Position numbers and translations under genes: made by a program. The notes beneath the pieces were generated by a model. It worked only from the letters and a program-made list of their open reading frames with translations. It was not told where the DNA came from and made no database searches. DNA of 64,000 nucleotides from Hypomesus transpacificus (taxonomy: Eukaryota; Chordata; Actinopteri; Osmeriformes; Osmeridae): NCBI RefSeq assembly GCF_021917145.1, contig NW_025814039.1, positions 248,001-312,000 on the forward strand, in the 5' to 3' direction. Below are positions 1 through 64,000 of the stretch, piece after piece (position 1 is the stretch's first letter; every line of letters starts with the position of its first letter).

Positions 1-2088
1 ATTCCTTCTCTAACATCAGACGACTTATGAATATTCTTTATGGCCCTTCTCCACCCGGTGAGCTAAAGGTAGTGCTTTCATTAGATGCTGAAAAGGCTTT
101 CGACCGGGTGGAGTGGGAATATCTGTTTAGCACATTGAAGAGGTTCGGATTTGGCCATAAGCTTATATCATGGGTCAGACTTTTATATACGTCTCCGTTG
201 GCGGCTGTGCGCACTAACAATAATATATCCACTTACTTTGAGCTACAACGCGGCACAAGACAGGGATGCCCTTTGTCCCCATTGCTATTTTCAGTTGCAA
301 TGGAACCACTTGCTTTAGCTCTCAGACAAAATGTAGACATTAAAGGAATCCAGCGGGCAGGGCTGGAACACAAAGTTTCACTTTATGCGGACGACATGTT
401 ATTATACATGTCCCAACCCCTCTCAAGTCTCCCAAACCTAATGACTTTACTTACAGAATTTGGAAACATTTCTGGCTATAAAGTCAATATTCAGAAAAGT
501 GAACTCATGCCTATTGGTGATGGAGCTAGTCGGATGTCTCTCGGCTCAATTCCCTTTAAAGTTAGCCCTAAAAAATTTAAGTACCTTGGGGTATGGATCA
601 CACATAACCATAAAGATCTATATGTGGCTAATTATCAACCTTTATTAGCTAATCTAAAACAGGACTTTGAGCGCTGGGACCATTTGCCTCTCTCTTTGGG
701 CGGAAGGATCAATGCGGTAAAGATGAACGTGCTGCCTAAGTTTTTGTATATTTTTCAATGTCTTCCATTTTTTTTTACGAAATCTTTCTTTTCCAAACTG
801 AATAATCAGATCTCAACCTTTATTTGGAACAAAAAACCACCAAGAATTAAGAGAACTATATTGCAGAGACCTCGTACAATGGGAGGGATGGCACTCCCAA
901 ATTTCATGTATTACTACTGGGCGGCCAACATAAGAGCATTGCGATATTGGTTGAGGAGCGATACTACTGCCCCTGCGTGGACAATTCTCGAGAGGGCTTC
1001 AGTTGAGTCCACCTCTCTAGCAGCTTTATTGTGTTCCAAACTACCATTCACACAGCCTATTTCTAGCTTCACTTCTAATCCAATTATAACACATTCAATT
1101 AAAATCTGGAATCAGGTTAGAAGATCTTTTTCCCTTAAAGATTTATCAATGGCTGCACCAATTGCTAAAAATCACATGTTTACTCCATCATTGATGGATG
1201 AAGCCTTTGATGCTTGGTCTAGGAAGGGGGTGGTCTCGCTGTCTGATCTCTATATTGATGGTAATTTTGCCTCCTTTGAACAGCTGGTACAGAAGTATAA
1301 CATTCCCAAATCACATTTTTTTAGGTATTTGCAACTTCGGAACTTTGTAGTCTTAAATTCAGATTGCTTCCCATCGTGCCCTCCCAGTTCGCTGTTGGAC
1401 TTAATTTTCAATTGTAAATCGGTAAAAAAAAAGGGCTATGAGCAGAATCTACGAACAACTCAATGTATACGACTTGACACCATTGGACATACTTAAAAAT
1501 AAGTGGGAGACGGACTTAGATGAACCTATTTCAGAAGAAATGTGGCACAAAATAATACAGAGAATTTTCTCATCATCCATATGCCTTAGACATGCTGTTA
1601 TACAATTTAAAATTGTTCATCGTCTGCACTGGTCTAAAGTCAGACTCTCTAAGATTACTGATATAGACCCCACATGTGATCGATGTAGGCAGGATCCCGC
1701 CACTCTGCTGCATATGTTCTGGACATGTCCAAGACTTTACATGTTCTGGCTGAATATCTTTGAGACCTTCTCTGGGATACTTGGAAAGGTAGTCGAGCCA
1801 TCCCCACTAATTGCATTGTTCGGTGTAGCCCCCGAAGACGCCTCTCTTAGTAAAAGGGAAGTCAACATGGTGGCCTTCTGTTCGCTTCTAGCTAGGAGGC
1901 TGATACTGTTTAAATGGAAAGACCCTATTCCACCGACACATAGTTATTGGATCAGGGAGGTCATGTGCCATCTAAAATTGGAGAAAATCAGATATACAGT
2001 TAGAGGGTCTACTGAGAAATTTTATAATATTTGCCAGCCTTTTTTTACTTTTGTTGAGGGAATGGAAGCTGACAATATGACAATGTAA
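1..2088 (+). pseudogene. L1 ORF2 protein C-terminal part, frameshifted
   Basis: This encodes the reverse transcriptase that copies L1 RNA into DNA at a nicked target. Visible RT motifs are LDAEKAFDRVEW (from about 83), GTRQGCPLSPLLF (from about 252) and the catalytic YADD (from about 384). Further on come the WNKKPPRIKR-type segment and a C-terminal C-x2-C...H...C cluster (CDRCRQDP...HMFWTCP, from about 1675). The reading frame open from 27 to 1496 changes to another frame that runs to the stop at 2088; the overlap covers an A9 run at 1424-1432, the likely indel site. Apart from that shift no stop interrupts it, so the copy is fairly young. Upstream endonuclease and ORF1 are not in the window. 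Confidence 0.88.
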
Positions 2089-2283
2089 ACAATTTCGTTT
2101 GTATAATTTCTATTTACTTTTCTTTACTACTACTCTTTACTTTACTATTTTTTTTCTTTACGGATGTCTGGTTATGTAATATTTGTATGCATATGTCTGG
2201 TATCTGGGAGGGTGGGGGGTTTGTTTGAGTTTGTTTATCTGTAAAATGTAAAAACCAATAAAAAGACCTTGATCAAAAAAAAA
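1..2283 (+). mobile_element. L1-type LINE, 3' part with 3'UTR and A-rich tail
   Basis: Non-LTR retrotransposon of the L1 (fish L1/Tx1-like) clade cut by the left window edge. It contains the reverse transcriptase, the connecting region and the C-terminal Cys-rich segment of ORF2. A 3'UTR of about 190 bp follows, with a run of T-rich tracts and a G-rich stretch, then an AATAAA signal near 2257 and a terminal A run at about 2274-2282. The polyA end fits target-primed reverse transcription. No target-site duplication can be tested because the 5' end is outside the window. Confidence 0.9.
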
Positions 2284-2321
2284 TTATCGCGATTATCATT
2301 TTGGCCATAATCGTGCAGCCA
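2284..2321. mobile_element. Terminal scrap of a hAT-like element
   Basis: About 37 bp between the L1 tail and the Pao remnant read like the end of a common fish hAT-type element (on the minus strand GCTGCACGATTATGGCC followed by ATAATCGCGAT). It supplies the last codons of the minus-strand Pao reading frame. It is short, so this is only a suggestion. Confidence 0.35.
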
Positions 2322-3257
2322 CGTTCAAGAATGAAATGTCATCTTTAGATACTGTATTTCCATCTCCACTGGCTTCCTTGAAGTCCGATTCTAGAATGCG
2401 AATAGCATCTGCTGGGGTTATTAGGGGGAACTCCTTGATGGTGACACGATGACACAGACCAGCAACACTTTGTGCATCATTACATGTAGAAGATCCAACA
2501 ACGCTCCATCCAAGGTCAGTTTGAACCGCGTAAGGTTCATAATTTCTCCCTAATATCACTTTGGAGCCATTGCCTTCGAACAGTTGTAGCCTATCAGTAG
2601 GCCAACTTCACAGTCTTTCAGGAGGGGAATTTCATCCGCTATACTGGAGAGATGATTCCAGCGCCGTGCTGTTTCACAGGTCGGGATGTGGGTGCGTTCT
2701 GCAGGTATGCCATCCTTAGTGTAAGCCGGAGGAAGATTTACATAGCCCTCTGTGACATGCTTGCGTGTAAAAAGGGCTATACAAATAAATTTGATTTGAT
2801 TTGATTTGACATAGGTGGAAGAGCAATAGCCTCTCACTCGAAGCCCTGAAACCTTTTCACTCTTCATAACTGTGTCACAACCAATCATTGTGGTTAATTT
2901 GAGCTTCACCGGATATGTATCTACTTGTAGAGAGTTGCTCAGTTCCCTGTCTATGAATGTGATGTCACTCTGGCTGTCTATCAAGGCATAAACAAGCCTT
3001 TCAGCACTTGGGTCGTTCTGCGAGGACACCCATACTGGCACAATCATGGTGGTATAAGTAGGTTGTACTTCTCCTGCCACATTAAGCTTCAGTGTCCTCG
3101 CTGACTCATCCCTGTTTTCTTCAGATGAAACTGCAGTGGGTGTTTGTCTTTGTTTGGTTGAGAACTTGTTATCGTGGAGACATGTGGGATGTTTTCCTTT
3201 GCAGGTGTCAGAAGAGTGACGGTGGCGGCAGTCATTAACACTGTGACCAGGTTTCAT
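2322..3257 (-). pseudogene. Pao protease (A17-type retropepsin) fragment
   Basis: The aspartic protease of a Pao element would cut the gag-pol polyprotein. The frame begins with a Cys/His zinc-knuckle-like stretch (CRHRHSSDTCKGKHPTC). After the VPVWV segment comes the active-site region ALIDSQSDITFI, where family members usually have D-T/S-G: the Gly is replaced by Gln, so the catalytic triad looks damaged. Next is a region ending in LGRNYEPYAVQTDLGWSVVG, typical of the stretch between protease and RT in Pao. Two minus-strand frames (3257-2556 and 2559-2296) overlap by 4 bp, so one frameshift is present. A foreign LINE tail is embedded in frame (see 2766-2815). Confidence 0.75.
2766..2815 (+). 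mobile_element. Short LINE/SINE 3' tail with (TTTGA)n
   Basis: The segment GGGCTATACAAATAAATTTG followed by four TTTGA-type repeats is the classic 3' terminus of fish L2-like LINEs and their SINEs. It interrupts the Pao protease frame without breaking it. On the minus strand ATGTCA occurs directly on both sides, a possible 6-bp target-site duplication. Confidence 0.6.
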
Positions 3258-4740
3258 GCACCCGTAGCAAAGCTTGGCTTCCTTAACATAGCTTCGTTCT
3301 CCTCTAAGGACTTTTCCATGAACTTAGGACAGACATGGATTTGGTGCTTGCTGTCTTGGCAAACTATACATGGTAGCCCCGGACGCCCATTTGACTTTGT
3401 ATTCTCTGTATCTGCGGCTGTTTGGGTGTTGAGGACACTTGCCTTGTTTCTTTTAGTTTCCCTGGGCCTTTGTTTATCAGTGATGGATTCAAAAAGTCGG
3501 AGAGCAGAAAAGGAGTTTATCGGATTGCAGGCAATCTCTGCCTCCATTAACATGAAGGTAGTGAAGTTCTTAAAGCTAGGGAACTCGTAGGTCTCGTTTA
3601 GGGTTTGAGTAACTTTTCGATTCCAGCTTGAGGCTAGCCAATCAGGTAGCTTTTTGACAAGCTTCAGGTTCTCCTCACAGTCATTGAGTATTTGGAGACT
3701 CTTAACATGTGGCATAGCATCTTGACAAGCGTTCAGAAAATCCTTCAGCATCTCTTGGTTGTATCCTTGGCCAATTTGCTAGCTTCTTTCTAAAGGCCCT
3801 CTGTATGGTAAATGGTTGACCGTATCGATGGTTCAATTTGTTCCAAGCGTCTTTAAAGGCTTCTTCATCATTTCTGAAGAACGTACCATCAAAGGTCTTG
3901 CGAGCTGGGTCACCTACATATCTTTTAAGATAATAACGTTTGTCAGCTGATGAGATTCCTTTTCAATCAATCAGGGACACAAACAAGGATTTCCACTTGA
4001 GATATTGAATTCGATCGCAATTAAATACATAAGGTTCAGGCATTGGCAGTCTATTTAGAGATATGCTGTCCTGAGAGGTTTGAGCTAGCTGAGACACATC
4101 TACTTGAGGGGGATGTTGGTTGAAAGCTGAAACGTTGGTTGGTGGCAGTTTGAGTTAAGTCTGTATGTCTATTTTCAGTGCTGTATTCAGGTGAGGAGAT
4201 ACTTTCCCGAGCTGCCTCCTGTTTGTAAACATCCAGCCTAGCCTTAGCTACTCTTAGTTCTTTCTCTGCCTGTAGTTTTTCCAACTCACGTTGTTGAGCT
4301 TCAAGATCTCTTTGCTGCTGTTGTATTTTTTCTTTTTTAATTTTCTCCTTCTGTAACACACTATATTCTACCTCCTTTACTGCCAATTCTACAGCTACAT
4401 CTACACGTTTGGCTATTATACATGATGAGGTTATGGAGGGATTACTGGAGTGAATGCTAGACCTTTGGCTTGTTTGTGAGACAGTAGACCCATAAATGGA
4501 GCGGGCATGGTCACAATGAAGTCTCGTAGACGATGATTTACGTTTTCCGGGTCATATTCTCCGTCAATGCCTGATATCCTTTCATAGGTTATCTTGATAT
4601 TGTCCAATGTAGTAATTGCCTCGCACGAGTCAACACAACGCCTTAGCCCGGTTGAAGGTGTGATGCGATCTCGGATTTCAAGATCATGTCCATTACCTGT
4701 TGTTTTGCTTTCTCTAAGGAGTCAATTAAGAGTAATGATG
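3254..4740 (-). pseudogene. Pao gag fragment (DUF1759-like), frameshifted
   Basis: This is the gag-like structural part of the Pao element. From 4740 down to about 4390 a broken frame reads a gag N-terminal region. From 4386 to 4051 an open frame begins with a long charged coiled coil (repeats of E/Q/K/R, e.g. QQQQRDLEAQQRELEKLQ). From about 4030 to 3750 a frame-shifted stretch with NDEEAFKDAWNKLNHRYG and FRKKLANWP matches the DUF1759 pattern. From 3751 to 3254 follows the part ending in a Cys-x2-Cys (CIVCQDSKHQIHVCPKF) zinc-knuckle-like motif. At least two frameshifts occur. No promoter or LTR is visible upstream of 4740. Confidence 0.72.
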
Positions 4741-5439
4741 AGAGACGATGAGCTGCCTAGAAGTGAGTGGAGATTAGGTAGAATTTGTGACACCATAGTT
4801 GATAATGATACTTTGGTCAGGGGAGTAAAAATATGCCTTGGTGATCAGAAACTAGGCAACAAGGGAGAACGCTGCAGTAAGCAGTCAGTTTTGGAACGCC
4901 CAGTTCAGAAATTGGTTTTGTTATTAGAATCTGAGTAAAGTTTGGTGCTTTAACAAAGTTTATGTTGATATTATGATCTGGTTAAGGTCATTTCAAGTAT
5001 AGAAATCATTTATTTGTACCTTATTGTGTATTATAAATGATTTGGTGGTAGTGTAAAGGACCTAAAGACAAGTTCTTATTGTGACTTTTTATTTGTTGTT
5101 TGTTTTAACTGCTGTATTTTATTACTGGCCTTGCTATAGCCTTTTAATTTGAAATGTACGTCACGGGCTTATGGGTACCGGAAGCACTAAATAAATGCGC
5201 ACTTTCTACATGTGAATAAGTGACTGATGTGCATGACTTAAGAAAGACAAAGGAAAAGTAAGGGTTATATATAAAAGAGAATTATGGAATTACAGAAATT
5301 AAAGGCCACTTTATTTTTACAGCCCCCAAGTAAATGGGAGAACAACGTTTGTTAATTTCATAAACATTGTTAGCCAATTGTCTACTGTTAACAACGGCAC
5401 CTGTAAATTGCAAATGGTAATGTGTGTGTTTCAGCTCTT
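4741..5439. other. Unassigned interval between Pao and ERV remnants
   Basis: AT-rich sequence without a convincing coding segment. It includes an AAATAAATG stretch near 5190. It could hold decayed LTR or leader sequence of either neighbour, but no TG...CA ends or tRNA primer site could be defined. Confidence 0.4.
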
Positions 5440-7885
5440 ACGGTGTTGAATGCATTGCAGTAATGTAATAAAGCTTTGCATGAAGCATCAGTTGGAGTGA
5501 CCATCCTTTAAACCTTGGGGACTCTACACCCTGTTTAAGAGCTGTTGCATCCGCCGCTTTGATGGTGGAGAAGGCACAAACTATAGTTCTGGGACATCCC
5601 ATGGTATTACATACTTCACATACAGTAAACATTATCTTAGTAAATATACCAACGCAGCACATGACAAGCCAAAGACATAGTAATTACGAACACATTTTGA
5701 CAGGAACTCAAAATTTGACTATTTCCACGGCCACACACACAAATCCAGCTGTGCATCTAAAAGCTTTATTGCATGGAACAGAACCCGAGGATGTAGTTCC
5801 TCATGATTGCATGGATGTTATTAACTCTACATCCAGTGTAAGGACAGACTTGCAACAAACAGCCTTGGAAGATAGTGATTTTATCTTATTTTTGGATGAT
5901 TCAGCAATGTGCCCAGATTGTAAAACTATTCTTTCAGAATATTCCATAGTGGATAATTTAGGAAATTGTATCGAAGCCTATAGATGACCTGTTTCTTCTG
6001 CTCAAGCTGCCAAGATAGTTGCTTTGACTAGAGCATTTTTATGTGCCAAAGATAAATCAGTTACCATATATACAGATTCCAAATATGCATTTGGCACATG
6101 TGGCACATGACTTCAGTAAGATTTGGGAAAACAGAGGTTTTGTAACTACTGCAGGAAAACCCATTCAAAATGCAGATTTAGTAAGAGGCTTATTGGATGC
6201 TATGATGCTGCCAACTAACCTTGCTATAGAAAAATGTGCGGGTCATTCAAAGGCAGATTCTGATATTGCCAAAGGTTATAATTTAGCCAACAAAAATGCA
6301 AAAGATGCAGCGTTAAATGCTTCCTTCCCACCATGGATGAATCATTCTTTCTTGAATATTCAAATTTCTGATCCTCCATTTACTATTGATGATTTGATAT
6401 TGTTTCAAAATCAGGCAATGCCATCTGAAGTTTTACTTTGGAAGAAGAAAGGATGCGTAAAGCACACTGATGGTTTATGGAAAAATGAAGAAGATAGAAT
6501 AGCATGACCAAAAATAGCATATGAATCCCTAATATCCTATGTACATGATGTTGCTCATTTGGGCTATAAGAGCATCATGTACTATATTTCACAACTTATC
6601 TTCACAATTGGACTAGGACAACAAGTTAGAGACTTTGTTGAGAGATGCTTAATCTGTGCTCGTTGTAATCCACATGTCAATCCAGCTAAAAGAGATCTGC
6701 CGAAACCTAAAGGTCTATTTCAACAATTACAGATTTCACTCACACGCCAAAGTGTTGAGGATTTTCGTATCTTCTAGTGATAGTGGATCGATTTTCAAAA
6801 TGGCCAGCCTTTTCGACAAGAAAAGAAAACGCTCAAACAGTAGTTAAGTGCTGTTATGATGATATTCTGTCGGAGGATGGGCCAAGGAACGCACCACAAT
6901 GAAAAAGAGTTGACTTCGTTTATTAATCGAGCTGCTCGGATCAGGTCACCACGACAGGCAAAGTGGTTGGCATGACTGACAAACATGTGTCTCAGATAGA
7001 CATTATATAGGAGCTGGACCATACAAATATAGTAACCACCAAAACATATCCTTAAATGGTAGACATTCCACAACTTAAGACATAGGAAGAACAACGCACA
7101 GGTGGTGCAGTCATCACTCATTGTTTATACTATTTTCTGCAAGTTGCTCTGTCCAAAGGTTAAAGTGCACATTCTCCTATCTATATGTGTATTGTCCAAG
7201 ACCTGCTGCTTGACCTCTTGACCACAGCAAGAGACAACCTCACACATGTATAGAAAACCCGCGTATCAAGTGCTTAATGGAACATGTCATTCCTCGTTTT
7301 GGAATACCACATGGGATAGACTCTGACAATGGAACTCCTTTCACCTCTGGAGTAACCAAACAATTAGCCGCAGCCTTAGGAATTAATTGGACATTTCATA
7401 TTCCTTATAACCTCAAAGTTCAGCACAAGTGGAAAGGACAAAAGGGACCATTGAAGAAAAAATCAGACAAAACAAACAACCTGGATAGATGCCACAGGTA
7501 CTTCTATCAATCAGAATTCAGGCACAGGGTTTGCTCCTCATGAAGTTTTGATGGCTAAACCTTTTCCTATAGGTGTGTTGATGGAGAAGACACCAGCAAA
7601 TGATTTAACCTTGTTGCCGGAAAATCAACAAAATTATGTGAAACAGTTGTGGTCTTTTGTTTCTGAAATTAATCAACAAGTAACAGATTCTCTCCCTACT
7701 CCAGGTGATCAGAGTATTCATAATTTTCAGTCGGGTGATTATGTTTTGGTACGCAGTTTAAAAACATTGGCTCAGCAGGATCAGACAAGATTTGGACCTC
7801 CAACTCGGGTTCTTTTGGCAACCAGAACAGCTGTTTAGGTTAAAGGTCAACCACAATGGATCCATGCATCTCGACTCTGACGAGC
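5440..7885 (+). pseudogene. ERV pol 3' part: RT connection, RNase H, integrase (broken)
   Basis: The 5440-5990 part reads the end of RT (VEKAQTIVLGHP, then a ...YEHILTG segment) and the first acidic RNase H residue in a FLDDSAM context, where FVDGS is usual. The 6040-6330 part continues RNase H with KCAGHSKADSDIAKG. The integrase zinc-binding H-H-C-C region lies at 6545-6670 (HDVAHLGY, CLICARC). The DSDNGTPFTS motif carrying the second catalytic Asp is near 7320. The C-terminal GPY/F-like module is at about 7780-7880 (FGPPTRVLLATRTAV, then WIHASR). The gene is broken by in-frame stops, frameshifts, loss around the catalytic Glu region (7420-7470) and a 417-bp LTR insertion. Confidence 0.85.
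6852..7268 (-). mobile_element. Solo LTR inserted in ERV integrase
   Basis: A 417-bp block starts with TG and ends with CA and is flanked by the 5-bp direct repeat AGTGC (6847-6851 and 7269-7273). Removing it with one repeat joins the integrase sequence on both sides. On the minus strand it has a TATATAATG box near 7010 and an AATAAA signal near 6919, in the order expected of an LTR promoter and polyA site. No internal region is attached, so it is a solo LTR left by LTR-LTR recombination. The parent family is not identified. Confidence 0.8.
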
Positions 7886-8062
7886 ACCTCCTATAGCAGA
7901 TGCAGTATAGGACTATAGGATACAGTATACAGAACATCGAAAGATGTGTAATATTTCTTGCCTCAACATTAATATTTCATTATCATGAGTGTGGATATGG
8001 TGTTGTTCTTCTCTCTCTTTCATGATATATAGAAGTGGAGACATTGGCTGTAATACCGAGCA

Positions 8063-10579
8063 GTGAACACCATGAGACCAGAAAAAAGGATGGGGGATAC
8101 TCCACAGAGAACCCGAACCATAGTCGTGGTCGTGCGGAGCATCATCTCTCTCCTAGCGTTGATTACGGTCAATTATACGGTCGTGCTTGAACACCCTACT
8201 AATTTAAATAATGTTTCATGGAATGATACCAAGACAGGGATAGTGCTTAAAGAAGTATTAATTGAACATTCTAACTCCGATCAGCATGTTCATACACATG
8301 TACGACGTAACGTTCCAACACCTACGAGTATTCTTGGAGTTGAAGTACAGAATCATATTCCTATGAATGAATCAGACATGATTTGCTTAAGCTACCCGTT
8401 AATGACAACAGGGAGGAAACCATTCTATGATCAGAAGGTGGAATACATTATCATGACGGAGAGTATGCTATCAATTAATGCAGACTACGAATCACTTGAA
8501 TGTGAAAAGGGTCAATAATGAGCCAACCCCTTATGATTTCAAAGCTCAGCAGTCACAGTCGATTACTGTAATGTTTTCTGGACAAAATTGACTCCTAAGT
8601 TTCTAGTTCCACGAAATTTGGATGCTTATGACAACATTCAACCAATAGTTATTAAAGCTACACGAACCTGTAACTTGTCTAAGTTATATACAGGGCGTTA
8701 AAACAGTGCATCAGATGGGTTTCACGCAGGGTTGTCCAGATAAGAGGATCTTCATGGGGACACTTTTTCCGTGGCCAGCTACTGATCTCATGATTTGGCT
8801 TTGTGATAACAATATTTACACTTATCTTCCACTTTATTGGAGAGGTATATGTGCTCCTTATTGGATACCATCTAGTACTGTATTTGGGAAAGTTCCAATT
8901 CCCACTGCATGGCCAGAAATGTCACCTAATGATCTATCGGATGTCTTTAAAGAAAATGACGAAGTAAAATATACAGATGAGGATATGCCAGTCAATAGGG
9001 ATCATCCTTTCGCATCTAATTTATGGTACAGTGCTCTTAAGAGTAGGGTTCGGAAACTAACTCATAATTCTTGCTATGCGTGTTCCATGTTACCTCAATC
9101 AACAGAAGAATTGTTTCCCTACTGGACAGTTCCACTTCAAGGTCCTGAAGGATTACCATCCATGTGCCTTCTCGCTTATCAGTATGTATTGCAAAAGCAT
9201 CCTTTGTTAGGTGAGCAACCTAAGTCAAACACCCCAGTATGACCAATTATTGTGTTGAACAACATCTACGTAGCCAAAGCTAGTAACATGATAGTCAAAG
9301 CCAAGGGATTATTGAACATGATGTCACAGTATAAAATCTATTCCAATATTTCCATAAATCAGGGAATCCAACCAGATTTACAGAATTCTCATGCTACTAT
9401 ATTCTCCCTAAAGAATTGCCATCATTAGTAGGATGTACAATATTATACAAGAAACATATGGTTTCTTTGACTAATGATTTGTCTATAGTTCCTACTAAAG
9501 TTTCAGCTAACATTAATTCATCTTCAATTTATGAAGTTTGCCTTAGAGTAGTAGAGAAAGATTCTCCTGGTGCCAAAGACGTAGGCTTCCTGCGACTCAC
9601 CCAGTGTCAAAGCATCTTTGAGTATCCGGGTTTGGGATATCACGCTACAGTAATGGGAACTCCGCCTACTCCAGGTTTTAATTGGTAATGTGGGGAGAAA
9701 GTATGGACAAGTCTACCATCCTTATTCAGAGGACTTGGAGTGTGCACAATGAACGACTTATTGTACGTAGTTGAACCTATTGAATTCATGACTCATCATC
9801 GCACTGGTTCAAGAGCTAAGCGTTCCAATACGGAAACTACGGGTTATGTTCACTTGCAAAACACTGACGCAACTGATTTAGCTGACAGATATAGCGCTCT
9901 ACCTCGTGATTTCAGGATATTTACACGCACTCAGCTAGTATTCAAAACCATCTTTTGGAATACTGATCTTCAATATTCTAATCATTACATGATCGCATTG
10001 ACTCGTCATGATGTCGCGAGAGTGGCTAATGCTACACTTATGGGATTTCAGGCATTGGGAGCTGAAGTTGCTGCAATTAGAGAATTTACCATAAATAATA
10101 GAATTGCTCTGGACGCAATCACCGCTGCACAGGGAGGTGTTTGTGCTATTGTGGGAGATGATTCATGTTGTACGTATCTTCCATCCGAATCTGAAGGTCT
10201 TGGTAATTTGTCTAAAGCTATTGACAACATTAGAGACATACAAGATAATATTGTGAGAACCAATCGAGAAGCCAGAGTGTTAGGAGGACATTATAATAAT
10301 CAGATCTTGGATGTCGTAGCTAACATGTTCAATGGAAAGTCTCTAGTGGCATGGATTGTAGGTATTTTAGCACCAGTGTTTTTGATAATCATTCTCGTTG
10401 TGGTGATCATGAGTTGCTGCTTTCCAATATTTCAAGCTCTAATCGTGAAATCCTTGCAGTCTATCACAAACATGCCGGTCATCACTACGGGAGACATAAC
10501 CGTTAACATCAAATCTATCAGGGGTCGTTCTGATACTTCTTCATTTTCCTCCATAGATTCCATCATCAATGTGGGCTAG
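8063..10579 (+). pseudogene. ERV envelope gene, broken (surface and transmembrane subunits)
   Basis: This is a relic of a retroviral envelope glycoprotein gene, described only. The first open piece (8063-8518) has a hydrophobic leader near its N-terminus and an N-glycosylation-type context. Further surface-subunit pieces lie at 8706-9242 and 9416-9688, separated by stops and frameshifts. The last piece (9740-10579, 279 codons) is intact over the transmembrane subunit: a basic RAKR furin-like site near residue 27, a heptad-type region, a C-x6-C-C motif typical of gamma-type envelopes, a long hydrophobic anchor near residues 200-225, and a short cytoplasmic tail. The TM part is better preserved than the surface part. 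Captured fish env genes exist, but nothing here proves function. Confidence 0.82.
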
Positions 10580-12028
10580 GGAAGATAGTGTTGCATGACA
10601 TGACATGTCTGGTTGCAACCCAGTCTCATCCAAACTCGTCAAATATTGACGCTTGGGCAGAGCCCTTTGGCATCACTATACCGACGCCAGGCGATGCCTT
10701 TTTTGTAGTTTTTTGACGCCTTGGGACGCCCATTGACTTCCACGTTAATATGTTAGGCTTTTCCCGTAGACAAACTATGGCTTCGTATTTTGACGCATTA
10801 GGTCTCCCATAGATTTTGATGAGTGGCTTTCGGATTTTTACGAAACGTCATCAAAATAAATCGGGTGATTTCGTAAAAATCCGGCCTATGTGCTTTCAAC
10901 ATGATTTTAAACGTTATAAATGACATAAACCTTATTTAAGGACATAAAAGTTAGTTATAAAATGGACTGATACAAAATAGACCGATCTAAAAATGTATAT
11001 GCATTAAAAAAATATGGGTGAAAAAATCCGGTAGGTAAGCTATTATCGATGAGGTAAACATATATTTAAGATACTATCCTACTATATCCTTTTCATTGTT
11101 TTTTAGATTGGTTTAATGTTATTATGTTTGAGGTACATTGCCCGGTGCTTTGCATCATCAATATAAATTAATTGACTTTGTAAACTGCAAAAATAGGCTA
11201 ATACACTGTGCTAGCTAGCTAGCTAGTCTAACGTTATGTCATGCAAGGTCATGAACCGGTGCACATTCATTGGACTCAGACCAATGTTTATCTTGGCTGG
11301 CGTGGTCCTTTTTACATCTCATAGCTTGCTAGGCATGACATTTATTGTATTGTATTTTTTATCTTTCCTTACTTGCAGCTGAATTCACACATTTTCTGGA
11401 AACAATATCCTAATTACCTCACCATATCCTTGCCTTACAGTAGCCTATTTCATAATTTGTCAGGACGTACCTGTGTATACCTGTGTCCACCTACCTCTGT
11501 CTACCTGTATTACGCCCTCCACAGGCTCTGCCTGTCTTTCTGTTTCTGTCTTTCAGTTTGTCTGTGTTTGTGTGCATCTCCAGGCTCCAGTGATCCAGTC
11601 CATCCTACCTAAACAAGATCCACACCTGCGGTCCAGTTTTCCAATAACTTGCGGTGACATACCCTGGTTTGCCCTCACTGCCAGATCGTTGTTTTTACAA
11701 CCTGGTAGCTACGTTCCCGGCCTCCTTGTACTTCCGAGTCTATTATCTACTATTTGTATTCAAAGTGTTCTAATATTGCACTTTCTTGAGTCCCAAAGAA
11801 ACATCCCACTCACCCCAACTCTCCATCTGCCTGCCTACCCGCTCTGCTTGCTACCTGCCTCGGTGTTTGTGAGGCAAATATATATATTACTTCTTTCCAT
11901 GGTGCCGAAGTTCATGCTTTATTACAATACCCATAGGAATGAAATATAAGAATAAGAATTATTTAATGTGTGTTACTCATATTCCTACTTGTCATGCTTA
12001 TAACATGTCAATGTGTTTATGTTTGCAG
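10580..12028. other. Unassigned interval with an unclassified repeat-like block
   Basis: No retroviral 3' LTR could be defined after env. The part 10618-10920 looks like a dispersed repeat: several TTGACGC/GACGCC words and a short inverted pair, GGATTTTTACGAAA (about 10833) against TTTCGTAAAAATCC (about 10869). The rest is AT-rich with a (CTAG)n patch near 11212-11225 and a C/T-rich tract at 11460-11600. No supported gene was found. Confidence 0.4.
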
Positions 12029-12586
12029 AAAATGACCAAACCCAAAAGCAGGCCTTGCCCTCACTGCCAGGTCATGAACACAGCCAACCGCCTCTCACAA
12101 AAAAAGAGGATTAAGTCCAAGGAGGAGAGTTTGCATGTCGGTGACTGGGGGGAGAATGTGAAGAAGCAGCGCAACGCAGGCAGAGTGATAGATTCAGCCC
12201 GCATATCTGTGAGTGAGAATGTGGAGGTCTTAGGTTACTGTTCCATTCAGATCCATACTATAATGGTCAGAACTTGATATAAATGCCAGTTTTCATTGGC
12301 ATCAGGCCATATCATTGAATCAATAGCATCACATCTTATAGTCTTCCTGTCAGGACCCCTAGCTTTGTTAATTTGAAAAGAAGTATGGTAGATACTTTGA
12401 AAAGTAGGCAGCAGTATGATACAATTTCAAAAGTAGTTGATCAGATGGCAAGAGAGCTGATACAGAGGACAAAGCCTAATAACTTGTTAATGTCTTTTAG
12501 GTCTGTTTTTTAGGTCAATAAGCTGCATGAACTGGACTTAAAGCCCCTGCTCTTCATGGGGAAAGAGAATAGAGGGGGGGGGGGGT
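12029..12586 (+). pseudogene. Two exon-like segments of an unrecognised gene
   Basis: The segment 12029-12208 is bounded by TTTGCAG and GTGAGT, is 180 bp in phase 0, and encodes a peptide starting MTKPKSRPCPHCQVMN with a Cys-x2-Cys pair and a basic tail ending RVIDSARIS. A second segment starts after TTTTTTAG at 12514 in the matching phase and encodes VNKLHELDLKPLLFMGKENR. It then runs into a G12 tract and the 3' end of an L2 LINE at about 12587. The phase match and splice signals suggest a real, perhaps repeated, zinc-binding gene family whose second exon was cut by the LINE. I do not recognise the product. Another acidic exon-like stretch follows at 14189. Confidence 0.45.
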
Positions 12587-13960
12587 TTACATTTACATTT
12601 ATTCATTTAAAAGACGCTTTTATCCAAAGCGACTTCCAAGAGAGAGCTTACAAAAGAGCATAGGTCACTGATCATAACAACGTGATAGTCCCAAACATTG
12701 CAAGTAGCCAAAACATGAAGCATACATTGTGAAAAGCTAAACAAGTGCCAAAGGGAAGACCCATAAGAGCATGCAGTTATACAAGTTACAAATTAAACAA
12801 CATGAACCACAAAAGTGCAGGACTGTACCTGTAGAAGAACAATCAACAATAAAATATTTCACAGCGAGTACAAGACTTAACTTTGTTATATCTGACCTAA
12901 GAGAGCAACAAGTCACTCAATAAGAGTCATTGTGATCCTGGAGGAAACTAACTATCAAGTCCAGCCAAGCATTCTTAAGTGCCGTTGTACTCCCGGAACA
13001 AGTGCGTCTTGAGCCTTTTCTTGAAGGTGGGGAGACAGTCAGTGTCCCTGATGGAGGTGGGGAGCTGGTTCCACCATTGGGGGGCCAGGCAGGAGAAGAG
13101 CTTGTGTTGGGACCGGGCAGTCTTGAGCGGTGGGACCACCAGGCGGTTGTCTGAAGAAGACCGTAGGTGACGGGTGGGGGTGTAAGGCTGCAGGAGAGAC
13201 TTGATGTAGACGGGTGCAGTCCCGTTCACTGCTCGGAAGGTCAGTACCAGGGTCTTGAATCTGATACGGGCGTTGATGGGTAGCCAGTGGAGAGAGATGA
13301 GGAGCGGGGTAACATGGGAGCGTCTGGGTAGATTGTAGACCAGGCGGGCCGCTGCGTTCTGAATCCTCTGAAGAGGGCGGGTTGCACATGCTGGGAGAAT
13401 AGCGAGCAGCGAGTTGCAGTAGTCCAACTTGGAGAGGACCAGTGCTTGGACTAGCAGCTGGGTGGAGTGCTCAGACAGGTATCTCCTGATCTTCCGGATG
13501 TTGTAGAGGGTGAATCAACAAGACCGGGAGACTGCAGCGATGTGGGCCGTGAGGGAGAGCTCGTCATCCATGGTAACCCCAAGGTTCCTGGCAGAGGATG
13601 AGGGGGTCACTGTCGCAGATCCCAGGGTGATTGACAGATCGTGGGAGATGGAGGGTTTAGCCGGGATGATGAGAAGTTCTGTTTTGGCGAGGTTCAGCTG
13701 GAGGTGGTGCTCGGTCATCCAGGCGGAGATGTCTGCGAGGCAGGCCTCAATCCTAGCTGAGATCCCCGGATCGGTCGGGGGGAACGACAGGTGCAGCTGG
13801 GTGTCGTCGCCGTAGCAGTGGTAGGAGAAGTGGTAGTTTACAGTACCACTTAAGAAGTGGTAGTTTACAGCAAAGGTCATTGCAGGAATAGGCTTCATAC
13901 CAGAGGGGCCTGTGAGGGAGATCATAAAACAAAATGACCACCCTTTATGAATACTATCTT
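12587..13960 (-). mobile_element. L2-type LINE, 5'-truncated copy 1
   Basis: The minus strand carries the end of the RT and the C-terminal domain of an L2/CR1-group LINE, then the 3'UTR. The 3' terminus (plus-strand 12587-12640) has the fish L2 tail, with AAGCGTCTTTTAAATGAATAAATG on the minus strand followed by AATGTAAATG-type repeats. The 5' end is truncated near 13960 and includes a short direct duplication (AAGTGGTAGTTTACAG twice, about 13830-13870). Two related copies lie at 39963-41030 and 58870-59310. Confidence 0.85.
12975..13925 (-). pseudogene. L2 reverse transcriptase C-terminal part, one nonsense codon
   Basis: The frame contains the RT catalytic motif as YGDDTQL (near residue 45), then NLGVTMDDELSLTAHI, LDYCNSLLA, LQRIQNAAARLVYNLPR, SLHWLPI, and the terminal FRAVNGTAPVYI...KRLKTHLFREYNGT. 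These are hallmarks of the L2 clade in fishes. The frame is open from 13925 to 12975 except for one TGA at 13515-13517. The sister copy at 40.0 kb has AGA there, so this is a single nonsense change. The endonuclease and most of the RT are missing through 5' truncation. Confidence 0.85.
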
Positions 13961-14188
13961 AAATGTAAGAACACATATTTTGCATTGGGACATGCTTTTT
14001 TATAACTTTGCATTTATATTTAGTTTCTTAAGACGTTTTGTAACATAAAATATACTAATAGAATATTGTTGATGAGTAAATATTCCCTGATTAGACCCTA
14101 ATTTCTGTTTAATTAACCTCATTTGTGGGGCTGTCGATTTAAATAATGTTACGTCTACATTTACTTATTTGTCTTTATCTCTCAGACC

Positions 14189-14286
14189 ACAATAGCCTTC
14201 TTGCCACAGCTGGTGAAGAAACACCAGAAGAAACACCAGAAGTAACATCCCCTGCCTCCACTCAGGATCAAACCTTCACCCTTAAC
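14189..14286 (+). other. Candidate acidic exon
   Basis: After a TCTTTATCTCTCAG acceptor, an open stretch encodes a Thr/Glu-rich peptide (EETPEETPEVTSPAS). It then runs into a repeat starting GGGCGTAGATTT. It may belong with the exon-like segments at 12.0-12.6 kb, but the phase does not follow directly, so an exon would be missing between them. The rest of 13961-14188 shows no feature. Confidence 0.3.
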
Positions 14287-14507
14287 CATGGGCGTAGATT
14301 TAGGGGGGGATGCTAGGTACTTGTCCCCACCAACATTTGAAAATGACAAAATTGTCCCCACCAATATTTTAGCGAATTGTGCTGCTATTTGGATCGATTC
14401 CGACGGCCATGACGCGACATTAATAGAAACGGCATAATTTGATTGGCTGAAAACCCGAAGGGGGAGGGTTATCTGACACGCGACACACACGGAAGAAGCA
14501 CATGCTA
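14287..14507. repeat. GGGCGTAGATTT repeat fragment
   Basis: Starts GGGCGTAGATTTAGGGGGGG and contains TGTCCCCACCAA twice. The style resembles the repeat at 17219-17414, which also has G7-8 runs and TGTCCCCCC. It is probably the end of a non-autonomous DNA transposon. No inverted partner was found nearby. Confidence 0.35.
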
Positions 14508-15529
14508 CCAGAGAATGTCTAATAAAGAGAGAACTTCCACTCTCGGGAAACTTCCGGGTTCTGAACTGGTTGCAGTTCCACTCAAGTTCCATATGAGGGC
14601 GCTAACGGTCGAGTGCAGAATGAATGGAGTCTATGGAGCTATACCCCTCAAAATCCACTTTTCTCAGGATCTAATTTTTTGTTCAGTAATTTGAATTCTG
14701 AATTCGAAAGGGGAGACAAAAAAAACACACCGCTGGGTGTTAGATTTTTTTAAAGTCGCCTTTTCGTTCTAAAAAGCCTTTGAAAATGTAATTGACGTCA
14801 TACACATCGTACGACCAGAGCTACTGCTTGACGGCAAGCTCTGGTTACTTCCACTTTTCTCTCGAGGCATCAACAACACAGATGACAGGTTAGGCTCTCC
14901 CTGTCAATACAAATGCTAGAAAGAGTTTTGGCTTGCTAATGTTGTTGCTAATAGCCGCGTTTCCCAGATTCGTTAAGAAGCTCTTAAGCGCGAAGAGCTT
15001 CTTAGGAGCGCTCTTAAGAGCGCTGTGAAAGAAGGACGTGTTTCCCAGAGTCGTTCTTGGCTTAAGAAGATCTTTCACTAAGAAGGAAATGTAAGATCAG
15101 CCTGACCCACTCTTAACAGCCTTCTTAGCGACCAAACGCTCACTGCAGCCGCGTCAGGGAAACTGACACTTTATACTAAAACCATGCGTGATGATAAATG
15201 TGCACCCACAGCTGCCGAACACTGACGCAAGAATAATAATAGCATAAGAAGAAAAATAACGATATAAAAATAAATAATTGCCCATGTGTTCCTGTAGCTA
15301 CATAAACAAAATGAATCATCATTACTATCACTCATTATGTTTTCAAAAACATTTGGCATCTGCATGAGTTTACATTAGATATAAAAACATAAACAACCCT
15401 GTGGTATTTCACAGATATCAGGGAAACTGACAGGTGTTATTGAACTCGGCTGGAACCTCTTCAAGATATCGAGGCTCCACCTCAGTCTATCTATAAAGGC
15501 GTTGCTGAAGTCCACGCGAGTGAGACACC

Positions 15530-17109
15530 ATGGCTGCAATACAGCATATTCTCGCTGCTAATCAACAGCGTCGCCGTGCGCGAAGCCAGATAGTTTTTAT
15601 TAGTGCTGTCAAACGATTAAAATATTTTATCGCGATTAATCGCATTAATGTCATAGTTAACTCGCAATTAATCAATTAATCGCACATTTTTATCTATTCT
15701 AAATGTCCCTTGATTTCTTTTTGTCCCATTCTTATTTCAAATTTTAAAGCTCTTATCAACATGGAAAAGTGGTTCGGATTGCTTCGTGCAAATATTTTTT
15801 TATTGAAAACAACATTGCAATCGCCTGGCTTTGACGAGGGGGCGGAGAATTTGCATGAATCGCATCAGCTGTGTGCTTGGCCATCAAGTGGTATTTCAGA
15901 CTGGACGTGCTGCGATGATAGCTCAGTTAACAACGACAAAACACACAGATCACTTTGGTCTTGTCAATGGAACCATTTGGCAACTATTTAAAAGTAAACT
16001 TTCCATTCAGAATCTTATAGGCATCCATTTCGGCGTCTCGCACTCGCCATCCACTCAAAACGTAACGTAAGCCTACTACCAGAGAATGTCTAATATCCGT
16101 AAACGGCCTCTGCTACTACTCTTTAGCCGGCTCGCAAGCCAAACAAGTGTGTGTGGCATGCCTGTTGTTTTATTTCCGGTCTAGCTAGATCCGGTGTGGT
16201 TTTGTAGTCTTTCTAACGTCGGTAATTGTTGCAACAGCATGTGACAAAAACTACAAAGTTTGCTAGGCCAAAAAGAGCGTTAATCGCGCGATAAAAAAAT
16301 TGACGCCGTTAATTTGGGTTTGCGTTAACGCCGTTAATAACGCGTTAAACTGACAGCACTAGTTTATATAAATGCCTATGTGCGTCAGCACTGCTCCCCA
16401 CTGAATGTGCTGTCGGACCGGGCTGTCCAGTCCAAGTACCGGCTTCCCCGTATGGAGATCCAACGCCTCGTCACGCTAGTGTCACCACACATCCGGAGGG
16501 CAACCCGCTGCAATTTTGCCCTCAGCCCGGAGGTGCAGCTCCTGGCCTTGCTGCGTTTTTACGCAGTGGGGAGCTTCCTGGATGTGGTGGGGGACAGCAC
16601 CATCCTCAGCAAGGCATCGGTTTCACGGGGTGTGGCAGCCATGACACCGATCCTCCTGAGCCATGCCCGGACACATCCAAATGCCCACCACACGGGACGA
16701 GGTCCGCCAGGTCCACAGTGGATTTCATGCCGTGGCTGGGATCTCCCGGGTAATCGGTGTCGTGGATGGCACACTGATTCCAATCCGCAATCCCTCCCTG
16801 GTGGATCTGCGCTGGATTGGGAGGAAACATTACGCTGCCATCAACACCCAGGTGGCAGTGGACCACAATGGCCTCATCACGGACATCGTGGCCAGGAAGC
16901 ACACACGACAGCTTCGTGTGGGCCAAATCAGCTGTGGCTGAGGCTGGCAGAGGAGAGTTTGGCAGGAGCATCTTCCTCGGGGACAGTGGCTACCCTCTCC
17001 GGAGTTACCTCGTGACACCGATGATCAACCCAGCAACACCACAGGAGGAGAGGTTCAATGAGGCCCACACACACACCAGGACCCACATTAAATGGGTGTT
17101 TGGCCCCTA
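15530..17109 (+). pseudogene. Harbinger DDE nuclease (HARBI1-like), broken
   Basis: This is the transposase that cuts and joins Harbinger DNA. The probable start is the ATG at 15530 (MAAIQHILAANQQRRRARSQ). It is interrupted by the hAT MITE at 15601-16361 and resumes at 16380 with LSDRAVQSKYRLPRMEIQRLV and FYAVGSFLDVVGDS. Two frameshifts follow, near 16680 and 16910. The first catalytic Asp is in GVVDGTLIPI (about 16755), HDS follows at about 16905, and the second Asp is in LGDSGYPL (about 16978). The final motif reads HIKWVFG (about 17085) where HARBI1-type proteins have I-E-R-x-F-G, so the catalytic Glu appears lost. A stop follows at 17107-17109. The Myb-like partner protein of autonomous Harbingers was not found. 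Confidence 0.85.
15601..16361. mobile_element. hAT MITE in Harbinger transposase
   Basis: 761 bp with ends TAGTGCTGTCA and TGACAGCACTA. It is flanked by an 8-bp duplication with one mismatch (GTTTTTAT at 15593-15600, GTTTATAT at 16362-16369). It contains several ATTAATCGC words near both ends, typical of this abundant fish MITE. No transposase is encoded. Confidence 0.85.
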
Positions 17110-17218
17110 AGACGTCACCACCAGTCACCAATCACAGATATCAGCACCACCCTACTCCCAACAATAAACCCACTACCACTACCATCACACAACCCATATC
17201 AACTATCATGTATAGGGC

Positions 17219-17414
17219 TCAAGGCCGTAGCCATGGAGTCAACATTGGGGGGTACGAATTACATTTTTATGATAATTTCAGACAGCGTGCGTGGTTGCCT
17301 GTCGTAGCGTAACACATTTATATTTTTATATCAATGTATTGGGGGGGACATTTTGACCAGATTTGAATATTGGGGGGGGATGTCCCCCCCCAATATGTAT
17401 TATGATTACGGCCT
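17219..17414. mobile_element. Short element with AAGGCCGTA/TACGGCCTT ends
   Basis: Begins AAGGCCGTAGCCATGGAG and ends GATTACGGCCTT, so the first and last bases are an imperfect inverted repeat. Internal G8 and C8 runs could pair. No clear flanking duplication was seen. Confidence 0.45.
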
Positions 17415-17622
17415 TACACGGTGTTGTGTGTGATTCATGCGCTGATGAAGTGGTGGGTGATCGATTTTCCTGGCATCGATTAATTTAGTTCAACACCACG
17501 GCGGTGGACAGCTCCCACTAAGAGCTTCTTAAGAGGCTTCTTTGGCGGGATCTTAAGAAGGCAGTTAAGAACGCGTCTGGGAAACACCCCTATCTTAGCG
17601 CTCCTTCTTAGCCGAACCCTTC

Positions 17623-19013
17623 TTAAAACCTGTTCTGGATCCTTGGCTCGCTGGCGAGCCAGAAATGGTTTGCGCCCCTCCCTCAGTGAAAACGCACTCA
17701 ATTGAATAAATATTTCTTTTAGACTGCTACACATATGATACCTCGTTGGAAAGCTACGATTCTTGTGCTTCTATTGAAATAAACCAATTCAAGCTCAACT
17801 CGCAACAGAAAGTACCGTCAATGTCTTTGTCCGGTGACCGTTCCTTCAACAATGCTAGAGAAAAAAGTCGTACTTACCTACGATTACATAGGAATGTTCC
17901 AGGTATGCACACAACTCATCAAAACCTCATCTGCTTACATTCCCAAGGGTCCAAAGTATCAAACCATATCGAGTAATTGTCCAAACAATGAATTATATCC
18001 ACACATAGCCACGATCTTGTTGCTTCATTCTTCCTTCGTCAAATTATTATTTTTCATTCTCTAAGTTAGTATCGCTTGTAGAAGGAAATCGGGGTCGAGT
18101 TCGAAGGCGGGGATGGTCGTAAAATGGCCGCTAGACACAGAGGTTTCTATTGACATATCGATCTGACCAATAGGAGCTTCCATGCCCCGGTGACAGCCCT
18201 CAAAAGCCAACCAGGTCTGTGCGTCCTGCCCCCACCCCCCCGCCCCCTCTACACGATTTTTTCTAACTGGCTTCAACTGGGCCTGAAATGAGCTAGTTAT
18301 CCTTGTAGCTTAGCGCTAGCTGTAAATGGCGATACTCCATATGCCAGGTTTTGTGGAGCCTTCAAAATAAAAGTCGATTGCGCAATATGTCAGTGTTCTT
18401 TGTGTGCCAATCCTGGGAATCAGATAAAGCACTCCAATGTGTTCATGCTTCAGTTTTTGTGTTTCAGTAATACAAATGATGGATTTAGCTGTTATATATG
18501 ATAGTTCTAAGTACCACCTTTCATTAGAGATAACAATTATACCTTTTTATCCAAAGAATTTGACCTTGGTGAGAAGGGTCATTCTGGAGTCTCCAAAAGG
18601 CCCTTTTAGAAAACGCCTGGATGTACTCTTATAAAAACATGTGTCAAATATGAATATATTGTGGTATTATGTTGGACTTTTGATCTGAATTGGGTAAGGC
18701 TTCAACCTGTGGTCCAATTCTGTCTTCCAGCTAATACCTACCACCTCTAGGCCTCTTCAGGCCTGTGTTTTCAAAACAAAATCTAGGCGGAAATAGAAAC
18801 TTTCACTTTCCTTGTGTTCAAGCTTCTATTTCTCAACACCAGTAGGACTGACAGGGGTCCTGACAACAAGGAACATAACTTCAGAGTGTCAGCTTTCAAA
18901 AGAGTCAATTTACATGCATATACTCCAAATGGTTCAAGAATAGCAGTCAATTTACTTTGGGTATGCTGTTTAGGCGTTTATAGGCACATTTAACAGGTTT
19001 CAGAAGAGGTTAA
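17623..19013. mobile_element. piggyBac-like non-autonomous element
   Basis: TTAA at 17623-17626 and again at 19010-19013 flank 1.38 kb with imperfect inverted ends (AACCTGTTCTGG at the left, CAGAAGAGG at the right). Removing the block with one TTAA restores a continuous Harbinger 3' subterminal region with its TTCTTAAG repeats. No transposase is seen. Two short reading frames inside (17746-17976, 18437-18634) have no recognisable domain. Confidence 0.5.
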
Positions 19014-19461
19014 GAGCCTTCTTAAGTCCTTAAGAACGATCGAATCTGGGAAACGCGGCCAATGTTGCTAATGCTCGGACATTCTGGTTCTGCTTCGGAT
19101 GCCATCAAGCGGGATCTCTGGTCGTAGTCAGTCCTTCACTAACCACTCACCATTCATTAGCAGAATGCTAGCGTGTTATGGGCAACAACGACTTAACCTG
19201 TAAGAAATCGAAAGGACATAAGTACTCGTTCATTCAACTTTTGACCTGTAATCCATGTTGAACATGCAAAAACTACCATCAAATCTGAGATTTATCAACG
19301 ACAATCAGACAAAAGAGAAAATTTAGCCTTTTAGCTCCATAGACTCCCATTCATTTTTCACTCGACCACGATCACTCCCAGTGGAACTCTGGTGGAACTG
19401 CAACAAAATTTGGTACAATGGGACTTAATAGGGAGTGGCAGGCTCTCCTTAAACAGGCTCT

Positions 19462-19777
19462 GGTTGTACTTCACTCCATTCTACAACAGAAAGGTCAGGG
19501 AGGACTGCCTGATACGAGCCTGCTAAAGATAGCCAGCATCTCGGATTTCTTTAACCAAGTCTGTTTCATTCATAATTTGCCTGAGAAAGCGTCTGGGCGT
19601 TCGCAACCGACATGCGCAGTTGAGCCAGCTTGACAGTCGTGTGAAGTCGGGTGAAAATTGGTCAGGCCGATCAGGTCCAAGCTCCTTCACTTTGAGCTTC
19701 TCTTGAAAATTTCTTTTTTCAAAGGGCGTATTTGTAAGCGATTTGTCTGAATTGCAAGTTTCGCTTCATGACGTTAG
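19462..19777. other. Unassigned interval
   Basis: Single-copy-looking sequence between two elements. No gene, repeat end or structured RNA was recognised. Confidence 0.4.
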
Positions 19778-20574
19778 CAGTGACGTGCGGTGATGTCAGT
19801 AAGAGGGTAGGCACTGAGTTATGAAAGCCAGATTACCAAATTTATTGTTAGGCTAATATGTCAAAACAGTAAATGCAGTAAACAGTAGGCAGTAGCTTAC
19901 AGCCGCTGAATGTTAGCACAGCCACATAGCCAATCTTTTCATACCAGTCTGTTTGAAAAGATCGAAAACATGTTGTCCCTTTGCTGCAGTAGTCCATCTA
20001 AGTCTGGCGTAGACATCCCTCTTGCTATTAACTCCTTTTTGAATAAAATCGAGCTTGGAGAAATTCCTCAAGTCTGATATCGGCAGACACCGCTGCTGTC
20101 ATTTTGACTTGAATTTTACGCTTACAACGTAGCCAGTGTAATGACGTTAGCTGCGCAAATTTCCAGTAATATCTCGATTTTAATTGGTCCATGTTTGATA
20201 CGTAACGTAGATGATTACTGGCATGACATATTTACGTGCAAGGCACAGCAGAGTTGTGCTTTTCGACGTACATAAACAAGAATACAGGATCGAAGTGCGC
20301 ATGCGCAACACAAGTTTTTCGTTGTCGTCCGCAATGGACAGTGAAAGCACTGCTTATTCTACCATTTTGTTGTATTTGATTATGCAAATACATTTGTCAT
20401 CGTAACGTCTAAACAATTGGAATAACACACATATTGCATATATAAATCACAAGAATAATCAGTAAAAATACAAATACAAGTTTATTAAATACAATTATTT
20501 AAAAAACATTTTTACGTTTGAATTTTGGCAGGGTAGGCAGTGCCTACCTTGCCTACCCTGACTGCACGTCACTG
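19778..20574. mobile_element. hAT MITE with perfect 8-bp duplication
   Basis: 797 bp starting CAGTGACGTGCGGTGATG and ending CTGACTGCACGTCACTG. The 8-bp sequence GACGTTAG flanks it exactly (19770-19777 and 20575-20582). No coding capacity was seen. A GGGTAGGCAGTGCCTACC hairpin lies near the right end. Confidence 0.9.
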
Positions 20575-20971
20575 GACGTTAGCTAGCTAGCTAGCTTTAT
20601 AACGTTAGAGCTATGGTAGCTACAAATTCAGTTCTGAGAGAACACCATGACAACGTAAATAAACAACTTCTTAAATGTGTTGAGTGATGTGATTGGATGT
20701 GACAGACGTAACGGGCCCTATCATAATGTATTTGACAAGCCCTCTAGTAAATCAGCAGTTGGTCCCATATATATATATATCTATGGTTGGTCCTATCTCT
20801 TGCATTGAGAGGAGCGAACTACGCATGTACAACTTATAACGACAGTCAATGGGGCTCAATCAGACCCCCACCCCCCGGCTTGAAGCAACGGCCCCGGTGG
20901 ATGTAGGTGGTATTGCATTTACGGTTAGGTTCCCGTGTCTTCCTGTCGTTTTTATTCTATTAACTCTAAGT

Positions 20972-21183
20972 CAGGGGTGTCCAATCCTGGTCCTCAAGGG
21001 CCACTGTCCTGCATGTTTTAGATGTTTCCCTGCTCCAGCACACCTGATTCACATGAATGGTCATTACCCGGCTTCCAAAGAGCTTGATAACGACCCATTC
21101 ATTTGAATCAGGTGTGCTGGAGCAGGGAAACATCTAAAACATACAGGACAGTGGCCCTCGAGGACCAGGATTGGACACCCCTG
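20972..21183. mobile_element. Palindromic hAT-type MITE, 212 bp
   Basis: Begins CAGGGGTGTCCAATCCTGGT and ends ACCAGGATTGGACACCCCTG. Long inverted repeats of about 90 bp include GCTCCAGCACACCTGATTC on one side and its complement on the other. No flanking duplication is evident. Half-copies of a relative lie at about 39829-39925 and in the right palindrome arm at about 54495-54590. Confidence 0.8.
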
Positions 21184-21229
21184 GCCTTCGTCAATAAAAG
21201 TTGCCTGCAAATGTGCTCGCGGATACTAA

Positions 21230-21801
21230 AGGCCGATTTATACTTCTTCGTCTTCGTTAACGGACAGACGCACTCACAGAGTCGGACCGACTGGTTGAAT
21301 TAATACAACTCCAATGGCTCTGCGTGCTGAAAGCAATTCACCGCCAGAACAGTAGATAGCGCTGCACTGCAATGCTAGCTAGGTTATCGAAAAGTCGGAG
21401 CAAATTTACAAATAAGACGTTTCATCAATAAAATAAGCACATTTTCAGCAACTACACTGCCCATTTCTTGTCACATTTTAATTCAGATGCTGATTTACAT
21501 GTACTGTTTAGCTGAAATAAGAGTTGTAAAAACTTACAACAATGGCGGTCAAAGGATTCTGTTATTTTGTTGGTCACGGCAACCCCGCCCCTACCCCTGA
21601 CGCAAGCGGTTCTTAATACAGACCAATCACAGTCAAGGGGTATCCGTAAAATGACGGACGGACAGACGGATAGTCAGGAAAATCAGGAGGTGCGCGCAGA
21701 GCTCTGCGAGGGGCTCAGAGAGGACACGCAGAGGGCGTTTCTTGACGGAGAGGGCGTTCCCCGTGTGCGTCTGCGTAAAAACGCAGAAGTATAAATCGGC
21801 C
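21230..21801. mobile_element. Harbinger-type MITE, TAA duplication
   Basis: Ends AGGCCGATTTATACTTC and GAAGTATAAATCGGCC, with TAA on both sides (21227-21229, 21802-21804). Repeat copy B (near 28970) has the unoccupied site with a single TAA, confirming the insertion. About 200 bp of the interior (21330-21540) is shared, inverted, with the MITE at 30181-30886. Confidence 0.85.
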
Positions 21802-22612
21802 TAAACAGGGCACGAGCACAAAAGTTCACATTGGCCAATAGCCGATTTACATTGAGCTGAATGAGCCATAGACTTAATGAATGAGCACAGGGAGAAATGG
21901 CTTGAATTGCCTGCCCTGTTGTAGCTAGTTTAGCAAATGGTTGTCACACATACATGAAACGTTAATATAGTTTATTCCCATTATTTTAAAACACATTGGA
22001 TTTTTCATAAAAAAGGTCATAACATGATGGCAAATATATGTTTAGAGCGAGCATAGATTGTTGACAAGTCTATCTGGAGCAAAGACGAAGAATAATACTT
22101 TAACTGTTAACCACAATTTGTATATTTAAATAATATTAGTCTTGCCTTCAGAAGCTTTTGTTAAACACACCCATTATTCTTTTTTTGATCATGTCATCAA
22201 GCCAGACTGCTTTTGTGGGACAATGAAGGTCCTCAGTGATTATGTTTCACCCCATTTACATCTGATGGAAACGTCTTGTAGCCTATATGGTTCTGTGAAT
22301 AAGCCCCTTTCAAAGGCAAATGTTCAATAAAGTATATTTTAGACACAGTTCTCAAGCTTTTATTTATTACATTATTACTAGGGGTGGAACGGTACACTGA
22401 AGTCACGGTTCGGTTCATACCGCGGTTCAGACATCACGGTTCGGTACGAGTTCGGTACAATTACTTCGAATAATTTATTATCTATGAATATAGCGTCTTC
22501 CTAAATTGTTTTGTTTCATTCGTTTGTGTTAAGATTTAATTTCATGTTCATTGGTCCCTGCCTTGCTGCTTCAGACTGCGTTCTGCCATAGGCTAATCGT
22601 GAAAGTGGGGCT

Positions 22613-23030
22613 CTGGTGGGGCTAGCCCCTCTCTCTCAATGCAATGTACATTGGACGTGGGAAAGTTTTAATACGCATGCTCAGAATGTAATGTAATGTA
22701 AGTAGATCACACAAATTTGATGCCAAGTGGGGCTGAGAGCCAGTTGCCCCACCACAGCGTCATTTCGTATTTCAGACCTGATTGGCTATCTGTCTTTCTG
22801 GCGCCAACATTAGTCGGCAAAAAGGAGAGCGTGGTGGGGCTAGCCCCTCTCTCACAATGCAATGTACATTGGACGTGGGAAAGTATTAATACGCATGCTC
22901 AGAATGTAATGTAAAGTAGATCACACACATTTTATGCCAAGTGGGGCTGAGAGCCGGTTGCCCCAATACAGCGTAATTTTGTATTTCAGCCCTGATTGGC
23001 TGCTTGTCGCCAACATTAGTCGGCAAGAAG
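22613..23030 (+). repeat. Tandem duplication of about 210 bp inside the hAT
   Basis: Two successive units each contain GGTGGGGCTAGCCCCTCTCT, ATGCAATGTACATTGGACG, CGCATGCTCAGAATGTAATG and CCAACATTAGTCGGCAA. The second begins near 22832. They differ by scattered substitutions and small indels. The rest of 23031-24276 has no recognised gene. Confidence 0.75.
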
Positions 23031-25280
23031 AGCGAGGATATGTAGCTAGATTGTCTTAGCTAGCTTGTTAGCTTCACAAACGCCAGATAACTTGAGAAAA
23101 TGAATAAAGTGGATTTCATACTTGAGCACCGGTTATTTACCCTATAAACCCTTAATTTGGAGGAGAAAGTTGAAGTAAAGCAGCTTAAGTGGTGCCCATC
23201 AGCCGCGATATTGTCATCGCTCAAACTGCTGTTAAAAGTAACCGTAGGTATAAAGTGGAGTGGTTTTTGAAGAAAAGGTGGCTAACGGTTAGTCTAGTTA
23301 GCATACAAAAGAAGGCACCTTTCTCTTCAAGTGAGCTCTCAGCCTTGGTGAGTAAAAGCATATTTTATCATCCTGCCTTTGTGATGCTGGTCCGTGCATT
23401 GGTCATATTTTGGGGCTGGATCGATAGATAAAGATGGTGACGTGTCAGTGTGTCCATGCTTATCTGGTTGTTGTCATACAATGGATCTGTATCCCTAAAA
23501 AGTTGTATTTCTGCTTCGTTGTGGCCTTCCGTTGTGTTGAGCTCATTGCTGTTTGCGCATGGCCCTGTAGGCACATTGGTTTTGACCTTGGTTGCATTCC
23601 TAATTTAGGTTTGTAAATATGACAGTGGTAAATTTACATGTGTGTGTGTGAGAGAGACAAGGAGAGCAATTACACAAGAAGGTCTCCCTTTCTCCAGTTT
23701 GTGTACTACAACACCTGGTAGAAGCAAGCCGCTTTGTCGTTAAAAGTGTTGTGTGGAGCCACGCTGTTTGTTGACGTGTTAAATAAACACATCAGTAGCA
23801 AGAGGGACTTTTGTAGCTTACTGGTATCCTATATTTTGAAATGTTTTTTGCCCCACCAATTTTTTACATATAAAAACGCAACTGCAGACACGGCCCCTGT
23901 ATGAGCAGCACACAAGCACTCACCTAGCTGAGAAGCTACAGAAGATCGTGGCAGAGTAGAAACTAAAGGCCTGGAAATTTGGAATTTATTGGGTTTGTAC
24001 AACGTCAGCACACGTTAGCAGCAACTCATAGATACTACGCTCTGGCTAAAAGTGTCTGCTAGACTAAATGCACGTTCTAGTAAGACAGCAATATCAGTGA
24101 GCCCTCAGCATTATTACCGCAGCTAAAAGTCTAGGAAAGTTTAGGCTATTTTTCGCTATTCTTACACTACGAACATTCATATTTAGCACTAGCGTTGCAT
24201 AGGCTACGTCTTTAGTGCTGCTGCTGCTGCTAGCTATCTCTAACTCACTCAGGCACAGCTCGGCTACACCATAGAGTTAATATAACTAGAGTAAGCTACT
24301 TTTGTCTTCCAAGATGGCGGCCCCATTCATTTCTATGAAAAGTGCTCAGTGGCGCAGTGAGGCAAGCGAGAGCGCGAGACTGGGCGCGGCCATATTTCCT
24401 CTTCCGTGTCTTCCGGTCTAGCTTTAAACAGTGGCTCTTTTATTCCCTAGCTCCGAGACCTCGTGCACGCTTGCAACTAGCTGTACACGTCATACTTTGC
24501 GACAACCAGTCGCGAGCATAGATTTATATGGTTACGAGCGTGTGAGCTAAGGCAGAATCTATGGGCAGAAAGTCCGATAAGGATCAGAGACATGATGCAA
24601 ACGTAATGGAAATGTATTCTGTCACTGTATAGTCCTATTACTTCTACTAGTTTTTTTTTAGAACTAGGCTATAGGGCTCAATATTGGGCTATTCTAGATG
24701 GAACTCATCACATGTTGCTTTTTTTCTTCGTGATATGAGTATGATTTCCAACGCATTGTATCGGATGAAATAAACTGTTAACATGAACAGCTCCGTCGTT
24801 GTTCTCGCCAGGCAAAGAAAGCTCAGTTATTTTGATAACCGAAATCTTCCATAATGCAGACTTACCAAAGCTTACTGTCAACTTTATATTCAAACGAAAT
24901 GCCACGAAATTCACACTGCCTTCAATTTCACATCAGTGTCGAAACGCGACCTGTGTTTTATATGTTCAACCGAGAAAACCAAACGTCTATTAATGGATAT
25001 AACGTGATCTAACAAGACGTGTTAATAATGTAATAAATAAAAGCTTGAGAAGTGTGTCTAAAATATACTTGTTTGAACATTTGTCTTTGAAAGGGGCATA
25101 TTCATAGAACCATATAGGCTACAAGACGTTACCATCAGATGTAAGTGGGGGTGAAACATAGTCACTGAGGACCTTCATCGTCCCACAAAAGCAGTCTGGC
25201 ACGATCAAAAAAAGAATAATGGGTGTGTTTAACAAAAGCTTCTGAAGGCAAGACTAATATTATTTATTATATATATTATT

Positions 25281-28200
25281 ATCCCCTCCTTGAGTCACCA
25301 CCTTACCGCGGTGGAGGGGTTTGCGTGTCCTAGTGATCCTGGAAGCTATGTTGTCGGGGGCTTCATGCCCCTGGTAGGGTCACCCAAGGCAAACAGGTTC
25401 CAGGTGAAAGACCAGACAAAGCGTGGCTCAAAAAACCAACCATGAAGAAATACAACAATGGTTCTCAGTTGCCCCTGCCCGGAAGCGGGTCACCGGGGCC
25501 CCCCCCTGGAGCCAGGCCCGGGGGTGGGGCTCGATGGCGAGCGCCTGGTGGCCGGGCCTTTTCCCATGGGGCCCGGTCGGGCACAGCCCGAAGAGACAAC
25601 GTGGGACCCTCTTCCAGTGGGCTCACCATCCGCAGGAGGGGTCATGGGGGTCGGGTGCAGTGTGAGACGGGCGGCGGCCGAAGGCGGGGGCCTTGGCGGT
25701 CCGATCCTCGGCTGCAAAAGTTAGCTTTAGGGACGTGGAACGTCACCTCGCTGGCGGGAAAGGAGCCTGAGCTGGTGCGCGAGGTAGAGAGTTTCCGGCT
25801 AGATATAGTCGGCCTCGCCTCGACGCACAGCGTGGGCTCCGGAACCAGTCTCCTTGAGAGGGGCTGGACTCTCTTCCACTCTGGAGTTGCCCTTGGTGAG
25901 AGGCGTCGAGCTGGGGTGGGAATACTGGTTTCCCCTCGGTTCGGCGCCTGTACATTGGGGTTCACCCCGGTGGACGAGAGGGTAGCCTCCCTCCGCCTTC
26001 GGGTGGGGGGACGGGTCCTCACTGTCGTTTGTGCTTATGCACCAAACGGCAGCTCAGAGTACCCACCCTTTTTGGAGTCTCTGGGGGGGGTGCTGGAAAG
26101 CGCTCCTCCTGGGGATTCCCTCGTCCTCCTGGGGGACTTCAATGCTCATGTGGGCAATGACAGTGAGACCTGGAGGGGCGTGATTGGGAGGAACGGCCCC
26201 CCCGATCTGAACCCGAGTGGTGTTTTGTTGTTGGACTTCTGTGCTAGACACGGTTTGTCCATAACGAACACCATGTTCAAGCATAAGGGTGTCCATATGT
26301 GCACCTGGCACCAGGACACCCGAGGTCTCAGTTCGATGATCGACTTTGTAGTCGTGTCATCGGACTTGGGGCCGCATGTCTTGGACACTCGGGTGAGGAG
26401 AGGGGCGGAGCTGTCAACTGATCACCACCTGGTGGTGAGTTGGCTTCGATGGTGGGGGAGGACGCCGGTCAGGCCTGGCAGGCCCAAACGTAATGTGAGG
26501 GTCTGCTGGGAACGTCTGGCGGAACCCTCTGTCAGAAGGAGCTTCAACTCCCACCTCCGGGAGAGCTTCGATCATGTCTCGGGGGGGGCCGGGGACATTG
26601 AGTCCGAATGGGCCATGTTCCGGGCCTCCATTGTTGAAGCGGCTGACCGGAGCTGCGGCCGCAGGGCGGTCGGTGCATGTCGCGGCGGTAACCCTCGGAC
26701 CCGGTGGTGGACTCCGGAGGTGAGGGATGCCGTCAAGCTGAAGAAGGAGGCCTATCGGACTTTATTGGCTGGTAGGACTCCAGAGGCAGCTGATGTGTAC
26801 CGGCAGGCCAAGCGGAACGCGGCTTTGGCGGTCGCGGAGGCAAAAACCCGGGCATGGGAGGAGTTCGGCGAGGCCATGGAGAATGACTTCCGAACGGCTT
26901 CAAAAAGGTTCTGGACCACCATCCGGCGGCTCAGGAGGGGGAAGCAGTGCTCTGTCAACACTGTATACGGTGGGGATGGTGCGCTGCTGACCTCGACGGG
27001 GGACGTCCTGGATCGGTGGAAGGAATACTTCGAAGACCTCCTTAATTCCACCAACACGCTTTCCGACGTGGAGGCAGAGTCTGGGGACATCGGGGGGGGC
27101 CCTTCTATCTCTGGGGCTGAGGTCGCCGAGGTGGTTGAAAAGCTCCGCGGTGGCAGGGCCCCTGGGGTGGATGAGGTCCGCCCGGAGTTCCTTAAGGCTC
27201 TGGATGTTGTAGGGCTGTCTTGGTTGACACGACTCTGCAACATCGCGTGGACATCGGGGACAGTGCCTCTGGACTGGCAGACCGGGGTGGTGGTTCCCCT
27301 CTTTAAAAAGGGGGACCGGAGGGTGTGCTCCAACTTTAGGGGGATCACACTCCTCAGCCTCCCTGGGAAAGTCTATTCAGGGGTCCTGGAGAGGAGGGTC
27401 CGTCGGATTGTCGAACCTCGGATTCAGGAGGAGCAATGTGGTTTTCGTCCTGGCCGTGGAACAGTGGACCAGCTTTATACCCTCCGCGGAGTCCTGGAGG
27501 GTACATGGGAGTTCGCCCAACCAGTCTACACATGTTTTGTGGATTTGGAAAAGGCGTTCGACCGTGTCCCTCGGGGGCTCATGTGGGGGGTGCTCCGAGA
27601 GTACGGGGTACCGGATTTCCTGATCGGGGCTGTCCGGTCCCTGTACGACCGGTGCCAGAGTTTGGTCCGCATTGCCGGTAGTAAGTCGAACTTGTTCCCG
27701 GTGAGGGTTGGACTCCGCCAGGGCTGCCCTATGTCACCGATTCTGTTCATTACCTATATGGACAGAATTTCTAGGCGCAGCCAGGGTGTTGAGGGGGTCC
27801 GGTTTGGTGACCTCAGGATCGGGTCGCTGCTTTTTGCGGATGATGTGGTCCTGTTGGCTTCATCGGGCCGTGACCTTCAGCTCTCACTGGAGCGGTTCGC
27901 AACCGAATGTGAAGCGGCTGGGATGCGAATCAGCACCTCCAAATCTGAGGCCATGGTAATCGACCGGAAAAGGGTGGAGTGCCATCTCCGGGTCGGGGAG
28001 GAGATCCTGAACCAAGCGGAGGAGTTCAAGTATCTCGGGGTCTTGTTCACGAGTGAGGGAAGAATGGAGCGCGAGGTCGACAGGCGGATCGGTGCGGCGT
28101 CCGCAGTGATGCGGGCTCTGCATCGGTCCGTCGTGGTGAAGAAGGAGCTGAGTCGAAAGGCGAAGCTCTCTATTTACCAGTCGATCTACGTTCCTACCCT

Positions 28201-28644
28201 CACCTATGGTCACGAACTATGGGTAGTGACCGAAAGAACGAGATCGCGAATACAAGCGGCCGAAATGAGCTTTCTCCGTAGGGTGTCCGGGCTCTCCCTT
28301 AGAGATAGGGTGAGAAGCTCGGTCATCCGGGAGGGGCTCAGAGTAGAACCGCTGCTCCTCCGCGTCGAGAGGAGCCAGCTGAGGTGGCTCGGGCATCTGA
28401 TTAGGATGCCTCCTGGACGCCTCCCTGGTGAGGTGTTCCGGGCACGTCCCACTGGGAAGAGGCCCCGGGGAAGACCCAGGACACGCTGGAGGGACTATGT
28501 CTCTCAGCTGGCCTGGGAACGCCTTGGGGTCCCCCAGGAAGAGCTGGCGGAAGTGGCCGGGGGGAGGGAAGTCTGGGCCTCCCTGCTTAGGTCGCTGCCC
28601 CCGCGACCCGATCCCCGGACAAGCGGCAGATGACGACGACGACG
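25281..28644 (+). mobile_element. Full-length RTE-type LINE
   Basis: The 5'UTR begins near 25281 (ATCCCCTCCTTGAGTCACC) and the element ends in a short (GAC)n tail. The 12-bp sequence ATATATATTATT occurs at 25269-25280 and again at 28645-28656, a perfect target-site duplication. The element is far more GC-rich than its surroundings. It keeps one long uninterrupted frame, so it inserted recently. Confidence 0.92.
25442..28633 (+). CDS. RTE LINE endonuclease-reverse transcriptase, 1063 aa, intact
   Basis: This single protein nicks target DNA and copies the element RNA. After a Gly/Arg/Pro-rich N-terminus comes the APE-type endonuclease at about residues 92-335, with LGTWNVTSL at its start, the metal-site motif GDFNAHVG (about 230) and the terminal STDHHLVV (about 325). 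A linker follows, then the reverse transcriptase with [26 protein letters not shown] (about 700), [12 protein letters not shown] (about 758) and the catalytic [10 protein letters not shown] (about 797). The C-terminal domain includes [23 protein letters not shown] and a basic [11 protein letters not shown] stretch. All key motifs are present and no stop interrupts 1063 codons. The ATG at 25442 was chosen as the first in frame; the true start could be later, just before the endonuclease. Confidence 0.92.
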
Positions 28645-30115
28645 ATATATATTATTCATTTCCTATTGTGGTTAACAGTTAAAGTATTAATCTTCGTCTT
28701 TGCTCCAGATAGACATGTCAACAATCTATGCTCGCGCTTAACATAATATATTTGCCATCATGTCATGAACGTTTTTACAAAAATCAAATCTGTTTTAAAA
28801 TAACGGGAATAAACTATACTAACAACATTTCATGTATGTGTGACAACGATTTGCTAAACTTGCTACAACAAGGCAGGCAACTCAAGCCATTTCTCCCTGT
28901 GCTCATTCAATATCATTCAGCTCCACGGCTATCGGCCAATGTGAACTTTAGTGCTCGTGCCCTGTTAGTATCCGCCAGCACATTTGCAGGAAACTTTTAT
29001 TGACGTAAGCAAATAAATGGGGGGCTAGTATACCCATTTCGGATTGGTCTCAAACTTAGCAAAAATCGGGAGAAATTATTCTATGAAAAAAAATGTCTAT
29101 GAAATCTATGAAATCTATGAAAAAGCTAGTAGTATGAGCCAGGTTCGAGAATCGAACAAAAATTATTGGGGGAGATAGTTTTGTAAATGTTGACTGGAGT
29201 TAATAGAATAAAAATGACCGGAAGAGTCAGAAACCTAACCGTAATGCAATACCACCTACATCCACCGGGGCCGTTGCTTCAAGCCGAGGGGCAAGGGGTG
29301 GGGGCTTGGGCTACACAGGTGGAGGCGCCAATCAGTTTCAGAGCTAAAGCGGGGCTACAGATTGTCCCTAAAAAACACGATTATCTTACAGTAGTTCCGC
29401 ATTTCATTAATAAATTTGCACGTGAGTTGTATTAATTTTTATACCGTGTATTCTCCGTGTAATTTCACGAGCCGAACCGTGACGCCCGTACCGTACGGTT
29501 CGGTACAAATACATGTACCGTTCCACCCCTAATTATTACAGAGTCTTGTTAAATCACGTTATATCCATTAATAGGCGTTTGGTTTTGTAGGATGAACATA
29601 TAAAACACTGGCCACATTTGAATTTGTGGCAGTGTGAATTTTGTGGCATTTCGTTTGAATATAAAGTTGACAATAAGCTATGGTAAGTCTGCATTATGGA
29701 AGATTTCGGTTACCAAAATAACTAAGCTTTCTTTGCCTGGCGAAAACAACGACGGAGGTGTTCATGATAACAGTTTATTTCATCCGATACAATGCGTTGG
29801 AAATCATACTCGTATCACGAAGAAAAAAAGCAACATATGTGATGAGTTCCATCTAGAATAGCCCTATATTTAGCCCTATAGCCTATTTCTAAAAAAAACT
29901 AGTGGAAGAAATACTATACAGTGACAGAATACATTTCCGTTAAGTTTGCATCATGTCTCTGATTCTTATCGGACTTTCTGCCCATAGATTCTGCCACTGC
30001 AACGCCTTAGCTCACACGCTTGTAACCATATAAATCTATGCTCGCGACTGGTTGTCGCAAAGTATGACGTGTACAGCTAATTGCAAGCGTGGAGCTAGGG
30101 AAAAAAAGAGCCACT

Positions 30116-31397
30116 AGGTGTGTTCGACATGACCCGACTTCATGTGGCGCTGCAACCGGCTGCAGGCGGCTGACTTGAAACAGTGGCTGTTTATCAATCC
30201 ACGTTTTTTTCCGTTCTTGTGTTCTTGCGAACTCGTTTGACGTCATTTATTGCCCAAGTACGGTTCCAATCCAAAGAAAACAAGTCACCAAGAACGCCAA
30301 AAATACCCGGAAATGTTCCTGATCCGCCCCTTTTATCGAGGATGCATCGGATGGTGACTTGACCAGCGGGAACGCTTCTGATTTTCCAGAAGTCATTGCA
30401 AGATGTCAAGCGAGGCGGACAAACCTCACAACTGTAATTTTTTACTTTTCATATTTCAGCTAAACCGTACGTGTAAATCAGCATCTGAATTAAAATGTGA
30501 CGAGAAATAGGCAGTTCAGTCGCTGAAAATTTTCTTATTTTATTGATGAAACGGCTAATTTGTAAATTTGCTCCGACTTGTCGATAACCTAGCTAGTAGC
30601 ATCTCAGTGCAGTGCAGACACTAGTTAACAGGTACTGTAAGTTAGCAAGGGCTACAGAAAACGTAAAATTACAGGTAGATGGACCATTTTTTAGCTTTGT
30701 TATCTAGTTTTTGTAGTTAGTCAGTGTTATCATAATGCTGCGAGTCCAGGAAAACCCTAACCATCTCAATTCATTCTCCGTCCTTGCGTTCTTGCAAGAC
30801 CATTCTCGTAAGGAGGCTTGCCAGAACGTTTTTCAAAAGAATGTACTTGCGTTCTCAGCGTTCTTCGGATTGATAAACAGCCAGTGAATTCTGGTTAGAC
30901 TTTTTGTCCGACTTGAGGCGGCGCCGAGGATACGTCACTGTGACGTTGCCATCAAAGTAACGTGAGATCGATTCGAGAACTGCCGGCTGTGTAGCCGAGC
31001 GCATTTTCTGAAGAGCAACTGCACGCGTTCAAGTGACGACACAGCTATTTCATGATTGGCCAGACTCACACACGACAACTTTGACGCGTGTTTTGCAATA
31101 TTCGGACACCTTCAGTTTCGCCAATGCTCAAATCCGGACCGAACAGTTGTATAGAATAAAACATTTATGAAAGAAAGGGTTTTAACCCACCTCTTCACTA
31201 ACGGAAAGACTACGTTTATTTATAAATAAAGTAAAGTAAGCAAACAGCGCTTAATCGGCCGTGACTGACGTCAACGCAGCAAACCACGAGAAGCTGAAAT
31301 GTCCGACTTCACAGAGCCGTTTTTAACTCCTCTCCGGCTGCAAGCGTCCACTCTAGCCGGTCATTTCATGCAGCCGCAGTCCATGTCGAACGCACCT
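30116..31397. mobile_element. MITE with AGGTGTGTTCGACATG ends, ACT duplication
   Basis: Ends AGGTGTGTTCGACATG and CATGTCGAACGCACCT, with ACT at 30113-30115 and 31398-31400. Copy B (near 24434) has the unoccupied site with one ACT. The 3-bp duplication suggests the Harbinger group. It holds a nested MITE at 30181-30886. Confidence 0.8.
30181..30886. mobile_element. Nested MITE with GGCTGTTTATCAATCC ends
   Basis: Left end CAGTGGCTGTTTATCAATCC, right end GGATTGATAAACAGCCAGTG. It sits inside the larger MITE. Its middle (30430-30610) resembles, inverted, the interior of the 21230-21801 MITE. The target duplication is unclear. Confidence 0.7.
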
Positions 31398-31560
31398 ACT
31401 GTTTAAAGCTAGACCGGAAGACACGGAAGTGGAAATATGCCCGAGTCCAGTCTCGCGCTCTCGCTTGCCTCACTGCGCCACTGAGCACTTTTCATAGAAA
31501 TAAATGGGGACGCCATCTTGGAAGACAAAAGTAGCTTACTCTAGTTATATTAACTCTATG

Positions 31561-32026
31561 GGCTCAATGGGGCTCCTTGGAGCTCTTTGTAGGGGATGGG
31601 GCTCAATGGGGCTCCTTGATAGGTGATCCCTGATAAGCTACGGATTTACGTAGCCTATCAGCTAACTTAGAACGTAGTAAGTTACCAACGTAGATTTTTT
31701 TTCTTCTATATTTGATTGCAGATTCAATATTCTATTAGCTTTATACTATTGTCTTTACTCATTAGAAATGTTTTTCTTTCTTTTTAAGTCTTATTCAATT
31801 AAGTTACAGGTTGGAATGTGATGCAGCAGTGGTGGGGCGGCGCCCTCTATGAGGCGGCCGCTGCAGCTGCCTAATTAAATGCCCTATAGGTAATTCATCA
31901 CACCTGGTACCCACTACCAACAGCGCTAATTTCAGTGACAGGGACGCTTGAGTTCTTTTGTGAAATTGCTCGAGTTGATGTAGCATATCTTCCTAAAATA
32001 ATGTAGGTATAGGCATCTGTAGGATA
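31561..32026 (+). promoter_or_regulatory. Upstream region of foxr1
   Basis: Holds two GGGGCTCAATGGGGCTCCTTG repeats (31560-31620), AT-rich sequence and a GC-rich patch at 31830-31870. The foxr1 5'UTR and promoter must lie here, but no TATA box or transcription start can be placed with confidence. Confidence 0.35.
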
Positions 32027-33760
32027 ATGTCTCTACAGTTCCAAGCCAGAAGCAGGTTTCTTGAATTACATCTTTCAACCGGTCTCAATGACTGGGATAT
32101 GAATGAGGAGATCAAGCTCACCACAACAACTGATCAGTTTTATCAAGGTAAGGGAGAGAAGCTGGTGTTACATGGGAGCTTGTATGCGTTCAAGCAACAT
32201 AATACAACCTTTTTCCATTATTGACAGACAATAAATGGAATGATCAGTATATTGTTCAGTGGCACTATGCGAGAATATCAAGACGAAAGGAGGACATCAT
32301 GTGTCAAAATACTCATAAATCAGGTAGGTTTATAATAACATGATTAAATTCATGAGTGATTAGGTAAGTACATTTGTGATTCCTAATGATTTTTATTTTT
32401 GATCACCAAAACGTTTTTGACCTAATGCAGAAACTCAAGTACAGCCAAATTTGTGGTTGATGGTCAATCCCAACCTTGCCTGCTCAATCGAGTACCCTAA
32501 AGTTTCAAAGCTTCCTTCATTACCAAAGATGCTAAAAACTAGACCCATCCCTCAGTCTATGGGCACTACTGTCCAACCAAGACGCATAAAACAAGAAATG
32601 TCGCCCATTGATGATGCTTGTCTGGAGGATTCTCACCAGGAGGTTGCATCATCCAGTGAATACATGGTAGGCTCAACTTATAAAACCCTTACACACCAGT
32701 TATACAAAATGGTTTTAAAATGTTCCTGGATGGTTGAAAATGCTATCAAAAAGGTTAGGGTTGGCAATATGCAGCACTATTGGAAAAGAAAACAAGCATT
32801 GATTGTCAAAGTATATCTGTAGTTAGCAGTAAGGCCTCAGTGTTCTCAAATGCTACAATTGTCATAGTAATAGCATGCTGGGGATTAATGACACATATGG
32901 GCTGATGCTAACTTTACTTTTGTTAGTAATTAATTAAATTTTAGAGCTTGGTAAAGTATCTGTCTTTTGTTAAATGTAAGCTGACAGATGAGGATGACGC
33001 CTCTTCAGTGGATGTCCCCATTTATCGGAAAGCCAAAAGCACCAGAAAGGGGAAAGTACCCACCAAAGCTGGTATGCGAAAACTCAGTCTGGCCCAGAAC
33101 AAGCGTCTCCAGAGAGTTCTGCAGGATAGCAATAACCTCAAATCAGGAGCCTGGCCACGACCACCTGTCAATTACTGTATCCTCATCGCCATGGCCCTGA
33201 GTAGCAGTCATGCAGGAAGCCTCAATGTCCAGCAGATCTACAACTTCACAAGGTGAAGTGATTTCCAGTTGAATAGATGGATAGAAGTTAATATAATTTA
33301 ATCTATCCTCCTGCTGCGGTATCATAACTGGGTTGCCAGATTCACCCTCACACTATTTGTGTTTATTCCAGAGAGCACTTCCCATTCTTCCAGACTGCCC
33401 CAGATGGCTGGAAAAACACCATTCGACACAACTTGTGTTTCAGCAGCAGCTTCAGGAAGACCCCCCAGCAGGTTTGCAGTGAGGGCAAGAGGAAGTCTTG
33501 CCTGTGGCACCTCACCCTGGATGGGCACAGGAGACTGAGGGACGAGATCCACACGCTCACTGGGGATTCCTTCAGAGTGCTGAAAAGGAGCATGAACGAC
33601 CCTGGTGAGAAAACCAGGGTTGCTGATTTATACCATCTTCTAAAATGGAAATATCAAATATGGACCTAGTAATATGGTTAAAGTATGAGTAAAGAAAGTG
33701 CAATTGTCATTCCTGTTTTTCTCTTTCACAGACATGATTCGAACGTTGTTTGAGCTTTGA
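32027..33760 (+). CDS. foxr1: Forkhead box protein R1, 6 coding exons, 340 aa
   Basis: A forkhead (winged-helix) transcription factor; FOXR1 binds DNA in the nucleus, and in fish it is linked to germline and early-development expression. Coding exons fitted by splice signals and phase are 32027-32147, 32228-32323, 32431-32666, 32945-33252, 33372-33604 and 33732-33760, totalling 1023 bp with a TGA stop. The forkhead domain begins near residue 218 with RPPVNYCILIAMAL, continues with LNVQQIYNFTREHFPFF and the recognition-helix region GWKNTIRHNLCF, and ends after SCLWHLTLDGHRRL. Length is close to mammalian FOXR1 (about 290 aa). The exon 4 acceptor at 32944 was chosen because the nearer one breaks the frame. 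A polyA signal may be ATTAAA near 33953. The next gene, cenatac, is also its human neighbour, which supports orthology. Confidence 0.9.
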
Positions 33761-34361
33761 TCCTCCTGTTGATGGGATAACCTGGATCCTCTATTGAATA
33801 ATATTAATTGCCATGAAAACAAAATGCAGAGCTTGTTGATGGTGTTCTCTTTAGTTTTTCTTGGGAATAGTGGATATTGTTTTGTAAAATTCTTTGTACA
33901 TGTGAATGTGTTCCCCGAACTGGGTATTATAATTTATATATTTATTTTATTTAATTAAAAACACAATGTTGACAGAAATGGACTAAAATGACAATGTAAA
34001 TTGATTCACAGCGTCATCCTATCCACGAGAGGGCAGCAACCGCAAATACATTTTCCTAGCTGACCTTTATTGTGAAAAAGCAGTTGCCGGTAACTCGACA
34101 GTACAGCACGGAAATATGTCCTCTTTTCATTAATTTGGTGGTGGTTTGCTTGATGGTTTCCCCCCCCATCTCAATCGATGTTTCCATGGAAGTAAATTCT
34201 CCAGGTTTTCTAATGCAGACAACAACACGGCAAGCTACTCTGTTGAAGGCATCACCGGCAAATTTGGAATAACTCATCATAGCAGCTAGCTGGTTTGCTA
34301 AGAAGCCAGACTGATTGGGCGCAGTTTCTAGAGAGCAAATTGGGGAGTGGGCATAATCTCA
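33761..34361. other. foxr1 3'UTR and spacer to cenatac
   Basis: About 600 bp. The first 200 bp are probably foxr1 3'UTR. The stretch before 34362 should hold the cenatac promoter and 5'UTR. No further gene was seen. Confidence 0.5.
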
Positions 34362-37300
34362 ATGGGTGCATTTTACTGTGCAATATGTAGGCAGACATTT
34401 TTCTCGGGAAAGGGACATATCTTCGGTAAAAGTCATCAAAGCAAACTCAAAGTGGTCCTCGTAAAATTTATCGAGAAGGTAATGTGTTGTCTAATACGCA
34501 TGACAGAGACATATCTAGCATGTATCACCTTGTATTTATTGGGAACGTTTACCACAGGTGAAACAAGCTCGAAAAACAATCAAAAATCCCAAGGTGGAGA
34601 AGTTTGATTGCACTCAGAACGAGTGCAAGTTTTGGTGTTACTGCTGCGAGGTCGAGGTTAATACACATGTAACTGATGCCAGCATCACTGTATTGTTTGG
34701 AGGGCTATTAGAACACATGGCCACGTAAGACCTTTTTATTTTTTTATTTTTATTTTACTTTACTGTGATTATCACAGCGTCAGTGTAATAATCTTTTTTG
34801 CATGTTTATTTGCTTGTTTTCATGGTTAATACAGCCCAGAACATGGAAAGAGAACGCACAGGTTCTGGTGGGAAAACAAAGCTGATCCCAAACTGAGAGA
34901 CAAGTTCATTGTCACCGAAGAAGAGATCGGAAGGTATTGCGTGATGAAGGCCTATAATACCACATCCATATCATTCCTTGGGACAATACATTTTTAACGT
35001 CAGTCAATTTACAGTTTCAAAACAGAAGTGGCAAAATCACTGGAGTCATTTGCGGAGAAGGAGGATGAACTCGTAAAACAAGTAAACAAACTATTCAATC
35101 TTTAAGGTTTATGAATATTATCACTTCCAGTTTGCTCATTTTAATCTGTCTTCAGCAAGCAACTCATATTCGCGCCCAGGAGCAACATAGACAAGAAATC
35201 CTGCAGGCACTCATAGAGGTTTGTTTTCCAAGGATTCAACTGCAGTATCCACATCAAAGCTATTAAACCTCATCCGATGCTAAAGCTATACAACCTCACT
35301 TTGTATGTGTTTCAAAAGTGTGTCGAATACATTTGTTTTGTGTGTTTACCATGAATACTGTGACATGAATATTGCCTTTTCCTGAATCAACGTCAGCCTG
35401 AAGTAGAGCTGGAGCAATCTAATATTGTACTGGGCCCAGGTGACTTAACTGTGGTGACTTCAAGGTAAGATGAAATGCTTTGCAACTATGTACATTATAA
35501 GCATAAAACTGTCTGGCATGAACACAAATTATTAGATTTTTTTGTGAATCTTGCATATGGTAAATAATTTATTGAAATGTAATTATGAATACTTTTATCA
35601 CAAATAATCATTTTAACACACTTGTTGTCAGTGTCCTTTACCTTACATTTCTTGTGATGTGGATGTTCTTTCGAGAGAAGCTCTCATCTGGTATTGGATG
35701 AGCAGGATGGGCCAAGCTGGTTTGACCCAGTTGTGGATGGGAAGTGGGCAGGACCAGGACAAGGCCTGACTTTCATTGGTTACCAGGTAGGGCAATGCCA
35801 GTCCAAACAGAACACTGAAGGATCTCTTAAAACTCTAGGGCTGTCCCCACTCAGTCGACTAGTCGATTTTCTGGTCGATATGCTCTTAGTCGACTAAGAT
35901 TTTTTAAGTCGAGCTGCCGTATGGCAATGTGAGATCTGATTCCCGCTTGTCATCATTGCTGAATTAACCAAATGTTCTACTAAAATGGTAGATTATACTA
36001 TTTAAGACAAATAAAGCAACTCAAAAAATATATAATTTAAAAGAAAAGGTGTTACTGTTTTCCCTTTCGTTAATCTGCGCTTTGTTTTGGTTTGGTATTT
36101 TGCACACGGCACGAGCACAATTGGCTGCAGAACTACAAACTCGACCATAGCCTACTTTGTCGGTGTTATTAGTCAAAATGGCAAAGAAATCTGTGGAATG
36201 GCAGCATTTCATTAAAGTACATTTACTAATTACTTAATGACTAGAAAAACGTTGAATACAATCTCTGCCAACAACGGTTTATTTTTCATAGTTTGACGTC
36301 GAATATGATGTAACCTATCACCTGAAAAACGTAAGTTGGCCTAGCCCTACTTCGCTCATGCTTACGCGCTGGGTTGAAAAATGAGTATGCCTATAATAAG
36401 AATCACTTACAAATCGAATTACATTTTCTCCGGCCAAGACAACATCTTTCTCTGTTGCACCGTTCCCCACTCAGCTTCTACGTAAATTTGCATGCTGCAA
36501 GTTCAGGCAGTGATAAGCACGCTCTGATGATTTGCATGTTAAACAAACAATATTTTTAATTTGTAGTACATTGTGAGAGATACTAAATACCATCGGCATT
36601 CGGTTACAACAGGACTGGTGATACAAGTCTTATTATTAGTAGGCTATTAGTGGCTGAATCTGCAATGTCCAGCAGCCATTGAGTCAGATCGCGAAAATGT
36701 TTGTACTTTTTTGGGGGGTGAGAAAATAACGCTTTTTTAAGTTCGATTAGTCGATTTTCAGACGTTCTAGTCGAGTTTTGGTCCACCAAAGAAAATCTTA
36801 GTCGGGGACAGCCTTATAAAACTCACATAATGCATCGTGTCCCTTTTCTCCCTTGACAGGATTCCTCCAATAGTGGAAATGTTCACACAGGTAACGGCAA
36901 TCTTGAAGACTAATCTGATCATATACCCTGTTACTTAAAATATGTGTGTGCAGCCATTTCCATTCATCTTGTAGGAGCTGTCCCTCCATGGTTGCAGAAG
37001 GACCCCTTGGATGGTAGCTCTGGATCAGCAGGGCAGGAGATTGGACCATCACTGCAGGACTTCCTCAAGCAGAGTAGGGTCCCCTCATACTCTTTGCGAT
37101 TCAAATGTTTTGTGATACACTATCCTGTGTTCATGCCACAGATTAAGTTGTATCTGGAAACCTATAGACTTCAGTATCCCTAAAACTAAAAAACACATTT
37201 CAATAGAGGATCCCTTTTGCAACAAATATCTTGTATGAATTTAACTTCTTTGTCATCTTCACAATCATGTTCAGTTAACCCTCATCCTTATCATTTTGCT

Positions 37301-37668
37301 CATGTTGTTGTTTGACAGAAAAGCAGGATAAACTGAGGAAGTTACCTCCTAACAGAGTTGGGGCCGACTTCGACCACAGCTCTCAGACCGATGCCAACTG
37401 GCTGCCCTCTTTTGGTCGGGTTTGGAACAGCGGCCGGCGCTGGCAGTCGAGGTTGCGTTTTAATCTATTATCATAACAATGGGCTGTAACAATATATCAA
37501 ATGCGGAATTTGAATTGCATAGTGTTAAAACATGTAGGGATATACTATTTTAGTTTTGGTTTGTTTTTACACCACAGACACCAGTTCAGAGAAGAGGAAG
37601 GACAGACTAACAAGCGAAAGAGAACGAAGGACCATGACAGAGGGGACAAAGAGAAAAAGACCGCTTAA
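34362..37668 (+). CDS. cenatac: Centrosomal AT-AC splicing factor (CCDC84), 11 coding exons, 347 aa
   Basis: A minor-spliceosome factor needed for splicing of AT-AC introns; human CENATAC (CCDC84) loss causes chromosome segregation errors. Coding exons by splice signals and phase: 34362-34478, 34558-34724, 34835-34933, 35015-35081, 35156-35218, 35397-35464, 35678-35786, 36860-36890, 36975-37073, 37319-37451, 37578-37668 (1044 bp with stop). The N-terminus has a C2H2 zinc finger ([20 protein letters not shown]), followed by a Cys-rich second finger ([13 protein letters not shown]) with [10 protein letters not shown]. The C-terminus has [23 protein letters not shown] and the conserved [14 protein letters not shown] and [21 protein letters not shown] segments, ending in a basic tail. 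Intron 7 carries a 981-bp hAT. The exon 7 acceptor could be 35678 or 35681 (same frame). An AATAAA lies near 37810. Confidence 0.92.
35836..36816. mobile_element. hAT MITE in cenatac intron 7
   Basis: 981 bp starting TAGGGCTGTCCCC and ending GGGGACAGCCTTA. The 8-bp sequence TAAAACTC flanks it exactly (35828-35835, 36817-36824). Subterminal words TAGTCGA and TCGACTA recur at both ends. It lacks a transposase. It lies wholly inside the intron, so the coding exons are untouched. Confidence 0.9.
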
Positions 37669-38030
37669 TACTTAACACCGAATAACTAGGGGGCTGGGTA
37701 TTGCTTTTCTTTGGTGCCGATTGGAGGCATTTATGTAAATGGATTGTAAAACACTGATATTCAAGTGTCCAATTGTGCAGTTTGATTGTTTAAAGTATTT
37801 TTTTATATTAATAAAAGATGTTGCACATTTCTCACAAGTTCTTATGAGGGTTTTCACTGACGTCATGTTCTGGGTGGTAACCCGAATGCGCGGCCATATT
37901 GGAGGCACTCGGTGTAAACAACTGAAAGGAGTACAACCAAAAAACGTATATTCTACACTCTTTGGTACAACTGTAGCCATGTCTAAACGACCAAAATGGT
38001 CGCGTCCAAGATCCAAAGGCATATAGGGAA

Positions 38031-38225
38031 GGACTTGGACAACAAGAAATGGGTCGTCGATATTTTGAGAAATTAGGATTTATTGGCGGTGCAAATCCCT
38101 ACCAGTTAGCTCCCTCTACTTGGATCCGTGACGACCCTGTGATTCTGCCTTCAGTTGGATGTCCCGATATTGTTAACTACATGTTTTTTTCGCCGAACCC
38201 ATACACATGTAGTAGTTTGATATGA
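38031..38225 (+). pseudogene. Fragment of an unidentified repeat-associated protein
   Basis: A 64-codon open stretch reads RRYFEKLGFIGGANPYQL, then DDPVILPSVGCPDIVNYM. This style (K-x-G-x-DPY... VTYPDIVNYL) resembles the N-terminal part of repeat-associated proteins I recall from fish and cnidarian genomes, but I cannot name the family. No upstream start or downstream exon was recognised. The block 37840-38030 before it (GCGCGGCCATATTGGAGG) may be its 5' sequence. Confidence 0.35.
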
Positions 38226-38289
38226 TTTATATTATGTCAATGTCAGCTTTACAGTAAAATAAGCGCACAATAAAAACAATGAAAGCAGG

Positions 38290-38388
38290 CAACATCTGAT
38301 AAAATGACCTGTAGAACCATCACGATAATCGGGACGTTATACCTAGGATTGTCGGAAGGGGCGAAATCGGCCCGATTATCCTGTAGTG
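38290..38388. mobile_element. Truncated MITE at the palindrome edge
   Basis: Contains ACCTAGGATTGTCGGAAGG and AATCGGCCCGATTATCCTGT, matching the MITE at 39949-41360. It is interrupted by the hAT at 38389 and ends at the palindrome border, where its expected TGTATACCCAGCA end is replaced by TGTATGGGGGG. Confidence 0.6.
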
Positions 38389-38934
38389 CAGGGGTGGGGA
38401 ACCTTTTTTCTGCAAAGGGCCATTTGGATATTTATAATCCGTACAAACTAACGTTTATCGATTTAAGAATGTGCTCACCCCTAATGTGATGGCTGGAACT
38501 GCTTCACTTTGTGAGGTTTGTGATGTTAGCTAGCAGGTATGCAGCCTGCTTTGACTGGGGTGCAGTGAACATTTCTGGGGGGGTAATATCATGATTACGG
38601 AAAGGGATCGTATTATTTTTTGTATATTGCTACAATTTTTGAGACTGCTTACCTATCCAAGGTGTTAATCAGGCGCGGAGCTAGACGTTGTAAACATTCG
38701 GGGCTTACGCCAAACCAACAACGTATTCTGGGTTTGATTTAGTAAAGAATTCCACACTTAATGCGAGCGGCAAGAGCGTGCGAGCGAATTTTGTTGGTAC
38801 ATACCAAAATACGCAACGCTGCGCGCCTCCACAGTCCTCTTCCACATAATAAAATAGTGCTGCTGCTAACGAATAATGCATAAGGAAATATGGTTCCTGC
38901 AGTGCCATGGCGGGTCGGACGTTCCCCACCCCTG
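38389..38934. mobile_element. hAT MITE, 546 bp
   Basis: Ends CAGGGGTGGGGAACCTTTTT and GTTCCCCACCCCTG. It is flanked by the 8-bp duplication CTGTAGTG (38381-38388) and CTGTAATG (38935-38942), one mismatch. The first bases (TGCAAAGGGCCATTTGGATA) are typical of fish Charlie-like hATs. Confidence 0.85.
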
Positions 38935-38967
38935 CTGTAATGTATGGGGGGTGACAAGTGCCCTCAC

Positions 38968-39260
38968 TATCGAACGCCGATTGTGCCAAAACGTCTGGAC
39001 TGTCGTTCGTGTACACACGTCAATTTTTGACGGGTACAGACGTCAAAAATTATCGAACGCCGATTGTGCCAAAACGTCTGAACTGTCGTTGGTGTACACA
39101 CGTCAATTTTTGACGTGTACAGACGTCAAAAATTATCGAACGCCGATTGTGCCAAAACGTCTGAACTGTCGTTGGTGTACACACGTCAATTTTTGACGTG
39201 TACAGACGTCAAAAATTGACGTCTGTACACGTCCGTTTTTGACGTCTGTACACGTTTAAA
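38968..39260. repeat. Minisatellite at left palindrome end
   Basis: Three units with an 83-bp period starting at 38968, 39051 and 39134. Each carries TATCGAACGCCGATTGTGCC, AAAACGTCTGAACTGTCGTT and the near-palindromic GACGTGTACAGACGTC. The terminal part alternates orientation of the 16-mer. Confidence 0.85.
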
Positions 39261-39828
39261 ATTGGGTGCTACCACTTCATTTTTTTCTGAGGGGAAACCA
39301 GATAACGATTATTGCAAGAGTGAAAACCTGTCCACACTCAACCAATCTTGATTGAATTAAGGTTAAGAAATAGGCTAATATAAATTGGCAGTGACATTAT
39401 CAACAACTGTAGGCTATTTTGTAAGTTACTGAAAAAATTATTACATTTGTATACAATATCATATTCACATTTCGAAAAAGGTATACATTTCAGTTTGTTA
39501 AAATGCCCACTAGATGGCAGTGTGTGTGCACAAATAGTAAGGGCAGAGCCTCTGGTCAATGTGATGGGTATAGCCAAGGATAAATTGTGGCGCAACAGCA
39601 AGCAAAATAATATTACAATAAAACAGGTTAGGAATACACAGGGTTGAAGACAGCTGGACAGTACACAGAGAAGCCTTAGTCAAGAAATAAAACACGTAAT
39701 ACCCATGGCAATATACAAGTAATATCCAACACAAGGAATGTAAAATATACTTTTAATGTAATTGAGAGTAAATATAATGTACAGGGTCTGTTTTTTTTCC
39801 CCAGGATAGGGATGGGAACTTATCAGTA

Positions 39829-39945
39829 GTAGTGGTTCCCAACCCTGGTCCTCAGGATAACGACCCATTCATTTGAATCAGGTGTGTTGGAGCAGGGAAA
39901 CATCTCAAACATTCAGGACAGGTCTATAGAGGATAGAGACTTGTG
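39829..39945. mobile_element. Half copy of a CAGGGGTG-type MITE
   Basis: Contains CCAACCCTGGTCCTCAGG, then ACGACCCATTCATTTGAATC and GGAGCAGGGAAACATCT, matching the right half of the 20972-21183 MITE. The counterpart in the right arm is at about 54475-54591. Confidence 0.65.
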
Positions 39946-39962
39946 TTATGCTGGGTACACAC

Positions 39963-40708
39963 CTTGGGGAACCTACAGGAACCTTGGGGTTACCATGGAT
40001 GACGAGCTCTCCCTCACGGCCCACATCGCCGCAGTCTCCCGGTCTTGTAGATTCACCCTCTACAACATCCGGAAGATCAGGAGATACCTGTCTGAGCACT
40101 CCACCCAGCTGCTAGTCCAAGCACTGGTCCTCTCCAAGTTGGACTACTGCCTGTCTGAGCACTCCACCCAGCTGCTAGTCCAAGCACTGGTCCTCTCCAA
40201 GTTGGACTACTGCAACTCGCTGCTCGCTGGTCTCCCAGCATGTGCAACCCGCCCTCTTCAGAGGATTCAGAACGCAGCGGCCCGCCTGGTCTACAATCTA
40301 CCCAGACGCTCCCATGTTACCCCGCTCCTCATCTCTCTCCACTGGCTACCCATCAACGCCCGTATCAGATTCAAGACCCTGGTACTGACCTTCCGAGCAG
40401 TGAACGGGACTGCACCCGTCTACATCAAGTCTCTCCTGCAGCCTTACACCCCCACCCGTCACCTACGGTCTTCTTCAGAACCGCCTGGTGGTCCCACCGC
40501 TCAAGACTGCCCGGTCCCAACACAAGCTCCTCCTGCCTGGCCCCCCAATGGTGGAACCAGCTCCCCACCTCCATCAGGGACACTGACTGTCTCCCCACCT
40601 TCAAGAAAAGGCTCAAGACGCACTTGTTCCGGGAGTACAACGGCACTTAAGAATGCTTGGCTGGACTTGTTAGTTTCCTCCAGGATCACAATGACTCTTA
40701 TTGAGTGA
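39963..40708 (+). pseudogene. L2 protein C-terminal fragment
   Basis: Encodes the C-terminal part of the L2 ORF2 after the RT catalytic motif: NLGVTMDDELSL, LDYCNSLLAGLPACATR, SLHWLPINARIRFKT. The 63-bp duplication repeats LSEHSTQLLVQALVLSKLDYC. A frameshift near 40480 changes the reading after the HLRSSS segment; the original end (KRLKTHLFREYNGT) continues in a second frame to 40650. Without the endonuclease and RT core it is non-functional. Confidence 0.8.
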
Positions 40709-41030
40709 CTTGTTGCTCTCTTAGGTCAGATATAACAAAGTTAAGTCTTGTACTCGCTGTGAAATATTTTACTGTTGATTGTTCTTCTACAGGTACAGTC
40801 CTGCACTTTTGTGGTTCATGTTGTTTAATTTGTAACTTGTATAACTGCATGCTCTTATGGGTCTTCCCTTTGGCACTTGTTTAGCTTTTCACAATGTATG
40901 CTTCATGTTTTGGCTACTTGCAATGTTTGGGACTATCACGTTGTTATGATCAGTGACCTATGCTCTTTTGTAAGCTCTCTCTTGGAAGTCGCTTTGGATA
41001 AAAGCGTCTGCTAAATGAATAAATGTAAAT
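39963..41030 (+). mobile_element. L2-type LINE copy 2, left arm only
   Basis: 5'-truncated L2 of 1068 bp flanked by GTACACAC (39955-39962, 41031-41038). The right arm has the empty site. The reading frame starts at NLGVTMDDELSLTAHI and runs past the usual terminal domain; the sequence ends with AAAAGCGTCTGCTAAATGAATAAATG and a short ATGTAA tail. A 63-bp in-frame tandem duplication is present at 40088-40150 and 40151-40213. Confidence 0.9.
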
Positions 41031-42350
41031 GTACACACACATTTTTTTTTTGTTCATGTTTTAACATGTGAGACCACAAACATGAGGACAAGAAAATCCT
41101 AAATGTAACCTTTCTGATCCTATAGTGTGTGGTGTTTGTCGTTGGGGTTCCCCTCACACATCATGATTTTGGAGCGGCTCCGACGTTCTTCCGAGCAAGT
41201 TCGGCCGCTCTTAACACACCTCACATCAAGGGAAAATCTGATAAAATAATCTGCAGATAATCGGGACATAACCTAGGATTGTCGGGACATTACCTAGGAT
41301 TGTCGGAAGGGGGAAATCGGCCCCAAATCAGCCCAATTATCTTGTGGTGTATACCCAGCATTAATCAGAGCATGTTTGAAAGGAGTTGTAAATTAGTGGA
41401 GCAAGGAACAGAGTGCCATTAATTAAACCTGAGCAAGGAGGGCATTATTAATGGCCCAGATAATGTGATCAGATTTCATCTCCATGCTGCTATGTTGCAT
41501 TGCCTGGGCAGCACCTTTGGCCAGAAATCTGGTGCATTCCTTTGCCTATTTGGTAGGCTATTGAATGTTTGAATCCCCTCTGACCATACATGGGGCATAG
41601 CGCACACATTTATTTTTTCACTCATACTTTGGTGGTTATAAAATTTCAGCATAATACTTTTTCATGCCAAAACTAATCTTTAATAAATGTGTATATGACC
41701 TGTCATCAATTATTTACAATCTCTTTGCATGCTCTGCGCTTGAGTCATTATAGGCTATGGTTGCATTCATCGCTGTTCCCAAGTCGAGGTGCATCATTTT
41801 TGTAAAATGAATGACACTGAACAGTTTGCCATGAAATGCTTGTTTTGTTGACTACAAAAAGAAATTGTAGGCTTATGTGTTGCATCAGCAATAATTGGGA
41901 GCTCAATCAGTTGTCAATTATTCAATTAACAGTTGTAGGCTTCAGAGTAGCATATTTATGCATAAAGTTGAACACATTGTTTATGAAATGTCTAAAGTTG
42001 GCCAATTTAGATTATGTAGGCCTACCTTAATATTCTAACCCAAGGGGGTTAGTATAGCCTATTATGCAGTGTACATAATGCACTGTATATTTAAACATCA
42101 GTTCTCTGCTTTTTTTTTTTTTTTTAACTGTCGGAGGCCGAACACACCACAAAACAAGGCTACAGCAAAATATAGGTTATTGGCTTGACTAGGAATTAAT
42201 TAGCCTACGCACTATAGACGCTTAGTTATTATTGTTATAACATGTATATATTTCATATTTCCGGTACAGCTAGAGCTCGCCTTTCTTTACCCAGAAAATG
42301 GACTGGCCAGGTTCCTAAATGCAAACACGTGCGCGCTGGTGCTATACTTT

Positions 42351-42912
42351 AGAATCAGAAGGGATTTTATTCGCCATGAATGTTTGCACAAACAAGGAAT
42401 TTACTTTGGCAGGGAGGTGCATACATTAAATATATAGGAATATTGAAACCTAAATACGTGGACTAACTATACAAAAGGAGCAAAGTCTAGCTAATACCAA
42501 AGGGGGTCTAGCTAATACTAAGGGGAATAAAAAATAATATATAAGTAGCCCTAATTTACAATAACCTAAAAATACAGATAGTGCAAACAATACAATAGTG
42601 AAAATTGCAATGTGCAGGGTGTCATTGTGCAGATTGTGATTTAAAGTCAGTATGAGTCCTTGGCCTTGTTAAAGAGGCCAACAGCAGAGGGGAAGAAACT
42701 GTTCTTGTGGCGTGAGGTTTTGGTCTTGATGGACCGCAGCCTTCTGCCGGAGGGGAGTAGCTGGAACAGGGAGTGTCCAGGGTGGGAGGGGTCGGCCACA
42801 ATCTTCCTCACTCGCCTCAGGGACCTTGAGGTGTGCAGATCCTCGAGGAAAGGCAGATTGCAGCCGATCACCTTCTCAGCAGTGCGGATGATACGCTCCA
42901 GTCTACTTACCT
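42351..42912 (-). mobile_element. Rex1-like LINE 3' fragment (left arm)
   Basis: The minus strand encodes the C-terminal segment LEDLHTSRSLRRVRKIVADP, FQLLPSGRRLRS and FFPSAVGLFNKAKDS (42871-42647), then a 3'UTR ending GAATAAAATCCCTTCTGATTC. The right-arm counterpart is 52583-53144. A longer relative is at 60639-62105. The neighbouring 41361-42350 interval has no recognised feature beyond a T-rich run near 42110. Confidence 0.85.
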
Positions 42913-43624
42913 GTGGGTGAGACTTATGACACCTTTAAAAGGTGTATCTTGGAATAGGTTAGAATAGGCTATGCAGATCAGTTTGGGGAGGACTTAATGT
43001 AGTCGTAAATTAATTTTATCTTACATGAACACGTGTTTTGTTCTGTTTAAATGGATGGATTTCAAAGGCGTAGTTACATAATGCAATAACATTAAACACA
43101 AGCAAAATTGTATATGGTCTGCTCATCTTTATTACATTGACGTGATTGAGACTGCTTACTCATTCCAAGGCCTATTGAAAATGTGATTACAACAGTTAAA
43201 TTATGTGTGTGTAGACTGTATTTAAGAAAGGACATTGAGGACCTGATCAGTTCCCAAACTGTCTATCTCTACCAAACAATTTGTGTGTTCCAACTGTTCG
43301 TCACTTGGTTGAAATTGGTTTAGGGGAACCACAACTCTTTGTCAAAGGCAAGTGCAGCCGCCCCTTGGTCAGCCACCCCCTAGAACTGGCTGCTCCAAAT
43401 ATACCTTGGATACCAGTGTGATGTTGCAACTGTTGTGTAAGACAACCTTGTACAAAAAATTGATATTGTGACGTGTATCTGGCAGTCCTCAGGTCACGTT
43501 TTATACGAGGCAGGTAAACAAAGTGAAGAGCCCAAAGATGCCTTTCGTTGTTGGCAATAATGATTCCTTCTTTTTCTATATAGATATGTAAACAAGGAGT
43601 GCTGGACATCCATTTCAAGTCTTA

Positions 43625-44268
43625 GGCCGAATCCCAATACTCCCCCTTACCCCTTCCCCTTAATTTACCCCTTCCCCATGGCCCTCGAAAGTAAGGGGTA
43701 AGGGCTACATAGCCCTAGGAAATGGGACGCCACTTGGTTACAGGTACGTCATCTAGCACGTATCGATATCTCCAAAGCAAGTAGCGTTATGCACTGATAT
43801 TAAACGAAATTCGCTGCTAATGGAGTTTACTTAGAACTGTAGACATGCTAGTCAAAAAAATGCGGGACTGTTGTGCAATTCAGAACTGTAACATTAACGT
43901 ACTAAACTAACGATTTTTAGAAACGTTTCAATTAGGAAAATGGTTGCAAATATATACGTTCATGACTGTATATAAAACAAAACAAGACTGTCCATTTTTT
44001 TATCAATTAATTAAGCCGATAATATAACATTTATCAGACTCTCTGGATGATTTGGTCGCCATTGTTGCCGGTCGCGCAGTTTTCACATAGCCCTAGGTTT
44101 CAAGTAAGCTCCCGATCTTACTTGGTTTTAAGGGGTGTATACCCCTTAGTCTTAGCCCTTCCCCTAGCTCCAAAAGAGTATTGGGACACCACTAGCTCTC
44201 ACGGGAACGCGCAAAACTAAGGGGAAGGGGTAAGGGGAAGGGGTAAGGGGGAGTATTGGGATTCGGCC
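43625..44268. mobile_element. MITE with GGCCGAATCCCAATACTCCC ends (left arm)
   Basis: Ends GGCCGAATCCCAATACTCCC and GGGAGTATTGGGATTCGGCC with TTA on both sides (43622-43624, 44269-44271), as in Harbinger. It sits in the 3' tail of a LINE; the intact tail is seen near 62905. The interior has AGGGGTAAGGGG and its complement near both ends. Confidence 0.85.
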
Positions 44269-44954
44269 TTATTGTCAGGTACACAAAACACCACAAAGTC
44301 AGACTGGGCACTGTCATTTTTGGGACAAGACAATGCAAAGCAACCTGGCATAACATAATAAGTACTTAGATTACATTTATGATAAGCTAAAAAAATATGA
44401 TCATTTATAAACCTCCTAAATATACAAAATAGTATACAAAATATTAGACCTCTAATACAGATAATGACCTACACTAACCTTACACCTATACTAACCTAAG
44501 ACAAGTGGGGTACAGTTGGTGCAATATTGCTGATAGTGCAACCAGTGGCTGAAGGTGACAGTGTGTAAAGTGACTAGTGAGAAATGCATCAATGTTAAGT
44601 GGCTAGTGAGAACTGTCCATGTAAATGGTCATTCAGAAGCCGCCCGGCCCTTGGATAGAAACTGTTGTCCAGAAGGCAGCGGGGTAGAGACTGAAAGATG
44701 GGTGGTAGCAGTCTTTTAGAATCCTGCCAGCTGTCCAGAAGGCAGCGGGGTAGATACTGAAAGATGGGTGGTAGCAGTCTTTTAGAATCCTGCCAGCTGT
44801 CCAGAAGGCAGCGGGGTAGAGACTGAAAGATGGGTGGTAGCAGTCTTTTAGATTCTTGCCAGCTTTCCTGAGGCATCGTGTGTGGTAGGTGTCCTGTAGG
44901 GCTGGGAGCTTCCTGTCGATGATAAACTCAGCAGACCTGACCACACTACGTAGG
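44269..44954 (-). mobile_element. Rex1-like (type 2) LINE 3' fragment (left arm)
   Basis: The minus strand reads VVRSAEFIIDRKLPALQDTY then a C-terminal region, and ends in a tail with GTCAGGTACAC on the plus strand. A 66-bp unit is tandemly triplicated in frame (44671, 44737, 44803), giving a 22-residue repeat with FSLYPAAFWTAGRILKDC. It is inserted in the integrase-core gene. The right-arm copy is 50541-51226. Confidence 0.8.
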
Positions 44955-46209
44955 ACTATTACAATGTCACTTCTGTTGTTGTTAGAAGCCTTCAGGAAAA
45001 CCACCAGTCGGCTGAACCCATCGATTCCTCCATGGATTACAATCCTCCGCCTAAGAGAGGAAGGAAGGGAAAACGAAAGATTTCAATTGCACATCTTATT
45101 TTATAAATAACAAAAAAAAATATGAATGGCTTGAATGCAGCTAAAATGATTTGTGTACATTTCTGTGCAACATGTTGGGCGTTTAACAGAAAGAAAAGTC
45201 CAACCTCTATTCCATTCATGTGAAGCTGAAAATCTTATTTTAAATTCAAAACTAATAAAATAATCAGCTTGTCATTGGCTAGGGACACAGTTAGGGCAAA
45301 TTAACGAATCACAGTAAAACAAGCCACTTACTTTAAGAGCTTGTGGTTGCGATCAAGATGCCACAGCGAATTTGACCCTGCCACTCGATGTGTTCTCCTC
45401 CGAAGCCTGTGGGACATACTCCGAATAGCAGCACCTTCAGATCAAGTGCATCATCTGGTCTGTAAAAGATGAAATTGTGCTGTCTATGGAAGACAATGTA
45501 TACATATTAGGACTTAGATCCATTTTTTACATTCATCCCTGGTAACTCTAAATAAAACAATGTGTTTAAGGAACGGTGACAAGGTAGCTATGTGGTACAA
45601 GCGCGTGACAGTTTTCTCTCCAAAGATATGGGATATGAAAGAGTTCTATCAAAGTATATCAATTTCTTCATGAAATGTATAGAAAGCGTAATTCTGCAGT
45701 GTTTCATGTGCTTTGTAAATAAACAAAATAATTGTGTAGGGCTCAGTGAGAAAGGGGTCACATTATTCAGATCTCTCCTGAACTAGTCCTTCAATTGACA
45801 CATACCTTAACCGTCGGTTCACTGTTCTTCTTGAGACACCCACGATCTCCGCAATTTGTTTAGCAGAGAAGTTAAAGGACAACAACATCTGCAACTGCTC
45901 TTGGGCGATTTGGTAAACCGGCCTTCCTCCAGTCTGTCCTCCCATTCGAGGTACGGTGAAACCAGAAGCAACTGCAGTTAAAGAGAAAAATGTTAGAGGC
46001 ATCGTGTTTTGAATCTTGCTTCTTCAGATAATGTTTAATCTGACGAGTACATTACCAGGTTGTTGTTGTTGTTGGCTTCCTGAACTAACTCGCTCATGAG
46101 CAAAAGCATCTCATCCACCACTCCAGATTGATGCAGTCTGCACTCTGCTCCAGCGAACGCTCGTCGCCATTATCTCTAACCTGTTAGCATGACAAAATAT
46201 ATTAGTGGT

Positions 46210-46710
46210 AGGCTAACTAAGCTTGTTTAACAACTCTGAGGTTGCTGGCTTCAGCAACATAACCGCATTCAGTAACGCAATATTCAAAGCCTTATAAGGT
46301 CTAGTTTAGCGGCGTTAATTTGAGCTTGCTCATTATTAAAGAATTAAGCTAGCACTACAAGTGTGTTGACGAGTGGTATGCTAAATACAACAAAGCTTGC
46401 TAAACAACTCTTTGAGATTGCTGGCTTCAGTAACATAACCGCATTCAGTAACGCAATATTCGAAGCCTTATAAGGTCTAGTTTAGCGGCGTTACTTTGAG
46501 CTTGCTCATTATTAAAGAGTTAGCACTAAGTGTGTTGACAAGTGGTAGGCTAACTTCAACAAAGCTTCTTAAGCAACTCTTTGAGATTGCTGGCTTCAGT
46601 AACATAATAATCGCATTCAATAACACAATATTCAAAGCCTTATGGTCTAGTTTAACGGCGTTAATTTGATCTTGCTCATTATTAAAGAGTTCGCACTACA
46701 AGTGTGTTGA
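46210..46710. repeat. Intronic tandem repeat, three units (left arm)
   Basis: Three units of about 170 bp, each with TTAATAATGAGCAAG-type and GCCAGCAATCTCAAAGAG-type words on the complementary strand. The mirror is 48785-49285. They lie between the first and second exon-like blocks. Confidence 0.8.
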
Positions 46711-47102
46711 CGAAAAGTCAGGATCCCAGGAGGACAGGACTAGCCAACAGCTATTCAAAACAAGTAACTTGGCTTAACGTTGCTAATTGATAGCTTACCT
46801 GGCAAGAACAGTCTGTATGGAATCCTGGTCATCTGAAGATAAAAGTAGTCGAGTACAATCTGAAAAAGTCTGGGCACAATTGTTGAGAAAGTTTGTGGTC
46901 GTAATTTTCTGAGATTTGCCTCCACCAGAATTCGAAATCACACACAACGTGTTCGTCTTCTTCGTTGGTTCTTTGAATGGCGGTTAGCAAACAATGTATA
47001 GGCGCATCATCGCCACCTACTGGACGGGAGTATGATGCCGGATAAACCGCAAAAGTGGCTCTCCCCCACACAAATGGACTGTCCCAAATACTAAATGATA
47101 GC

Positions 47103-47951
47103 CAGAGAATGTCTAATAAAGAGAGAACTCCCACTCTCGGGAAACTTCCGGGTTCTGAACTGGTTGCAGTTCCACTCAAGTTCCATGTGAGGGCGCTAAC
47201 GGTCGAGTGCAGAATGAATGGAGGTCTATGGAGCTATACCCCTCAAAATCCACTTTTCTCAGGATATAATTTTTTGTCTAGTAATTTGAATTCTGAAATC
47301 GAAAGGGGAGGCAAAAAAAACACACACCACTGGGTGTTAGATTTTTTTTAAAGTCGCCTTTCTGTTCTAAAAAGCCTTTGAAAATGGCATTGACGTCATA
47401 CACATCGTACGACCAGAGCTACTGCTTGACGGCAAGCTCTGGTTACTTCCACTTTACTCTCGAGGCATCGACAACACAGCTGACAGGTTAGGCTTGCCCT
47501 GTCAATACAAATGCTAGAAAGAGTTTTGGCTTGCTAATGTTGTTGCTAATGTTGCTAGTGCTCTGACATTTTGGTTCTGCTTCGGATGCCATCAAGCGGG
47601 ATCTCTGGTCGTAGTCAGTCCTTCACTAACCAATCAACATTCGTTAGCAGAATGCTAGTGTGTTATGGGCAACAACGACTTACCCCTTAAGAAATCGAAA
47701 GGACGTAAGTACTCGTTCATTCAACTTTTGACGTGTAATCCATGTTGAACATCTAAAAACTATAATAAAATCTGAGATTTATCAACGACAATCAGGCGAA
47801 AGAGACAAATTTAGCCGTTTATCTCCATAGACTCCCATTCATTTTGCACTCGACCACGATCACTCCCGGTGGAACTTTGGTGGAACTGCAACAAAATTCG
47901 GTACAATGGGGCTTAATAGGGAGTGGGCAGGCTCTCCTTAAACAGGCTCTG
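47103..47951. mobile_element. hAT-like element copy 2 near the palindrome centre
   Basis: 849 bp, CAGAGAATGTCTAATAAAG to CTTAAACAGGCTCTG, flanked by TGATAGC (47096-47102, 47952-47958). The right arm has the empty site (TAGCTATCATTTAG near 48390). It matches the copy at 14508-19461 and lacks Harbinger. No coding capacity was seen. Confidence 0.88.
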
Positions 47952-48069
47952 TGATAGCTACGTAAGAGCCCACATGGTCACAGTAGGACTACGTACAGCC
48001 TCGCGCAGACACTATGTAAAAAGGGGGGTGGCTATGTTGAAGCCAACCAATAGCATGGAAGCATAAATG

Positions 48070-48290
48070 GTCCAAACGCGTACAGACGTCAAATACGGAC
48101 GTGTACAGACGTCAAAACGTGTACAGACGTCATTTTTTACGTTGTACACGTCAACAATTTACGTGTGTACACGAACGACAGTTCAGACGTTTTGGCACAA
48201 TCGGCGTTGGATAGTTTTTGACGTCTGTACACGTTTTGACGTCTGTACACGTCAGTTTTTGACGTCTGTACACGTTTGGACCATTTATGC
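48070..48290. repeat. Central minisatellite and palindrome loop
   Basis: Left of the loop are three GACGTGTACAGACGTC-type words, and right of it three in inverse orientation. The 86-bp loop (48133-48218) carries one asymmetric unit with AACGACAGTTCAGACGTTTT and GGCACAATCGGCGTT, the same unit found in the outer arrays. Confidence 0.85.
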
Positions 48291-48784
48291 TTCCATGCTA
48301 TTGGTTGGCTTCAACATAGCCACCCCCCTTTTTACGTAGTGTCTACGCGAGGCTGTACGTAGTCCTACTGTGACCATGTGGGCTCTTACGTAGCTATCAT
48401 TTAGTATTTGGGACAGTCCATTTGTGTGGGGGAGAGCCACTTGTGCGGTTTATCCGGCATCATACTCCCGTCCAGTAGGTGGCGATGATGCGCCTATACA
48501 TTGTTTGCTAACCGCCATTCAAAGAACCAACGAAGAAGACGAACACGTTGTGTGTGATTTCGAATTCTGGTGGAGGCAAATCTCAGAAAATTACGACCAC
48601 AAACTTTCTCAACAATTGTGCCCAGACTTTTTCAGATTGTACTCGACTACTTTTATCTTCAGATGACCAGGATTCCATACAGACTGTTCTTGCCAGGTAA
48701 GCTATCAATTAGCAACGTTAAGCCAAGTTACTTGTTTTGAATAGCTGTTGGCTAGTCCTGTCCTCCTGGGATCCTGACTTTTCG

Positions 48785-49285
48785 TCAACACACTTGTAGT
48801 GCGAACTCTTTAATAATGAGCAAGATCAAATTAACGCCGCTAAACTAGACCATAAGGCTTTGAATATTGTGTTATTGAATGCGATTATTATGTTACTGAA
48901 GCCAGCAATCTCAAAGAGTTGCTTAAGAAGCTTTGTTGAAGTTAGCCTACCACTTGTCAACACACTTAGTGCTAACTCTTTAATAATGAGCAAGCTCAAA
49001 GTAACGCCGCTAAACTAGACCTTATAAGGCTTCGAATATTGCGTTACTGAATGCGGTTATGTTACTGAAGCCAGCAATCTCAAAGAGTTGTTTAGCAAGC
49101 TTTGTTGTATTTAGCATACCACTCGTCAACACACTTGTAGTGCTAGCTTAATTCTTTAATAATGAGCAAGCTCAAATTAACGCCGCTAAACTAGACCTTA
49201 TAAGGCTTTGAATATTGCGTTACTGAATGCGGTTATGTTGCTGAAGCCAGCAACCTCAGAGTTGTTAAACAAGCTTAGTTAGCCT
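48785..49285. repeat. Intronic tandem repeat, three units (right arm)
   Basis: Units begin near 48787, 48958 and 49127, each with CAACACACTT, TTAATAATGAGCAAG, AACGCCGCTAAACTAGACC and GAAGCCAGCAA. They differ from one another by small indels but match the left arm unit by unit. Confidence 0.85.
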
Positions 49286-50540
49286 ACCACTAATATATTT
49301 TGTCATGCTAACAGGTTAGAGATAATGGCGACGAGCGTTCGCTGGAGCAGAGTGCAGACTGCATCAATCTGGAGTGGTGGATGAGATGCTTTTGCTCATG
49401 AGCGAGTTAGTTCAGGAAGCCAACAACAACAACAACCTGGTAATGTACTCGTCAGATTAAACATTATCTGAAGAAGCAAGATTCAAAACACGATGCCTCT
49501 AACATTTTTCTCTTTAACTGCAGTTGCTTCTGGTTTCACCGTACCTCGAATGGGAGGACAGACTGGAGGAAGGCCGGTTTACCAAATCGCCCAAGAGCAG
49601 TTGCAGATGTTGTTGTCCTTTAACTTCTCTGCTAAACAAATTGCGGAGATCGTGGGTGTCTCAAGAAGAACAGTGAACCGACGGTTAAGGTATGTGTCAA
49701 TTGAAGGACTAGTTCAGGAGAGATCTGAATAATGTGACCCCTTTCTCACTGAGCCCTACACAATTATTTTGTTTATTTACAAAGCACATGAAACACTGCA
49801 GAATTACGCTTTCTATACATTTCATGAAGAAATTGATATACTTTGATAGAACTCTTTCATATCCCATATCTTTGGAGAGAAAACTGTCACGCGCTTGTAC
49901 CACATAGCTACCTTGTCACCGTTCCTTAAACACATTGTTTTATTTAGAGTTACCAGGGATGAATGTAAAAAATGGATCTAAGTCCTAATATGTATACATT
50001 GTCTTCCATAGACAGCACAATTTCATCTTTTACAGACCAGATGATGCACTTGATCTGAAGGTGCTGCTATTCGGAGTATGTCCCACAGGCTTCGGAGGAG
50101 AACACATCGAGTGGCAGGGTCAAATTCGCTGTGGCATCTTGATCGCAACCACAAGCTCTTAAAGTAAGTGGCTTGTTTTACTGTGATTCGTTAATTTGCC
50201 CTAACTGTGTCCCTAGCCAATGACAAGCTGATTATTTTATTAGTTTTGAATTTAAAATAAGATTTTCAGCTTCACATGAATGGAATAGAGGTTGGACTTT
50301 TCTTTCTGTTAAACGCCCAACATGTTGCACAGAAATGTACACAAATCATTTTAGCTGCATTCAAGCCATTCATATTTTTTTTTGTTATTTATAAAATAAG
50401 ATGTGCAATTGAAATCTTTCGTTTTCCCTTCCTTCCTCTCTTAGGCGGAGGATTGTAATCCATGGAGGAATCGATGGGTTCAGCCGACTGGTGGTTTTCC
50501 TGAAGGCTTCTAACAACAACAGAAGTGACATTGTAATAGT

Positions 50541-51226
50541 CCTACGTAGTGTGGTCAGGTCTGCTGAGTTTATCATCGACAGGAAGCTCCCAGCCCTACA
50601 GGACACCTACCACACACGATGCCTCAGGAAAGCTGGCAAGAATCTAAAAGACTGCTACCACCCATCTTTCAGTCTCTACCCCGCTGCCTTCTGGACAGCT
50701 GGCAGGATTCTAAAAGACTGCTACCACCCATCTTTCAGTATCTACCCCGCTGCCTTCTGGACAGCTGGCAGGATTCTAAAAGACTGCTACCACCCATCTT
50801 TCAGTCTCTACCCCGCTGCCTTCTGGACAACAGTTTCTATCCAAGGGCCGGGCGGCTTCTGAATGACCATTTACATGGACAGTTCTCACTAGCCACTTAA
50901 CATTGATGCATTTCTCACTAGTCACTTTACACACTGTCACCTTCAGCCACTGGTTGCACTATCAGCAATATTGCACCAACTGTACCCCACTTGTCTTAGG
51001 TTAGTATAGGTGTAAGGTTAGTGTAGGTCATTATCTGTATTAGAGGTCTAATATTTTGTATACTATTTTGTATATTTAGGAGGTTTATAAATGATCATAT
51101 TTTTTTAGCTTATCATAAATGTAATCTAAGTACTTATTATGTTATGCCAGGTTGCTTTGCATTGTCTTGTCCCAAAAATGACAGTGCCCAGTCTGACTTT
51201 GTGGTGTTTTGTGTACCTGACAATAA
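50541..51226 (+). mobile_element. Rex1-like (type 2) LINE 3' fragment (right arm)
   Basis: Mirror of 44269-44954, with the same in-frame triplicated 66-bp unit. It is fused in frame to the integrase-core exon, so a chimeric 123-codon frame runs from 50491 to 50862. Confidence 0.8.
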
Positions 51227-51870
51227 GGCCGAATCCCAATACTCCCCCTTACCCCTTCCCCTTACCCCTTCCCCTTAGTTTTGCGCGTTCCCGTGAGAGC
51301 TAGTGGTGTCCCAATACTCTTTTGGAGCTAGGGGAAGGGCTAAGACTAAGGGGTATACACCCCTTAAAACCAAGTAAGATCGGGAGCTTACTTGAAACCT
51401 AGGGCTATGTGAAAACTGCGCGACCGGCAACAATGGCGACCAAATCATCCAGAGAGTCTGATAAATGTTATATTATCGGCTTAATTAATTGATAAAAAAA
51501 TGGACAGTCTTGTTTTGTTTTATATACAGTCATGAACGTATATATTTGCAACCATTTTCCTAATTGAAACGTTTCTAAAAATCGTTAGTTTAGTACGTTA
51601 ATGTTACAGTTCTGAATTGCACAACAGTCCCGCATTTTTTTGACTAGCATGTCTACAGTTCTAAGTAAACTCCATTAGCAGCGAATTTCGTTTAATATCA
51701 GTGCATAACGCTACTTGCTTTGGAGATATCGATACGTGCTAGATGACGTACCTGTAACCAAGTGGCGTCCCATTTCCTAGGGCTATGTAGCCCTTACCCC
51801 TTACTTTCGAGGGCCATGGGGAAGGGGTAAATTAAGGGGAAGGGGTAAGGGGGAGTATTGGGATTCGGCC
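51227..51870. mobile_element. MITE with GGCCGAATCCCAATACTCCC ends (right arm)
   Basis: Mirror of 43625-44268, flanked by TAA (the complement of TTA). It sits in the LINE tail in the same position as in the left arm, so it predates the palindrome. Confidence 0.85.
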
Positions 51871-52582
51871 TAAGACTTGAAATGGATGTCCAGCACTCCT
51901 TGTTTACATATCTATATAGAAAAAGAAGGAATCATTATTGCCAACAACGAAAGGCATCTTTGGGCTCTTCACTTTGTTTACCTGCCTCGTATAAAACGTG
52001 ACCTGAGGACTGCCAGATACACGTCACAATATCAATTTTTTGTACAAGGTTGTCTTACACAACAGTTGCAACATCACACTGGTATCCAAGGTATATTTGG
52101 AGCAGCCAGTTCTAGGGGGTGGCTGACCAAGGGGCGGCTGCACTTGCCTTTGACAAAGAGTTGTGGTTCCCCTAAACCAATTTCAACCAAGTGACGAACA
52201 GTTGGAACACACAAATTGTTTGGTAGAGATAGACAGTTTGGGAACTGATCAGGTCCTCAATGTCCTTTCTTAAATACAGTCTACACACACATAATTTAAC
52301 TGTTGTAATCACATTTTCAATAGGCCTTGGAATGAGTAAGCAGTCTCAATCACGTCAATGTAATAAAGATGAGCAGACCATATACAATTTTGCTTGTGTT
52401 TAATGTTATTGCATTATGTAACTACGCCTTTGAAATCCATCCATTTAAACAGAACAAAACACGTGTTCATGTAAGATAAAATTAATTTACGACTACATTA
52501 AGTCCTCCCCAAACTGATCTGCATAGCCTATTCTAACCTATTCCAAGATACACCTTTTAAAGGTGTCATAAGTCTCACCCAC

Positions 52583-53144
52583 AGGTAAGTAGACTGGAGC
52601 GTATCATCCGCACTGCTGAGAAGGTGATCGGCTGCAATCTGCCTTTCCTCGAGGATCTGCACACCTCAAGGTCCCTGAGGCGAGTGAGGAAGATTGTGGC
52701 CGACCCCTCCCACCCTGGACACTCCCTGTTCCAGCTACTCCCCTCCGGCAGAAGGCTGCGGTCCATCAAGACCAAAACCTCACGCCACAAGAACAGTTTC
52801 TTCCCCTCCGCTGTTGGCCTCTTTAACAAGGCCAAGGACTCATACTGACTTTAAATCACAATCTGCACAATGACACCCTGCACATTGCAATTTTCACTAT
52901 TGTATTGTTTGCACTATCTGTATTTTTAGGTTATTGTAAATTAGGGCTACTTATATATTATTTTTTATTCCCCTTAGTATTAGCTAGACCCCCTTTGGTA
53001 TTAGCTAGACTTTGCTCCTTTTGTATAGTTAGTCCACGTATTTAGGTTTCAATATTCCTATATATTTAATGTATGCACCTCCCTGCCAAAGTAAATTCCT
53101 TGTTTGTGCAAACATTCATGGCGAATAAAATCCCTTCTGATTCT
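52583..53144 (+). mobile_element. Rex1-like LINE 3' fragment (right arm)
   Basis: Mirror of 42351-42912; encodes the same C-terminal peptide (52624-52848). The following interval 53145-54134 has no recognised feature apart from an A-rich run near 53370. Confidence 0.85.
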
Positions 53145-54134
53145 AAAGTATAGCACCAGCGCGCACGTGTTTGCATTTAGGAACCTGGCCAGTCCATTTT
53201 CTGGGTAAAGAAAGGCGAGCTCTAGCTGTACCGGAAATATGCAATATATACATGTTATAACAATAATAACTAAGCGTCTATAGTGCGTAGGCTAATTAAT
53301 TCCTAGTCAAGCCAATAACCTATATTTTGCTGTAGCCTTGTTTTGTGGTGTGTTCGGCCTCCGACAGTTAAAAAAAAAAAAAAAAGCAGAGAACTGATGT
53401 TTAAATATACAGTGCATTATGTACACTGCATAATAGGCTATACTAACCCCCTTGGGTTAGAATATTAAGGTAGGCCTACATAATCTAAATTGGCCAACTT
53501 TAGACATTTCATAAACAATGTGTTCAACTTTATGCATAAATATGCTACTCTGAAGCCTACAACTGTTAATTGAATAATTGACAACTGATTGAGCTCCCAA
53601 TTATTGCTGATGCAACACATAAGCCTACAATTTCTTTTTGTAGTCAACAAAACAAGCATTTCATGGCAAACTGTTCAGTGTCATTCATTTTACAAAAATG
53701 ATGCACCTCGACTTGGGAACAGCGATGAATGCAACCATAGCCTATAATGACTCAAGCGCAGAGCATGCAAAGAGATTGTAAATAATTGATGACAGGTCAT
53801 ATACACATTTATTAAAGATTAGTTTTGGCATGAAAAAGTATTATGCTGAAATTTTATAACCACCAAAGTATGAGTGAAAAAAGAAATGTGTGCGCTATGC
53901 CCCATGTATGGTCAGAGGGGATTCAAACATTCAATAGCCTACCAAATAGGCAAAGGAATGCACCAGATTTCTGGCCAAAGGTGCTGCCCAGGCAATGCAA
54001 CATAGTAGCATGGAGATGAAATCTGATCACATTATCTGGGCCATTAATAATGCCCTCCTTGCTCAGGTTTAATTAATGGCACTCTGTTCCTTGCTCCACT
54101 AATTTACAACTCCTTTCAAACATGCTCTGATTAA

Positions 54135-54471
54135 TGCTGGGTATACACCACAAGATAATTGGGCTGATTTGGGGCCGATTTCCCCCTTCCGACAATCCTA
54201 GGTAATGTCCCGACAATCCTAGGTTATGTCCCGATTATCTGCAGATTATTTTATCAGATTTTCCCTTGATGTGAAGTGTGTTAAGAGCGGCCGAACTTGC
54301 TCGGAAGAACGTCGGAGCCGCTCCAAAATCATGATGTGTGAGGGGAACCCCAACGACAAACACCACACACTATAGGATCAGAAAGGTTACATTTAGGATT
54401 TTCTTGTCCTCATGTTTGTGGTCTCACATTTTAAAACATGAAAAAAAAAAAAAATGTGTGTGTACCCAGCA
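54135..54471. mobile_element. MITE with TGCTGGGTA ends, intact (right arm)
   Basis: 337 bp, TGCTGGGTATACACCACA to TGTGTACCCAGCA, with TAA on both sides. It is the unoccupied counterpart of the L2 site in the left arm. It contains CCGACAATCCTAGGT twice. Confidence 0.85.
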
Positions 54472-55164
54472 TAACACAAGTCTCTATCCTCTATAGACCT
54501 GTCCTGCATGTTTGAGATGTTTCCCTGCTCCAACACACCTGATTCAAATTAATGGGTCGTTATCCTGAGGACCAGGGTTGGGAACCACTACTACTGATAA
54601 GTTACCATCCCTATCCTGGGGAAAAAAAACAGACCCTGTACATTTCATTTACTCTCAATTACATTAAAAGTATATTTTACATTCCTTGTGTTGGATATTA
54701 CTTGTATATTGCCATGGGTATTACGTGTTTTATTTCTTGACTAAGGCTTCTCTGTGTACTGTCCAGCTGTCTTCAACCCTGTGTATTCCTAACCTGTTTT
54801 ATTTTAATATTATTTTGCTTGCTGTTGCGCCACCATTTATCCTTGGCTATACCCATCACATTGACCAGAGGCTCTGTCCTTACTATTTGTGCACACACAC
54901 TGCCATCTAGTGGGCATTTTAATGAACTGAAATGTATACCTTTTTCGAAATGTGAATATGATATAGTATACAAATGTAATAATTTTTTCAGTAACTTACA
55001 AAATAGCGTACAGTTGTTGATAATGTCACTGCCAATTTATATTAGCCTATTTCTTAACCTTAATTCAATCAAGATTGGTTGAGTGTGGACAGGTTTTCAC
55101 TCTTGCAATAATCGTTATCTGGTTTCCCCTCAGAAAAAAATGAAGTGGTAGCACCCAATTTTAA

Positions 55165-55410
55165 ACGTGTACAGATGTCAAAAACTGACGTGTACAGACG
55201 TCATTACGTGTACAGACATCAAAAACGGACGTGTACAGACGTACATTTTTGACGTCTGTACACGTCAAAAATTGACGTGTGAACACGAACGACAGTTCAG
55301 ACGTTTTGGCACAATCGGCGTTCGGTAATTTTTGACGTCTGTACACGTCAAAAATTGACGTGTGTACACGAACGACAGTTCAGACGTTTTGGCACAATCG
55401 GTGTTCGATA
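55165..55410. repeat. Minisatellite at right palindrome end
   Basis: About two units matching the 83-bp repeat, with GTGTACACGAACGACAGTTC, AGACGTTTTGGCACAATCGG and GACGTGTACAGACGTC words. It has fewer units than the left end and unmatched bases at both sides of the array (e.g. 55412-55450). Confidence 0.8.
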
Positions 55411-55479
55411 ATGATTGTCAGGCGTAGCGACGGTTGTGTGTTGTTCTGGTGTGCGAGGGCACTTGTCACCCCCCATACA

Positions 55480-57390
55480 CCAGTCGATCAAGCTCTGTTC
55501 AAAGACGGATCCTCTATCGCCTCACTTGCAGCTGCTAGGGGTGTGTGACACTGCACAATGTGGTATAGATCCGATACCAAGGAGTAAATACAGGGCCAGT
55601 ATTGCCAATACCGATACTTTTGGCTTAGAAAAGCAGTTTATCTACTTTTGTGGGGGAAAGCAATGCCTCTCAATTGATTAAGTGAATGCATCATCAATAT
55701 GAATATTTGAATGAAAATTTAACATTTCTTGATCATTCAATGATTTTTCCTTTAGTTAATTGTTCATGATTATGATCATAATAAAACACAGGACGGGTTT
55801 TGTCAAAAATACTGTTAATGTGTGCCGCTGAGTCATGTTACTGCACGTAGCCTGTAGTATCACCCGATGCATGACTCTGGATTGGCACAACACCGAAACA
55901 AGATAATATTTTCCTGCAGTAGTGAATATTGTAGGATTACGGCTCAGAACAAGATGGACAGAATCAGAGTGTAAGTATCTAATGTGAATCGCATAAGTAT
56001 AGAACAATTCTGGTGTCTTGAATTGGACAACGTTAGCTAGTTAACTTCAACTTTGCTGTCGAAATCATTTCAAGACACTGAATCACGACTGAAGTGGTTT
56101 TCAACGTCAAACAAACTACTTGATTAGCTAGAGCTAACATTCAGTAGTTATAGCACTACTATAGCTAGCTAGCTCTACACACATAGCTTTTAAAAACAAA
56201 CTGTAAATTGTTACTCTGTTTATTTGTTTAATGAAACAGTAGCGCAACGTAGCTTATCATCAATCAAGTATTTTTCAACATATTTAAGTTAGCTAAACGT
56301 TCAAAACAATTCTGGTACAATTATCTGTTCACTTCACATTTTCTGCGGTTATTCAGACTGAAAATCTGCGGAATTCCGCTAGCCTTCCTGTTCTTATGTT
56401 GGAGCAACCAAAGATGTTCCACAACAGTTTGACGGCAAATATGGTCGATTGAATGTTGACAGACTTTGCTCAAAAGTATTGATCCATCCTCATAAAGATC
56501 GCCTGAAAACTCCCTGGCCCTGCTCTTGCTGTAATTTGGGTCGATAAATGTTTCCTTTTCAATTCTTAGCATTTTTGGCGAACGTTTGAAAAATAGAGCC
56601 GTAATATGAGTTGAAAGTGTATTTACCTTTTGCCTCAGACCAATGCGTTCTAGCCTACTTGAAAATCCGCGGGTTTTTGTCAGAATTCGTTGCCCGCGTA
56701 TTCCTTTTGGGCCTGCTCACGATAAACCAGCACATTAATAAAACTTCAACAAAATAATATTTTAAGCGCAAGTGGATTCAATCTGTCAGCTAAACGAAAT
56801 CTGCAGCCTACTGTCTCAAAAATTAATCATATAATTTTTGTAGGCCATCATATAGGCTACGGCCTGAGTATGCTGAGGAATCTGTTCCTGCAGGATGCAG
56901 AAAAGGTCTTCATCTCTGGACCAGTTTATCATCGGAGGTAAGTAGAGAATGTACATTTTCTGCACAATGCCATACAACTTTATAATCTACTATTAATACC
57001 TTTATTATCAACCACTTGAATAATGCTAATTAATGTACTCTACTTTTTTCTTGCTTCTATCTCTCATTGAAGGATGAAGTTGTATGGAGGTCTAGATGGA
57101 GGTCTAGATGGAGTGATATGGAGGGGATGGAATGATATGGAGGGGTGATTGTCATTGTTTGACAATTACTCAAAATAAAAAATGTATATCTTGAATCTGC
57201 CCTGAGAGTCAACCTTGTGTCTTGCCTCTCTAACATTACACATTTGTGGTTGAGATTGAGTGACTGCAAAAGCCATAGCAAATAGAATAGAATAGAACTT
57301 CACTTTTCCAGAACTTTGTGGTGTCAGACACATCCAAAATGTAGCATGCACACAGGCATGTGCAGTATTTACAGGAATATGAAAGATGAT
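55480..57390. other. Unassigned right flank of the palindrome
   Basis: At 55535 a CTAGGGGTGTGTGACAC start followed by GATACCGATACT-type words looks like the end of a hAT, but no second end was found. A small spliced transcript is possible: a block ending TTTATCATCGGAG|GTAAGT near 56938 and one after a TCATTGAAG acceptor at 57072, with AATAAA near 57174. Its protein content is negligible, so it would be non-coding. Confidence 0.3.
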
Positions 57391-57391
57391 C

Positions 57392-58431
57392 TGAGGCCTG
57401 TTCCATAAAGCGAGTTTACTGAATAAGCCAGACTTATGTCAGTTAGTCGGACTCATTTCTTGTTCATTCGGTTCCATAAAGCTAGCTCAACGTAGTTCGA
57501 ACTCAGTTACCATGGCTACTTAGGCTACGAAACTAGTCTGGTCAGGGTCAGACTAACTGTCAGGCTTAGCGTGACTTGGTGCTTAACCAGACGTCCCTGT
57601 AACACTGACCCAACGGGAAGACGATGATTTACCACTTATATTCTCATTTTCGTATTCTCATCAGTTCAACATTGATAGAAAATCAACGTAAATAGCCTAC
57701 ATAGGCTACAACATTTAGCCTAATGCATTAAACAATGATGAACAATGCTTTGATAGGCTACGCACCATAGCCGTTAAATGTATGGATGTTAGTTTGTGAT
57801 TTCAAATGTTTAGGCATCAGACATAGGCCTACATCTCAATCTAAATTATCCGAGTATAATTATCATAGAAATATAATTGTTAACAGTAGCCTAAAATTGC
57901 AAAACGAACCTAAATCCGCCCTCCATTTCCCCGACACAAAACCCATGTTAAAAAGTTAGCACTAGGCTACTGGATAATGTTTTAATTAATAGTAGGCCAT
58001 TTATTTTAAACAAATTCAAAAAAGTCAATTTAGATTAGTTTAGAGGGTAATTAATCAACGAAGGTCTTATCGTTCATGACGTCAATTATGGCGTGTCATT
58101 TTACTTTGATTGAAGCGGTGGATGAAGAAACTGTCAGTGTACACGATTTAAAGGGGACGCTCTTTCTGGAAGAAGTCATGTGGCCGTGTGCATTGCTTTT
58201 GCCGTGGTGGATTGTATGATCCATGTTTTACCTCTCGGGCTGTTAAAAAATAGGATGCACGCTCAATTAGCTTGACTACGTAAATCTGACTTGAATTAGT
58301 AGGACTGCGTGAGCTGAAATTGGCCTTTATGGAACCGCTTAAGCCCCGCTTGACTAATTAAACTTATTCAAGTCTGGTTTAGGACTTTAAGTCTAGCTTT
58401 TTTGAGCGGCCTTTATGGAATAGGCCCCTGA
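57392..58431. mobile_element. DNA transposon (MITE-like) with GGCCTGTTCCATAAAG ends
   Basis: Left end GAGGCCTGTTCCATAAAGC, right end GCCTTTATGGAATAGGCCCC. Subterminal repeats GGTTCCATAAAGC and TTTATGGAACCGC lie near 57470 and 58328. No transposase was seen. The flanking duplication is unclear. Confidence 0.7.
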
Positions 58432-58868
58432 TCCACTGATCAATGTTTTGAGTCATGTCCAATTCAAAACATCATCTAACATGCCCATCAACACCAAAGA
58501 AAGCATCCTCATGCAGCCCATCCACCATAGAAGTTCACCACCAGCAGCAAAGAAAGAAGCAGTGGATCTTCCACAGCACCACCATCCCACATTACTCAAA
58601 GAAAATGTTTTTTTTGTGATGATGACATTAAATAAATTAAAGTATAACAGATTAGAGTTAAACTTGTATTTCCTCAGATAACTTTAATATTTATGTATAA
58701 TAGAGCATAAAATACAATAATGAAACGAATCACAGAATACATACATTGCATAAGTATTTTGACAGAACCCTGTGTGTGTGTGGAATTAAATTATCTGCAG
58801 TATGAATCAAGGATTTACTCATGTTTAGTAGTTGTTTTCCCAACAGATGTGGTTACATTCTGTTAAAG
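58432..58868. other. Unassigned interval
   Basis: AT-rich. It contains a 77-codon plus-strand frame (58448-58681) with a His/Pro-rich stretch but no recognisable domain or splice context. I do not call it a gene. Confidence 0.35.
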
Positions 58869-59310
58869 GCAATACATTTACATTTATTCATTTTACAGAC
58901 GCTTTTATCCAAAGCGACTTCCAAGAGAGAGCTTTACAAAGTGCATAGGTCACTGATAATAACAACAAGATAGCCCCAAAGCATTGCAGGTAGCCAAAAA
59001 CAGAAGTACACATTGTGAACAACCAAAAATAAGTGCTAAAGGGAAGAAACCATAAGAGCATGTAGTTAAGCAAATTACAATTACACAACATGAATCTCTA
59101 AGCGCAAGTGTACTATTCCTAAGTACCGTTGTACTCCCGGAACAAGTGCGTCTTGAGCCTTCTCTTGAAGGTGGAGAGACAGTCTGTGTCTCTGATGGAG
59201 GTGGGGAGGTGATTCCACCACTGTGGGGCCAGGCAGGAGAAGAGCTTGTGTTGGGACTGGGTGGTCTTGAGCGGTGGGCAATAGAGATATTCCACAAACA
59301 CAAGCCTAGC
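58869..59310 (-). mobile_element. L2-type LINE copy 3, 3' fragment
   Basis: The minus strand encodes the last 60 or so codons (SCLAPQWWNHLPTSIRDTDC, KRRLKTHLFREYNGT) and the L2 3'UTR, ending with the AAAAGCGTCTGTAAAATGAA tail near 58872. It is more diverged from copies 1 and 2 than they are from each other. Confidence 0.85.
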
Positions 59311-59399
59311 ATGTGCTTTTAGTTTTTCATGATGGGAGTGCATGATGCAGGAAAGTAAAGGCAGCATCATCGAGATTTCTACACTTCATGTAGGCAAAC

Positions 59400-59770
59400 T
59401 GGAGTTGATCTGCCAGGTTCTGGATTGTCGCTTGTAGTTAGAAAAGTATCAGACATTCAAAACTCTTCATCACCATTGATGTAAGAGCTACATGTTGGAA
59501 GTAATTGGGAAGCCTGGGTCTGCTCTTCTTTGGAACAAGGCAGATGGCAGATGTCTTCCAAAGAGCTGGAACTGTGTGTTCCAGCTCCTCCAAGGACCAG
59601 TTGAACAGTTCACAGAAGACAGGGCCAGTTGTTTGTAGCAGGTCTCCAGGAGCTTGTTATTACTGATGTTATCAGGACATAATGCTTTGTTGACTTTGGC
59701 TATTTGGTGAAGTTAAGCCCTCTAGAACGAGTTCAGAGTATCTGCAAAAGTGCCACAATCCTTAAGGCCC
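59400..59770 (-). pseudogene. Rex1-like LINE RT fragment
   Basis: In two frames of the minus strand one reads NKALCPDNISNNKLLETC, then PVFCELFNWSLEELEHTVPA, LWKTSAICLVPKKSRPRLPN and VALTSMVMKSFE. These match the part of Rex1-group reverse transcriptases just before the catalytic core. At least one frameshift is present. It is isolated from the other LINE pieces. Confidence 0.6.
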
Positions 59771-59839
59771 ATGTTGCAGGGTGTATATTGGTTGTCTGTA
59801 GTCCCAGAAAACCTTTAAGGCCACTCCAGGCATCACACA

Positions 59840-60170
59840 TCTGCCCACATTGATACATTTTCCACCTTTTCTTTAGGCTATTTTAGCTTCCTTAATTTGC
59901 TTAGGCCTACTTCATTTGATCACATTGATATATTTTCCACCTTTTCTTCAGACTATTTTATCTTCCTTCATTTGCTTACTTAATTTTATCAAATTACACT
60001 GGATCTTGACATCTAACTAATATGCAAATCTTTTCAAATTGTATGTGATTTTAATTTCTTTAATTATCCAATATTTATTATTCGAACATGTTTTCAAATA
60101 TTATACCTTTCTATATTATTAGAACATATTTTCAAATATTATACCTTTCTATATAATTGTGTCATCCAAC
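59840..60170. repeat. Two local tandem duplications
   Basis: ACATTGATACATTTTCCACC and its neighbour ACATTGATATATTTTCCACC begin two imperfect units of about 75 bp (59848-60000). A 39-bp unit with TTTTCAAATATTATACCTTT is repeated at about 60090 and 60129. Confidence 0.7.
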
Positions 60171-60207
60171 ATCATCACATGAGTTTTCCTTGTGCCTAGC
60201 AAACCAT

Positions 60208-60500
60208 TCAAATATCTTGTTGCGATCTAGTGACACTGCCTTTCAATTCGCTAGGTAGCGCTGTCAGGGTCCTAGAACTGCGGTCCTGAAACTGCGGTCC
60301 TGAAACTGCGGTCCTGAAACTGCAGCTCCCGGGCCTCCGGGGTCTCCGGCTCTGCAGGTTCATACTATTGGAGTGCCCACCCCTATGCTTTATCATCTCG
60401 CCGAGGATCGTGAACACATTTTCATTGATGTCTGTGTCAGTTAGGGCCAATATCATTGCTATAATTTCAGCGAAGCTCTCAATATGATGTAAAAAAAAAG
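60208..60500 (-). other. Short unidentified coding-like fragment with 14-bp repeats
   Basis: The minus strand reads SFAEIIAMILALTDTDINEN then VFTILGEMIKHRGG before entering a repeat-rich stretch. The peptide has the look of a real protein fragment, but I do not recognise it. CTGCGGTCCTGAAA is repeated about three times at 60278-60320. No splice site was identified with confidence. Confidence 0.3.
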
Positions 60501-60638
60501 TGAATTGGCAGTTGTCTCCATCTCTCAGCTACCGCCAACATTTCGACCACTGTAGCATGCAATATTTCATTCATTGAATCCACACAAGGTGCTGCCATCT
60601 TGGATTATTCAAAAGCAGTCGATTGAAGTTGAACCACC

Positions 60639-62105
60639 AGAATCAGAAGGATTTTATTCGCCATGAATGTTTGCACAAACAAGGAATGTACTTTGGCAGG
60701 GAGGTGCATACATTAAACATGGGAATATTGAAACTTAAATATGTGGACTAACTATACAAAAGGAGCAAAGTCTAGCTAATACTAAGGGGAATAAAAAAAA
60801 TAAAATATAAGTAGCCCTAATTTACAATCTAATCTAAAAATACAGATAGTGCAAACGATACAATAGTGCAAATTGAAATGTGCAGGGTGTCATTGTGCAA
60901 ATTGTGATTTAAAGTCAGTGTGAGTCCTTGGCCTTGTTAAAGAGGCCAACAGCGGATGGGAAAAAACTGTTCTTGTGGCGTGAAGTTTTGGTCTTGATGG
61001 ACCGCAGCCTTCTGCCGGAGGGGAGTAGCTGGAACAGGGAGTGTCCAGGGTGGGAGGGGTCGGCCACAATCTTCCTCGCTCGCCTCAGGGACCTCGAGGT
61101 GTGCAGATCCTCAAGGGAAGGCAGATCGCAGCCGATCACCTTCTCAGCAGCGCGGACTATACGCTGCAGTCTGCTCTTGTCCTTGGCAGTGGCAGCAGCG
61201 TACCAGATGGTGATAGAAGAAGTGAGGATGGACTCAATGATGGCTGTGTAGAAGTGCACCATCATTGTCTTTGGCAGGTTGAATTTCTTCAGCTGCCGTA
61301 GGAAGTACATCCTCTGTTGTGCTTTTTTGGTGAGGGAGCTGATGTTCAGTTCCCACTTGAGGTCCTGGGAGAGGATGGCGCCCAGGAAGCGGAAGGACTC
61401 TACAGTGTTGACTCACTCAGGAGTGATGGGGGTGAGTGGGGCTGTGTTCTTCCTGAAGTCCACAACCATCTCCACTGTCTTAAAAGCATTGAGCTCTAGG
61501 TTGTTCTGGCTGCACCAGGTCACCAGGTTGGCCGCTTCCCACCTATAATCAGACTCGTCTCCACCAGAGATGAGCCCAATAAGGGTGGTGTTGTCCGCAA
61601 ACTTCAGGAGTTTGACAGACGGATGAATGGAGGTGCAGCTGTTGGTGTACAGGGAGAAGAGCAGAGGAGAAAGAACGCAGCCCTGAGGTGATCCGGTGCT
61701 GATGGACCGGGAGTCAGAGACTTCTGTTCCCAGCTTAACGCACTGCTTCCTGTCAGACAGAAAGTCTGTGATCCACCTGCAGGTGGAATCAGGCACGTTC
61801 AGCTTGTCCTGAAGCAGGGCTAGGATGATGGTATTGAAGGCAGAGCTGAAGTCCACAAACAGGATCCTGGCGTAGGATGCTGGGGAGTCCAGGTGCTGTA
61901 GAGTGAAGTGGAGGGCCATGTTAACTGCATCGTCCACAGACCTGTTGGCTCTGTGGGCAAACTGCAGGGGGTCCAGTAGAGAGTCTGTGATGGATTTAAG
62001 GTGTGCCAGCACCAGGCGCTCGAAAGACTTCATTACCACAGAGGTCAGGGCGACGGGTTTGTAGTCATTATGTCCAGTTGGCCTGGGCTTGAATATGTAA
62101 CACAT
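60639..62105 (-). mobile_element. Rex1-like LINE, 5'-truncated
   Basis: RT core to 3' end of a Rex1-group LINE on the minus strand, ending with GAATAAAATCCTTCTGATTC at 60639-60660. Closely related to the 3' fragments in the palindrome arms. The 5' end at about 62105 is followed by a short piece of the same element in opposite orientation. Confidence 0.88.
60915..62105 (-). pseudogene. Rex1-like reverse transcriptase, one nonsense codon and a damaged active site
   Basis: The frame runs from 62105 to 60915 with a single TGA (61413-61415). Motifs: NDYKPVALTSVVMKSFERLV, LQFAHRANRSVDDAVN, ARILFVDFSSAFNTI, SPQGCVLSPLLFSLYTN, and KFADNTTLIGLI where the family has FADDTT. The second catalytic Asp is changed to Asn (GAC to AAC type change). 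After the stop it continues with FLGAILSQDLKWE, MYFLRQLKKFNLP, and the C-terminal FFPSAVGLFNKAKDS. The N-terminal endonuclease is absent. The copy is dead as an enzyme. Confidence 0.88.
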
Positions 62106-62109
62106 TTAT

Positions 62110-62205
62110 CCTGTATAAGAATGATTCTGTGTTCAGCATTCCTTGTGTGACTCTGTGGTAGTGAAGTTTTTCGACCGCCTGGTGCTGGCACACCTTAAAT
62201 CTGAG
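62110..62205 (+). mobile_element. Inverted scrap of the same LINE
   Basis: The plus strand reads VVVKFFDRLVLAHLKS, equivalent to VVMKSFERLVLAHLKS found in opposite orientation about 100 bp away. This may be the 5' inverted part of the 60639-62105 insertion. Confidence 0.5.
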
Positions 62206-62395
62206 GGTCAGATGGCTGAGCGGTTAGGGAGTCGGGCTATTAATCAGAAGGTTGTTGGTTCGATTCCTGGCTGTGCAAAATGACGTTGTGTCCTTGGGCA
62301 AGGCACTTCACCCTACTTGCCTCGGAGGAATGTCCCTGTACTTACTGTAAGTCGCTCTGGATAAGAGCGTCTGCTAAATGACTAAATGTAAATGT
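62206..62395 (+). mobile_element. tRNA-derived SINE with L2-type tail
   Basis: A box A-like TGGCTGAGCGGTTAGG and a box B-like GGTTCGATTCC, about 35 bp apart, mark an RNA polymerase III promoter from a tRNA gene. After a tRNA-unrelated body (TGTCCTTGGGCAAGGCACTT) comes a 3' tail, AAGTCGCTCTGGATAAGAGC then GTCTGCTAAATG. That tail is nearly the same as the L2 copies at 41000 and 58900, so it probably uses L2 enzymes. It is not a working tRNA gene: no acceptor stem could be closed. Confidence 0.85.
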
Positions 62396-62895
62396 GAGTA
62401 GAGAGAGGCCTACCCCCAAATCTTAATTTTGGGTGACACAAGGCATACGTAAACAAGGTGACCATTTGTTGACACTTATGTAAAGGACCTTTCACAGGAG
62501 ATCCTGTTGTTGTGTTTCAATCAGGGTTGATGTCCTAAACACGCACACACGTAAACACGCACACACGCGCGCCAGGTCTAAGGGAGCCAATAAAGAAGAC
62601 GTTCACTAACCCATGGGACATTTGCATGCCTTTGTCTTAACCAATGACTGTAAAGAGCGGGGCTGCTTAAATAGGTAGCTAGCACAACATGCTAGCACAC
62701 AAACTTAGTAGCACAATGGCGTCTAGTGATGTTTTTGTCTACTTGCGTCCGGCCGCAAGCAATAAGCTGTCTTAACTTGTTCACTGACTGACTGTGTAAT
62801 GCTTGATAGATTAATATTTCTGACAATAGCCTATGTATTGATAAGTGTTACTGATGTGGTATACCTACTCTTGGCTAATTATAATTACGTATATC
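62396..62895. other. Unassigned interval
   Basis: Contains a short ACACGC/ACGCGC microsatellite (62538-62570). No gene or element end was recognised. Confidence 0.4.
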
Positions 62896-64000
62896 AAGTT
62901 CAAGTCTTTTATTTGTCAGGTACACAGAACAACACAAGGTTAGACTGGGCACTGAAATTCTTAAGACAAGACAACGTAAGCACCTGGCATAACATAACAT
63001 ATAAGTAAACGGAACATCATTCACATCTATGCTGAGTTTAAATAAGTGAAACTAAATATACAGATAGCAATAAATAATCGACTATACTAACCCTAATACT
63101 AAAACTTCCTAAATTACAGATAACAATAAATAGTACACTATACTGACCCTAAATGCACATAAAACCAGTTTCAACCCTATAAACTATTTTAACCTAAGTG
63201 AAGTACAGTACAATAGTGCAAATTTGCAGATCAGTGACTAAGTCAATGACTATACAGGAGCCTGGTGGCGAGGTACAGTGAGGTACAGTAGTGCAATGTT
63301 ACTGATAGTGCAACCAGTAGCTGAAAGTGACAGAGTATAAGTGACTAGTGTGCAGTAAATCAATGTCCATATCAGTGTCCATTCAGAAGCCTGATGGCCC
63401 TTGGGTAGAAACTGTTGTCCAGTCTGCGTGTGGGCGACCGGATGCTGCGGTAACGCCTGCCAGAAAGCAACGGGGTCAAGAGACTGAAGGATGGGTGGGA
63501 ACAGTCTCTTAGAATCCTGCCGGCTTTCCTTAGGCAACGTGTGTGGTAGGTGTCCTATAGGGCTGGGAGCTTCCTGCCGATGATGAACTCAGCAGAACGG
63601 ACCACACTTCGTAGGGCCTTGCGGTCCCTGTCTGTGCAGCTCCCATACCACACTGTGATACAACCAGTCAGAATGCTCTCGATAGTGCATCTGTAAAAGT
63701 TAGTGAGGATGACTGAGTCCATACCAAACTTCTTCAGTCTCCTCAGGAAGAAGAGGCGCTTACTGGCCGCTTTGACCACCTTGTCCGTGTGAACAGGTGA
63801 GGTCTGACCGTCATTGCTGTTGTTCACCCCGAGGAACTTGGAAGCAGCTGACCTTCTCCACTTCCGATCCATTGATGAGTAGGGGTGCATGCTCCTCCTC
63901 CTGCCGCCTCCGATAGTCCACAATCATCTCCTTGGTCTTGCTGATGTTAAGAGAGAGGTTATTGTCCTGACACCAGGATGTCAGGGTGTCAACCTCCTCT
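62896..64000 (-). mobile_element. Rex1-like (type 2) LINE, runs off the window
   Basis: The minus strand enters at the right edge in the RT C-terminal part. It reads SKFLGVNNSNDG, VHTDKVVKAASKRLFFLRRL, KKFGMDSVILTNFYRCTIES and LRSVVRSAEFIIGRKLPAL, then after a frame change RLFPPILQSLDPVAFW and SEWT. The 3'UTR ends at about 62896 with AAAAGACTTGAACTTG. It is the longer relative of the fragments at 44269-44954 and 50541-51226. Several frameshifts make it non-coding. The 5' part lies outside the window. Confidence 0.85.

Follow-up and report, generated by a model that had tools for sequence, protein, structure and literature searches.

A 16.5-kb near-palindrome in Hypomesus transpacificus that fits two head-to-head IS3EU/GingerRoot-type transposon copies with a probably gene-converted core

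The window analysed here, a 64,000-nucleotide stretch of Hypomesus transpacificus DNA, contains a near-palindrome spanning 16.5 kb, the arms of which fit two head-to-head copies of an IS3EU/GingerRoot-type DNA transposon. From comparison of the arms with each other and with further copies in the genome, we read the structure as an older pair within which arm-to-arm gene conversion has recently taken place.

The sequence-only reading had described a giant near-palindrome with arms of ~7.26 kb, and this is borne out by the inverted matches returned by self-blastn, as is its 86-bp loop. Paired positions add up to 94420 in 39217-39962/54458-55203 (98.1% identity), to 95495-95496 in 41031-47102/48393-54465 (99.84%) and to 96351 in 47952-48132/48219-48399 (97.2%). 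Base-by-base comparison of the arms, which measure ~7.2 kb, gives 14/746, 10/6073 and 5/181 differing columns in the respective blocks (29 in 7,000 aligned arm columns). This length and identity cannot be a product of chance. The shifts between sums are explained, as had been proposed, by inserts, namely two that are confined to the left arm and carry flanking duplications.

48133..48218, unstranded: loop, in which 48133-48213 represents the one terminal unit at the head of the left-arm copy (self-blastn, termini, centre search)
42687..46654, unstranded: identical core of the left arm, 3,968 bp identical to 48841-52808 (base-by-base comparison, permutation)
48841..52808, unstranded: right-arm partner of the identical core (base-by-base comparison)
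39963..41030, plus strand: insert of the left arm only, the tail of a LINE that we take to be L2-like; flanking duplication GTACACAC
47103..47951, unstranded: left-arm-only insert with CAGAG..CTCTG ends; flanking duplication TGATAGC

The view of the palindrome as one element without a named relative did not hold. Each arm instead matches a DNA transposon that occurs singly elsewhere in the genome, and its assignment to IS3EU/GingerRoot is made because the ends, the 6-bp target duplications and an integrase-like transposase all agree. Single copies have TATCGAACGCC-type TA..TA termini at both ends. Eight copies outside the window retain both termini; the target duplication is perfect (6/6) in five, 5/6 in one and absent in two (C363 and the composite C17). 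Peptides from three other copies match the integrase-like core PF24764 rva_4 with E values of 6e-35 to 1e-31, the catalytic residues of the DDD/E transposase core being judged by eye. Copy numbers from the genome searches are lower bounds, with at most 40 candidates scored.

38968..48213, minus strand: left-arm transposon copy, tail at 38968 and head at 48213, both with TATCGAAC-type ends, the two inserts included (termini, matches to other copies)
48214..55410, plus strand: right-arm transposon copy, running from a truncated head at 48214 (GTTTTTGACG) to a tail end at 55410 (termini, copy matches, flanks)
38968..39216, plus strand: three tandem 83-bp terminal units of the left tail
55245..55410, minus strand: two tandem 83-bp terminal units of the right tail

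The overall arm layout stands as first described, but the outer termini are less regular: there are three 83-bp units at the left tail and two at the right tail, and the right side has 42 bp that the left lacks. One 83-bp terminal unit is common to both copies and forms the loop. At the centre, the junction GGATA/GTTTTTGACG is similar to that between the units of the right tail, GGTA/ATTTTTGACG, and nested insertion into end repeats, with 6/6 duplications, is seen elsewhere (C17, GTGTAC; C23, AAAAAC).

The arms retain just two fragments of rva_4, together with a helix-turn-helix piece and several shared rearrangements.

45766..46023, minus strand: helix-turn-helix coding piece of the transposase (HTH_23, 26.2 bits; cut-off 24.6); right partner 49472-49729, plus strand
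44636..45082, minus strand: coding piece for the integrase core, limited to rva_4 positions 21-52; right partner 50413-50859, plus strand
43304..43621, minus strand: further integrase-core piece, rva_4 positions 125-172; right partner 51874-52191, plus strand
44957..44958, unstranded: junction of a ~189-bp deletion common to both arms; right partner 50537/50538
43624..44268, unstranded: 645-bp insert shared by the two arms (partner 51227-51871), with inverted ends of 39 bp
42350..42904, unstranded: 555-bp LINE-like piece shared by the two arms; partner 52591-53145

Eleven other copies were examined for the deletion, three of which lacked one probe; the 188-190 bp of transposase core concerned are kept in all eight copies with both probes and in neither arm. 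The deletion falls in the core that appears to be homogenised (see below). Among six other copies with both probes, the 645-bp insert is present in one (C11) and the LINE-like piece in four.

Around the left-arm copy only 1/6 flanking bases match as a target duplication, and around the whole palindrome 0/6 match. These counts bear on the idea that the palindrome is one foldback-type element, mobile as a unit, whose inverted termini are 7 kb long. Its subterminal tandem repeats do look like foldback ends (cf. PMC4079207), but a foldback transposon is expected to transpose as a whole and to be bounded by a target duplication, and here arm-like copies occur singly with duplications of their own whereas the composite has none. 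Moreover, the 171-bp centre is fully matched only at its own place among the best 40 of 51 candidates. An unnamed palindromic element or foldback transposon was rejected on the strength of the single copies and of the composite that lacks a duplication, and we regard it as highly improbable.

Arm-to-arm gene conversion, which the sequence-only reading had anticipated, is supported by the contrast in identity between core and ends, by private variants shared between the arms and by a permutation of the longest identical run. Divergence between the arms is 0-0.27% over 48.4-53.9 kb, compared with values to other copies that are mostly 2-4%, and about 2-3% (1.8-2.8%) at both ends, inside the range seen to other copies. 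Private variants in the core (n=4,389) comprise 46 common to both arms, 3 left-only and 0 right-only; in the ends (n=927), 0 are shared, 6 are left-only, 9 right-only and 4 other. These counts use columns with at least three other copies and no gap in the two arms, copies L013, L014 and L019 having been set aside; the core count omits the 645-bp insert (51227-51871) and includes the LINE-like piece (52591-53145). The longest identical run was reached in 0/200,000 random placements. In trees of the core the arms cluster at 100% with a shared stem of about 0.013, while in trees of the ends they fall apart, and a tree constrained to unite them gives a shared branch of essentially zero (copies covering at most 40% of a segment were left out: C8 and C19 for the ends, C26 for the core). 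Arm identity is far above that of unlinked paralogues, as in a gene-converting palindrome of the Y-chromosome type, in the core and not in the ends.

A recent inverted duplication was rejected, the ends differing as much as other copies do. Its older form is a rival that draws on the sequence beyond the two tails, both of which are placed in mirrored ends of the same dispersed repeat, here called Z.

38943..38967, minus strand: repeat Z end on the left side, of which 23 bp (38943-38965) are identical to Z copy L068
55411..55477, plus strand: terminal 67 bp of repeat Z, with 22 places listed, the window included and several partial

The outermost 27-bp inverted match was considered as the element's own terminal repeat and discarded, as it consists of the Z end plus 2 chance bases; the outer limit given previously, 38941/55479, is accordingly right to within 2 bp, with Z ending at 38943/55477. 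Both copies may conceivably lie within one Z element that has mirrored ends; outside the window, the closest opposed pair among the 22 Z places is ~24 kb apart (C6), the left Z end being too short to be picked up by that search. In the older form, one insertion (the right copy with 67 bp of Z) would have been duplicated in inverted orientation early in the spread of the family, through fold-back or template switching in its head repeats, and conversion would later have kept only the core alike. The mirror-oriented Z ends and the single terminal unit in the loop speak for it. In addition, a tree of the ends in which the arms are sisters is not firmly rejected (KH p 0.265, SH 0.265, AU 0.041), so that separate insertions are not proven. 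However, the ends have no private variants in common, and the stem that unites the arms measures about 0.013 in core trees versus about 0 in trees of the ends. The mirroring also breaks off precisely at the terminus of Z, and the 42 bp missing on the left reach precisely to the end of the transposon; an inverted duplication needs extra events to account for this, and we consider it unlikely.

It is also conceivable that during assembly sequence of one arm was written into the other, or into just its core, so that the core was collapsed. The data come from a single assembly, and 3,968 bp pass without one difference. Against this, the flanking repeats are distinct, the sequence contains no N, two left-only inserts carry duplications and 29 differences are scattered over the arms, which makes such an artefact improbable.

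The best explanation, and in our judgement a probable one, is an IS3EU/GingerRoot-type pair, arranged head to head with one shared 83-bp unit, the core of which was later homogenised. It builds on the observed arm identity, the single copies elsewhere and their target duplications, the ends, the shared deletion in the transposase core and the core/end contrast. The pair would be about as old as the spread of the transposon family, and the left and right copies may have inserted separately. The core (roughly 48.4-54.0 kb and its mirror) would have been homogenised later by arm-to-arm conversion, identity dropping in the direction of the two left-arm inserts, although the drop does not coincide precisely with them. 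The small loop could have resulted from loss of DNA between the two heads in one of two ways: short direct repeats of the TTTTTGACGTCTGTACACG kind may have mediated a deletion, or the transposase may have made one that ran from the end of the left copy to a GTTTTT site in the head repeats of the right copy. Several points weigh against this history: the mirrored Z ends at both tails become a coincidence for which an inverted duplication would account, end conversion by third copies would produce a similar pattern, no target duplication survives around the left copy or the whole, and the basis is one assembly.

A more speculative extension, which we hold to be doubtful, is that the tandem end repeats (GACGTGTACAGACGTCAAAAA) are recurrent landing sites for the transposon and its relatives. 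The family would then tend to build head-to-head palindromes from its own copies, and conversion, copying even a disabling deletion between arms, would keep the palindrome alive. An outer hexamer AAAAA[CT]/[AG]TTTTT stands at 8/37 distinct termini, and the end-repeat motif lies within 60 bp outside 7/37, versus 51 of 20,000 random 60-mers from window positions 1-38,859. Of these seven, four come from within the arrays of the palindrome itself (the centre and three junctions between units), a further one is a C17 tandem unit and two are both ends of one insertion, so that target preference for the transposon's own end repeats is only a lead. The count leaves out entries that repeat other loci (L001-L008 and the window re-cuts L026, L027, L034 and L060), L020 (a second place almost identical to L019), Z copies L068 and L069, and termini with less than 60 bp of flank.

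Sex chromosomes hold the best-known examples of large gene-converting palindromes, and the origin of those is difficult to trace, since conversion wipes it out. In the present palindrome the founding parts can still be recognised as transposon copies, ends that were not converted persist and related copies elsewhere in the genome serve as a yardstick, so that the limits of conversion can be read. The palindrome suggests how a defective transposase can reach both members of a pair, and parasitic DNA may build and maintain palindromes of the sex-chromosome kind.

The head-to-head P-element pair of Drosophila singed-weak likewise consists of two defective copies abutting in inverted orientation, although its elements are short, unlike the arms described here, and it is not known to show a conversion signal. 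IS3EU/GingerRoot elements (PMC10045372) share the TA..TA ends, 6-bp target duplications and DDD/E integrase-like transposase, whereas here two defective copies have one terminal unit in common. The string 'palindrom' is absent from the main text of that paper, and no palindromic IS3EU pair is described in the titles and abstract openings of the literature matches listed. MULEs with multiple tandem TIRs (PMC3310237) resemble the arms in their extra terminal units in tandem, for which slippage, recombination and a nested insertion that lost its duplication are weighed there as origins; they belong to another superfamily, and the abstract and section 4.2 of that paper describe no giant palindrome. 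The Tetris transposon of Drosophila virilis (PMC4079207) likewise has tandem repeats within its terminal inverted repeats, but is itself a foldback element, whereas the palindrome here is a pair. Human Y-chromosome palindromes such as P6 (PMC3723533) likewise have inverted arms, with very high identity maintained by gene conversion over kilobases; in the present case the arms are ~7-kb transposon copies, the loop is 86 bp and the core alone appears homogenised.

Self-comparison of the window bore out the palindrome (38941–55479) with three constant sums that had been read from the sequence alone. The arms differ at 14 of 746 aligned columns outside the outer left-arm-only insert (39963–41030), at 10 of 6,073 between this insert and the second one near the loop (47103–47951), and at 5 of 181 adjoining the loop (48133–48218). 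Both inserts carry short flanking duplications and are therefore younger than the surrounding sequence. The left-arm LINE insert contains an exact 63-bp tandem duplication (40087–40213).

The sequence-only reading knew of no named element with this layout. That part did not hold: the palindrome appears to consist of two transposon copies of a known kind with a homogenised core, and arm-like elements occur singly elsewhere in the genome (a 437-Mb assembly of 376 contigs, with the window at G000:C371:248001–312000). Comparison of the right arm covered 17 stretches surrounding matches to the head, the transposon end at the palindrome centre. Several hold a single arm-like element, nearly complete in L016, L017 and L018; others hold parts only. 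The element ends in TATCGAACGCC or close variants. Both ends are present in eight non-window copies: the six bases on either side are a full match in five of them, agree at 5/6 positions in one and are unmatched in two. Peptides of three other copies match the Pfam integrase core rva_4 (E 6e-35, 3e-33 and 1e-31), and the arms retain two fragments of rva_4 as well as a helix-turn-helix piece.

Among the 40 of 51 candidates scored, the 171-bp centre is fully matched only at its own place, and none of the other stretches compared with the right arm has two arms sharing an end. On contig C21 one copy is followed, about 2.3 kb past its tail (outer end), by a partial one in the opposite orientation. 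Three direct partial head-region matches lie 4.1 kb apart on contig C91 (L024 698–961, 4790–5051 and 8880–9141), a stretch in which part of the arm-type transposon is repeated within a tandem array. At G000:C371:414889–415027, on the same contig as the window, overlapping matches to the terminal units on both strands mark a small inverted structure built from ends of this transposon family. The tail flank of the copy on C363 resembles the head flank of that on C2 (L017 2279 and L021 8864); because of this likeness and its lack of a target duplication, the C363 copy may be a recombinant.

Each arm is mostly 2–4% different from other copies (0.9–8.3% across the listed segments, with the short, diverged L019 excluded). 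Between the arms, divergence is 0–0.27% over 48.4–53.9 kb, rises to 0.72% and reaches 1.8–2.0% at the tail; at the head it is 2.8%. When the 29 differences were placed at random 200,000 times, no placement reached the 3,968-bp identical run. Private variants, which no other copy compared carries, are common to both arms at 46 of 4,389 core columns versus 0 of 927 end columns (Fisher's test, p = 0.00026, sites taken as independent). Private variants confined to one arm were counted 3 times in the core and 15 times in the ends, which hold 4 further differences of neither class. Two shoulders are intermediate, one with 2 shared private variants and 1 difference of neither class in 440 columns, the other with 3 shared, 4 single-arm and 1 of neither class in 576. 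In the core tree the arms cluster at 100% (stem ~0.013); they are ungrouped in the ends tree, where forced grouping has a near-zero stem and is not clearly rejected (KH and SH 0.265, AU 0.041). The nearest relative is the C11 copy, which alone shares 14 core and 3 tail-side sites with both arms. Such a contrast between core and ends is what arm-to-arm gene conversion would predict. The contrast would also arise if third copies had converted the ends, although that requires more events. With arm-to-arm conversion, the converted stretch falls within the bounds of the two left-arm inserts, its limits not exactly at them.

Two histories fit the pair. The copies could have inserted separately near ends of the dispersed repeat Z (at least 22 places listed, window included), the DNA that separated their heads being lost later, or the pair could stem from an old inverted duplication. 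The terminal 67 bp of Z adjoin the right tail (55410). Next to the left tail, 23 bp of this Z end recur in mirror orientation along with 2 further bp, and different repeats lie beyond on the two sides. Flanking bases reveal no target duplication around the left copy or the whole pair. The left copy is complete up to its head end at 48213, and the right copy begins within its own head repeats at 48214. The centre looks like the tail junctions where one terminal unit meets the next in tandem, so the inter-head DNA could have been lost simply through deletion between short direct repeats. Alternatively, the transposase may have made a deletion that ended at GTTTTT, a hexamer that, as AAAAAC, was the target of the C23 copy.

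Both copies lack about 189 bp (188–190). Of 11 other copies examined, the 8 that have both probes all keep these bases, and 3 lack a probe. The coding piece that includes these bases covers rva_4 positions 21–119 of 194 in three other copies; the arms match only 21–52, plus 125–172 in a later piece, so a complete integrase core domain would be expected from neither. Both arms further share a 645-bp insert and a 555-bp LINE-like piece. Among other copies with both probes, C11 is the only one of six that has the insert, and the LINE-like piece is present in four of six. An array of 66-bp tandem repeats that contains an open frame lies in the transposase region of both arms (44666–44875 and 50620–50829).

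Elsewhere in the window, a 1,063-aa open frame with endonuclease and reverse transcriptase domains (25442–28633) is seemingly an intact LINE ORF. It is flanked by inverted matches with varying sums (20871–25029 versus 28665–31561). A UnaL2 LINE end, together with the size of the genome and the kinds of transposon it holds, would point to a ray-finned fish.

On contig C17, a relative with TATGGAAGGCC ends sits within the head repeats of an arm-type copy:

G000:C17:10507888–10519030 (L018 8389 to L055 231), nested relative; its two TATGGAAGGCC ends enclose about 11 kb of mostly unread interior

The 6-bp sequence GTGTAC stands on either side of this relative as a perfect duplication. A relative on C21 abuts the same target (one side seen), and another on C23 has 5/6 duplication bases. 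Insertion into end repeats therefore recurs; a preference for them is not established.

The description of IS3EU/GingerRoot (PMC10045372) gives its ends as TA..TA, its duplications as usually 6 bp and its transposase as DDD/E, and in these respects the arm-type transposon agrees with it.
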